Source: a virus
Virus record (IMG/VR): IMGVR_UViG_3300034120_000653
Span: 1-38,252 of that record
Length of the DNA stretch: 38,252 bases
Direction: 5' to 3' (one strand)
The notes beneath the pieces were generated by a model. It was not told the origin of the DNA. It ran no database searches and saw only the letters and a program-made list of their open reading frames with translations. Position 1 is the stretch's first letter, and each line of letters begins with the position of its first letter. A program made the translations under genes and the position numbers. Positions 1-38,252 of the stretch are shown in pieces.

Positions 1-1
1 A

Positions 2-256
2 CAAAAAGGAAATAACTCCAGAACAACACAGACAATTACATTTCCAGCAGTGTTTTCTGCAAATCCATATGTAACTGTAACCATTGTAGATATTAATACT
101 GCTAAGGCAGAGGGCGGAGTGAATGGTGCAGTTGCTACCGTTGTTGGGCTAAATAAAAATGGAATGACAGTAAAGATAGAACTTTTGAAAGAAGTTCCAG
201 TAAATACTTCTGTGAGATTGAACTATATAGCAGTAGGTCCAGGCATAAATACTTAA
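2..256 (+). CDS. C-terminal end of a fibre-like or receptor-binding virion protein (5' truncated by the window)
   Basis: The reading frame is open from base 2 to the stop at 254-256, so the gene starts before the window; the GTG at base 50 is an internal valine. The visible 84 residues are beta-rich, with a segment ITFPAVFSANPYVTVTIVD followed by a glycine/valine-rich stretch. This resembles the last domain of phage fibres with an H-type-lectin-like fold, where an F-P-x-x-F...P-x-V pattern opens the domain. Such domains bind sugars or receptors at the fibre tip. The family call rests on pattern only. The stop overlaps the next gene in TAATG. It could equally be a head-decoration protein. Confidence 0.55.
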   Translation, partial: QKGNNSRTTQTITFPAVFSANPYVTVTIVDINTAKAEGGVNGAVATVVGLNKNGMTVKIELLKEVPVNTSVRLNYIAVGPGINT

Positions 257-717
257 TGTCAAAGTATACTTTGATTCCTTCTAATCATAAAAAAGCAATA
301 AATAAGTTATATTATGAACATATTCTAATAATAGAAGATTATATTGGAAGAGAATTGAAAGAGTATGAGTCAGTTCATCATATTAATGGAATAAAAACAG
401 ATAATAGAATAGAAAATCTTTTTTTATGCCACCGTAGAGAACACGATAAAGCCCACGGCATGAAGACTGTATCTATGTACAAGTTATATCCCTCATGGGT
501 TAAAAAAAAATGTAAGTATTGCGGTGTTGATTTTTATGGCTATCCATCCATAATGAAGAAAAGAGTAAAATGTAGGTCAACTTGTAAGTCAATAAAGGTT
601 GACAAGATTTGTGGCTGGTGTGATAAGATTTATACCGTCCCTGTGATTAAAGAACATCTATGGGATTATTGTTCTCGCTTATGCCGACGAAAGGCTAATA
701 ATGACAAACGATCTTAA
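256..717 (+). CDS. HNH homing endonuclease with zinc-ribbon tail
   Basis: Free-standing HNH endonuclease of 153 residues, expected to cut double-stranded DNA and spread its own gene. The HNH core lies at about residues 20-68: YEHILIIEDYIGR, then VHHINGIKTDNRIENL, then a second histidine cluster in HRREHDKAH. VHHINGIKxDNRxENL is the signature of the HNH_3 type common in phages. Two further zinc-binding clusters follow (CKYC at about 87-90 and CGWC at about 119-122, each with a distal cysteine pair), probably extra DNA-binding ribbons. The start ATG overlaps the stop of the fibre-like gene (TAATG), and the end overlaps the phosphoesterase by 17 bases. The gene is more AT-rich than its neighbour, which fits mobile origin. 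Confidence 0.85.
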   Translation: MSKYTLIPSNHKKAINKLYYEHILIIEDYIGRELKEYESVHHINGIKTDNRIENLFLCHRREHDKAHGMKTVSMYKLYPSWVKKKCKYCGVDFYGYPSIMKKRVKCRSTCKSIKVDKICGWCDKIYTVPVIKEHLWDYCSRLCRRKANNDKRS

Positions 718-1456
718 GTGGATGATGGTATCAGACATTCACTTTCCTAGGCACGACCCCCGTAAGGTAGAACTATTCCTTAAGGTAATGAAGTGGTGGA
801 AGCCAGACGCAGTTGATCTGCTAGGAGATATTGATGATGCTGATTCTACAAGTCGCTGGGCAGCAGATAAGCCCCTAGAAATGTCAGTATCTATAGATGA
901 TGGAGGAGTTCGTGAAACAAGGCAGTTCCTTAAAGATATCAGAAAGATCGTCCCCAGTGCTGATTGTCATTTTCACGATGGGAATCATGGCTGGACTCGC
1001 CACGGCGAATACCTTGCTAAGAAAGCGCCGCAGTTCCTTGAAATAGTAACAGCAGACACATTATATGATTATTCTAATGCTGGATTTGAGTGGCATAATT
1101 GGAATGAACCACCCGTAAAACGATTCGGAGATATCTATGGTCATCATGGAGAATCTATTTCAAAGCACGCAGGGGAGTCAGTCCGTAACGATGTTAATAA
1201 CTGGGGCGTTTCTCTTGTCCGTGGTCATTCACATCGTATGGGTGCATACTTTCAAACATATAACATTACAGGCCAAGAACTTAGGGGATATGAGATTGGT
1301 CATCTTTGTGATGAGGATCAAATGGATTACTCTATTCAAAAGAATTGGCAGGCGGGATTTGCTGTAGCCCATGTAGTAAATGATTATCCACACATTCAAT
1401 TAATTCAAATTCATGATTATACCTGTGTAGTGGATGGAAAGATCTTTACTGCATAA
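701..1456 (+). CDS. Calcineurin-like metallophosphoesterase
   Basis: 251-residue metal-dependent phosphoesterase. The motifs occur in the family order: VSDIHFPRHD (about residues 10-19, D-x-H), LLGDIDDAD (about 40-48, GD), DGNHGWTRHGE (about 94-104, GNH), YGHHGES (about 145-151) and RGHSHRMG (about 172-179, GHxH). These supply the aspartate, asparagine and histidine ligands of a two-metal centre. Substrates in phages are unknown; related enzymes hydrolyse nucleotides, nucleic-acid ends or phosphoproteins. The gene overlaps the HNH gene upstream by 17 bases and is joined by TAATG to the small zinc protein downstream, so the three are probably co-transcribed. Confidence 0.85.
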   Translation: MTNDLKWMMVSDIHFPRHDPRKVELFLKVMKWWKPDAVDLLGDIDDADSTSRWAADKPLEMSVSIDDGGVRETRQFLKDIRKIVPSADCHFHDGNHGWTRHGEYLAKKAPQFLEIVTADTLYDYSNAGFEWHNWNEPPVKRFGDIYGHHGESISKHAGESVRNDVNNWGVSLVRGHSHRMGAYFQTYNITGQELRGYEIGHLCDEDQMDYSIQKNWQAGFAVAHVVNDYPHIQLIQIHDYTCVVDGKIFTA

Positions 1457-1647
1457 TGTTTTGTAAAAAATGTAACGGTAAGGTGATGATAGATAGAACA
1501 TTAAGTTCTGAGATCCATATTGAGTTATACTGTTTAAGATGTGGTAAAAGATGGCCGATGCGGTATCCTGAAAAATATGGAGGCTTTGGAGTATGGATAA
1601 TGAATCAAGAGACTCTGTATCAAATGGGAAGAGATATGGGGTACTAA
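1456..1647 (+). CDS. Small zinc-ribbon protein
   Basis: 63-residue protein with two CxxC knuckles (CKKC at residues 3-6 and CLRC at about 27-30), the layout of a single zinc ribbon, followed by an aromatic-rich tail. No enzymatic residues are visible. It starts inside the phosphoesterase stop (TAATG), which suggests translational coupling. Its 3' end overlaps the next gene by 55 bases in another frame. It may bind nucleic acid or be an anti-host factor; function is not recognisable. It is the first of about ten zinc-knuckle micro-proteins in this window. Confidence 0.65.
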   Translation: MFCKKCNGKVMIDRTLSSEIHIELYCLRCGKRWPMRYPEKYGGFGVWIMNQETLYQMGRDMGY

Positions 1648-2126
1648 AAACTTCTAAGTACCGAAGAAAATTATTTATTAATAATGAATTGCATCAAATT
1701 ATTCATATAAATATACCAGCAGATGTTGTAACAACATGGAATTTTATACAAAATAAATTAATTAGATATCCATATAAAAGCACAAAAAAACATGCTCAAA
1801 AAGCATATTTAATTAATGAGGTCGGTAAGATGGTAGATCGTCATCCAGAAAGAATTAGATTTGCCATTAAAGAAGGGCATATAAAAAGACCCCAACAGTC
1901 TGGCCCAAAGGGTAAGTTTTATTTTAACGATAATGACATATTAGATATTCAAAATTATTTTGCCAACATTCATTATGGTCGTCCTAGAAATGACGGTTCT
2001 ATAACACCTTTGAAAAGAACCGTGACAAAAGAAGAGGTAGATGCTAGACTAGGGCGCAGAGATGTTTTGTACGTTCAAAATGACAAGGGCGAATATATTC
2101 CTGTATGGAGGACGGTGGAATTTTAG
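1593..2126 (+). CDS. Hypothetical protein, possible helix-turn-helix DNA-binding protein
   Basis: 177 residues. The ATG at 1593 has a GGAGG nine bases upstream (1579-1583), which supports this start despite a 55-base overlap with the previous gene. The middle part (about residues 68-118) reads like a MerR/excisionase-type winged helix: LINEVGKMVDRHPERIRFAIKE, then GPKGKFYFNDNDILDI, where a helix pair is followed by a wing and a recognition segment. The C-terminus is charged. A DNA-binding or regulatory role is inference from this pattern. The stop TAG overlaps the GTG start of the next gene. Confidence 0.6.
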   Translation: MDNESRDSVSNGKRYGVLKTSKYRRKLFINNELHQIIHINIPADVVTTWNFIQNKLIRYPYKSTKKHAQKAYLINEVGKMVDRHPERIRFAIKEGHIKRPQQSGPKGKFYFNDNDILDIQNYFANIHYGRPRNDGSITPLKRTVTKEEVDARLGRRDVLYVQNDKGEYIPVWRTVEF

Positions 2127-2440
2127 TGGTTAAAAAGAAAACTGAAGAAGATGAATTAGTAAATTTTATTGGTGAAACAATTAGTACAGAAAGTGCGTTG
2201 CTTGCTTGCTCAATTAATCTTATGCGTGCAGGAGATATTGCAAAGGCAACCGCCGACTCTGAAGGCTTGCTCAAGGTGGCTAAGGCGTGGTATGATTTGG
2301 CTAAGTATTTAGGCGGAGAGCAAGATGATGATAAAGGAAATCCAATTGGATTCCTTGCTGAATTGGAGACATTAGATGACCCAGGAAGTGAGCCCGACGA
2401 GGGTGAGAGTGGGATTGAAATTCGTTCGAAATCTTGGTAA
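2126..2440 (+). CDS. Hypothetical acidic phage protein
   Basis: 104 residues from the GTG at 2126, which overlaps the previous stop as TAGTG and follows a GGTGGA sequence six bases upstream. An in-frame ATG at 2105 would give 111 residues but lies deeper in the upstream gene. The body is helical (leucine/alanine-rich around residues 30-65), followed by an acidic linker and a short C-terminal GIEIRSKSW. A near-identical peptide (IQIRSK) closes the small protein at 9694-9936. No family is recognised. Confidence 0.6.
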   Translation: MVKKKTEEDELVNFIGETISTESALLACSINLMRAGDIAKATADSEGLLKVAKAWYDLAKYLGGEQDDDKGNPIGFLAELETLDDPGSEPDEGESGIEIRSKSW

Positions 2441-2594
2441 TTATGAGAACATCCATGTTGACGTAGGTGTTGAAGATAACGTCAGGCAGGGAGAAAATGT
2501 ATCTCAGGCTATGGATCGTGTATACGATTTTGTAGAAGAACAACTCATTCAGCGCGTGCAGGAGATTGAGGCTGATTTAAGTGGCAGCAAGTAA
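2409..2594 (+). CDS. Small hypothetical phage protein
   Basis: 61 residues if the GTG at 2409 is the start; an ATG at 2376 is in frame (72 residues) but lies 65 bases inside the previous gene. The GTG is directly preceded by the purine-rich GAGGGTGAGA. The protein begins with a short beta segment (KFVRNLGNYENIHVDVGVED) and continues as an amphipathic helix ending in DFVEEQLIQRVQEIEADL. It sits in the run of small genes before the helicase and may be a replication accessory protein; this is inferred from position only. Confidence 0.5.
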   Translation: MGLKFVRNLGNYENIHVDVGVEDNVRQGENVSQAMDRVYDFVEEQLIQRVQEIEADLSGSK

Positions 2595-2919
2595 AAACGA
2601 TAAGCAATCATACGCCTTACTATCAGAATACATTGGGCTATACCGTAATAAATACGGCACTGCTCCAGTAATTAATAAGTATAAAGAAAAGTGGGGGATG
2701 CTATCCCTCATTGAAGATTTTGGTGTAGAGGCTGTTGGATATACACTAGAGTTTTATTTTAAACTATCTAAAGACATGCACCCGCTACCTTGGTTCTATA
2801 ATAATTTTTCCACCATACATAATTCTAGACTGGCTGCGGAAAAAGATGATAGGATAAGGTCGGCAGCAAGAGAGCAGACTCAAAAATTACGAGCGGAGTA
2901 TTTGAATGGCGTACACTGA
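2581..2919 (+). CDS. Hypothetical protein directly upstream of the helicase, possible helicase loader
   Basis: 112 residues, GTG start at 2581. It is mostly helical with an aromatic-rich centre (YTLEFYFKLSKD...HPLPWFYNNF) and a basic, arginine-rich C-terminal helix. It has no Walker motifs, so it is not a DnaC/DnaI-type ATPase. The gene overlaps the DnaB-type helicase by 14 bases, and small helical proteins in this place often act as helicase loaders or replisome organisers. That role is inference from synteny; no family signature is recognised. Confidence 0.55.
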   Translation: MAASKNDKQSYALLSEYIGLYRNKYGTAPVINKYKEKWGMLSLIEDFGVEAVGYTLEFYFKLSKDMHPLPWFYNNFSTIHNSRLAAEKDDRIRSAAREQTQKLRAEYLNGVH

Positions 2920-4129
2920 GGAAGTAGAGGTAATCTCTTCAGTCTGTAAGAATAAAGATATCCATGTGCTGTTTGATAACAATGCTGATGAGTTAATTAA
3001 AGACTGTGCAGATGTATGGGGATTTATCAAAGACTACTACGATCAGACCCGTCAAATTCCCGACTCCGATTTGCTCGTAACAAGATTCAAAGACTTTGAG
3101 CCAGTACAGTCGGGCCCTACTATCTACCATGTTGATAGATTACGTCAAGCGTACCTTCATGAGTCTTTAAGCAACTCTTTACGCCGTGCTGCCAATTTAG
3201 TAAATAATAATGAATCTGGTAATGCGCTAAAAGAATTGTCTAAAGATATTACTGTCATGTCTCGCTTGGGGGCGAAAGTAAGAGACATTGATGTAACAGA
3301 TGTTGATAGCGCGCTCTCCTATTTTGAACAGACCAGAAAGTCGGCGGAGAATGGGGAGGTAGGTATTAAAACAGGTATTACCTCGTTTGATGTGTGCCTG
3401 CCTATGGGTATTGCTAAGGGGCAACTTGGAATTTTGATGGCCTACCCTGGAATTGGAAAGTCATGGCTAGCCCTTTATTTTGCTGTACAGGCATGGAAGC
3501 ATGGGTACAAGCCCATGATTGTGAGTCTTGAAATGACTGAGACTGAAGTTCGTAATAGAATCTTTGCAATCATTGGTGATGGATTTTTTAGCCATAGGGC
3601 CTTGAGTGCTGGCAGAGTAAGTGATAATGAGTTTAGGCTTTGGGCGGAGAAGACTTTAGAAGGCCGTCCTCCGTTTAAAATCATCTCTAATGATACTGGC
3701 GCAGAGATGACTCCTAACGTTATTACATCTAAGATTGATCAGTACCGTCCAGATATAGTTATTGTTGATTACCTACAGTTGATGAATGATAATTCAGGTA
3801 CATCAAACAATGAGACGGTTAAGATTAAAAATCTATCAAGAGAATTAAAACTCTTAGCAATCTCTCAAAAACTTCCTATCATTGCTATTGCTTCTGCTAC
3901 ACCAGATGATGCAACAGATCTAGAATCTGTACCACAACTTGGACAGGTTGCATGGTCACGACAAATTGCATATGACAGTGATTGGGTATTGGGCATGGGG
4001 CGTAAGGCTAACTCTACTGTTCTAGAAGCGGTGCTACGAAAAAATCGTAGTGGATATATGGGCGCGTTCTACTTAGACATAGATTTAGATAGAGGAATCT
4101 TTAAAGAAATTATTGATCCAATTGAATAG
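2906..4129 (+). CDS. dnaB: Replicative DNA helicase, DnaB type
   Basis: 407 residues. The N-terminal helical part (about 1-130) is followed by a RecA-fold motor. The Walker A motif AYPGIGKSW is at about 178-187, SLEMTETEVRNRI (motif H1a region) at about 208-220, and the Walker B IVIVDYLQLM at about 284-293. An arginine-rich C-terminal segment (LRKNRSGYMG) near 375 fits the DNA-binding and arginine-finger region. It unwinds DNA at the fork as a hexameric ring and works with the primase encoded after the next gene. The start ATG overlaps the upstream gene by 14 bases. A possible new promoter lies just after its stop. Confidence 0.93.
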   Translation: MAYTEEVEVISSVCKNKDIHVLFDNNADELIKDCADVWGFIKDYYDQTRQIPDSDLLVTRFKDFEPVQSGPTIYHVDRLRQAYLHESLSNSLRRAANLVNNNESGNALKELSKDITVMSRLGAKVRDIDVTDVDSALSYFEQTRKSAENGEVGIKTGITSFDVCLPMGIAKGQLGILMAYPGIGKSWLALYFAVQAWKHGYKPMIVSLEMTETEVRNRIFAIIGDGFFSHRALSAGRVSDNEFRLWAEKTLEGRPPFKIISNDTGAEMTPNVITSKIDQYRPDIVIVDYLQLMNDNSGTSNNETVKIKNLSRELKLLAISQKLPIIAIASATPDDATDLESVPQLGQVAWSRQIAYDSDWVLGMGRKANSTVLEAVLRKNRSGYMGAFYLDIDLDRGIFKEIIDPIE

Positions 4130-4139
4130 TTAACTACAG

Positions 4140-4145
4140 TATAAT
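4140..4145 (+). promoter_or_regulatory. Candidate -10 box for a leaderless transcript
   Basis: TATAAT lies in the 22-base gap between the helicase stop and the GTG at 4152. The transcription start predicted about seven bases downstream falls on or next to the GTG itself, so the mRNA would be leaderless, a frequent arrangement in Actinobacteria. No good -35 box is present at 16-18 bases; TTGATC at 4113 is 21 bases away. Confidence 0.4.
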
Positions 4146-4151
4146 AGACAT

Positions 4152-4454
4152 GTGGAGTATGTCGGACATAAAAGAATAAAAGAATTTCATATCGATGGAA
4201 TGATCGAAGATGATGCTGTCATTCCACAAATTCGTGAGAGATATGAAAACATTCTTATCGACATGATGAGATCAAATGGTTATGTCCCGCATCTTGACGT
4301 AGATCCAGCCTTTAGCCTAGAATATAAGGGTGAGAACTATACGTTCCTGTTGACTATCTATGGAGTATATGTTGGAAAGGCTAAGGCACAATGCTATCTA
4401 GCAGTAAGCGGAAACAATCTTATACCAATGAATTTTATACAGAAGGACAGATAG
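4152..4454 (+). CDS. Hypothetical phage protein next to the primase
   Basis: 100 residues from the GTG at 4152. There is no clear ribosome-binding site, but a TATAAT seven bases upstream suggests leaderless translation. The protein combines an N-terminal helical part (DDAVIPQIRERYENILIDMM, about 20-39) with a C-terminal beta sheet (about 60-95). Its last 64 bases overlap the primase gene in another frame. No family is recognised; the place between helicase and primase suggests a replication role. Confidence 0.6.
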   Translation: MEYVGHKRIKEFHIDGMIEDDAVIPQIRERYENILIDMMRSNGYVPHLDVDPAFSLEYKGENYTFLLTIYGVYVGKAKAQCYLAVSGNNLIPMNFIQKDR

Positions 4455-5338
4455 AGTCTATTCTTAGGTCTTCCGACATTAAAATCGGCGGAGAAATCGA
4501 TACTCACTTCCTTCTGTTTTGCCCATTTCACTATAACGTTCATACCCCTGCATGTGAGATTGATAAATCTAACGGAATGTTTATTTGCTTCTCATGTGGT
4601 GAGTCGGGGTCGCTAGTGGATATGGTTATGAGTGTCACTAATAGAAACTATTTTGAGGCCACCCGACTAATTAATTCTAAGAAAGACGACGTTGATATCA
4701 AGCGTGTCATAGATGAAGAAATTGATAGGCCACTAGATTCACCAGAGTTTGATATGAATCTTATTAGCCGCCTACATGATGATTTAAAATGTAACAGTCG
4801 TGCTAAAGAGTATTTTCTAGGCAGGAATATTAGCGAATCGTCTATGGAAGAATTTTTATTAGGCTACTCTCCTAAGCAGGATATGGTAACAGTCCCAGTT
4901 TTTGATGAATTCAACAAATGCTTAGGATTTGTTGGTAGGTCGGTAGAAGGAAAAGCCTTTAAAAATAGTACAGGTCTTCCTAAGAGTAAGGCTTTATTTA
5001 ATCTTAATAAATCTAAGCGAGGAAGCATAATCGTTGTAGAGTCGTCGTTCGATGCAATCAGATTACATCAAGTAGGGTTAAAGGCGGTGGCTACGTTAGG
5101 AGCAACGGTAAGTAGATACCAAATTTCCTTGCTTCAAAAATACGCAACCAGTATCATTATATGTCCAGACAATGATGACGCGGGGGTAAAGATGATTGAT
5201 AAGATCACTACTAATATCAAAAATAAGTCAGTAGAAGTAATTAATCTAAAGACTGGTAAAGATGTAGGTGATCTCAATGATGATGAGATCAAAAATATGT
5301 TTAGAAATGCTGGAAATAGTTTAATATTAGCGCTATAA
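4391..5338 (+). CDS. DNA primase, short DnaG-like (CHC2 zinc finger plus TOPRIM)
   Basis: 315 residues. A CHC2-type zinc finger is visible (CPFH at about 44-47 and CFSC at about 66-69), which reads single-stranded template. The TOPRIM catalytic core follows with IIVVESSFDAIRLH at about 213-226 (catalytic glutamate) and CPDNDDAGVK at about 258-267 (metal-binding aspartates). It would make RNA primers for the phage fork. At half the length of cellular DnaG it lacks the usual C-terminal helicase-interaction domain, as many phage primases do. The ATG at 4391 is preceded by AAGG and overlaps the upstream gene by 64 bases; the zinc finger needs this frame. Confidence 0.9.
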   Translation: MLSSSKRKQSYTNEFYTEGQIESILRSSDIKIGGEIDTHFLLFCPFHYNVHTPACEIDKSNGMFICFSCGESGSLVDMVMSVTNRNYFEATRLINSKKDDVDIKRVIDEEIDRPLDSPEFDMNLISRLHDDLKCNSRAKEYFLGRNISESSMEEFLLGYSPKQDMVTVPVFDEFNKCLGFVGRSVEGKAFKNSTGLPKSKALFNLNKSKRGSIIVVESSFDAIRLHQVGLKAVATLGATVSRYQISLLQKYATSIIICPDNDDAGVKMIDKITTNIKNKSVEVINLKTGKDVGDLNDDEIKNMFRNAGNSLILAL

Positions 5339-5339
5339 T
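5334..5339 (+). promoter_or_regulatory. Candidate -10 box upstream of the ssDNA-binding protein gene
   Basis: TATAAT overlaps the primase stop codon and precedes a 50-base untranslated gap before the next ATG at 5389, which has its own AGGAG. A separate transcript for an abundant ssDNA-binding protein would make sense. No clear -35 box is seen. Confidence 0.35.
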
Positions 5340-5388
5340 ATTTATATCGGCCCATGTATAGGGTCAAATACTTTTTAGGAGAACTATC

Positions 5389-6042
5389 ATGTCAGTTATT
5401 ACAGGTCTAAAGAATATTAAGAGTAAGATGGAGCGTCCTCAGACAGAGGAAGGCACCCGCGCACGTTGGCTCAAGTTGGAAGATGGTCAGAGCGTGAAGA
5501 TCCGCTTTGTTAATGAACTTGATCCCGATTCCCCAAGTTATGATAAAGATCGTGGACTTGCCATTGTTGTCGCAGAACACACTAACCCCAGAGATTATCG
5601 CCGTAAGGGTCTTTGCAGCCTGGATGATGAGGGTCGTTGCTTTGGATGCGAGATGCACCGTAAGGACCCCAAGGCTGGATGGAAGGCACGCTTGCGTTTC
5701 TACACCAACGTACTAGTTGATGACGGTACTGAGCAGTATGTTGCCGTATGGTCACAAGGCGTAGGTCAGAAGTCACCCGCCACAAACATGCTAATTGAGT
5801 ATGCTGGAGATACAGGATCTATTTCCAATCTCCAGTGGCGTCTCAAGCGCAGCGGTACTGGTACACAAACAAGTTACACACTTATCCCACTTGCTACCGA
5901 CACAGAAAAGTTTGAGTGGAAGAACGTAGAGCCTTTTGAACTAGAAAAGGTCGCGGTTCGTAATGTTTCCTATCCAGACCAGGAAGCATTCTACATGGGC
6001 GTAGATGTTGATACCTCGTCTAGTACTAATGTCGATTGGTAA
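5389..6042 (+). CDS. Probable single-stranded-DNA-binding protein with zinc cluster
   Basis: 217 residues, ATG preceded by TTTAGGAGAA. The fold looks beta-rich (RWLKLEDGQSVKIRFVNEL at about 26-44, RFYTNVLV at about 104-111) with an inserted cysteine cluster CSLDDEGRCFGCEMH at about 76-90. The C-terminus is acidic and ends in an aromatic residue (VDVDTSSSTNVDW), like the partner-binding tip of SSB proteins. It lies between primase and polymerase genes. Actinophage proteins of this kind are often called ssDNA-binding proteins. That role is inferred from composition, tail and context, with no single diagnostic motif. Codons are more GC-rich than in neighbouring small genes, which fits high expression. 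Confidence 0.6.
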   Translation: MSVITGLKNIKSKMERPQTEEGTRARWLKLEDGQSVKIRFVNELDPDSPSYDKDRGLAIVVAEHTNPRDYRRKGLCSLDDEGRCFGCEMHRKDPKAGWKARLRFYTNVLVDDGTEQYVAVWSQGVGQKSPATNMLIEYAGDTGSISNLQWRLKRSGTGTQTSYTLIPLATDTEKFEWKNVEPFELEKVAVRNVSYPDQEAFYMGVDVDTSSSTNVDW

Positions 6043-6049
6043 TAAAATC

Positions 6050-6079
6050 TTGATCGTTGAGTAAGCAGTAGGATATACT
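6050..6079 (+). promoter_or_regulatory. Candidate promoter for the polymerase gene
   Basis: TTGATC (6050-6055), an 18-base spacer and TATACT (6074-6079) form a plausible sigma-70-type promoter in the 66-base gap before the DNA polymerase gene. The -10 box covers the loop and the first base of the right arm of the inverted repeat at 6059-6093. Confidence 0.45.
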
Positions 6080-6093
6080 CCTACTGCTTACTC
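6059..6093 (+). terminator. Perfect 15-bp inverted repeat, hairpin terminator or operator
   Basis: Left arm GAGTAAGCAGTAGGA (6059-6073), loop TATAC, right arm TCCTACTGCTTACTC (6079-6093); one more T-A pair can form outside. Read-through RNA from the ssDNA-binding protein gene would form a strong hairpin here. It is followed only by ATTTATT, so it is not a classical U-tract terminator, though actinobacterial terminators often lack one. It ends seven bases before the GGAGG of the polymerase gene, so an RNA from upstream would place the hairpin close to the ribosome-binding site. Confidence 0.6.
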
Positions 6094-6108
6094 ATTTATT
6101 GGAGGACC

Positions 6109-9100
6109 GTGTTTCATAATCATCATTCACACTCTTACTATTCTCTTCTAGACGGATATTCTTCTCCAGAAGAACTAGTAAAGCGTGCAGCAGAAGTAGG
6201 CATGAGCAGCCTAAGTATTACCGACCACGGGACATTGAGTGGTCACAGGGATATGATAAAGGCAGGCCGCGACAATAACATTAAACCTATTCTTGGTCTA
6301 GAGGCGTATTTCACTACTGATCGACTAGATAAAAGGTCTAGGAAAGAACGCACTCCAGATGATCAAATCTATAACCATCTTATCGTACTAGCCAAGAATG
6401 ATGTTGGTTTAGATAATCTGAACCTTATTTCCAGGAATGCCTGGGAAGAAGGATTTTTTGTTAAGCCACGCACCGACTTTGACATGCTTGAGTCTAATAA
6501 AAACGGTTTAGTTATTCTATCGGGTTGTATGAATAGTATTATTGCTAAGGCATTTGAGAACGATAACCCTACTGCCGCCCGACAATATGCTGGATGGTTC
6601 AAGGATGTATTTGGCGATGATTTTTACATGGAAATTCAGCCCCACAACCCTGCTGATTTGAACCATAATTTGTTAGATCTTGCAGACTCTATGGGGATTA
6701 AGTCTGTGGTAACTCTAGATTGTCACTTTGCCTCTCCAAAAGATCGGATAGCGGAAGAGATCATGCTCATCCTTGGAACTCATCCTAATGTGCTTAAGGA
6801 AGCAGATTTTAATAAGAGTCGTAAGATTAAAGATCTTATGGAGAGACTAGACTATCTATATGGTGATAGGCAAATGTCATTTAAGGATCTAGATATTTGG
6901 CTTATGGGGTATCAGGATGTTAAGGACCGTATGCTCGCTCAGGGTATTGAGCGTGAAGATATCTATGAACACAGCCTAGAGATCTCAGATAAGATCAGCG
7001 GCTATGATATTAAAGAGAACCTTGATCTACTTCCTGTTAAGCATAAAGATCCTGACGAGGAATTAAAGAAGAGAGTCATGGATGGGCTCCGCGAAAAAGA
7101 ACTTATTGAATTAGAATATCTTGATCGTGTCAAGGAAGAATTGCAGATTATTAAAGAGAAAAACTTTGCATCATACTTTCTTGTTGTAGCAAATATGATT
7201 AGTTGGGCTAAGAATAATGGAATCCTTGTAGGCCCTGGTCGTGGATCAGCGGCGGGGAGTCTAATCTGCTACGCTCTGGGAATCACTGATGTTGATCCTA
7301 TTGAGCATGGGCTACTATTCTTTCGATTTATTAATCCAGAAAGAAATGACTTTCCTGATATCGATACAGATTATGAAGACCGCCGTCGAACGGAGGTAAA
7401 AGACTACCTAATCTCTGAGTATCAGCATGTCGCTGCTATCGCTACATTCAATACTTTTAGGGATAAGGGAGTCGTTAGAGACGTTGCTAGAGCCTTTGGC
7501 ATCCCACTTACAGAGGTAAATAAAGCATTGAAGGGCGTTGAGACCTGGGAAGAATTCATGCGTAGTTCTACTGCCTCAGACTTCCGCTCACGTTACCCAG
7601 AAGTTGTTGAGTATGCTGATAGATTGCGTGGTCGTATTCGTGGCACAGGTTTACATGCGGCAGGTATTGTAACTTCCAAAGATGATATCTCTAAGTACGC
7701 CCCCATTGAAACTCGTAAAGATTCTCACAGCGATAATAGAATTTCTGTTGTCGCAGTAGATATGGAACAGGCGGCAGAGATTGGATTGATTAAGATCGAT
7801 GCTCTTGGACTCAAGACTCTCACTGTTGTAAAAGATACGTTGGAAAGCGTGAAAGAGCGTAAAGGTATTGAGATTAATCTTAAAGATATTCCAATGGATG
7901 ATTCAGAGGTTTATGCGGATCTTTCTGCTGGATTTACTAAAGGCGTTTTCCAGGCAGAAGCGACTCCTTATACCAACCTTCTCATAAAAATGGGGGTAAG
8001 TAATCTTAATGAACTTTCTGCTTCAAACGCTCTCGTACGCCCAGGGGCTATGAATACTATTGGTGCAGATTATATTAAAAGAAAGAAGGGCCGTCAGGCA
8101 GTATCTTATATTCATCCAATTGTTAAGGAGTTCACAGAAGATACTTATGGGTGTATCCTTTACCAGGAACAAGTTATGCAAGCCTGTGTTTACTTGGGTG
8201 GAATGACGATGGCAGAGGCAGATAAGGTTCGTAAGATTATTGGAAAGAAGAAGGATGCAAAAGAATTTGACCAGTTCAAGGATCAATTTGTTTCTGGCGC
8301 TTCACGACACATTTCTAAGGAATCCGCCGAAAAACTCTGGCATACTTTTGAGGCCCATGCTGGATACTCCTTTAATAAGAGTCATGCTGTGGCCTACTCT
8401 ACGCTATCTTATTGGACGGCTTGGCTTAAGAGATACTACCCAATAGAGTTCATGTATTCATTGCTTAAGAATGAATTAGATAAAGATAAGAGAACTGATT
8501 ATCTTATTGAAGCCAAAAGAATGAATATTAAGATTCGCCTCCCACACATCAATGAGTCTGGAGAAGACTTCACACTTGAGGGTGATGCTATTAGATTTGG
8601 GCTTGGAAATATTAAATACTTATCTGCTGGGATTTCTAAAAAGATTCTTGCTGGACGCCCGTTTAGTTCATACAAAGAGTTTATTGAATTCACTAGTAAA
8701 AAGGGTTCTGGTATTAATAGTCGTGCTGTCGATGCACTTAATAGAATTGGCGCTGCGGCATTTGAGGATAATCCAAGAACTGGCGATGAAAGAGAAAGCC
8801 TATATGAATTCTTAAATATTCCAGAGTTTGTTACTAATATTCCTCGTTGGGTAGAATCATACTTTAGACCTCTAGAAGAATATGATGAAAATGGTGCCTT
8901 CATTGTTATGGGGATGGTCAAATCTATTAAGCGAGGGGAGGGGTGGAGTAGAGTAGAAATAGTCGATAAGACAGGCAGTGTGGGGGTATTCCATAATCAA
9001 GATACAACGATTGAGCCTGGAAAGATGTATATCCTACTAATATCAGATAACAGGATTCTATCTTATCTAGCCCCAGATTCCCTTGACTCTAGCACTAGTT

Positions 9101-9366
9101 CTTTTGTACAATTTCTAAAGGCAAAGACTATGACTCTTGGACCAGAAGAATATTTTGTTGTAGACATGGAGCCAAGAAGAACTAAAAAAGGTGACAAAAT
9201 GGCTAATGCAGTCCTTGCTAATGAAGACAAAGAACTTATGTCTATTGTAATTTTTCCTTCTATGTACGCAGAAGCATTAGCAAAAATGAGGCCAGGGATG
9301 CACTGTAAGCCTATATTCAGTGAAACAACTTCTGGCGCTACAACACTTAAAGGATTTATTAGATGA
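6109..9366 (+). CDS. dnaE: DNA polymerase III alpha subunit (DnaE-type replicative polymerase)
   Basis: 1085 residues, close to cellular DnaE length. The N-terminal PHP domain is visible: HNHHSHS at residues 3-9, ITDHG at about 38-42, LSGCMN at about 137-142 and LDCHF near 204. The C-family polymerase core shows GPGRGSAAGS near 375, the catalytic pair D417 and D419 in FPDIDTDYEDRR, and the third aspartate D564 in IKIDALGLKTL. A C-terminal OB-type segment (FIVMGMVKSIKRG) is near 928. GTG at 6109 follows GGAGG and is required to include the PHP histidines. It copies the phage genome; a sliding clamp and clamp loader are not in the window, so it may borrow the host's. Confidence 0.95.
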   Translation: MFHNHHSHSYYSLLDGYSSPEELVKRAAEVGMSSLSITDHGTLSGHRDMIKAGRDNNIKPILGLEAYFTTDRLDKRSRKERTPDDQIYNHLIVLAKNDVGLDNLNLISRNAWEEGFFVKPRTDFDMLESNKNGLVILSGCMNSIIAKAFENDNPTAARQYAGWFKDVFGDDFYMEIQPHNPADLNHNLLDLADSMGIKSVVTLDCHFASPKDRIAEEIMLILGTHPNVLKEADFNKSRKIKDLMERLDYLYGDRQMSFKDLDIWLMGYQDVKDRMLAQGIEREDIYEHSLEISDKISGYDIKENLDLLPVKHKDPDEELKKRVMDGLREKELIELEYLDRVKEELQIIKEKNFASYFLVVANMISWAKNNGILVGPGRGSAAGSLICYALGITDVDPIEHGLLFFRFINPERNDFPDIDTDYEDRRRTEVKDYLISEYQHVAAIATFNTFRDKGVVRDVARAFGIPLTEVNKALKGVETWEEFMRSSTASDFRSRYPEVVEYADRLRGRIRGTGLHAAGIVTSKDDISKYAPIETRKDSHSDNRISVVAVDMEQAAEIGLIKIDALGLKTLTVVKDTLESVKERKGIEINLKDIPMDDSEVYADLSAGFTKGVFQAEATPYTNLLIKMGVSNLNELSASNALVRPGAMNTIGADYIKRKKGRQAVSYIHPIVKEFTEDTYGCILYQEQVMQACVYLGGMTMAEADKVRKIIGKKKDAKEFDQFKDQFVSGASRHISKESAEKLWHTFEAHAGYSFNKSHAVAYSTLSYWTAWLKRYYPIEFMYSLLKNELDKDKRTDYLIEAKRMNIKIRLPHINESGEDFTLEGDAIRFGLGNIKYLSAGISKKILAGRPFSSYKEFIEFTSKKGSGINSRAVDALNRIGAAAFEDNPRTGDERESLYEFLNIPEFVTNIPRWVESYFRPLEEYDENGAFIVMGMVKSIKRGEGWSRVEIVDKTGSVGVFHNQDTTIEPGKMYILLISDNRILSYLAPDSLDSSTSSFVQFLKAKTMTLGPEEYFVVDMEPRRTKKGDKMANAVLANEDKELMSIVIFPSMYAEALAKMRPGMHCKPIFSETTSGATTLKGFIR

Positions 9367-9701
9367 ACTTAGATTATTTAGCAGATAAATTGCATGAAAC
9401 AGCAGTAGAAAAAGGTTTTTGGGACGCACTAGGATCTCTACCAGAAGAGGATAAGTTTATCTTCTATGCAAAACAGATTGCAATGATTCATTCAGAAGCA
9501 ACAGAGGTACTAGAGGCTCTTAGAAAATCAAAAGGGCACGATCAAGTTGTAGAAGAACTAGCAGACATTATCATTAGAGTTCTTGATTTGTATCAAGGTC
9601 TTTTAGATAACGGAGAAGTAGTTTATAGTCTGCATAAAACAGTTAAGTCCAAAGCAGAAGTAAATAAAAGAAGGGCACGGCTGCACGGCACCCGTGGATG
9701 A
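9363..9701 (+). CDS. MazG-like nucleotide pyrophosphohydrolase
   Basis: 112 residues. The all-helical MazG/dUTPase-like signature is present: SEATEVLEALRK at about 44-55 (E-x-x-E metal ligands) and EELADIIIRVLDL at about 64-76 (E-x-x-D). Enzymes of this type hydrolyse nucleoside triphosphates to monophosphates and pyrophosphate, cleaning the nucleotide pool; some phage versions act on dUTP or alter (p)ppGpp signalling. The start overlaps the polymerase stop (ATGA), which places it in the replication operon. Confidence 0.8.
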   Translation: MNLDYLADKLHETAVEKGFWDALGSLPEEDKFIFYAKQIAMIHSEATEVLEALRKSKGHDQVVEELADIIIRVLDLYQGLLDNGEVVYSLHKTVKSKAEVNKRRARLHGTRG

Positions 9702-9936
9702 TATAATGGATGCTTACTTTCTGCATGGTTCAGATGGAGAAAAACTTCTTGTTATTCGTGGACACGATGAAGAACTTATGCAGCAAATAATATCAACATT
9801 AGGTCGTTCTAGAAACGACGAGATAAAAAATTTATCGGAAGTATTGGAGAATCACTTTAATGAGCGACATGATGATGGAGGAAGTTCTATCCAAATTAGA
9901 TCCAAAAATAAGAAAGATGGTGGGAAGCGCCGCTAA
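9694..9936 (+). CDS. Small hypothetical protein overlapping recA
   Basis: 80 residues from the GTG at 9694, which overlaps the end of the MazG-like gene by eight bases. A short beta region (YFLHGSDGEKLLVIRG) is followed by a helix and a basic tail, SSIQIRSKNKKDGGKRR. The IQIRSK peptide resembles the C-terminus of the protein at 2126-2440. The last 77 bases overlap the RecA-like gene in another frame. No family is recognised. Confidence 0.5.
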   Translation: MDDIMDAYFLHGSDGEKLLVIRGHDEELMQQIISTLGRSRNDEIKNLSEVLENHFNERHDDGGSSIQIRSKNKKDGGKRR

Positions 9937-10867
9937 TGTAGAAATACATAAGCAGAAAACTCCAAGTCTTTCTCTAAACGTTGCTCTAAAAGGAGGGCTA
10001 GCGTATGGTCGGCAAGTTCTTATCTGGGGCAATAAAAGTGCTGGAAAGTCCTCATTCTGCCTGCAACTTATTGCAGATGCCCAGAAAGAAGGGAAGACAT
10101 GCGCGTGGATCGATTCCGAACAGTCATATTCTCCTGAATGGGCTGAAAAACTTGGAGTCGATTCCTCAAAACTTATTTATTCCTCCGCAAAAACAATTAA
10201 CGACATGGTTGATATTGGGACGCAACTTATCCAGTCGGGAGTGGACCTCCTTGTTGTAGACTCCATCTCTGCACTACTGCCAGCAATCTACTTTGAAAAA
10301 GATGGCTCTGAACTAAAGCAGTTGCAAGATACTAAACAAATTGGAGCGGAGGCAAAGGATATGACTCACGCGGTCAAAATGTTGAACTACGTTAATGATA
10401 AAACCCTTCTCATCCTTATCTCTCAACAACGCAACCAGTTTGGCTCTATGCACGCTAGCCATATTCCCACAGGTGGAATGGCTGTAAAGTTCTTTTCTAG
10501 TACAATTGTTAAACTATGGTCAAGTGAAGCAGAGGCTTCAAGCATCAAGGATAAAATTGCAGTAGGAGATAAGTTAATTGAACAGAAGGTTGGTCGCCCC
10601 GTTAATTGGACTATTGACTATAACAAAACTGGTCCACAGTTTATTACGGGGTCATACGATTTTTATTTCCAGGGATCACATGTAGGAGTAGATCAGGTCG
10701 CGGACCTAGTTGATAGCGCCGAAATGCTAGGCGTTATTGAGCGTGGCGGTGCGTGGTATACAGTCCTAGGTGATCGCATCCAAGGTCGCGCTAATGTTAT
10801 TGACAGGGTAAGAGAAGACCTTGATATGCAAGAAGAACTTACAAAATTGGTGTATGAAAAAATATGA
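9860..10867 (+). CDS. recA: RecA-like recombinase
   Basis: 335 residues, about the length of bacterial RecA. Walker A is GNKSAGKSS at about 57-65, followed by the RecA-type CAWIDSEQSYSPEWAEKLG. Walker B is LLVVDSISALLP at about 131-142, with the glutamine switch in LISQQRNQFGSM near 193 (L2 region). It forms filaments on ssDNA and drives strand exchange in repair and recombination-dependent replication. The first residues lie inside the previous gene (77-base overlap). It shares an operon with a Cas4-like nuclease and a RuvC-like resolvase. The N-terminal oligomerisation helix is shorter than in E. coli RecA. Confidence 0.9.
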   Translation: MSDMMMEEVLSKLDPKIRKMVGSAANVEIHKQKTPSLSLNVALKGGLAYGRQVLIWGNKSAGKSSFCLQLIADAQKEGKTCAWIDSEQSYSPEWAEKLGVDSSKLIYSSAKTINDMVDIGTQLIQSGVDLLVVDSISALLPAIYFEKDGSELKQLQDTKQIGAEAKDMTHAVKMLNYVNDKTLLILISQQRNQFGSMHASHIPTGGMAVKFFSSTIVKLWSSEAEASSIKDKIAVGDKLIEQKVGRPVNWTIDYNKTGPQFITGSYDFYFQGSHVGVDQVADLVDSAEMLGVIERGGAWYTVLGDRIQGRANVIDRVREDLDMQEELTKLVYEKI

Positions 10868-11055
10868 TCGATCCTAAAACATTTATTAAAAATCCATCAA
10901 AAAGTAAAACTACATATAAAGATATAGACGGAAGTTTCTCCTGCTCTGAATGCTTTGAAACAACTCGTATGGGCAAATATGATTCAGAGAATAAAAAAGT
11001 TTTTTGGGTATGTTCTAATGGACATGAGAATAGTGCTAGGCTAGTTTATGAGTGA
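10864..11055 (+). CDS. Small zinc-ribbon protein
   Basis: 63 residues starting in the RecA stop (ATGA overlap). CSEC at about 27-30 and the pair C-S-N-G-H near 50-54 form a zinc-ribbon-like site, in the order CxxC...CxxxH. The N-terminus is lysine-rich, which would favour nucleic-acid binding. Coupled between recA and the candidate resolvase gene, it may assist recombination; this is inference from place only. Confidence 0.55.
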   Translation: MIDPKTFIKNPSKSKTTYKDIDGSFSCSECFETTRMGKYDSENKKVFWVCSNGHENSARLVYE

Positions 11056-11356
11056 ACGGTCTGAATTAAAACGAATGGGTGCAAAGGCTCATAAAAATAG
11101 TGGTCGCGGTCAATATCAAAAAGCCGATGGAAACATAGATAGGTTTGTAATCGATGTAAAAGAATATGGTAAGTCAATATCACTAAACCAAGATATGTGG
11201 GCTAAGATTGTTACCGATTGCCTTAAGACAGATAATACAAAGAATCCTTTGCTTCAGGCTGTATTAGGTAGCGGCGGAAGAAGGACTAGGCTCGCCGTTA
11301 TTGAGTGGGAAGTACTAGAGGAATTATTGGAGGAGATAGATGGAAAATACAATTGA
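11048..11356 (+). CDS. Candidate PD-(D/E)XK nuclease, possible Holliday junction resolvase
   Basis: 102 residues. NSGRGQYQKADGNIDRFVIDVKEYGKSISL resembles the core of small phage and archaeal resolvases: a glycine-rich SGRGQ opening, then an acidic residue and a V-x-D-x-K strand (quoted here in parts: SGRGQYQKADG, FVIDVKEYGKS). The spacing fits the PD-(D/E)XK nuclease fold, in which these acidic residues bind metal. Such proteins cut branched DNA. A separate RuvC-like gene exists at 12709, so the window may hold two junction enzymes. It overlaps the neighbours on both sides. The call is moderate because no PD dipeptide is present. Confidence 0.45.
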   Translation: MSERSELKRMGAKAHKNSGRGQYQKADGNIDRFVIDVKEYGKSISLNQDMWAKIVTDCLKTDNTKNPLLQAVLGSGGRRTRLAVIEWEVLEELLEEIDGKYN

Positions 11357-11672
11357 TCTTATTAATCAGGTGTCGGAGTTCGCTGACATTCATGATTTTG
11401 TCAGCGATGACGGGCTTGATGAGGCGATGGCTGCTATTGTAAAAATTATTTCAAAGCCAGACATTCCTCCTGTCCAGGCACTTACTTTAATTGCAAAACT
11501 TCAGGCTTTATCTGCTAAGTTTGGAATTCTTGCAGCATGGTATTCGACGGCGGCTAAAGGCCCTACTGGATCTCCAAATAACATTAAAAAGAATATCTAC
11601 TATTCAACAAAGGATGCCCTAGACAAATTAGTAGACAGTTTGAAGTACATCGTAAGATATAATTTAGGTTAA
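11340..11672 (+). CDS. Hypothetical helical protein in the recombination operon
   Basis: 110 residues. A strong GGAGG at 11331-11335 precedes the ATG at 11340, which lies 17 bases inside the upstream gene. The protein looks all-helical and alanine/leucine-rich (PPVQALTLIAKLQALSAKFG near 41-60) without catalytic motifs. Its neighbours are the candidate resolvase and the Cas4-like nuclease, so an accessory role in DNA processing is possible. No family is recognised. Confidence 0.6.
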   Translation: MENTIDLINQVSEFADIHDFVSDDGLDEAMAAIVKIISKPDIPPVQALTLIAKLQALSAKFGILAAWYSTAAKGPTGSPNNIKKNIYYSTKDALDKLVDSLKYIVRYNLG

Positions 11673-11673
11673 T

Positions 11674-12450
11674 ATGACAAAGAATCTATTATCATCACTG
11701 ATGACTAAACCTAAGAATACTAAATTGAATGCACGCAAGTTTGTTAAGATGCTTAACTCTGCATATCAAAACTCTAATACAAATAAAGAGTTTAAGAAGA
11801 AAGTTTCTTTTGCTCCTAGCACTATTGGATATGGGCATGGTACATGCGCTAGATACTGGTGGATTGCTTTTAATGGGGCGGAATTTACAGAAAATATTCC
11901 TGCCGCTAATATTGCATCAATGCGATCTGGAACTGCCGCTCATGAACGCATAGAAAAACTTGTTGAATCTACAGGTTTATTAAAACAGAATGAAAGAGAG
12001 ATTAAAAACACCGACCCTCCTATAAGAGGATTCGCTGACCTAGTACTGGAGGTTGATAATGAAGAGATTATCGGTGAAATCAAAACGATCAAAGACCAAT
12101 ATTTCATTCAAAGAAAGGGTGAAGGACACCCTTCTCCAAGCCATCTTCTTCAATTATTAGTTTATATGAAAATTGAGGGGGTAGATGAGGGATTCATTTT
12201 GTATGAAAATAAAAATGACAATGAATTACTTTGCCTTCCCATTGAGATGAATGATAAGAATAAAGAATATATTGAGTATGTGTTTTCTTGGATGCAAGAG
12301 GTTCGTGAATCATATAAAAACAATACTCCCCCCAAACGAGGGTACACAAAGTCTACCTGGACCTGTAAAGGATGCCCAGTATCAGAGGCATGTGAAGAGC
12401 GTGAGGATGGTCAGGTAAAGATTACTAATCTCAAAGTGGGTGTTGAGTGA
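11674..12450 (+). CDS. Cas4/RecB-like PD-(D/E)XK exonuclease with Fe-S cluster cysteines
   Basis: 258 residues. The nuclease core is GFADLVLE (about 117-124) followed by EIIGEIKTI (about 130-138), the G-x-x-D...E-x-K signature, then QLLVYM (motif with the conserved glutamine and tyrosine, about 161-166). One cysteine lies N-terminal (C58 in GTCARYWW) and three near the end (CKGCPVSEAC, about 231-240). This spread of four cysteines is the Fe-S cluster layout of Cas4 and AddB-type nucleases. It probably resects DNA ends for RecA-dependent recombination. No CRISPR array is present, so a CRISPR role is unlikely. A TATAAT lies at 11658-11663, just upstream. Confidence 0.82.
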   Translation: MTKNLLSSLMTKPKNTKLNARKFVKMLNSAYQNSNTNKEFKKKVSFAPSTIGYGHGTCARYWWIAFNGAEFTENIPAANIASMRSGTAAHERIEKLVESTGLLKQNEREIKNTDPPIRGFADLVLEVDNEEIIGEIKTIKDQYFIQRKGEGHPSPSHLLQLLVYMKIEGVDEGFILYENKNDNELLCLPIEMNDKNKEYIEYVFSWMQEVRESYKNNTPPKRGYTKSTWTCKGCPVSEACEEREDGQVKITNLKVGVE

Positions 12451-12743
12451 AAAACTGTGCCAATTGTGGGCAGCCATTTGAATCTAATAAAAAGAATCAA
12501 AAATATTGCACTCCAGCCTGTTGTCGTTTAGCGACAAACAAAAAAATAATGACCAAGTATTATGAAAATAAAAGAAGGCTAAGTGGAGAAAAAAGATACT
12601 GTGAGTGTGGTCAATTACTTAGTAGGTATAATGAAGATGTTAAATGTTTTATCTGTAGCGATAATGAAAAAACAAAAGATAGAAATGAAATCCTAGAGGT
12701 TATTAAAAGTGTCATTAAAAAAACTAATAAAACAAAACGCTAG
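12447..12743 (+). CDS. Zinc-finger protein
   Basis: 98 residues, GTG start overlapping the previous stop (GTGA). Three cysteine clusters are visible: CANCGQPFESNKKNQKYC with a CC pair (about 4-26), CECGQLLS (about 53-60) and CFIC (about 71-74). The first block resembles the zinc knuckle of HNH-type or ribosome-associated proteins, but no HNH catalytic residues follow. The C-terminus is lysine-rich. Nucleic-acid binding is likely, the function is unknown. The last 35 bases overlap the RuvC-like gene. Confidence 0.6.
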   Translation: MKNCANCGQPFESNKKNQKYCTPACCRLATNKKIMTKYYENKRRLSGEKRYCECGQLLSRYNEDVKCFICSDNEKTKDRNEILEVIKSVIKKTNKTKR

Positions 12744-13275
12744 TACAGTCTTGGGAGTGGATTCATCTACTAATTCCTTTGCCTTCTGCCTGTTTGACGG
12801 CAAGCCAATTAAATGGGGCAAGGTAGAATTTCATGGAAACAATATCTATGACAAAGTAATTGATTGTAGGGATAAGATTCCTTTTATTAAAGAGGAAGTC
12901 AAGCCAGATTATATTTGTATAGAGTCCGCCATCATGGTAAAATCTCAAGCAGTTGCTATTCACATGGCTATGATTGTAGGGGCATTAGTTGGAGGATTGG
13001 CTAAGGATTCTAATAGCATTATTACAGTCCCTCCGATTCAATGGCAGTCATATATAGGTAATAAAAATTTAACAAAGGCTGATAAAGAGGGAATTAAATT
13101 AGAATTTCCTGGCAAATCAGACAATTGGTACAGAAATTATTCAAGAACTTTAAGAAAGCAAAAAACTTTAGATTATTTTAATAATAAATTTAATATTAAT
13201 GTGACTGATAACGATGTTGGAGATGCATTTGGATTAGCCTATTATGCACATATGAATTTGGTTAATCATGTCTAA
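12709..13275 (+). CDS. RuvC-like Holliday junction resolvase (RNase H fold)
   Basis: 188 residues. Motif I is VLGVDSSTNSFAFCLF (about 14-29, catalytic D), motif II is YICIESAIM (about 69-77, catalytic E), and the last motif is NDVGDAFGLAYYAH (D-x-x-D-A, about 167-180). These are the four carboxylates of the RuvC family. It would resolve branched phage DNA before packaging. The GTG start at 12709 has AGAGG eight bases upstream. The gene ends in an overlap with the small HTH gene. Confidence 0.82.
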   Translation: MSLKKLIKQNASTVLGVDSSTNSFAFCLFDGKPIKWGKVEFHGNNIYDKVIDCRDKIPFIKEEVKPDYICIESAIMVKSQAVAIHMAMIVGALVGGLAKDSNSIITVPPIQWQSYIGNKNLTKADKEGIKLEFPGKSDNWYRNYSRTLRKQKTLDYFNNKFNINVTDNDVGDAFGLAYYAHMNLVNHV

Positions 13276-13435
13276 ATTATATGAAAATAAAAGTTATCTT
13301 GCTAAAAGATACCTTGTAGATAAAAAATCTTTAGAAGAGATTGCTAAAGAATGTGGGGTAAGTCATCAGACTATCTATCGCTACTTAGTAAAACATAATC
13401 TCATCCGTGACCCTAGAAAGTTTGGTAAAAAATGA
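13268..13435 (+). CDS. Small helix-turn-helix protein
   Basis: 55 residues, ATG inside the previous gene's end and stop overlapping the next ATG. The segment SLEEIAKECGVSHQTIYRYLVKHN (residues about 21-44; quoted in two parts: SLEEIAKECGVS and HQTIYRYLVKHN) is a textbook helix-turn-helix with the recognition helix starting at HQTIY, as in resolvases and sigma-like proteins. It is short enough to be only the DNA-binding domain. It may act as a small regulator of phage genes or as a DNA-bending helper. No catalytic domain is attached. Confidence 0.7.
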   Translation: MSKLYENKSYLAKRYLVDKKSLEEIAKECGVSHQTIYRYLVKHNLIRDPRKFGKK

Positions 13436-13776
13436 TTGAACAAAACCTACAGCGCATGTATGCTGAGAAAATTATGGACGATATAAAAGAAGGTGTGCAG
13501 TTAATTCCTCGCAACACTGTTGAGATGGCAATTCAAGATGAATGCCATAGGGTTACCACCCTACTGATAGAAAAAAATCGATCATATGGTAATTCAGCAC
13601 TTAACCCCGTAAGAGTATTTTCACGGTCGGACACAACTGAGCAATTGAAAGTTCGTATAGATGATAAGTTATCTAGATTTATGAATGGTGATGACACCTT
13701 TAAAGAAAATGATCTTGACGATCTTATGGGTTATCTGGTATTATTGAGTATTGCACTAAAGGAGACATGGAAGTAA
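13432..13776 (+). CDS. DUF1599-like protein (nucleotide-metabolism-associated)
   Basis: 114 residues. The part from LIEKNRSYGNSALNPVRVF (about 46-64) through RIDDKLSRFMNG and DLDDLMGYLVLLSIAL matches my memory of the DUF1599/Nmad1-type family, which carries K-N-x-x-Y-G, R-x-x-D-K-x-x-R and an acidic D-L-x-D-L-x-x-Y pattern and resembles all-alpha nucleotide pyrophosphohydrolases. Such proteins are found near phage nucleotide-metabolism genes. The exact reaction is not established. Adjacent genes overlap at both ends (ATGA and TAATG). Confidence 0.55.
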   Translation: MIEQNLQRMYAEKIMDDIKEGVQLIPRNTVEMAIQDECHRVTTLLIEKNRSYGNSALNPVRVFSRSDTTEQLKVRIDDKLSRFMNGDDTFKENDLDDLMGYLVLLSIALKETWK

Positions 13777-13952
13777 TGCCTTTATATACATACTATTGTA
13801 ATGTTTGTGATAAAGATCTAGAGGTTATTTCTAGTATTGAAAAAAGAGACACACAAAAATGCGATAGTTGTGGTTACTCATTAATTAGAAATATCGATAG
13901 GCCAGGTTTAGTATGGGCACCAACTCGCGGCGGTAGCGGATTCGCTACCTGA
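13776..13952 (+). CDS. FmdB-type zinc-ribbon protein
   Basis: 58 residues from the ATG at 13776, which overlaps the previous stop as TAATG; this gives the MPLYTYYCNVC opening typical of FmdB-family proteins, whose members start M-P-x-Y-x-Y-x-C. An in-frame ATG at 13767 would add three residues. CNVC and CDSCG form one zinc ribbon. The tail carries a glycine-rich end. FmdB-type ribbons occur in transcription-related proteins, but the phage function is unknown. Confidence 0.65.
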   Translation: MPLYTYYCNVCDKDLEVISSIEKRDTQKCDSCGYSLIRNIDRPGLVWAPTRGGSGFAT

Positions 13953-13963
13953 TAGGAGATAGC

Positions 13964-14266
13964 ATGTCTAGAAAGAAAAGTGAACCTATAGAGGAACGAA
14001 CCCACTATGGGGTAAACTCAGACATATCTGTTTTCCATGAACTAAAGTTTGGCAAGGAATTAATTAAACCAGGGGACATGCTTAAGTTTAAAGATGTTAA
14101 AGGTACATTTAGATTTATTCAACTTGCCCACAATGTTAAAAAAGATATTACCTGGATCGACTGCTACAGCCCTTCTACTGGAGAGTACCGATCATTTTAT
14201 GTAGATCGACTAAAGGGTCCAGTGTATGCTAAAAAAAGTATTAGAAAGAAGATGAATGTCAACTGA
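13964..14266 (+). CDS. Hypothetical protein upstream of the terminase genes
   Basis: 100 residues, ATG with TAGGAG eight bases upstream. It appears beta-rich: GKELIKPGDMLKFKDVKG (about 29-46), TFRFIQLAHNV and TWIDCYSPSTGEYRSFYVD. This resembles a small SH3-like barrel, with a basic C-terminal tail (KKSIRKKMNVN). It may bind nucleic acid. Similar small proteins sit before actinophage terminase genes, but I do not recognise a named family. It overlaps the small terminase gene by 11 bases. Confidence 0.6.
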   Translation: MSRKKSEPIEERTHYGVNSDISVFHELKFGKELIKPGDMLKFKDVKGTFRFIQLAHNVKKDITWIDCYSPSTGEYRSFYVDRLKGPVYAKKSIRKKMNVN

Positions 14267-14774
14267 AATAGTTCTAGCAGAACGCTGGGAGAAAATTAAT
14301 AGAGTTGTTGATGTGTTCTTAAAAGGAACAACTAATCCTGCTGCTATTGCTAAAACTACTGGATTTAAAAGAACGGAAGTTCAAGAGTATTTAAATGAGT
14401 GGCGTTCAGTCATTCAAAGTGATAGACAGGTTCAGATGCGTGCTAGAGAGGCTTTAGCAGGAGCCGACAGACACTACTCTATGCTTATTGAAGAGGGTTG
14501 GGATGTAATTAATCAGGCGGGTCTGACTTCAGACCTTGCTAAAAAAACAGCGGGAATCAAGATCGTAGCAGACATTCAGCAAAAGCAAATTGATATGTTG
14601 CAAAAAGCAGGACTAATTGAAGATAGCGAGATTGCTCAACAGATCATTGAAACAGAGCGTAAGCAAGAAGTTCTTGTTAAAATTCTTAAAGAAGTGGTGG
14701 CGGACTGTGATCATTGTAAGCGTGATGTTGCAAAAAGACTTGAAGAAGTAACTGGGAAGGCAGAAGGATTCTAG
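14256..14774 (+). CDS. terS: Terminase small subunit (probable)
   Basis: 172 residues. The N-terminal helix-turn-helix NPAAIAKTTGFKRTEVQEYL (about 27-46) would recognise the packaging site. A long helical centre and a charged helical C-terminus fit oligomerisation and contact with the large subunit. The C-terminal part contains CDHC, a possible single zinc knuckle. Its place directly before the large terminase, with a stop/start overlap (TAGTG), is the usual order. The call rests on this position and on the HTH plus coiled helical layout. Confidence 0.75.
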   Translation: MSTEIVLAERWEKINRVVDVFLKGTTNPAAIAKTTGFKRTEVQEYLNEWRSVIQSDRQVQMRAREALAGADRHYSMLIEEGWDVINQAGLTSDLAKKTAGIKIVADIQQKQIDMLQKAGLIEDSEIAQQIIETERKQEVLVKILKEVVADCDHCKRDVAKRLEEVTGKAEGF

Positions 14775-16549
14775 TGTTTGATGATTTTTTATCCGCGCTA
14801 GAAGAGGATGAGTTTGATGAACATCCAGTAGCAATTGAAGAATTTGTTACAAATGAACAATATCTACACCTACCTCCATTATCTTCCTATCAATATCATT
14901 CTATTAAAGCAATGACTCAAATCTATAAAAAAGAAACTCTCATTAAATTATATGGTGAAGAAGAAGGTGTTAAGAGATACCGACAAACTTGTAATGAAGT
15001 TATCCTGCAATTAGGAAAGGGTTCTGGAAAAGATTACCTTTCTACTATTTCTGTTACCTATCTTGTATATTTATTACTATGCCTTAAAGATCCCGCCAAG
15101 TATTTTGGTAAACCTCCAGGTGATGCAATTGATATTATTAATATTGCTATTAACTCAGAGCAGGCAAAAAATGTTTTCTTCAAGGGTTTCCGTAAAAGAA
15201 TTGAGGACTCTCCTTGGTTTACTGGAAAGTTTAGTATTACCGCCCAAAGCGTAACATTTGATAAATCTATTACTTGTCACTCAGGGCATTCAGAGAGAGA
15301 GTCTTGGGAGGGATATAATGTTATCTGTGTGATCCTTGATGAGATTTCTGGGTTTAGTACAGTATCTACCAGTGGAAATGAACAGTCAAAGACTGGTCAG
15401 GCGATCTATGACATGTATAGGGCCTCTGTAGATTCCCGATTCCCTGACTTTGGAAAGGTCGTGTTATTATCTTTTCCACGATATAAAAATGATTTTATTC
15501 AACAACGATATGATGCAGTTGTGGCGGACAAAGAAGTTATCATTAAGTCATATACCTTTAAACTAGATGATGAACTAGACGATGTGAAAGAAAATGAATT
15601 CTCTATTGAGTGGGAAGAAGATCAAATTAATGCATACAAATATCCAAAAGTTTTTGCATTAAAAAGACCAACTTGGGACATTAATCCTACCCGATCGATC
15701 AACGATTTTAAGATTGCATTCTATAATAATCCAGTAGATGCTTTAGGTAGATTTGCCTGTATGCCACCAGACGCTGTTGATGCATTCTTTAAATCAAAAG
15801 AAAAGATTATGACATGCTTTAATCAACCAATGAATGGCGTGGACGATGATGGAAGGTTTAAAGACTGGTTCCTTCCACAAGAGGGTAAAGAATACTACAT
15901 ACATGTTGACCTAGCCCAAAAACATGACCATTGTGCAGTATCTATGGCGCACGTTGACAGATGGGTGCATATTAAAAGTTTTATGCAGCATAATGTAGTT
16001 AGCCCAGTAGTAGTTGTTGATTGTGTGAGATGGTGGACTCCAACGTCAGATAAATCTGTAGACTTTTCTGAAGTAAAACAATTCATTGTTGACCTAAGAT
16101 CAAGAGGGTTTAATATTAGAAAAGTAACATTTGATAGATGGAACTCTCACGACATTATGACAGAATTAAAAATGATTGGTATTGACGCAGAGACTCTTTC
16201 CGTAGCCAAAAAACACTATGACGATATGGCTATGTTAGTTGGAGAAGAAAGAATTATTGGGCCAAGCATTAAACTTCTTACAGATGAATTACTTCAATTA
16301 AGAATTTTAAGGGATAAAGTAGACCACCCCAGAAAGGGAAGTAAAGACCTCTCTGACGCAGTATGCGGAGCAATATATAACGCAATATCAAATACTAGAA
16401 AGCAGTCAGAAGAAGCAGAGATTGAAGTTCATACATATAAACAATTTATTAGAGACCAGCAGCGGGAGGAAGCAGAAAAAAATGTTATTCGACCCCCAGC
16501 ACAAAACTCTAATATCGATGACTACATAAATAGCATTGGAATGATTTAA
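14774..16549 (+). CDS. terL: Terminase large subunit (packaging ATPase and nuclease)
   Basis: 591 residues, GTG start overlapping the previous stop. ATPase: Walker A LQLGKGSGKDYL at about 76-87 and Walker B VICVILDEISGF at about 184-195 with the catalytic glutamate. Nuclease (RNase H-like): YIHVDLAQKHDHCAVS at about 375-390 supplies the first aspartate, and KDLSDAVCGAIYNAI near 524-538 the last. It cuts concatemeric DNA and pumps it into the prohead. Portal and capsid genes do not follow immediately; instead small proteins and a methyltransferase come next. Confidence 0.93.
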   Translation: MFDDFLSALEEDEFDEHPVAIEEFVTNEQYLHLPPLSSYQYHSIKAMTQIYKKETLIKLYGEEEGVKRYRQTCNEVILQLGKGSGKDYLSTISVTYLVYLLLCLKDPAKYFGKPPGDAIDIINIAINSEQAKNVFFKGFRKRIEDSPWFTGKFSITAQSVTFDKSITCHSGHSERESWEGYNVICVILDEISGFSTVSTSGNEQSKTGQAIYDMYRASVDSRFPDFGKVVLLSFPRYKNDFIQQRYDAVVADKEVIIKSYTFKLDDELDDVKENEFSIEWEEDQINAYKYPKVFALKRPTWDINPTRSINDFKIAFYNNPVDALGRFACMPPDAVDAFFKSKEKIMTCFNQPMNGVDDDGRFKDWFLPQEGKEYYIHVDLAQKHDHCAVSMAHVDRWVHIKSFMQHNVVSPVVVVDCVRWWTPTSDKSVDFSEVKQFIVDLRSRGFNIRKVTFDRWNSHDIMTELKMIGIDAETLSVAKKHYDDMAMLVGEERIIGPSIKLLTDELLQLRILRDKVDHPRKGSKDLSDAVCGAIYNAISNTRKQSEEAEIEVHTYKQFIRDQQREEAEKNVIRPPAQNSNIDDYINSIGMI

Positions 16550-16900
16550 ATGGATATGAATGAAGAACTCATAGAAATTTTTCTAGAAAAAGGGTACATT
16601 GAAGTAGTAGGATATAATCCTGTAGGAGATCCAGTATATAAAATTACTAAAAAGTTTTATGAAGAACAAAAAGAACTCTTAGCCGATATGAAAAAAATGG
16701 ATTCAGACATTTTAAATTCTATATGGTTTAAGGGATACATAGATTTAAAGATGGATGAGGAAGGAAATGCTTTTGTTTATCTAACAGATAAATCAGAAGT
16801 CTGGGTTGACTCAGAAGATTTAACAGAAGATGAAAAATCAATGATGTATCTTATCTACAGCACAGGAGCATATTATGGTGGAGAGTGGACAGAACTCTAG
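16550..16900 (+). CDS. Hypothetical acidic protein after the terminase
   Basis: 116 residues, ATG immediately after the terminase stop. It is acidic and has an N-terminal winged-helix-like look (EIFLEKGYIEVVGYNPVGDP, then VYKITKKFYEEQKELL), as in proteins where a hydrophobic strand pair follows a short helix. The second half is beta (GYIDLKMDEEG, AFVYLTDKSEVWV) and ends in a tyrosine-rich segment. No family is recognised. It overlaps the methyltransferase gene by 26 bases. Confidence 0.6.
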   Translation: MDMNEELIEIFLEKGYIEVVGYNPVGDPVYKITKKFYEEQKELLADMKKMDSDILNSIWFKGYIDLKMDEEGNAFVYLTDKSEVWVDSEDLTEDEKSMMYLIYSTGAYYGGEWTEL

Positions 16901-17417
16901 GAACGTTATCGACTATTACAAGGAGTGGGAGAATGATCAAATTAAAGCAGATCTTGATACCCGCCGACTTCCATTTGTTGTAGGGTTTGAGAATATTTCT
17001 GGTGATTTTAATAAAGCATCTGGAATTCGCAACAGTAACGCTTTTCTAGCAAAAGAGTCATGGATCATTGGTAATAAAAGATGGGATCGCCGTGGTGCAG
17101 TAGGTACTCAAAACTATGTTCATCTTAAATATGCTCCATCACTAGATCATATTTATCTTAATGAGCCTCATATTAGAGATATGCGGTGGGTAGCAGTGGA
17201 TAATGTACCTGGGGCTATTCCAGTCACTCAATACGAGTGGAGGCCAGACACCTTCATGATCTTTGGTGAAGAGGCGAGGGGCGTTAGCCCCATGGGTCTT
17301 GGAATGGCAGACGATGTTGTGATGATCCCACAACTTGGAAGTGTTCGTAGTCTAAATGTTAGTGTCGCAAGTGGAATTATGATGTATGATTACGCGACAA
17401 AACTTGGAATGCTATAA
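16875..17417 (+). CDS. SpoU/TrmH-type RNA 2'-O-methyltransferase
   Basis: 180 residues, a single SPOUT domain. The C-terminal SAM-binding trefoil-knot motifs are clear: IFGEEARGVSP (about 129-139) and IPQLGSVRSLNVSVASGI (about 151-168). The N-terminal half carries the motif 1 region with the conserved arginine and asparagine (NKASGIRNSNAF, about 46-57). TrmH and TrmL enzymes methylate ribose in tRNA, for example in the D loop or at wobble position 34. Two tRNA genes lie about 600 bases downstream, so a phage or host tRNA is the likely substrate. The ATG at 16875 has AGGAG seven bases upstream. Confidence 0.85.
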   Translation: MVESGQNSRNVIDYYKEWENDQIKADLDTRRLPFVVGFENISGDFNKASGIRNSNAFLAKESWIIGNKRWDRRGAVGTQNYVHLKYAPSLDHIYLNEPHIRDMRWVAVDNVPGAIPVTQYEWRPDTFMIFGEEARGVSPMGLGMADDVVMIPQLGSVRSLNVSVASGIMMYDYATKLGML

Positions 17418-17418
17418 T
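17413..17418 (+). promoter_or_regulatory. Candidate -10 box overlapping a stop codon, leaderless context
   Basis: TATAAT contains the UAA stop of the methyltransferase gene. The next ATG (17424) lies six bases downstream of the box, about where transcription would start, so the small zinc-protein gene could be read from a leaderless mRNA. There is no recognisable -35 box. Confidence 0.35.
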
Positions 17419-17423
17419 TGGTC

Positions 17424-17555
17424 ATGGAATGTAAATTTTGTGGTAGCCCCGCAGAATGGCGGGGAGAAAGAGATAACTTCAAAACAGAAGTTTGCCATAA
17501 ACACTTCCATGCATATTATATTAGTTTTTGGATGTGGAGAAAAATAAATGGCTGA
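17424..17555 (+). CDS. Micro-protein with a zinc knuckle
   Basis: 43 residues, translated from the ATG at 17424: it opens MECKFCGSPAEW and continues to VCHKHFHAYYISFWMWRKING. CxxC followed by C-x-x-H makes one zinc site. The C-terminus is aromatic and basic. There is no Shine-Dalgarno sequence; a TATAAT six bases upstream suggests leaderless expression. It overlaps the next ATG by eight bases. Function unknown. Confidence 0.55.
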   Translation: MECKFCGSPAEWRGERDNFKTEVCHKHFHAYYISFWMWRKING

Positions 17556-17907
17556 AACGTACACACCCACTGATGCTATGTCATCAAATGCGAAACGAGC
17601 ATTGAAGTGGAAAGAAGAAGGCAAGGCTAAAGGCGCAGGAACATCTGTTGGATGGACACGGGCGGGACAACTGGCAAGAAAGGAATCCCTTTCATTAGAC
17701 ACAGTTAAGAGAATGTACTCTTATTTCTCTAGACATGAAGTAGATAAGCAGGGAAAGGGATTCTCTCCTGGTGAAGAAGGCTATCCATCAAATGGAAAGA
17801 TCATGTGGGATGCCTGGGGCGGTGACGCAGGATATTCCTGGTCAAGAGCAATCGTTAATAGAATGAAGAAGATGTGGGAAGGCACCCCGTTTGATATAAC
17901 TAAATAG
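17548..17907 (+). CDS. Conserved phage protein, possibly structural-associated
   Basis: 119 residues. Features are a lysine/alanine-rich N-terminus, GAGTSVGWTRAGQLARK (about 31-47), LSLDTVKRMYSYFSRHEVD (about 49-67), GKGFSPGEEGYPSNGKI and WDAWGGDAGYSWSR. The last segments match from memory a conserved module seen as a single protein or fused to head-maturation proteins in many tailed phages. No catalytic role is known to me. The stop lies three bases before the candidate structured RNA. Confidence 0.55.
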   Translation: MAETYTPTDAMSSNAKRALKWKEEGKAKGAGTSVGWTRAGQLARKESLSLDTVKRMYSYFSRHEVDKQGKGFSPGEEGYPSNGKIMWDAWGGDAGYSWSRAIVNRMKKMWEGTPFDITK

Positions 17908-17910
17908 ACT

Positions 17911-18012
17911 CCGATGTGCCAGCAATGCCGAGTTACGCGGTTGATACCAGCATGAAGTTAGTCAAACGTGCAGAAAACCTTGGGATGGTGTAGTTACCCG
18001 TTGGCACATCGG
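17911..18012 (+). ncRNA. Candidate structured RNA upstream of the tRNA genes
   Basis: 102 bases closed by a near-perfect 13-bp helix: 17911-17923 (CCGATGTGCCAGC) pairs with 18000-18012 (GTTGGCACATCGG), one G-U pair. Inside, hairpins can form at CCG/CGG around 17928-17940, GCATG/CGTGC around 17951-17972 and GGT/ACC around 17987-17998. Each of these three loops contains AGTTA or begins it (AGTTAC at 17931, AGTTA at 17957, AGTTAC at 17993, the last partly in the stem). No protein is encoded. It lies between a stop codon (17907) and tRNA-Gln (18016), so RNase P processing of the tRNA would free its 3' end. It lacks a T-arm, so it is not a tRNA. I do not recognise the RNA class. Confidence 0.55.
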
Positions 18013-18015
18013 TTA

Positions 18016-18086
18016 TGGAGAATGGTGTAATGGCAGCACAAATGTCTTTGGAACATTTAGTTTAGGTTCGACCCCTGATTCTCCAG
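18016..18086 (+). tRNA. tRNA-Gln (anticodon UUG)
   Basis: 71 bases with a full cloverleaf. Acceptor TGGAGAA pairs with TTCTCCA, discriminator G73. The anticodon stem AATGT/ACATT encloses the loop CTTTGGA, anticodon TTG, reading CAA. The T arm is TTAGG-TTCGACC-CCTGA. U1-A72 and G73 are identity elements of bacterial tRNA-Gln, and GGTGTAATGGCAGCA is a typical Gln D arm. CCA is not encoded. CAA suits the AT-rich coding of the phage. Confidence 0.93.
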
Positions 18087-18098
18087 CGTTTTAAGCAG

Positions 18099-18170
18099 TG
18101 GCATGTGGCGCAACGGCAGCGCAATCGGCTGTTAACCGATAGGTTGTAGGTTCGAATCCTACCATGCCAG
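18099..18170 (+). tRNA. tRNA-Asn (anticodon GUU)
   Basis: 72 bases with a full cloverleaf. Acceptor TGGCATG pairs with CATGCCA, discriminator G73. The anticodon stem ATCGG/CCGAT encloses CTGTTAA, anticodon GTT, reading AAC and AAT. The T arm is GTAGG-TTCGAAT-CCTAC. CCA is not encoded. Asparagine is frequent in the proteins of the sugar cassette, so the gene may compensate for low host supply. It lies 12 bases after tRNA-Gln. Confidence 0.95.
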
Positions 18171-18177
18171 CGTGGAA

Positions 18178-18345
18178 ATGCATAGCGATGATGAATGCCA
18201 AAAATATTGGCGAGATAGATTCTCAGATCAAATAGAAGAATGTATCGAAACTCCTTTTGCAGAAGATTATTCTTCAGAAGCAGAGTGGTTTAGACAGGGG
18301 TTAAGATATGCAATGATGATTATTCGATGGGACTATGATGAGTGA
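18178..18345 (+). CDS. Acidic micro-protein after the tRNAs
   Basis: 55 residues from the ATG at 18178 (a GTG at 18172 is in frame and would add two). It opens MHSDDECQKYWRDRF and ends GLRYAMMIIRWDYDE. It is acidic with one cysteine pair spaced far apart and a hydrophobic amphipathic C-terminal helix. The gene begins only two to eight bases after tRNA-Asn, so it would be translated from a tRNA-containing transcript. No good ribosome-binding site is visible apart from GTGGAAA. Function unknown. Confidence 0.45.
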   Translation: MHSDDECQKYWRDRFSDQIEECIETPFAEDYSSEAEWFRQGLRYAMMIIRWDYDE

Positions 18346-18367
18346 GGCTGGTCACAAAAAGCCTTTT
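18345..18367 (+). terminator. Weak hairpin with T-tract, possible terminator of the tRNA transcript
   Basis: AGGCT (18345-18349) pairs with AGCCT (18360-18364) across a ten-base loop, followed by TTT. The stem is short, but its place between the tRNA unit and the next promoter (18372) fits a terminator. Confidence 0.35.
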
Positions 18368-18371
18368 AAAT

Positions 18372-18400
18372 TTGACCTCTTAGAGTTACCCTGATAAGAT
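18372..18400 (+). promoter_or_regulatory. Strong sigma-70/sigA-type promoter
   Basis: TTGACC (18372-18377), a 17-base spacer and TAAGAT (18395-18400) match the consensus well. The gene at 18429 follows with an AAGGAGG ribosome-binding site. A short inverted repeat TGATA/TATCA overlaps the -10 box and could bind a regulator. Confidence 0.7.
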
Positions 18401-18428
18401 TAAAGTATCAACCCACAAGGAGGATATT

Positions 18429-18587
18429 ATGAGAGCGTTTGCACATTTTTTCTCAGAAGTATTTAGAACAGATGCCACAAGCAACTATAAACTTCAGAGT
18501 GAATGGGACAGAGCAAGAAGCGAGGCTTCACGATTTGGCCCGTCCCATGTTGCAGAGATTGATGCAATCTTTGCCCGTCAAGCATAA
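18429..18587 (+). CDS. Micro-protein behind a strong promoter
   Basis: 52 residues: MRAFAHFFSEVFRTD at the start and HVAEIDAIFARQA at the end, with a charged helical centre (SEWDRARSEASRFG). AAGGAGG at 18418-18424 is an ideal ribosome-binding site for the ATG at 18429, and the promoter just upstream is among the two best in the window. High expression is therefore likely. The protein is predicted to be one or two helices without cysteine. An early host-takeover role would fit the strong signals, but no function is recognised. Confidence 0.7.
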   Translation: MRAFAHFFSEVFRTDATSNYKLQSEWDRARSEASRFGPSHVAEIDAIFARQA

Positions 18588-18590
18588 TCA

Positions 18591-18620
18591 TTGACACCCA
18601 GCCCACGACTACTGTATTAT
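18591..18620 (+). promoter_or_regulatory. Strong promoter for the lipoprotein gene
   Basis: Consensus TTGACA (18591-18596), an 18-base spacer and TATTAT (18615-18620). The lipoprotein ATG follows at 18659 with AAGGA ten bases before it. The -10 box lies in the loop of the perfect inverted repeat at 18601-18633. Confidence 0.75.
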
Positions 18621-18633
18621 TAGTGTCGTGGGC
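18601..18633 (+). repeat. Perfect 9-bp inverted repeat straddling the -10 box
   Basis: GCCCACGAC (18601-18609) and GTCGTGGGC (18625-18633) are perfect complements separated by 15 bases that contain the -10 box. RNA started here would hold only the right arm, so for this promoter it is a DNA-level signal, possibly an operator. In read-through RNA from upstream it would form a GC-rich hairpin, with no U-tract. Confidence 0.65.
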
Positions 18634-18658
18634 AAGTCATTTATAGAAAAGGATTAAT

Positions 18659-19051
18659 ATGAAGAAGATTATTGTAGCCGCCACTATTTCTATGGTGGCA
18701 CTAGTTGGATGTACGTCACAGTCGGAACCAACTCCAACTGTAACTATTACAGAGCAGGCTCCTGCACCACTTAATACAGATGATGGTGTTGTTACTAACT
18801 CACAGAAGTTTGTTGATTTTATTAGGGACAATGGTGGTATCTATGGTCAGATTGCCGAAGAGTCTGATATTTTTAGTTTAGGGCAAACTATTTGTGAAGG
18901 TTTTGCTGGAGGTTTGTCAGAGGATGAAATTACTTATGTTCTGGCACAGGCTCTTGTAAATAATGATATGGACAATGATGATGGCGCAAAGTTTGGGGCG
19001 GCTCTAATTGTTGGGGCTAAAAATTATCTCTGTGAGTCATCAACTTTCTAA
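18659..19051 (+). CDS. Secreted lipoprotein, DUF732-like
   Basis: 130 residues. The N-terminus is a lipoprotein signal: KK, a hydrophobic stretch and the lipobox LVGC with the lipidated cysteine at C18. A serine/threonine/proline-rich linker follows, then a helical domain with two cysteines (TICEGFAGG near 80 and YLCES near 126). The pattern of two cysteines framing helices with G-x-x-x-C resembles DUF732, a family of exported actinobacterial proteins. Phage lipoproteins often block superinfection by other phages, which would fit the strong promoter. This role is inferred. It is joined by TAATG to a micro-gene. Confidence 0.75.
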   Translation: MKKIIVAATISMVALVGCTSQSEPTPTVTITEQAPAPLNTDDGVVTNSQKFVDFIRDNGGIYGQIAEESDIFSLGQTICEGFAGGLSEDEITYVLAQALVNNDMDNDDGAKFGAALIVGAKNYLCESSTF

Positions 19052-19155
19052 TGAAATACTTTACTTTTTACTGTTTAGTAAAAACTGATAACGGCTATGC
19101 ATTAAAGCCACATATTAATATGTACAATAACATGCTAGAAATAATTAATTGGTAA
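19051..19155 (+). CDS. Micro-protein coupled to the lipoprotein gene
   Basis: 34 residues starting in the stop of the lipoprotein gene (TAATG): it opens MKYFTFYCLVKTDNGY and ends MLEIINW. It is too short for a family call and has an aromatic N-terminus without a clear membrane segment. Translational coupling is the main evidence that it is real; there is no separate ribosome-binding site. Confidence 0.35.
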   Translation: MKYFTFYCLVKTDNGYALKPHINMYNNMLEIINW

Positions 19156-19169
19156 TTATTTTTATGCTG

Positions 19170-19175
19170 TAGAAT
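19170..19175 (+). promoter_or_regulatory. Weak -10 candidate before the lysozyme gene
   Basis: TAGAAT lies in the 50-base gap upstream of the lysozyme-like gene; the nearest -35-like sequence, TTGGTA at 19149, is only 15 bases away. The transcript start would fall near 19182, giving a leader of about 24 bases with AAGGAGG. Confidence 0.3.
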
Positions 19176-19205
19176 AAATAGATGTTGCCGCCCAAGGAGG
19201 TCAAT

Positions 19206-19826
19206 ATGACGACAAAAAACCAAATTGGTTTGGCAGTAGATTGGATTGCCGCTGCAGTTTTGGCAATTACTTTTATTGCTGCACCAAGCATGGCGTATGC
19301 TAAGTCTGCGCCCTTGGCGGAAGGTATAGGAAACTTTGCCACCGCTGACGCATTAGAAAGAAAGGCAGTAACAGATAGAAACTGGTCGCTGCCGTCTAAA
19401 TGTAATGATAAGCAGGCAAAGATTCTGTTTAAAGCAGGTTTTAATAGACCTGGGATGCTTAGAGGAGCCTGGGCAATTACCTGGCGTGAATCAAAGCATC
19501 AGGCACTTGATGAGTCAAGTTTATGGTATTCAGGTGCCCTGGGTACTTGGCAAATTCAAACGAGTGCTTGGTCAGGAAGATCCTGGTGGTCTAGAGATAA
19601 TATGCTAGACAAGAAAAAACAATCAGAAATTGTTAGAAAGCACTTTTTGAATGATGGAATGCATAATTGGGGATACGGTTATTCGTTTAAGAATGATTCA
19701 TGGTACGAGAATGCAGGAATGTATTACTCCCTATGGGGATCTAGCCTGACTTATTCATGGGTTATTGCACCCTTTAATACTGGATGGTCGCTGTTTCCTG
19801 GTAAATGCACTCCAAAAAAGGTATAA
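19206..19826 (+). CDS. Secreted lysozyme-like peptidoglycan hydrolase
   Basis: 206 residues from the ATG at 19206. AAGGAGG lies at 19194-19200, so this start is preferred over the in-frame ATG at 19182, which precedes that site. A Sec signal is visible: hydrophobic residues about 8-28, then SMAYAKSA with a likely cleavage near 32. The lysozyme/transglycosylase fold is suggested by AITWRESKHQA with the candidate catalytic E95, followed by GALGTWQIQTSAW, like the E...G-x-x-G-x-x-Q-I pattern of goose-type and SLT enzymes. It should cut glycan strands in the cell wall, for lysis or entry. No holin was identified next to it. A tryptophan/tyrosine-rich C-terminus may bind wall material. Confidence 0.75.
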   Translation: MTTKNQIGLAVDWIAAAVLAITFIAAPSMAYAKSAPLAEGIGNFATADALERKAVTDRNWSLPSKCNDKQAKILFKAGFNRPGMLRGAWAITWRESKHQALDESSLWYSGALGTWQIQTSAWSGRSWWSRDNMLDKKKQSEIVRKHFLNDGMHNWGYGYSFKNDSWYENAGMYYSLWGSSLTYSWVIAPFNTGWSLFPGKCTPKKV

Positions 19827-19827
19827 T
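19822..19827 (+). promoter_or_regulatory. Candidate -10 box overlapping the lysozyme stop codon
   Basis: TATAAT contains the UAA stop of the lysozyme-like gene and opens the 80-base gap before the glycosyltransferase. No -35 box is recognisable. Confidence 0.3.
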
Positions 19828-19841
19828 TTATAGATAGTCGG

Positions 19842-19888
19842 TGTGGCGGGGGAAACACAATAAAATGTGCGGCAACACCCCCGCCACA
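19842..19888 (+). terminator. GC-rich 11-bp inverted repeat, likely terminator hairpin
   Basis: TGTGGCGGGGG (19842-19852) and CCCCCGCCACA (19878-19888) are perfect complements in an otherwise AT-rich region, extended by a G-U and a G-C pair. The 25-base loop holds a second hairpin, CACA (19856-19859) with TGTG (19866-19869). No U-tract follows. It separates the lysozyme unit from the glycosyltransferase gene. Confidence 0.6.
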
Positions 19889-19907
19889 TCACAACTAATG
19901 GAGAATG

Positions 19908-21065
19908 ATGAGAATAGGATTACTATCTACTGACTGGGGAGATCATTTAGAAGGTCAGCCTGGAGGTTGTACTAATGTCAGAATGATGATTCCAGGGCTA
20001 CACCTAAATAAAATAGGTCATGAAGTTATGGTAGGTGAAATTGGCTGGAAAGATGGAGAAGGTTTTGTCGCAGTAAAACCTATCGAACGGTTAAAAGCAA
20101 AGCATAGATCAGTAATCAAAGAATACTCATGGGCTTTTGATAAACTAGATGTAGTAGTTCTAAAACTTTTTATGCATAAAGATGCAGTTAAGTATATTGA
20201 ACTTGCTAAGTCGTATGGTCAAACTGTAATTATTGACACAGACGATCACTTTGAGAAACTTCCAGAGGATAATTTAGCATTTATTACTACCGATCCTATT
20301 AGAAATCCAGATAATAATAGAGAGCATCTAATATCAACATATTCAGTTGCAGACGGAATTATTGCTAGCACTAAATTCTTAGAGCAAAGAATGCTTCAGT
20401 ATAACGATACAGTATATAGAGTAAAAAACTCTTTAGACCCACAAACTTTTATTTATAGATTAGATACTGCTGGATTTAAGCCTACTATTGGTTGGGTAGG
20501 CATTATGATGTGGCGAGTAGATGATTTAAAGCATGTCTCTGGACCCATTAAAACCACTATTGAAAAGTATGGTTTAAATTTTCATCATACGGGTATTATG
20601 CTAGATAGACCAAAATGGATCGCGGAAGCCCTCAATATCGACCCTGAAAGAGTCACTGGGTTCACTGGCTCAAGGCCAGAGTATTATGCTAATGTTTTTA
20701 TGCCAATAGATATTGGCATAGTACCGTTGAATCCGAATCAGTTTAATGAGGCTAAGAGTAATCTAAAAGGTCTTGAATATGCTCTATCTGGCATACCCTT
20801 TGTTGCATCAGATACCCAAGAGTATAGAGACTTAGCAGATATGGGGGTTGGAAGAATTGCTAAGTCAAATAAAGATTGGCTTAAACATCTAAAGCAGTTG
20901 CTTGATCCAGAAGTTAGAGAAGAGGAAAGGCAGAACAACTTTAAAATTGCCACACAGAACTTTAATATTTTTACAGTCAAATATCAGTGGTCTGAGGCAA
21001 TAGAACTTATTCATATGAAAGCACAAGCCGAAAAAAATAAGAAAATTTCTCTTCTTAAGGTATAA
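19908..21065 (+). CDS. GT4-like glycosyltransferase (GT-B fold)
   Basis: 385 residues from the ATG at 19908, which has GGAG four bases upstream; the ATG at 19905 is also possible. The N-terminal Rossmann half begins MRIGLLSTDWGDH and has PGGCTNVRMMIP (acceptor side). The C-terminal half contains NEAKSNLKGLEYALSGIPFV (about 282-301), the glutamate-rich donor-binding region of GT-B enzymes, and IGIVPL before it. It would transfer a nucleotide-activated sugar. It is 4 kb away from the sugar cassette and may serve the same glycan. Confidence 0.75.
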   Translation: MRIGLLSTDWGDHLEGQPGGCTNVRMMIPGLHLNKIGHEVMVGEIGWKDGEGFVAVKPIERLKAKHRSVIKEYSWAFDKLDVVVLKLFMHKDAVKYIELAKSYGQTVIIDTDDHFEKLPEDNLAFITTDPIRNPDNNREHLISTYSVADGIIASTKFLEQRMLQYNDTVYRVKNSLDPQTFIYRLDTAGFKPTIGWVGIMMWRVDDLKHVSGPIKTTIEKYGLNFHHTGIMLDRPKWIAEALNIDPERVTGFTGSRPEYYANVFMPIDIGIVPLNPNQFNEAKSNLKGLEYALSGIPFVASDTQEYRDLADMGVGRIAKSNKDWLKHLKQLLDPEVREEERQNNFKIATQNFNIFTVKYQWSEAIELIHMKAQAEKNKKISLLKV

Positions 21066-21066
21066 T
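21061..21066 (+). promoter_or_regulatory. Candidate -10 box overlapping the glycosyltransferase stop codon
   Basis: TATAAT contains the UAA stop of the preceding gene. A 31-base gap with the strong GGGAGG ribosome-binding site follows before the ATG at 21097. No clear -35 box. Confidence 0.35.
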
Positions 21067-21096
21067 AGATTTAATAAATGCTTGGGAGGCTGATTT

Positions 21097-21576
21097 ATGC
21101 CGTATGATATTAGGCAAAACTATCGTGGTAAATCTGGATATTCTGTTGTAAGTCCAAGTGGGCGAGTGCATGGCACACACCCTTCTCGTAATGCTGCTAT
21201 TCAGCAGCAACGTGCCCTGTATGCAGCAGAAGCACAGTCTAAAAAAATGACTAAAATGGAAGATTTATACGAGCAGTTGTCTGAACCAGAAAAAGAGTTC
21301 CATGACTCTTTAGTTGCTTTAGCAGAAAAGTATGGGTCTCTAGATGACGAAAGTACAGGCATTTGGATTGGATATGAACCTCCAGCCCAAAATAAAGATG
21401 CATCCATTGGGGTTATGTGTGGCAACTGCTCTTTACATTTTGAAAAAGAGGATGGCGGTCTTGGATGTAAGATACTTTCTTATGAAATTCAAGAGATGGG
21501 TAAATGTAGATTGGCAGCCATTCCACCAGGATATGTAAATGTAGATAAAAATCTTTGGGGCGGCAGATTTATATGA
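21097..21576 (+). CDS. Conserved phage protein with a four-cysteine cluster
   Basis: 159 residues, ATG with GGGAGG nine bases upstream. The N-terminus SGYSVVSPSGRVHGTHPSRNA (quoted to 20: GYSVVSPSGRVHGTHPSRNA, about 13-32) with the following IQQQRALYAAE is a motif I recall from many phage head-associated proteins. The C-terminal half has MCGNCSLHFEKEDGGLGC and GKCRLAAIPPGYV: four cysteines in C-x2-C...C...C order, which could hold zinc or an Fe-S cluster. The middle is a helical linker. No enzyme function is recognised; virion or scaffold association is inferred. It overlaps the fibre-like gene by ATGA. Confidence 0.55.
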   Translation: MPYDIRQNYRGKSGYSVVSPSGRVHGTHPSRNAAIQQQRALYAAEAQSKKMTKMEDLYEQLSEPEKEFHDSLVALAEKYGSLDDESTGIWIGYEPPAQNKDASIGVMCGNCSLHFEKEDGGLGCKILSYEIQEMGKCRLAAIPPGYVNVDKNLWGGRFI

Positions 21577-22067
21577 AATTTGTATCTCCAATAAATCCAG
21601 CAGATCTAACAAATGATCCTATCATTAATAATGAAGGAGATATTTATTTTAATTCTTCTAGTTCAACGTTAAGGCTACACTCACAGGGTGTTTGGGTCAC
21701 TCTATTAGATGAGAATAATCATTTAACTCATACTGGAAATATAAGTAAATTAGTTGGAGATAATTCCACAGTATCTTTTTCTGCTACTTTAGATGAAAGT
21801 TTTGATAACTCTACAGTTTATGCAAAGTCTGCCTCCCCGTCTGAGTTTATTATTGGATACCATAAAAACTATCCATATAGACTAGGAACTCAAATTAGAA
21901 TAGTAAGGGCAGGGAATGGTAGCATTACCATAGAGCCACAGACAGCATCAGTAGTAATTCACACTCCTTCACTAAGTTACTTGACATTTATAGGCGATTC
22001 AATTAATATTATTAACATAGATGAAGACGAGTGGATTATAGATGGTCCCTTTAGAGATATTTATTAA
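21573..22067 (+). CDS. Fibre-like or decoration virion protein
   Basis: 165 residues from the ATG at 21573, which overlaps the previous stop (ATGA); a TTG at 21555 is in frame. The opening SPINPADLTNDPIINNEGDI and DIYFNSSSSTLRLHSQGVWV (about 27-46) are a beta-hairpin module found at the start of phage fibre and decoration proteins, where G-D-I-Y-Y-N...L-x-x-Y-x-x-G-x-W-V is usual. The rest is beta-rich. It may form part of a tail or head fibre and may be a target of the phage's own glycosylation, which is speculation. Confidence 0.6.
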   Translation: MKFVSPINPADLTNDPIINNEGDIYFNSSSSTLRLHSQGVWVTLLDENNHLTHTGNISKLVGDNSTVSFSATLDESFDNSTVYAKSASPSEFIIGYHKNYPYRLGTQIRIVRAGNGSITIEPQTASVVIHTPSLSYLTFIGDSINIINIDEDEWIIDGPFRDIY

Positions 22068-22075
22068 GGAATAAA

Positions 22076-22444
22076 ATGAAAATTCTTGTTTACGGAAATA
22101 CAAAGTTTTCCGATTATGATACTTTTACCCGAGCAGTGGTAGTTGCCATTGACCAAAATGTTTCTAATCAAGATAATAAATTAGAGATTTATACTGCGGG
22201 TCCATATAAAATTAATCAATTCGCTGCTGAATTCGTTAATAAGACTGAAGGATTCTTTAAGCAAAAAGGAATCAAGTCCAGGTTCTACCGAGTTTTAAAG
22301 AATGATGTTGCAGAAAACTTTGACAAGTATGATCTAGATAGTGTAGTATATTTATCAACGAAGAGTGATCGTTCAGAAATTTTTGATGTAGTAATTTCTG
22401 AGGCAGAGAATAATAATATTCCTGTAAGTATCTATAAGGTATAG
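22076..22444 (+). CDS. Rossmann-like protein, DUF2493/SLOG type
   Basis: 122 residues, ATG with AAGGAATAAA upstream. MKILVYGNTKFSDYDTFTRA begins like DUF2493 and related SLOG proteins, where a strand is followed by G-x-x-x-F-x-D-x-x-x-x-x-x-A-L. SLOG folds bind nucleotides or nucleotide-derived signals. The second half alternates strands and helices (SVVYLSTKSDRSEIFDVVIS). Function in phages is unknown. The mini-ORF and deaminase follow. Confidence 0.55.
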   Translation: MKILVYGNTKFSDYDTFTRAVVVAIDQNVSNQDNKLEIYTAGPYKINQFAAEFVNKTEGFFKQKGIKSRFYRVLKNDVAENFDKYDLDSVVYLSTKSDRSEIFDVVISEAENNNIPVSIYKV

Positions 22445-22451
22445 GAGAATC

Positions 22452-22487
22452 ATGAGGATTATCAAAGGAGCAGGTCGCCGTATCTAA
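22452..22487 (+). other. 11-codon mini-ORF overlapping the deaminase 5' end
   Basis: ATG at 22452 with GGAG five bases upstream encodes MRIIKGAGRRI and stops at TAA 22485-22487. The deaminase frame (+1 relative to this) is open across the stop. It could be a leader peptide, or the true N-terminus if a +1 shift occurs at the stop, or chance. Confidence 0.3.
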
Positions 22488-22836
22488 GCGCGACCAAGCA
22501 TATCTTTCCGTAGCGTCTTATCTAGCATCACAGTCACAGTGTAGAATGAAGCATGGATCTGTTATTGTAAAGGGTGGAAGAGTTATTTCTACTGGAGTGA
22601 ATAAGGAACGAAGTCATCCAAGAATTGTTTCTAGCGAGCATATCAAGGATCACTGTTCAGTTCATGCTGAGATTGATGCTATCAAAAAGGCTAGAGATGT
22701 AAATGGTGCGACTATTTATATTGCTAGGGTAAATAAAAGAGGAGAGGCTAGGGATAGCCGCCCATGCAAGAGATGTTTTGAAGTTATTAAAAGCAATGGA
22801 ATCAAAAAAGTTATCTATACAATGAGTGAGGAATAA
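22480..22836 (+). CDS. Zinc-dependent deaminase (dCMP/cytidine deaminase superfamily) with abnormal start
   Basis: 118 residues if read from the GTA at 22480; the first normal start is the ATG at 22546 (96 residues). Zinc motifs are intact: SVHAEIDAI with H62 and E64, and SRPCKRC with C96 and C99. Residues before the ATG (SKRDQAYLSVASYLASQSQC) look like the conserved first helix of phage deaminases, followed by RMKHGSVIVKGGRV. AAAGGAG sits nine bases before GTA. So a start codon seems to have changed from GTG or ATG to GTA, unless a +1 frameshift joins the upstream mini-ORF. It probably deaminates dCMP or a related base to supply dUMP. Confidence 0.7.
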   Translation, partial: VSKRDQAYLSVASYLASQSQCRMKHGSVIVKGGRVISTGVNKERSHPRIVSSEHIKDHCSVHAEIDAIKKARDVNGATIYIARVNKRGEARDSRPCKRCFEVIKSNGIKKVIYTMSEE

Positions 22837-23054
22837 TGTCACAGACATTTGTAAATTACGAAGCCGCGCATGAGTTAGTAGATTCACACAAGAATCTATT
22901 CTGGGACGGTTGGGTTATTGTAGACTGGAAGCCACTTAAGGACGGCTTCTATAAGAAAAATGGCATGTTCCGTCATGGAACTTGGGGAGTTGCCAAGAGA
23001 TACTTCCCAGGTAGTAATGGATGGAAAGTGCCAAGTAAATATGTGGGTAACTGA
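22836..23054 (+). CDS. Small hypothetical protein
   Basis: 72 residues starting in the deaminase stop (TAATG). It is rich in tryptophan, glycine and lysine (FWDGWVIVDWKPLKDGFYKK, about 22-41; HGTWGVAKRYFPG, about 47-59) and looks like a small beta-sheet protein. No catalytic or metal-binding residues stand out. It overlaps the WhiB gene by 14 bases and is likely co-expressed with it. Confidence 0.6.
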   Translation: MSQTFVNYEAAHELVDSHKNLFWDGWVIVDWKPLKDGFYKKNGMFRHGTWGVAKRYFPGSNGWKVPSKYVGN

Positions 23055-23325
23055 AGCATTATGTGCAGGCACAGACACTGAGGACTATTTTGATAAATAT
23101 GAGTTGGATCAAGGTCTAGCAAAAGAAATAGATAGACGGTGTATGTCTTGTCCAGTAATTAAAGAATGCTTTGACTATGGGGTTCAAACGGAATCCTTTG
23201 GTGTTTGGGGCGGCGTATTCCTAAATGATGGTAAACTAGACAATGTAAGAAATTCACATAAGACCCAAGATGTTTGGGCTAGAATACTTGGTCTGGTATC
23301 TGAAGGAGAAGACATTGAAATATGA
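23041..23325 (+). CDS. whiB: WhiB-family Fe-S transcriptional regulator
   Basis: 94 residues from the ATG at 23041; longer in-frame starts run into the previous gene and lack homology. C8, C34, C37 and C43 form the C-x25-C-x2-C-x5-C pattern for a [4Fe-4S] cluster, in ALCAGTD and RRCMSCPVIKEC. GVWGG at 54-58 is the family's diagnostic turn. WhiB proteins bind the principal sigma factor and are found only in Actinobacteria and their phages, which fixes the host phylum. A phage WhiB could redirect host transcription or displace host WhiB2. The C-terminus lacks a long basic DNA-binding tail. Confidence 0.9.
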   Translation: MWVTEALCAGTDTEDYFDKYELDQGLAKEIDRRCMSCPVIKECFDYGVQTESFGVWGGVFLNDGKLDNVRNSHKTQDVWARILGLVSEGEDIEI

Positions 23326-23563
23326 CCCACTAGTCTTTAAAATTCTTAAAGAAAATAAACCTCCGTATAATGTCATTATTGATATTGTAGAAATGCCAAA
23401 TTTTCTTGCCTTAAGAGTTTATGAGAATGAAATCATGGCTCTATCAAACGAAAAACAAATGATTGTTATGGAACATCTCTTCAAGTTGCGGGGGATAGTA
23501 GAACAATTTGGATATGTTTGTGACTTTCAGGGGGTTCCTGGCGATCCGCCAAGGAGTGTCTAA
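23315..23563 (+). CDS. Small hypothetical protein, TTG start
   Basis: 82 residues from the TTG at 23315, which has GAAGGAG six bases upstream and overlaps the WhiB stop by 11 bases. An in-frame ATG at 23270 lies deep inside whiB and lacks a good ribosome-binding site. The protein has a mixed fold (YNVIIDIVEMPNFLALRVYE near 19-38, KQMIVMEHLFKLRGIVEQFG near 47-66). No family recognised. It ends in TAATG with the next gene. Confidence 0.55.
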   Translation: MKYDPLVFKILKENKPPYNVIIDIVEMPNFLALRVYENEIMALSNEKQMIVMEHLFKLRGIVEQFGYVCDFQGVPGDPPRSV

Positions 23564-23733
23564 TGGGACTAATTTGGATAGAATCAGAAGCATGTTGGGG
23601 AGAAGTAGTACAAAAACATGCCCTTTATTCAAAAGTAAAATTTTTTAAAGACGGTCATTACCATGAAGAAATTATAGAAAATGATGACCTTACTGAATTA
23701 AGAGAACTTGGGATTGATTATGAATCTGACTGA
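23563..23733 (+). CDS. Acidic micro-protein
   Basis: 56 residues starting in the previous stop (TAATG), with the strong site AAGGAG eight bases upstream. It opens MGLIWIESEACWGEVVQKHA and ends acidic (ELRELGIDYESD). It may adopt a small beta-alpha fold. No family recognised. It overlaps the next gene by 14 bases. Confidence 0.55.
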   Translation: MGLIWIESEACWGEVVQKHALYSKVKFFKDGHYHEEIIENDDLTELRELGIDYESD

Positions 23734-23941
23734 AGCCTTGGGTTCCATGGTGTTCTTATTTAAAAAAAGATCTATAGAAGAAATAAAGCAACCACAGGAA
23801 TATTACTGCTCTAATATTGACTGCACAAATGAGATTGCAGACTTTAATCAGTTGTGCCCCCTGCTGACTGAAGAGGCATATAATAATCTTGCAGACTTCT
23901 ACTGCATAGACTGCATTATTGAGGAGAAAACAAATGTATGA
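23720..23941 (+). CDS. Small protein with two zinc knuckles
   Basis: 73 residues from the ATG at 23720 (a TTG at 23708 is in frame but weaker). A CSNIDC pair near 29-34 and the C...C-x-x-C set (LCPLL near 44, FYCIDC near 61-66) suggest a zinc-binding domain. The N-terminus is hydrophobic then basic (GSMVFLFKKR). It lies at the entrance of the sugar cassette and overlaps the methyltransferase gene by eight bases. Function unknown. Confidence 0.5.
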   Translation: MNLTEALGSMVFLFKKRSIEEIKQPQEYYCSNIDCTNEIADFNQLCPLLTEEAYNNLADFYCIDCIIEEKTNV

Positions 23942-24710
23942 TCTTTCAGCCTATGTACACGTTCCAGTTTGTGAACTAGCGGTAAAAGAGGAAGAATCTT
24001 TTAATACTTTTAAGAGAGATAGTTATTTTACAACTATTTTAGAGCATACGTTAGAAGAGTTTTCTAAACAATTCCTGTCACGGGCTCTTAGTGAATACGC
24101 AGATAAAATTAATCTTATTAATTGGGAAAAGGTGGCGGAGAATGATTTAATAGGATCTCCAGTATTAACAGAATATCCAGAAATTCCTGGTGATAATAAA
24201 TTATTTTCACCGTCAACCATTGCTTATGTCTTTAAAGCACTAGATATTTTACAACATATGAAGGACAGTTCTTTAAATAATATAAATATTTTAGAGATCG
24301 GTGCTGGCTATGGCGGTCAATGTAAGATGATTCTAGACTTTGCCCCGCTATTTGATATCAGTATCAAGTCATATATTCTAGTAGATCTTTACTGGCCTAA
24401 CGAATTACAGAAAAAATATTTAGACTCTCTAGGGTATACCAAAAATATTAAATATATTTCATATGAAAAACTTTCTGACAACCAAGAAGTGCTTCCAGAA
24501 TTTAATTATTTAATTAGTGTATACGCATTAGGCGAATTTATGCCAGATGTTCAGCAGTTTTATATTGACAAAATGATTAATTTTCCATATCATTATTTAG
24601 TATGGAACACTCCAAATATACATGAATCATTCCTTTTATCAGACATAGAAGAGGAGCGTCCAAGAACTGGGCCATATAATGTGGTTATTAAAAGTAAGGT
24701 TAAAATATGA
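23934..24710 (+). CDS. Putative sugar O-methyltransferase
   Basis: 258 residues from the ATG at 23934, with GAGGAG eight bases upstream; an ATG-like start 15 bases earlier is less well placed. The SAM-binding motif I is [14 protein letters not shown] near 114-127, followed by a strand with YILVDLYWP (motif II acid) and [12 protein letters not shown]. The type resembles putative sugar O-methyltransferases that accompany polysaccharide genes. It is the first gene of the cassette and overlaps gmd by four bases, so it would methylate a sugar of the final glycan. The acceptor cannot be read from sequence. Confidence 0.7.
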
Positions 24711-25714
24711 AGACAGCATTGATTACTGGCATTACTGGTCAGGACGGATCATACCTTGCAGAGTTGCTGCTAGAAAAAGATTATGTTGTTCATGGAATTA
24801 AAAGAAGGTCATCATCTATCAATACACATAGAGTAGATCACCTTTACGACCATCCAAACTTTAAACTACATTATGGAGATCTTACAGATTCTCTATCTAC
24901 TGTGAAATTAATTGGTGAGATTCAGCCAGACGAAATTTATAATCTTGGCGCTCAAAGTCATGTCCAGGTGTCGTTTGAAACACCAGAGTCTACTGCTAAT
25001 TCCGATGCCCTAGGTACACTTAGGATGCTTGAAGGAATTAGAATGAACTACTTAGATCCAGTTACAAAGTTTTATCAGGCGGCTACGTCAGAATTATATG
25101 GATTAGTGCAAGAGGTCCCACAGTCTGAAACTACCCCCTTCTACCCTAGATCTCCATATGGAGTAGCAAAACTTTATGCTTATTGGATTACTAAGAATTA
25201 TCGTGAAGCCTATGATATGTTTGCTTGTAATGGAATTTTGTTTAACCATGAGTCGCCACGCAGAGGCGAGACATTTGTTACCAGAAAGATCGTCTTAGGT
25301 CTAAGAGATATTCAGTCGGGTAAGGCAGATGTTCTTAGACTAGGCAACCTAAATGCATTAAGAGACTGGGGCCATGCCAAAGATTTTGTTAGGGCGATGT
25401 GGCTAATGATGCAACAAGATTCGCCCGACGACTATGTTATTGCTACAGGTGAAGAGTACACAGTCAAGGACTTTGTTGAAAGGTGTGCCCCCTACTTTGG
25501 TATGTCTATTGAGTGGCAGGGTGAAGGATTTAATGAAATAGGAATCGACTCTAAAACTGGTAGAACCGTAGTAGTTGTAGACAAAAAATATATTCGTCCA
25601 GCAGAAGTAGATCGACTTCTTGGGGATGCTTCTAAAGCACAGAAAGAATTGGGCTGGAGCCCAGAGTACACCTTTGACGATCTAGTAAAGGATATGTGCA
25701 TTAATGGACTATAA
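24707..25714 (+). CDS. gmd: GDP-mannose 4,6-dehydratase
   Basis: 335 residues, a full-length extended short-chain dehydrogenase. Cofactor motif [15 protein letters not shown] (about 7-21), catalytic ATSELYG (about 126-132, T-S-E) and [12 protein letters not shown] with Y-x-x-x-K (about 150-161), then [15 protein letters not shown] (about 179-193), typical of GMD. It converts GDP-D-mannose to GDP-4-keto-6-deoxy-D-mannose with internal NADP(H) recycling, in the cytoplasm. That product feeds the next two enzymes, GDP-fucose synthase and the perosamine-synthase-like aminotransferase. GDP-mannose must come from the host. Confidence 0.95.
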
Positions 25715-26639
25715 CTCATCTATTTATGTAGCAGGTCATAATGGTTTAGTAGGATCTTCTTTAGTTAGAAGATTAAAAATGGTTGGCTATCATAATATTA
25801 TTACAGCAGATCGTTCTAGATTAGATTTGCGTAACCAAATGAGTGTAAAAAGATTCTTTGCTGTTCAAAAACCAGAGTATGTTTTTTTAGCAGCCGCAAA
25901 AGTTGGAGGAATTACATATAATCAAAGTTCTCCAGCGGACTTTATTTATGATAATCTTGCTATACAGAATAACGTTATCCATTCTTCATATGAAAATAAA
26001 GTAAAGAAACTTATGTTCCTTGGCTCCGCGTGTATATATCCTAAAGTTACCCCACAGCCAATAAAAGAAGAATACCTATTGACAGCACCATTAGAAGAAA
26101 CAAATGAAGGCTATGCATTAGCAAAAATTGCAGGGCTAAAAATGTGTCAAAGGTACAAAGAGCAATATGGTTTTAACGCTATTTCAGCCATGCCAGCAAA
26201 CTTATATGGAATCAATGATAATTTTAATATAAATCAGTGCCATGTTATACCAGCCATGATCTATAAATTTCATGAGGCGCTGTTAAATAATTCAAAGCAA
26301 GTTACTTTGTTTGGGGACGGTAGTCCCACCAGGGAATTCCTACATGTAGATGATCTTTCAGATGCATTAATATTCCTTATGAATAATTATGAAGATTCTT
26401 CTCATATTAATATTGGCTCTGGAAAAGAATACTCTATTAAAGAACTGGCAGATATTATTTCTCGCACAGTTGGATGGAACGGTAATATTATTTGGGACAA
26501 AGATAAGCCAAATGGTACTCCACGAAGAAAACTTGATATATCTAAGTTAAATCATTTAGGGTGGTCTTCATCGATAGATTTAGAAAATGGGATAAACGAT
26601 ACATACGGATGGTTCTTAGAAAATAATGACTATTCATAA
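25704..26639 (+). CDS. fcl: GDP-L-fucose synthase (epimerase/reductase)
   Basis: 311 residues. [18 protein letters not shown] (about 7-24) is the family's NADP site, GSACIYPK (about 109-116) holds the serine and cysteine, [10 protein letters not shown] (about 134-143) the Y-x-x-x-K, and [10 protein letters not shown] the catalytic histidine. It converts GDP-4-keto-6-deoxymannose to GDP-L-fucose by 3,5-epimerisation and reduction. It overlaps gmd by 11 bases and the aminotransferase by 14. GDP-fucose would supply the GT10 and GT11 genes encoded downstream. Confidence 0.93.
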
Positions 26640-27717
26640 GAACATTCCAGTCTACGCTCCATCCATTACTGAACTAGAGAAAAAATATGTTAATGAATGT
26701 TTAGAGTCTTCCTGGATATCCTCTCGCGGCCCGAATGTTGATATGTTTGAACAATTATTTACAGAAAAAATTGGTGTGGAGTATGGAACAACAGTTTCAA
26801 ATGGTACTGTTGCTTTACATTTAGCACTATTAAGTTTAGGCATTGGTCCAGGAGATGAAGTAATTGTTCCAACGTTAACCTATATCGCTCCAGTAAATGC
26901 TATAAAGTATGTCGGAGCCACACCAGTATTTGTAGATTCCTTGTATGATTCATGGCAGATGAACCCAGAAGATATTACTAGAAAGATTACTGATAGAACA
27001 AAGGCTATTCTTGCTGTTCATTTATATGGTCATCCATGCGACTTAGATTTAATTAATAAAATTTGTAAAGATAATAATCTATTTCTTGTAGAGGATTGTG
27101 CAGAAGCATTTGGGACTATGTTTAGAAATAAACATGTTGGCACCTTTGGGGACATAGCGACATTTAGTTTTTTTGGAAACAAGACAATAACCACTGGTGA
27201 AGGCGGCATGGTGGTTTCAAACAATAAGGATTTAATAGACATTTGCTTTCATTTAAAGGGGCAGGGCTTGGCGGAAGGAAAACAATACTGGCACGATGCC
27301 ATAGGGTATAACTACCGTTTGACCAATGTTGCATGTGCTATTGGTATCGCCCAACTACAAAGATCTGATTATTTAATTAACAGGAAGTTAGAAATAGCAT
27401 CTTTATACAGAGAAGGTTTCTATAATACTGGTTATGAATTTCATAGTGAGGCTCCTAATACTAGACACAGTTATTGGATGTGTAGTATATTGGGATCAGA
27501 ATATAAAGATCGTGATAATCTAATGAATTATCTAAGTGCAAATAGAATAGAAACTAGGCCAGTATTCTATCCTATTCATACAATGCCTATGTACAATACT
27601 CAACAGAGTTTTATGGTTGCAGAAGATATTTCTCGCAGAGGATTAAATCTACCTAGTTATCCAGATTTAAGTGATGATGAAGTTAAATATGTTATAGAGA
27701 AAGTGTTGTCCCACTAA
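26626..27717 (+). CDS. PLP-dependent sugar aminotransferase, perosamine-synthase-like (DegT/DnrJ/EryC1/StrS family)
   Basis: 363 residues. Family features: SSWISSRGPNVDMFEQ (about 25-40), VSNGTVALHLAL (about 59-70), PTLTYIAPVNAI, EDCAEAFG (about 156-163) and FFGNKTITTGEGGMVV (about 183-198), where the lysine binds PLP. The gene between fcl and an acetyltransferase, directly after gmd, makes GDP-4-keto-6-deoxymannose the likely substrate and GDP-perosamine the product. The F-G-N-K-T-I-T-T-G-E-G-G motif is shared with known perosamine synthases. Another 4-amino sugar cannot be excluded. It ends in TAATG with the acetyltransferase gene. Confidence 0.85.
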   Translation: MTIHKNIPVYAPSITELEKKYVNECLESSWISSRGPNVDMFEQLFTEKIGVEYGTTVSNGTVALHLALLSLGIGPGDEVIVPTLTYIAPVNAIKYVGATPVFVDSLYDSWQMNPEDITRKITDRTKAILAVHLYGHPCDLDLINKICKDNNLFLVEDCAEAFGTMFRNKHVGTFGDIATFSFFGNKTITTGEGGMVVSNNKDLIDICFHLKGQGLAEGKQYWHDAIGYNYRLTNVACAIGIAQLQRSDYLINRKLEIASLYREGFYNTGYEFHSEAPNTRHSYWMCSILGSEYKDRDNLMNYLSANRIETRPVFYPIHTMPMYNTQQSFMVAEDISRRGLNLPSYPDLSDDEVKYVIEKVLSH

Positions 27718-28304
27718 TGAATTTATTTAATTCTGGATTTTATACAGAAAAAGACTTGGTTGACGCAGGATTTAAAAACATTGGAAATAATATTTTAATT
27801 GATAAAAACTGCACAATTATCGGACTACATAATATATCTATTGGGTCTAATGTAAGAATAGATGCGTATACAACTATAACAGCCTCAGAGGGCGGGGATT
27901 TAAGCATAGGATCAAATATTCATATCGCAGGATATTGTCTGTTGGCTGCATCAGGTGGTATAATTATGGAAGATTTTTCTGCTATATCTCACGGCACAAA
28001 AATATATTCCGCTTCTGATGATTATTCTGGCGGGTATTTAACAAATGCTGTGATCCCAGATAAGTATAAAAATGTTAAACGTGGACTGGTAACATTAAAA
28101 AAGCATTCTTTAATAGGATCTAGTTCAGTTTTATTACCAGGAATAGTAGTCGGTGAAGGGACCACTGTAGGAGCCATGTCTTTAGTATCTAAAAATTTAG
28201 ATGATTGGTCGGTGTATGCAGGAATCCCTGCTAAAAAAATAAAAGACAGGCCAAGAGATTTGTTAGGACTTGAACAAGAATATGTGAGGGAGAGCGGTGT
28301 CTGA
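27717..28304 (+). CDS. Left-handed beta-helix acetyltransferase, likely amino-sugar N-acetyltransferase
   Basis: 195 residues with hexapeptide repeats: LSIGSNIHIAG, GIIMEDFSAIS, HSLIGSSSVLLPGIVVGEGT and TVGAMSLVSKNL (about 60-165), ending VYAGIPAKKIKDRP, the closing segment of NeuD/WbbJ-type acetyltransferases. SHGTKIYSASDD near 98-109 contains the usual active-site histidine. Coupled by TAATG to the perosamine-synthase-like gene, it should acetylate that 4-amino sugar and yield GDP-N-acetylperosamine. An acyl group other than acetyl is possible. Confidence 0.8.
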   Translation: MNLFNSGFYTEKDLVDAGFKNIGNNILIDKNCTIIGLHNISIGSNVRIDAYTTITASEGGDLSIGSNIHIAGYCLLAASGGIIMEDFSAISHGTKIYSASDDYSGGYLTNAVIPDKYKNVKRGLVTLKKHSLIGSSSVLLPGIVVGEGTTVGAMSLVSKNLDDWSVYAGIPAKKIKDRPRDLLGLEQEYVRESGV

Positions 28305-28605
28305 TACCCTTGGATCTTTAATTGATAAATTAAATACCATTGATTTAAAAATGTGGAACAATCAAGAACTCCTCTATGAGATTAGAAGAATGTCATTCGA
28401 TGAATATAAAGAAAAATACTTTTCAGACACGGCGGGAGCAGAACTATTGTGGGACTCCTTGAAAAAAGCCTGTGATTTAAATGTCCAGAGGAACCAACTA
28501 ATTGATGAGATAGATGAAAAAATTGTAGAAATTGTTCAAGCATCTATGTCTGGGCTAGATTTAGATAATGGAAAATTTATACAAAGAAAGCATAAAACAT
28601 ACTGA
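28297..28605 (+). CDS. Hypothetical helical protein in the sugar cassette
   Basis: 102 residues, GTG start overlapping the previous gene by eight bases, with GGGAGAG before it. It is all-helical with SLIDKLNTIDLKMWNNQELL (about 7-26) and DLNVQRNQLIDEIDEKIVEI (about 66-85). Similar small proteins (DUF4254-like, from memory) occur in bacterial glycan clusters between nucleotide-sugar enzymes and glycosyltransferases. The function is unknown; a scaffold or regulator of glycosyltransferases would fit. Confidence 0.55.
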   Translation: MSDTLGSLIDKLNTIDLKMWNNQELLYEIRRMSFDEYKEKYFSDTAGAELLWDSLKKACDLNVQRNQLIDEIDEKIVEIVQASMSGLDLDNGKFIQRKHKTY

Positions 28606-29459
28606 TGATTGATAGGATTGTTTTCTTTAATAATTTTCATAATGGTGATGTATTTTTCTCTAAACCATATGTTAAACATCTATCTGAAATTTTAGAATAT
28701 AACGACTATTCATATGCTCATAATAATGATCATAAAATAGTAAAAGATTTAAATATGAATCATTTTTTAATAGGACATAGATTTCAACAAGATCGCACAT
28801 TTAGTTATGAAGATAAATTATACATAAATACCTGGATCGGAAACTACTTATCAAATGGTAGAAACTGCAACTGGATTTCATTACATGAAATGTACGAAGA
28901 GGTGTACAACTATTTACAGGAACTCTTAGATAAAGAAGTTAAGATATTAGATAGAGAATTTTATCAAACATTTATAGACTTCTCTGTATTTGATGTACCG
29001 CTGGACTTTGAGTGTGACTATGAAAATACAATAATGTTTTCCAACGGTCCTGTTTTATCTGGTCAATCTTCAATACTAAATACATCCAATATAGTAAAAC
29101 TCTTATGCGACAGATTTCCAGATAAAAAAATTATACTTACACACCAGTCAGATATAGAAAATGATAATATCGTATATACAAGAGATATTATTAACACAGC
29201 GGGTTCAGATCTTAATGAAATATCTTGGCTTTCTACAAAATGTAAGTATATAATTGGTAGACAGTCAGGTCCATTTAGTTTTATGCAGATTAATGAAAAC
29301 CTGAATGATAAGAATAAAGTGATGATAAGCATGTCTAACTCAGAGGCAGTAGACTGGTTGTATAATATTAAAGTTCCATGCAAATATATAAACCTTTTAG
29401 ATCAGGATGAAGATGCTTTGATAGAAAATATTTATCAAGAATTGGTAGGAACATGTTAA
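28605..29459 (+). CDS. GT9-like glycosyltransferase (probable)
   Basis: 284 residues, ATG overlapping the previous stop (TGATG). The opening RIVFFNNFHNGDVFFSKPYV (about 4-23) resembles the acceptor-side G-D-x-x-x-x-x-P of heptosyltransferase-like GT-B enzymes, and the C-terminal half shows KKIILTHQSD and SWLSTKCKYIIGRQSGPFSF (about 207-226), close to the donor-binding S-x-C-x-x-x-I-G-x-x-S-G pattern of GT9. Codons are very AT-rich and asparagine is frequent. The sugar transferred is not predictable. It overlaps the GT10-like gene by seven bases. Confidence 0.6.
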   Translation: MIDRIVFFNNFHNGDVFFSKPYVKHLSEILEYNDYSYAHNNDHKIVKDLNMNHFLIGHRFQQDRTFSYEDKLYINTWIGNYLSNGRNCNWISLHEMYEEVYNYLQELLDKEVKILDREFYQTFIDFSVFDVPLDFECDYENTIMFSNGPVLSGQSSILNTSNIVKLLCDRFPDKKIILTHQSDIENDNIVYTRDIINTAGSDLNEISWLSTKCKYIIGRQSGPFSFMQINENLNDKNKVMISMSNSEAVDWLYNIKVPCKYINLLDQDEDALIENIYQELVGTC

Positions 29460-30283
29460 AGTATCATATTAAGGGTATGGCTTACGATGAATTCTCTATG
29501 ACAATATTTTCTCGGATTAATAGATTCCCTAAGAATCTTGTGCCCTGCTTTGAAACAAAAGACTCGGATATTGATTTAATATTATGGCTAGATGACGAGA
29601 TTCTAACGTGTAATGAATACTCTAAGTATAATTATGCAACCCTAACTGAGTCTGCCGCAATTGTTCCACAGACATATGAAAAATTTGCTAACAATTTTGA
29701 CTCAATAATTCAGAACTTTAATATGATTTTTACTCACAGTAGAGAATTAGTTAATATGCATGAAAAGATAAAGTGGATACCAGCAACTGCAACCTGGATT
29801 CAGGAGCCCCGTGTCCGTGAAAAAAGTAAAAAAATATCTATGATTACTTCTACAAAAAATTGGGCGGTGGGGCACAAAAAAAGAATGGAATTAGCAAGTT
29901 CTTTATCTGGCAAGGTAGACTTATATGGTCGTGGAATTAATGAAATAGAGTTTAAAGAGCAGGGTCTAGATGACTATATGTTTTCAATCGCTCATGAAAA
30001 CGCTAACTATCCTGGGTACTTTACTGAGAAGATTCTAGATTGTTTTTCTACTGGAACGATTCCAGTTTATTGGGGAGACCCCAGTATTGGAGAGGTGTTT
30101 AATACGGATGGAATTATTTTATTGGACGGCAAGTTTGATCCAGAAGCACTAACGGAAGATATATACTATTCAAAAATGGATGCGATCAAAGAAAACTGTG
30201 AGATAGTAAAAAACAACTTTATGATGGTAGAAGATTATATTTATGATAATTACTTAAAGGATTTAGATGACGATCTATCATAA
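29453..30283 (+). CDS. Fucosyltransferase of GT10 type
   Basis: 276 residues. FSIAHENANYPGYFTEKIL followed by DCFSTGTIPVYWGDP (about 181-214) is the GT10 donor-binding signature: E-N in a Y-x-T-E-K setting and G-x-x-P-x-Y-W-G. The N-terminal part has an acceptor domain with ILWLDDE. Known GT10 enzymes move L-fucose from GDP-fucose in alpha-1,3 or 1,4 linkage. The donor is made by fcl in the same cassette, which supports the call. It overlaps neighbours by 7 and 17 bases. Confidence 0.85.
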   Translation: MLKYHIKGMAYDEFSMTIFSRINRFPKNLVPCFETKDSDIDLILWLDDEILTCNEYSKYNYATLTESAAIVPQTYEKFANNFDSIIQNFNMIFTHSRELVNMHEKIKWIPATATWIQEPRVREKSKKISMITSTKNWAVGHKKRMELASSLSGKVDLYGRGINEIEFKEQGLDDYMFSIAHENANYPGYFTEKILDCFSTGTIPVYWGDPSIGEVFNTDGIILLDGKFDPEALTEDIYYSKMDAIKENCEIVKNNFMMVEDYIYDNYLKDLDDDLS

Positions 30284-31040
30284 TGAAATTGGAAACCTAG
30301 GTAATATAGGAAACCAAATGTTTCAGTACGCTTCCCTACAAGGAATCGCCTATCACAGGGGCCTTGACTGGAAAATTCCGCCAAAGAATAATTTTGGAAA
30401 GAATTATTCTTTATTAAAAAGCAATATATATGACTGTTTTTATTTAGATTTAAATATTGATGAACATATTGGAGTTCTTATTGGAGAGACTAGAGCAGAG
30501 TCCAAACACGGATTTGACCAGGATCTATTTGAGAACTGTCCAGACGATGTAAATATTTCTGGATACTTACAGTCATATAAATATTTTGATGCCATTAAAA
30601 ATAAAATTAGAAGAGACTTTACTTTTCTTCCGTCATCGGTAGAGGTTATTCCTCAAAAAAATACTTTGTCTATACATGTACGAAGAACTGACTATTTAAG
30701 TTTGTCTCAGTATCACACTAACTTAACTAATGAATATTATTCTGCTGCTCTAGATATTATCGGTGACTTTTCTGAGGCCATAGTCTTCTCAGATGATATT
30801 GATTGGTGTAAAACTCTTCCGATATTTGAGGGATTTACTTTTAGTCTGGGCGATTCATATACCGATTTACAGTTAATGTCTAAGTGCGATAAACATATTA
30901 TTGCAAACTCATCATTTAGTTGGTGGGGCGCGTGGCTATCTGGTAGTGATAATGTTGTTGCTCCAAAAGAATGGTTTGGGCCAGCGCTGCCAGACCACGA
31001 TACTGATGGATACTATCTTCCTTCCTGGACGGTGATCTAA
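30267..31040 (+). CDS. Alpha-1,2-fucosyltransferase of GT11 type
   Basis: 257 residues. GNIGNQMFQYASLQGIA (about 13-29) is the GT11 opening, SIHVRRTDYLS (about 132-142) the GDP-fucose-binding H-x-R-R-x-D-Y motif, and IIANSSFSWWGAWLSG (about 211-226) the C-terminal motif. All three are intact. It would add alpha-1,2-linked fucose from GDP-L-fucose. Two separate fucosyltransferases next to the donor pathway suggest a glycan with at least two fucose residues or alternative acceptors. Confidence 0.9.
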   Translation: MTIYHNEIGNLGNIGNQMFQYASLQGIAYHRGLDWKIPPKNNFGKNYSLLKSNIYDCFYLDLNIDEHIGVLIGETRAESKHGFDQDLFENCPDDVNISGYLQSYKYFDAIKNKIRRDFTFLPSSVEVIPQKNTLSIHVRRTDYLSLSQYHTNLTNEYYSAALDIIGDFSEAIVFSDDIDWCKTLPIFEGFTFSLGDSYTDLQLMSKCDKHIIANSSFSWWGAWLSGSDNVVAPKEWFGPALPDHDTDGYYLPSWTVI

Positions 31041-31645
31041 TGTTTACTGACTATTTTGAGCAAGCATTTTGTATTAATTTAGATAGTAGAAAAGATAGAT
31101 GGAAAGCATCACAGAAACAGTTTAAAAAAATAGGGTTAAAGGTAGAGCGTATTCCTGCTGTCAATGGTTTTGAAGAACCTCCAGCAAGTATTCGTCCAGG
31201 AGAAGTAGGGTGTCTTAAATCACACCTTAAAGTATTTCAAATTGCCAAAGAGAGAGGGCTAAAGTCTTTTCTAATGCTAGAAGATGATGTTGAATTTTCT
31301 GATACGTTTCATGAAAGATTCAATATCATAGAGCCACAAATAAAGCCATTTGAAATGCTATATTTTGGATCTAACCCACATAGTGGTGAGCGGCATGAAG
31401 TTTCCCCAAACATAAATAGAATTACATATACTTTTTCAGCCCACTGTGTTATCTTTAACGAGCCCTGCTTTGATGATATTATCAGGGAACTAATGGGGCC
31501 ATTATTATCTCCAGTAGACGTTGTATATGGTAGGCAACAGGTTGTTCATACAGCATACTCAATAAAGCCTGCTCTTGCATGGCAGAGAAAAGATTTTTCT
31601 GATATTAATCAAGAAATCGTTGACTATCAGTTTTTGAGAGGATAG
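31040..31645 (+). CDS. GT25-type glycosyltransferase
   Basis: 201 residues starting in the previous stop (TAATG). QAFCINLDSRKDRW (about 8-21) is the classical GT25 opening, VERIPAVNG (about 35-43) and GEVGCLKSHLKVFQIA (about 53-68) follow, and FLMLEDDVEF (about 75-84) contains the E-D-D metal-binding motif. GT25 enzymes typically move galactose, but the sugar is not predictable. It may extend the glycan made with the fucosyltransferases. Confidence 0.85.
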   Translation: MFTDYFEQAFCINLDSRKDRWKASQKQFKKIGLKVERIPAVNGFEEPPASIRPGEVGCLKSHLKVFQIAKERGLKSFLMLEDDVEFSDTFHERFNIIEPQIKPFEMLYFGSNPHSGERHEVSPNINRITYTFSAHCVIFNEPCFDDIIRELMGPLLSPVDVVYGRQQVVHTAYSIKPALAWQRKDFSDINQEIVDYQFLRG

Positions 31646-31653
31646 AATAAAGC

Positions 31654-32265
31654 GTGCCTAAATTTACTATTATTGCTACTGACGCAGAAAATCATGTCCC
31701 TAGAGATAGACTGAAAGAAGGCATTGATTCTTTAGTTAATCAAACATTCAAAGACTTTGAACTTCTTATTATTCATGATGGACCTAGAGAAGGATCGTAT
31801 GACGACGAACTTGATGAAGTGCCAGAGAACACAGGGTTTATTCAGACAGAGAAACACTATGGAATCTACGGACTAGATGAATTCTATGCTGGATATGGGT
31901 GGGGCCACCATTCAAGAGATCTTGGCATTAAAAAATCGGCAGGAGATTATATTATTCATTTTAATATCGATAATATACTTTATCCACATGCGTTACAGAC
32001 AATATCAGATAAAATAGATAAGACTAAGGCTGATGTTGTCATATATGCATGTACACATGAAAAGTTTGGAGTTAAATATTTCTCTGGAATACCGCCAGTA
32101 ATGGGCAAGGTTGACTTGCTCCAAGGAGTTGTAAGTAAAAATGCTTGGGAGTCTATTGGTGGGTGGTATAGGTATGATCACTCTGCCGATGGATACTTAC
32201 TAGAAGAAATAGTGGCGAGGTATGGATATGTTCATATCCCAGAAATATTAGGAGAAAATAGATAA
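31654..32265 (+). CDS. GT2-type glycosyltransferase
   Basis: 203 residues, GTG start with GAGAGG twelve bases upstream. The GT-A fold begins FTIIATDAENHVPRDRLKEG (about 4-23) with SLVNQTFKDFELLIIHDGPR (about 27-46). The metal-binding strand is DYIIHFNIDNILYP (about 100-113), where N-I-D-N replaces the common D-x-D. The enzyme is short and lacks a membrane segment, as expected for a soluble phage transferase. Acceptor unknown. TAATG connects it to the next transferase. Confidence 0.75.
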   Translation: MPKFTIIATDAENHVPRDRLKEGIDSLVNQTFKDFELLIIHDGPREGSYDDELDEVPENTGFIQTEKHYGIYGLDEFYAGYGWGHHSRDLGIKKSAGDYIIHFNIDNILYPHALQTISDKIDKTKADVVIYACTHEKFGVKYFSGIPPVMGKVDLLQGVVSKNAWESIGGWYRYDHSADGYLLEEIVARYGYVHIPEILGENR

Positions 32266-33056
32266 TGCCAGTGTATGAGGACATTAAAGTTGCATTAGAG
32301 TATCAAAAAGAGAACGGCGACAACAGTAATCTTATCCCCGATGATGTTCCAATTATTATTCCAACATTTAATACCCCTACATATTTACAGTCTATGATAG
32401 ATCAATTAGAAGATAGGGGATGGACAAACATTATCGTATTTGATAATGCTTCAACGTACCCACCTATGCTAGATTTATTAAATAAACTATCTAATAAATA
32501 TCATGTAGTTCTTTCTAAGAAAAATCTTGGGCCGAGAATAATTACTGAGAGTAAAGATATTTGTTCAAGTATGCCAAAGTATTTTACTGTTACCGATCCA
32601 GATCTATTATTTAACCCTTCTATGCCATCGAATCCATTTAATAAAATGAAAAGAATTCTTGATACATATGGCGCATCTAAGGTTGGCCTTGCTATAGAAA
32701 TTGATGACCCAGAGGAAAGAAATAGATTCTTTAATGCAGATCAGGTTGATCAATGGGAAAGAAATTACTGGTCACGCAAGATAGACAGGCTCCCAGAAAT
32801 TGATGATCTTTACGCCGCCCCAATTGATACGACATTTTGTTTATATAATCGTGATCAATTTCTATCGGAGATTGATAATGTTTTTGGTAAGATGACTTGC
32901 AATACAAGTGCAATTAGAGTTGCTGGAAGGTTTACCTGCCGTCATATGGGTTGGTGGGCAGAACAACCGTTAACAGATGAGGAACATAATTTCTATAAGA
33001 GTACCCATACTTGGTCGTCTACTGAAAATGAGAAGAAAAGGTTAGGATATAAATGA
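32265..33056 (+). CDS. GT2-like glycosyltransferase (GT-A fold)
   Basis: 263 residues starting in the previous stop. VPIIIPTFNTPTYLQSMID (about 28-46), NIIVFDNASTYPP (about 55-67) and YFTVTDPDLLFNPS (about 106-119) with a D-P-D metal site give the GT-A pattern. The C-terminal part has FTCRHMGWW (about 227-235), resembling the H-x-G-W-W-x motif of bacterial family 2-like and beta-kinase-like transferases. It is the last transferase in the cassette. The donor is unknown. Confidence 0.75.
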   Translation: MPVYEDIKVALEYQKENGDNSNLIPDDVPIIIPTFNTPTYLQSMIDQLEDRGWTNIIVFDNASTYPPMLDLLNKLSNKYHVVLSKKNLGPRIITESKDICSSMPKYFTVTDPDLLFNPSMPSNPFNKMKRILDTYGASKVGLAIEIDDPEERNRFFNADQVDQWERNYWSRKIDRLPEIDDLYAAPIDTTFCLYNRDQFLSEIDNVFGKMTCNTSAIRVAGRFTCRHMGWWAEQPLTDEEHNFYKSTHTWSSTENEKKRLGYK

Positions 33057-34063
33057 CTACTGTACTTTTGACAGGTGCTAGCGGTTTCGTTGGCAGCCAT
33101 GTGTTACGACACATTCTTGCTAACACAGACTGGAATGTTGTATGCTTGGTATCTTTTAGGCATCGTGGTATTACTGATAGAATCCGAATGGCGGTGGCAG
33201 GGTATGACGATGACTTTAAACGTACTAAGGTTATTAAACATGATTTAACTGCACCTATCTCTCCTGTTCTATCTCATGAGATTGGTAAGATTGACTATGT
33301 TCTTAATGTTGCCAGTGATTCGCATGTTGATAGATCTATTGAGGAGCCTGTCCCGTTCATTGAGAATAATGTTTCTCTAGTTTGTAATATGCTAGAGTGG
33401 GCACGATTCTCAGACATTGAGAAGTTTGTCCATGTATCTACAGATGAGGTGTATGGACCAGCCCCAGTTGGTCATGCCCACCGTGAATGGATGGACCAGT
33501 ACTTCCCCAGTAATCCATACTCAGCATCCAAGGCAGCACAGGAGTCTATTGCTTATTCATATTGGAGGACATATGGTGTCCCCCTAATTATTACTAATAC
33601 TATGAACATCATTGGTGAAATGCAGGACCCAGAGAAGTTTATTCCTATGATTATGAAAAAGGTTATTGCTGGAGAAACAGTAACTATTCACGCCGCACCG
33701 ACAGGTGAGATTGGAAGTAGGTTCTATCTACATGCTAGGAACCAGGCTGATGCCCTCCTACATGCCCTGACACAGCCTACGCCAGCATATGGCGAGACTC
33801 AGGCCCCTCAGAAATTTCATGTGGTCGGTGAGCGTGAGGTAGATAATTTAGAGATGGCAGAACTTGTAGCATCGTATGTGGGAAAGCCTCTCAACTATGA
33901 ACTTGTGGATTTTCACTCATCTAGGCCAGGGCATGACTTGCGTTACGCTCTGGACGGTGGTAAAATTGCTAATACAGGGTGGAAGGCACCCCTATCACTA
34001 GAACAATCACTAGAAAGAACGGTACAATGGACTCTGGACCATCCAGAGTGGCTAACGCTATGA
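33053..34063 (+). CDS. NAD-dependent nucleotide-sugar dehydratase/epimerase, RmlB-like
   Basis: 336 residues. VLLTGASGFVGSHVLRHIL (about 4-22) is the NAD site, HVSTDEVYGPAP (about 126-137) contains the T-D-E of 4,6-dehydratases, and NPYSASKAAQESIAYSYW (about 155-172) the Y-x-x-x-K. NTMNIIGEMQDPEKFIPM resembles the RmlB N-N-Y-G-P-x-Q-x-P-E-K-F-I-P segment. It likely makes a second 4-keto-6-deoxy nucleotide sugar. No nucleotidyltransferase or further rml genes are seen, so the substrate would be a host product. Its DNA is less AT-rich than the transferases before it, suggesting a separate origin. Confidence 0.85.
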   Translation: MTTVLLTGASGFVGSHVLRHILANTDWNVVCLVSFRHRGITDRIRMAVAGYDDDFKRTKVIKHDLTAPISPVLSHEIGKIDYVLNVASDSHVDRSIEEPVPFIENNVSLVCNMLEWARFSDIEKFVHVSTDEVYGPAPVGHAHREWMDQYFPSNPYSASKAAQESIAYSYWRTYGVPLIITNTMNIIGEMQDPEKFIPMIMKKVIAGETVTIHAAPTGEIGSRFYLHARNQADALLHALTQPTPAYGETQAPQKFHVVGEREVDNLEMAELVASYVGKPLNYELVDFHSSRPGHDLRYALDGGKIANTGWKAPLSLEQSLERTVQWTLDHPEWLTL

Positions 34064-34161
34064 ACTATAATTACGACTACGATGAAGAAGAAGATTTAGA
34101 CGAAGAAGTTGAGCGTCTAATGAAACAGAAAAGACAAGTCCAGAACAAAAGATCTCGTTAA
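34060..34161 (+). CDS. Charged micro-protein
   Basis: 33 residues from the ATG at 34060, which overlaps the previous stop (ATGA). An acidic first half (MNYNYDYDEEEDLDEEVERL) is followed by a basic tail (MKQKRQVQNKRSR), a charge-segregated helix. An in-frame ATG at 33979 lies inside the dehydratase gene and is unlikely. Such peptides can bind DNA-binding proteins or DNA; no family recognised. Confidence 0.45.
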   Translation: MNYNYDYDEEEDLDEEVERLMKQKRQVQNKRSR

Positions 34162-34173
34162 TCTGGAGGTAAA

Positions 34174-34305
34174 ATGAAGGCTTGGATTCCCATGTTTGAT
34201 TGGGCCAACGGGGATGAAATTAATCCCTGGGAATGGCTATGGGATGATGAAGACAGAACTACCCGACTGACCCGCCGACGCACTATTTCTATACGAAAGA
34301 AGTGA
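34174..34305 (+). CDS. Tryptophan-rich micro-protein
   Basis: 43 residues, ATG with TGGAGG eight bases upstream. It opens MKAWIPMFDWANGDEINPWE and ends TRRRTISIRKK. Four tryptophans are in the acidic first half and the end is strongly basic. No family recognised. Confidence 0.5.
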   Translation: MKAWIPMFDWANGDEINPWEWLWDDEDRTTRLTRRRTISIRKK

Positions 34306-34308
34306 CTA

Positions 34309-34500
34309 ATGCTTGATGCGCGAGGTTTGCCTAGTCCAGAATGCCCTAATTGTGGCAGTTGGCTGCTAAAAGTATGCCTTACATTCGATGAAGAATATAA
34401 CATTTCTCAGTACCTACTTGACGGAGAGTGTGCCATGTGCGGTACACTCATTACCATACCAACGCCAATAGATCATCCAGACTATGAGGAGATGCTGTGA
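34309..34500 (+). CDS. Small zinc-ribbon protein
   Basis: 63 residues. CPNC (about 12-15) and CAMC (about 41-44) form one zinc ribbon with beta strands between them (SWLLKVCLTFDEE, YLLDGE). The start has no strong ribosome-binding site. It overlaps the phosphatase gene by four bases (GTGA), so both are co-expressed. Function unknown. Confidence 0.6.
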   Translation: MLDARGLPSPECPNCGSWLLKVCLTFDEEYNISQYLLDGECAMCGTLITIPTPIDHPDYEEML

Positions 34501-34952
34501 AGACGGCAGTTATATTTGATATGGACGGGACGCTAGCAGATGTGTCCTCCATTCGTCATCATCTAACTAAATATGATGAAACAAAACGCAGGATTGTAAA
34601 ACATTTTCACAGGTTCCATGCTGAGTCTGTGAGTGTTCCTCCTCATGATCATGTTGTGAGCGCCGCTCAGATGGCTCACATGCTTGGTCATTCTGTTTTA
34701 GTAGTGACTGCCCGTAAGCATATGTGGAGGCATCATACTGCCTGGTGGCTGGCTATGCATGATGTTCCAAGTGATGTTCTTATGATGCGCGGAGATGAAG
34801 ATAATCGTAAAGACTATGAGGTCAAGAAAGATATGCTTGACACCCTCCGCAAGGCATACGATATAATTCATGCATGGGATGACAACCCCAGCATTATCAA
34901 ACTATGGCAAGAAAATAATATTCCAACTACAGCAGTTCCAGGATGGGAGTAA
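34497..34952 (+). CDS. HAD-superfamily phosphatase, polynucleotide-kinase 3'-phosphatase-like
   Basis: 151 residues, GTG start overlapping the previous stop. HAD motif I is VIFDMDGTLAD (about 5-15), motif II VLVVTARKHMWR (about 68-79), and motifs III-IV include KKDML and AWDDNPSIIKLW (about 125-136). Phage proteins of this form resemble the 3'-phosphatase half of T4 polynucleotide kinase, with the R-x-x-x-D-x-R-x-x-Y-x-V-K pattern (RGDEDNRKDYEVKKDML) before the DDNP. It may repair nucleic-acid 3' ends or act on a nucleotide. A kinase half is absent. Confidence 0.75.
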   Translation: MKTAVIFDMDGTLADVSSIRHHLTKYDETKRRIVKHFHRFHAESVSVPPHDHVVSAAQMAHMLGHSVLVVTARKHMWRHHTAWWLAMHDVPSDVLMMRGDEDNRKDYEVKKDMLDTLRKAYDIIHAWDDNPSIIKLWQENNIPTTAVPGWE

Positions 34953-34954
34953 CA

Positions 34955-35020
34955 ATGGACGGAATCGATGACTATTTTAAGATGAAGTTTCAGGATAAGT
35001 ACAATGACTACCAGTTCTGA
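34955..35020 (+). CDS. Possible 21-residue micro-protein
   Basis: ATG at 34955 encodes MDGIDDYFKMKFQDKYNDYQ plus F. GGGAG lies six bases upstream of the ATG. It fills the gap between the phosphatase gene and the next ATG, overlapping the latter by 17 bases. Too short for any family call. Confidence 0.3.
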   Translation: MDGIDDYFKMKFQDKYNDYQF

Positions 35021-35126
35021 ATACGAGAAGAAGGCTATGCACTTTGCCGAAATTGGAATGTATGCTGCCGCACAGGTGTTTGCTACACTAGCACTAGCGG
35101 CAGCAACTAAAGAAAGTAATTCATGA
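35004..35126 (+). CDS. Helical micro-protein
   Basis: 40 residues: MTTSSEYEKKAMHFAEIGMY followed by an alanine-rich helix (AAAQVFATLALAAATKESNS). AGGAT precedes the ATG. The stop overlaps the next start by four bases. The helix is moderately hydrophobic and could associate with a membrane, but it is short and not flanked by strong charges. Unknown function. Confidence 0.45.
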   Translation: MTTSSEYEKKAMHFAEIGMYAAAQVFATLALAAATKESNS

Positions 35127-35326
35127 GGCACGATCCGTTATGTTCACATAGCCGACAGTTTAGATGGTTTCAGAGAATTGATGATTGTCAATGCGAATTG
35201 ATTTTAAAAGTCAGAGAAGATGAAAGAGCGATCCTACAGTTTGATTTAATGGCAGATAAATATCATGCTTGGGAAGAGGCTTTTGAACAAGGATATAAAA
35301 TGGGAAAAGAATCGGGAATGGATTAA
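35123..35326 (+). CDS. Small hypothetical protein
   Basis: 67 residues. N-terminal HDPLCSH and DDCQCEL (C-x-C near 22-24) with nearby histidines could bind a metal; the rest is a charged helix ending EEAFEQGYKMGKESGMD. It overlaps the previous stop by four bases and is linked by TAATG to the next gene. Similar short proteins with a C-terminal G-Y-x-x-G-x-x-x-G element are common in actinophages. Confidence 0.55.
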   Translation: MRHDPLCSHSRQFRWFQRIDDCQCELILKVREDERAILQFDLMADKYHAWEEAFEQGYKMGKESGMD

Positions 35327-35454
35327 TGACTCATGAGCCATCATGTCCATGTAATAATGCAGACGAGCGTGGATGTTTTCTTATAGGCATGGACAATTGC
35401 TGCGTAGCATGTACATGCAATCCTAAAGTTCAGATTTTATTTGAGGATGAATAA
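35326..35454 (+). CDS. Cysteine-rich micro-protein
   Basis: 42 residues with seven cysteines: CPCNNADERGC near 7-17, and CCVACTC near 25-31. It starts in the previous stop and its own stop is shared with the next start (TAATG twice). The dense cysteines suggest a zinc-stabilised mini-domain. Unknown function. Confidence 0.5.
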   Translation: MTHEPSCPCNNADERGCFLIGMDNCCVACTCNPKVQILFEDE

Positions 35455-35657
35455 TGAATCGGCCTAAGGTTACTCTAAAAAAACGACCTGGCAAAACAGA
35501 AGTATTTGATATTCTGTGGGAAGAAAACGGGGTTGAGAAGAATGTCGGTGCTGGAGATTATATTGATTCAGCCATCTGGTTCTACATGAGAGAAAAAGAT
35601 CTTGACATATGGATTGATGATGGAGATAATTTAACTCAAATAAGAGGAGATTGGTAA
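35454..35657 (+). CDS. Small hypothetical protein
   Basis: 67 residues between two TAATG junctions. Basic N-terminus (MNRPKVTLKKRPGKTE) and an acidic, tryptophan-containing C-terminus (DIWIDDGDNLTQIRGDW). It looks like a small beta protein. No family recognised. Confidence 0.5.
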   Translation: MNRPKVTLKKRPGKTEVFDILWEENGVEKNVGAGDYIDSAIWFYMREKDLDIWIDDGDNLTQIRGDW

Positions 35658-36193
35658 TGCAAGTATTTCTACCAGAACAATCATACAAGGCTTGCGCTAA
35701 AGTGCTTGATCAAAAACGCTTAGTTAAACAACTTCTAGAGGGGAGGCAGATCCTATCCGCTCTTGCTGGTGAAACTAAGGGATGGGTAAATCATCCTGCT
35801 ACACGAATGTTTGCTGGCGCGGAAGATGAACTAGTTAGATACCTCTATGCTATTAAAAATGAGATGGAGCAGCGGAAGTACAAGTGGGAAAACAACTGGG
35901 CAATTATTATTGACACCTTTAATAGAAACTTCCGTAATGATGAGTTTAAAGATCCAGATTATCTTAAGACTGGGCATCCAGAAAATCATAGACTAATCAC
36001 TACCCATCGTGGTAGACTATATGAAAAAGCACCAGAATTGTATCCGCAGTATGAGTGGGAATCTAAAACGTACCGAGATCTAGTATGCTGTGACAAATGC
36101 AATTACTACTGGCCTACACATCCTAAGAAGGAGAAAAATTGTCTAATAACATCAGAGTCACTACCTCCACTGTTTCTAGCCAAGAGCGCGTAG
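35657..36193 (+). CDS. Pyrimidine-dimer DNA glycosylase (T4 endonuclease V-like)
   Basis: 178 residues from the ATG at 35657 (TAATG). MQVFLPEQSYKACAKVLDQK, RLVKQLLEGRQIL and WVNHPATRMFAG follow the DenV-like family, in which L-D-x-K-R-L-x-K-Q-x-x-E-x-x-Q-I-L and N-H-P-A are conserved. Such enzymes remove one base of a UV photodimer and nick the backbone. A cysteine pair CCDKC near 134-138 is an addition. It would protect phage DNA from sunlight, meaningful for a phage in surface water or soil. The C-terminus overlaps the next gene by 55 bases. Confidence 0.8.
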   Translation: MQVFLPEQSYKACAKVLDQKRLVKQLLEGRQILSALAGETKGWVNHPATRMFAGAEDELVRYLYAIKNEMEQRKYKWENNWAIIIDTFNRNFRNDEFKDPDYLKTGHPENHRLITTHRGRLYEKAPELYPQYEWESKTYRDLVCCDKCNYYWPTHPKKEKNCLITSESLPPLFLAKSA

Positions 36194-36477
36194 ATCCTAG
36201 CAATATTCAGCATACTGCAGTATATACATCTAGTAACATATCAAGTCCATCAACTTTAGATAAGCCATGGATGGCCTATTATGTTACTGCCGACGAATTT
36301 TTTGATATCCTGCGTCTTGCATATGACGATACATACGGCGGCGGTACAGATACACCCTGGCATCCAGCAGATATGTATGTTAATGTCTCTACGACTCTTG
36401 AGATTGTTACGAATACTCTTGCTAACATGGCTAACCTTAAAGCAAAGCGTCCTATTAAGAGCATCAAGGAAACCTAA
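36139..36477 (+). CDS. Hypothetical protein, TTG start
   Basis: 112 residues from the TTG at 36139, with AAGAAGGAG seven bases upstream, inside the end of the glycosylase gene. The first 40 residues are serine/threonine/asparagine-rich and probably unstructured; the rest is folded with MAYYVTADEFFDILRLAY (about 45-62) and a helical segment to residue 104. No family recognised. Confidence 0.55.
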   Translation: MSNNIRVTTSTVSSQERVDPSNIQHTAVYTSSNISSPSTLDKPWMAYYVTADEFFDILRLAYDDTYGGGTDTPWHPADMYVNVSTTLEIVTNTLANMANLKAKRPIKSIKET

Positions 36478-36656
36478 TGCCAGGTTTAACATATGTTGCA
36501 GAAGCCTTAATGAAGTCGTGGTTTCCTAAAAGATATAATGATCCAGAATGGATTAATTCAGACGACGGAAAAAACTGGGCTGAGATTGCTATGCTGGACG
36601 CAGAAGTGGCAATAAACGCTTATAACGAATACTTAAATAAAAAATATGAGCGTTAG
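36477..36656 (+). CDS. Small hypothetical protein
   Basis: 59 residues beginning in the previous stop (TAATG). MPGLTYVAEALMKSWFPKRY starts an amphipathic helix, NWAEIAMLDAEVAINAYNEY a second one. It looks like a two-helix protein, basic at the end. No family recognised. It overlaps the next gene by 11 bases. Confidence 0.5.
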   Translation: MPGLTYVAEALMKSWFPKRYNDPEWINSDDGKNWAEIAMLDAEVAINAYNEYLNKKYER

Positions 36657-36846
36657 ATGCTGGCAATGCTCTGAGGAATTAGATACCTCATCTGTTGAGC
36701 GCGAGGTGTATAATAGATTGATCATAGATTTGCGTAGTCTTATGTGTCAAACTTCACATAATGATTATTGCGATCTTTGGTGGCGGCATGAGTCATGTGA
36801 CACTCTACAAGGACTCATAGCAGAATTAAAGGAGAAATTGTTATGA
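36646..36846 (+). CDS. Small zinc-binding protein
   Basis: 66 residues. RCWQCSEELD gives a CxxC at 5-8, and the second part contains C (MCQTSHNDYC) with W-W-R-H-E-S-C, an H/C pair that could complete a metal site. Helical remainder. It overlaps both neighbours. Function unknown. Confidence 0.5.
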   Translation: MSVRCWQCSEELDTSSVEREVYNRLIIDLRSLMCQTSHNDYCDLWWRHESCDTLQGLIAELKEKLL

Positions 36847-37019
36847 CCATACATGAAGAGGCAAAGATTTATTTACAGGACCCTATCGATAAGGTAGAAT
36901 ATATTGCAAATGTACTAATGAATGCCTACAAGACAGAGGCTCGCACTTGGTATGATTTAGCAAAGACTGCTATTGCGGCAGTAGAAAAATATGACCACCT
37001 ATCAAGAAAGGTAGATTAA
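36843..37019 (+). CDS. Helical micro-protein
   Basis: 58 residues from the ATG at 36843, overlapping the previous stop by four bases, with AAGGAG ten bases upstream. MTIHEEAKIYLQDPIDKVEY, IANVLMNAYKTEARTWYDLA and a final helix suggest a three-helix bundle. Linked by TAATG to the next gene. No family recognised. Confidence 0.5.
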   Translation: MTIHEEAKIYLQDPIDKVEYIANVLMNAYKTEARTWYDLAKTAIAAVEKYDHLSRKVD

Positions 37020-37189
37020 TGGATAATGATGATCTTCTAAGAGATTTAGAAATTGCTAGTAAGGATATTAAAAAGTCCACGGGAGGCAAGGCTGGTGAGG
37101 GTACCGAAAAAAAATATGGTCAGGCGTATGCAGCATGTGTCAAAGCAGGATTGAAAGCGCCTTTAAGAAAGAAGTATCGGGCACTATAA
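37019..37189 (+). CDS. Basic micro-protein
   Basis: 56 residues starting in the previous stop. MDNDDLLRDLEIASKDIKKS is followed by a glycine/lysine-rich linker and a basic helix (KKYGQAYAACVKAGLKAPLR). Nucleic-acid binding is possible from its charge. No family recognised. Confidence 0.5.
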   Translation: MDNDDLLRDLEIASKDIKKSTGGKAGEGTEKKYGQAYAACVKAGLKAPLRKKYRAL

Positions 37190-37198
37190 GAAGATCTT

Positions 37199-38122
37199 AT
37201 GAAAATTTGTGTATCTATCGCTTCTTATAGAGATCCAGATTTAATTAATACAGTTAACTCTGCCTATAATAATGCAAAGAATAAAAAGGATATATCTTTT
37301 TGTGTTGTTTCTCAGGCGGCTGATGATGAACACCCAGATTTATCACATATCCCCAATGTAATTTATCTTAAATACCATTGGTCTGAATCTAATGGGCTAT
37401 GCTGGGCTAGAAATATTGGAACTAATAATTCTAATGGAGAATTTACTGTACAAGTAGACTCTCATTCTAGGTTTAATCAAAACTGGGATGAAATCCTTAG
37501 TGATTTCTATCATAAAGCGGTGAGTTACTGGGGGGATAGAATTATCATATCAAAAAACTCTGATCCTTTTGAAATAAAAGAAGACGGAACTGAAGAGTTT
37601 TCTGAGTACCCTATTGTAGTTAAAACTAAACCTCTTTGGAATACTGAGTATAATAGATTTACTTTTGGTAATTCTTGGCACAATGTTGAAAATTATACTT
37701 ACGGGGATGAAGTATTTTATATCTCTGGAGGAGGAACATTTGCCAGAACTGACATACTTAAAAGTGTTGCCCCCGATCCAGTAATTTACTTTGAAGATCA
37801 AATGTCCGTGGCTATTCGTGCATATACAAGGGGTATTAGATTAATCTTTTGCCCAGAGAATTTTGTGTTCAGCCTACACGATAGGTCTGGAGACTTTGAC
37901 AGATTGGCATCATTTACTGGGCCACCCCCCAAGATAAATAGGAGATTACATTGGGAGGATAATCCAAAATGGGGTGACTCATCTGTTAAGATGTGGGCGT
38001 CTAATAGACGATTAGATCAATTATATTCTGGAAAATTAGGTGGATTCTGGGGCATAGGATCTAGAGAACTCTATGAACAATTTGCTAAAATAAATGAGAT
38101 AAACTTTATAGAACGAGATTGA
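37199..38122 (+). CDS. GlcNAc-transferase-like glycosyltransferase (GT60/Skp1-type)
   Basis: 307 residues. ICVSIASYRDPDLINTVNSA (about 3-22) and SNGLCWARNIG (about 63-73) followed by VQVDSHSRFNQNWDEIL (about 84-100) form the GlcNAc-transferase (PF11397-like) signature, where D-S-H is the metal site. ISGGGTFARTDIL near 174-186 and YFEDQMSVAIRAYTRGI near 197-213 continue the acceptor region. Relatives add GlcNAc to hydroxyproline or serine/threonine on proteins. It is 3 kb after the cassette; a protein-O-glycosylating role would supply the linkage sugar. That is inference. Confidence 0.8.
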   Translation: MKICVSIASYRDPDLINTVNSAYNNAKNKKDISFCVVSQAADDEHPDLSHIPNVIYLKYHWSESNGLCWARNIGTNNSNGEFTVQVDSHSRFNQNWDEILSDFYHKAVSYWGDRIIISKNSDPFEIKEDGTEEFSEYPIVVKTKPLWNTEYNRFTFGNSWHNVENYTYGDEVFYISGGGTFARTDILKSVAPDPVIYFEDQMSVAIRAYTRGIRLIFCPENFVFSLHDRSGDFDRLASFTGPPPKINRRLHWEDNPKWGDSSVKMWASNRRLDQLYSGKLGGFWGIGSRELYEQFAKINEINFIERD

Positions 38123-38165
38123 AAATAAAAACCGAAAAGTCGAAAGCCGAAACAGAAAGAAACAT
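38123..38165 (+). other. Purine-rich leader with CGAAA repeats
   Basis: The 43-base gap consists of repeated CGAAA/AGAAA units (CCGAAAAGTCGAAAGCC, then CGAAACAGAAAGAAAC) with almost no T. No promoter or hairpin is visible. It may act as an extended ribosome-binding leader for the next ATG. Confidence 0.35.
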
Positions 38166-38252
38166 ATGAAACGTTATATTATGCCACCCTATCGGGTGAT
38201 ATTTAATAGAGTGAATGACTCTTCCACGACTACGCGGGGCACTATCTACCGG
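38166..38252 (+). CDS. Start of a gene cut by the window end
   Basis: The ATG at 38166 opens a frame that runs to the last base (29 codons): MKRYIMPPYRVIFNRVNDSS followed by TTTRGTIYR. The local base composition rises in GC toward the end. The product cannot be named from this fragment; the basic, beta-prone start would fit a small structural or DNA-binding protein. Confidence 0.45.
   Translation, partial: MKRYIMPPYRVIFNRVNDSSTTTRGTIYR

Follow-up and report, generated by a model that had tools for sequence, protein, structure and literature searches.

The DNA described here is a single stretch of 38,252 bp, referred to below as the window, which is the entire IMG/VR record and is a fragment of a tailed phage. 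Genes for terminase, DnaB, primase, DNA polymerase III alpha, UvsX and a Cas4-type protein are present, and the tail genes of the phage fall outside the fragment. An actinobacterial host is pointed to by a WhiB gene (PF02467, 9e-12) and by the terminase, which is 62% identical to Streptomyces phage terminases. The phage is of a freshwater type, and the combination of whiB and a glycosyltransferase is also reported for cultured freshwater Nanopelagicales phages (PMC10202952). A tRNA-Gln lies beside a tRNA-Asn at 18016-18171, the latter sharing 94% identity with a tRNA-Asn of Streptomyces phage Wakanda across about 49 bp. The gene of interest, P0001, encodes a protein of 307 amino acids; its position and those of the features around it are given in the table.

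Table. Coordinates of features in the window (last row: a relative)
Feature	Position	Strand	Basis
P0001, PF11397 / GalNAc-transferase-fold glycosyltransferase, 307 aa	37199..38122	+	Intact ATG ORF, Pfam, PHROGs, predicted model
D87-S88-H89 (DSH), DxH motif of P0001	37457..37465	+	Aligned to D-A-H of GalNAc-T7
D200-Q201 of P0001, replacing near-invariant E-E	37796..37801	+	Alignment of 78 sequences
Ser225 of P0001, replacing near-invariant His	37871..37873	+	Alignment of 78 sequences
Inserted segment, 943 bp	37180..38122	.	Flanks 3 bases apart in relative G002
Conserved small gene left of insertion site	36646..36846	+	92-97% identity in four relatives
Small ORF at left junction, about 56 codons	37019..37189	+	Read by eye; left flank also in G002
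Right flank	38123..38252	+	Adjoins left flank in G002
Fucose/sugar cassette	24707..34063	+	Pfam and comparison with relatives
P0002, GT4-like glycosyltransferase	19905..21065	+	Syntenic in relatives; not PF11397
Two PF11397 genes of G193	L531 3763-5034 and 483-1637	-	Pfam

The gene had been described in an earlier note as PF11397-like with a D-S-H metal site, which was confirmed: P0001 matches the Pfam family PF11397 'GlcNAc' with an E-value of 9.7e-22 and 78.3 bits against a cut-off of 21, and the motif lies at residues 87-89. PF11397 was matched in none of 14 control genomes, and therefore the match in P0001 is not due to chance. The protein also matches PF00535 (GT2), at 23.4 bits barely above the cut-off of 23.3, and the PHROGs glycosyltransferase family phrog_24687 (E=5e-21). 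Searching with P0001 as the sole query found no close relatives. The nearest in IMG/VR, L107, shares 43% identity, the 77 aligned relatives range from 22 to 44%, and a phmmer search of the PDB returned chance matches to WD40 proteins and one weak glycosyltransferase, and nothing else. The single match among 50,697 phage records was to Xanthomonas phage XacN1, whose glycosyltransferase ORF334 scores 260.8 bits against PF11397 and is 24% identical to P0001, but belongs to another clade of the tree and adjoins a carbamoyltransferase gene. Family members were found in 334 of the first 599 candidate viral-contig stretches and at 63 bacterial loci. Across the 78 aligned sequences, the aspartate of the DxH motif is found in 75 and the histidine in all 78, and eight positions are invariant, all of which P0001 therefore retains.

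An AlphaFold model of P0001 built from three aligned sequences was discarded (pLDDT 40) and a model built from all 78 was used instead (pLDDT 90.1, pTM 0.90). All 50 Foldseek matches listed for this model are GalNAc-transferases, with a best E-value of 8.4e-12. Likewise, the top 29 entries ranked by VIA are all GalNAc-transferases, with the best Z of 23.2 obtained against GalNAc-T2 (rmsd 3.0, 260 residues aligned), and the first folds outside this group are B4GALNT1 (Z 17.9) and chondroitin polymerase (Z 17.4). Residues 1-305 align with the catalytic region of GalNAc-T2; the protein ends after this region, and no Pfam match to a C-terminal ricin-like lectin domain was found in it. At the sequence level, the family profile matches GalNAc-T7 with an E-value of 0.0052, placing DSH on DAH and GEE on GEN. 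Hence the GT27 GalNAc-transferases (GalNAc-T1, T2, T7, T10) are the best fold match and share the DxH motif, although P0001 is only 14-18% identical to them and is without the lectin domain. PF11397, which we take to correspond to GT60, is also the domain of the polypeptide alpha-GlcNAc-transferases of Dictyostelium (Skp1 Gnt1) and T. cruzi, and P0001, judged from the predicted model and the sequence, resembles these enzymes in its GT-A fold, its DxH motif and its lack of a C-terminal lectin domain. This fits the description of GT60 enzymes in PMC8724618 as relatives of the GalNAc-transferases without the ricin-like domain. P0001 differs from GT60 in being phage-encoded, in its altered active site, in a donor, linkage and acceptor that are putative, and in having no recognised hydroxylase in the window. 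Together, the PF11397 match and the match of the predicted fold make a protein-acting HexNAc-transferase fold well supported, and P0001 is a phage homologue of the polypeptide HexNAc-transferases.

P0001 arrived at its present location as a precise single-gene insertion. Both flanks of the insert align with the relative G002 (L088), the left one as far as base 37179 and the right one from 38123 onward, with 83% identity over 540 bp and 89% over 105 columns; in G002 they are separated by three bases, the left one ending at L088:1793 and the right one beginning at L088:1797. A second relative, G009 (L089), matches the left flank to the same base, and a weakly DUF6065-like gene sits at its site. 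In G194 (L520) the site holds a phrog_1574 gene together with a further homologue of GT10, and in G195 (L521) a 2OG-Fe(II) oxygenase gene (PF13640, 1.7e-14) is located about 0.6 kb beyond the conserved small gene. Given that G009, G194 and G195 carry different genes at the same place, this is a variable cargo site, into which P0001 moved alone. The gene had also been called detached from the sugar cassette, rightly, as it lies 3.1 kb downstream of the cassette end at 34063.

Of 80 terminase relatives, 46 were searched whole for PF11397, and two, G023 and G046, contain it. In G023 the gene sits among consecutive fibre-like and collagen-like genes, and in G046 it is near genes that look 2OG-oxygenase-like by eye and have no Pfam match. 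The congener G193 has a single run, on the minus strand at L531 483-6274, with two 2OG-type and two PF11397 genes: after the tail-fibre genes come a 160-aa gene, a weak 2OG-like gene, a PF13640 oxygenase (3.7e-11), a PF11397 gene, three similar genes (the one checked is phrog_7084) and the second PF11397 gene. In a quick tree, assessed by SH-aLRT only and with P0001, G046 and G023 on long branches, P0001 groups with L107 (SH-aLRT 97) in a clade made up mostly of tail-module genes; one member of this clade, L180, adjoins a terminase and not a tail module. A prolyl-hydroxylase-like gene ends 17 bp upstream of the L107 PF11397 gene. Its product has the pattern H-x-D...H and on its own matches phrog_61 at 1.9e-29, and a four-sequence profile that includes it matches prolyl 4-hydroxylase (P4H) structures with a best E-value of 1e-14. 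The PHROGs labels 'ferrochelatase' and 'DNA endonuclease' attached to such oxygenase genes were rejected as mislabels, as the profile with these proteins matches P4H structures. A prolyl-hydroxylase-like neighbor, as in the Skp1 pathway, is seen in some P0001 relatives (L107, L149 and G193).

The 108 phage loci were collapsed into 60 clusters at 90% identity, and an oxygenase, recognised by the P4H profile or as a member of a family we call fam2, directly neighbors the PF11397 gene in 5 of 13 clade-A clusters versus 1 of 47 others (Fisher p 0.0012), a count that is inflated because fam2 was seeded from genes already lying beside a PF11397 gene. By the P4H profile alone, an oxygenase adjoins the PF11397 gene in L107 and L149 only, and most clusters have no adjacent oxygenase. 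The fam2 proteins, encoded upstream in L108, L110 and L259, have weak 2OG-type Pfam matches below cut-off and no match in the PDB, and we regard them only tentatively as hydroxylases. Counted per record, phrog_61 is found in 12 of 46 PF11397 records versus 5 of 46 terminase relatives, which is less of a contrast, and in PF11397 records the majority of these genes lie far from the PF11397 gene. Among 20 of the proteins of the window, itself a fragment, Pfam recognised no hydroxylase. The location of homologues in tail-fibre modules favors a protein acceptor, and the relatives indicate that PF11397 enzymes act on tail proteins, sometimes together with a hydroxylase. In the tail module of L109, two tryptophan-halogenase-like genes lie between the P4H-like and PF11397 genes (4853-7868; the first matches phrog_2928 at 1.5e-139), and halogenation of a virion protein is possible there.

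Many of the PF11397 genes also lie close to genes for proteins rich in proline, threonine and serine. Using thresholds that were chosen after looking at the data, a protein with at least 28 such residues in 40 is encoded within 6 kb in 24 of 60 PF11397 clusters and in none of 80 terminase control loci; L107 and L250 form one cluster in this count, which is positive through L250. At thresholds of 24, 26 and 28 per 40, such proteins are found at 11, 10 and 9 of 14 clade-A loci (L250 being counted here besides its cluster-mate L107), in 15, 15 and 15 of the 47 other clusters, and at 4, 2 and 0 of the 80 terminase loci. Examples include (TP)n repeats in L250, L108 and L110 and (TPPV)n repeats in L265 and L259. 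PASTA domains are present in the proteins of L108 and L110, and a laminin-G-like domain in that of L265, as expected of tail adhesins. Because the terminase control represents one phage lineage, a within-record test and an (AP)9 control were added. In 11 of the 15 records tested the nearest (TP)4 DNA site is no more than 2 kb from the PF11397 gene, where random placement predicts 2.9 and none of 20,000 shuffles reached 11; this test covers the records with a (TP)4 site and leaves out the other 31 of 46 PF11397 records. Conversely, PF11397 is found in 8 of 50 (TP)9 records and 0 of 50 (AP)9 records (p 0.0058), the former sampled from 70 loci with an in-frame TP ORF among 80 found, and the latter from 80 loci in frame or not. 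The same PF11397 query that was silent in the (AP)9 set gave matches in the (TP)9 set, and restricted to the loci alone the comparison is 7 of 70 versus 0 of 59 in-frame (p 0.015). However, the association could arise solely from a common location in tail modules. No protein of this kind is encoded in the window, where the maximum is 18 of 40 residues, and in the relatives G002 and G009, examined over their full length, a single ORF, of 70 aa in G002, reached the thresholds. Two Pro/Thr-rich proteins have a C-terminal region that is intein/Hint-like, in L110 (7913-9424) by a PF14890 match below cut-off (E 0.0034) and in L107 (3-593) by eye only.

From these observations we favor, at slightly better than even confidence, the reading that P0001 is a cargo GT-A polypeptide HexNAc-transferase that acts, or is descended from enzymes that act, on a tail protein of its own phage. 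P0001, a PF11397 protein with the predicted fold of the GT27/GT60 enzymes by which animals and protists initiate mucin-type O-glycans, came in as a single-gene cargo insertion; it or its ancestors would work inside the infected cell on serine, threonine or hydroxyproline, the acceptor would be one of the tail proteins of the phage, and the O-glycosylation would help to vary the sugar coat of the virion. Against this, P0001, unlike its relatives, lies outside a tail module. The family, the predicted fold, the insertion, the failure to co-occur with the cassette and the presence of relatives in tail modules along with hydroxylases and P/T-rich proteins are results of the analysis, whereas we infer the acceptor, the donor sugar and the activity of P0001 with confidence only a little above an even chance, as no acceptor can be made out and its active site has changed. 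A wider proposal, which we hold tentatively and below an even chance, is that many tailed phages of aquatic habitats have a mucin-type O-glycosylation system of their own, which makes a glycosylated, partly hydroxylated, mucin-like tail brush. A tail protein with (TP)n, (TPPV)n or poly-Thr would be encoded beside an initiating enzyme of PF11397 and GalNAc-transferase fold, in some cases along with a 2OG prolyl hydroxylase. P0001 would then be a relocated member of this repertoire, in a cargo site where relatives hold others (the 2OG oxygenase of G195, the GT10 homologue of G194 and the DUF6065-like gene of G009). This putative system of the relatives is a more interesting outcome than the function of P0001 itself.

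Alternatively, P0001 could modify a surface polysaccharide or lipid of the host and so, for instance, prevent superinfection, as has been proposed for glycosyltransferases of phages (PMC10202952). The presence of PF11397 relatives at bacterial loci and the position of P0001 outside a tail module agree with such a role, but its best fold match is to peptide-acting enzymes and its closest phage relatives adjoin tail genes, and we consider it unlikely.

The active site of P0001 raises another alternative. Four near-invariant positions are changed, E200D, E201Q, H225S and Y227H, at which the usual residue is present in 75, 77, 73 and 74 of the 78 sequences, respectively. Position 225 aligns with the histidine of the G-H-I-Y motif of GalNAc-T7, which is presumably the third metal ligand. 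Of the three ligands that we assume for GT27 (Asp, His, His), P0001 thus keeps Asp87 and His89 and has Ser225 as the third, and EDQ stands in place of GEE/GEN. Threonine occupies the histidine position in L107, L250, L108 and L110, and both sister pairs are under purifying selection (L107/L250, dN 0.040 and dS 0.455; L108/L110, dN 0.217 and dS 1.208), so loss of the histidine alone does not mean a dead protein. Nevertheless, P0001 carries further active-site changes beyond the lost histidine. Its own activity is uncertain because the normally conserved E201 and His225 are replaced by Gln and Ser, and given these substitutions the same doubt applies to whether it transfers GlcNAc, with retention, to a Ser, Thr or hydroxyproline residue in a protein. 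P0001 might therefore be a degenerate or regulatory pseudo-glycosyltransferase residing in the cargo site, and decay does occur in this group, as one G193 PF11397 gene (L531 3763-5034) has lost the DSH motif and reads S-S-A. However, the 307-codon ORF is intact, DSH and the eight invariant residues are kept, and the sister genes without the histidine are under selection, all of which make such a degenerate protein improbable.

The cassette of the window comprises genes for Gmd, Fcl, a DegT aminotransferase, a hexapeptide transferase, GT10, GT11, GT25, GT2, a GT2-like enzyme and a dehydratase-like protein. Extension of a protein-bound GlcNAc by GT25, GT11 and GT10 enzymes would give a Lewis-type glycan. 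G002, G194 and G195 have the cassette, with some gene replacements, and their records extend beyond the insertion region; G010 was left out of the count because its cassette is partial and its record ends before the site. PF11397 is absent from all three records that extend beyond the region, and the converse is seen in G193, which has PF11397 three times but no Gmd, Fcl, GT10 or GT11 in the interval bounded by the same flanking genes. The proposal of the earlier note, that a protein receives its first sugar from P0001, perhaps with P0002, and that the cassette extends it, including with fucose, is the least probable of the alternatives, for although the genes are 3.1 kb apart in one genome, the extension is chemically sensible and the Skp1 chain contains GlcNAc, Gal and Fuc (PMC8724618), the co-occurrence it predicts failed in the relatives, and G002 shares the cassette and both flanks without the insertion. 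In our reading P0001 is not the dedicated starter of the fucose cassette; what survives of the initiator idea is the HexNAc-transferase fold and the homologues in tail-fibre modules. P0002, likewise suggested to start the chain, is a GT4/GT1-like glycosyltransferase (PF13692, 22.6 bits, below the cut-off of 27; phrog_7162, E=3.8e-33). Its homologues occur at 10 of 80 terminase-relative loci, of which many do not extend far enough to reveal it, and the best eight are 65-84% identical. Since its synteny is kept whether or not the fucose genes are present, there is nothing to link it to initiation. The GDP-fucose synthesis genes with GT10, GT11 and GT25 at 24707-31645 make a possible H/Lewis-type fucosylation set, which varies among close relatives.

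To our knowledge, mucin-type O-glycosylation is usually regarded as a eukaryotic trait. We found no description of PF11397/GT60 genes or of prolyl hydroxylases in phage tail modules, nor of such a mucin-like tail system, in the literature searched, to which subscription papers mostly do not belong. A parallel is mycobacteriophage Maravista, also an actinophage encoding glycosyltransferases, for which PMC11256854 proposes glycosylation of the capsid, a virion-protein target; with XacN1 as the sole phage match, no mycobacteriophage relative of P0001 is detectable at that sensitivity. The findings in relatives suggest that some phages may sugar-coat their own tails. If phages do encode the initiator of this process alongside prolyl hydroxylases and Pro/Thr-rich tail proteins, abundant aquatic virions would bear mucin-like brushes of sugar, with possible effects on adsorption and decay, and new peptide glycosyltransferases could be drawn from phages; a family widespread in viral contigs also gains a testable function. 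Other modifying enzymes are encoded near PF11397 genes or in related genomes. Carbamoyltransferase genes lie near PF11397 genes at L106 13409-15706 (XacN1), L101 8739-10160 (G046) and L265 11960-13384, and a relative that bears the cassette has a sulfotransferase gene (PF13469, 4.7e-15) in its tail-fibre region, at L534 9269-10099 (G195 71268-72098). In G010 (L092, 3414-7695), the DNA polymerase III alpha gene is interrupted by an unrelated 256-aa ORF, an arrangement that resembles an intron or intein harboring a homing gene.
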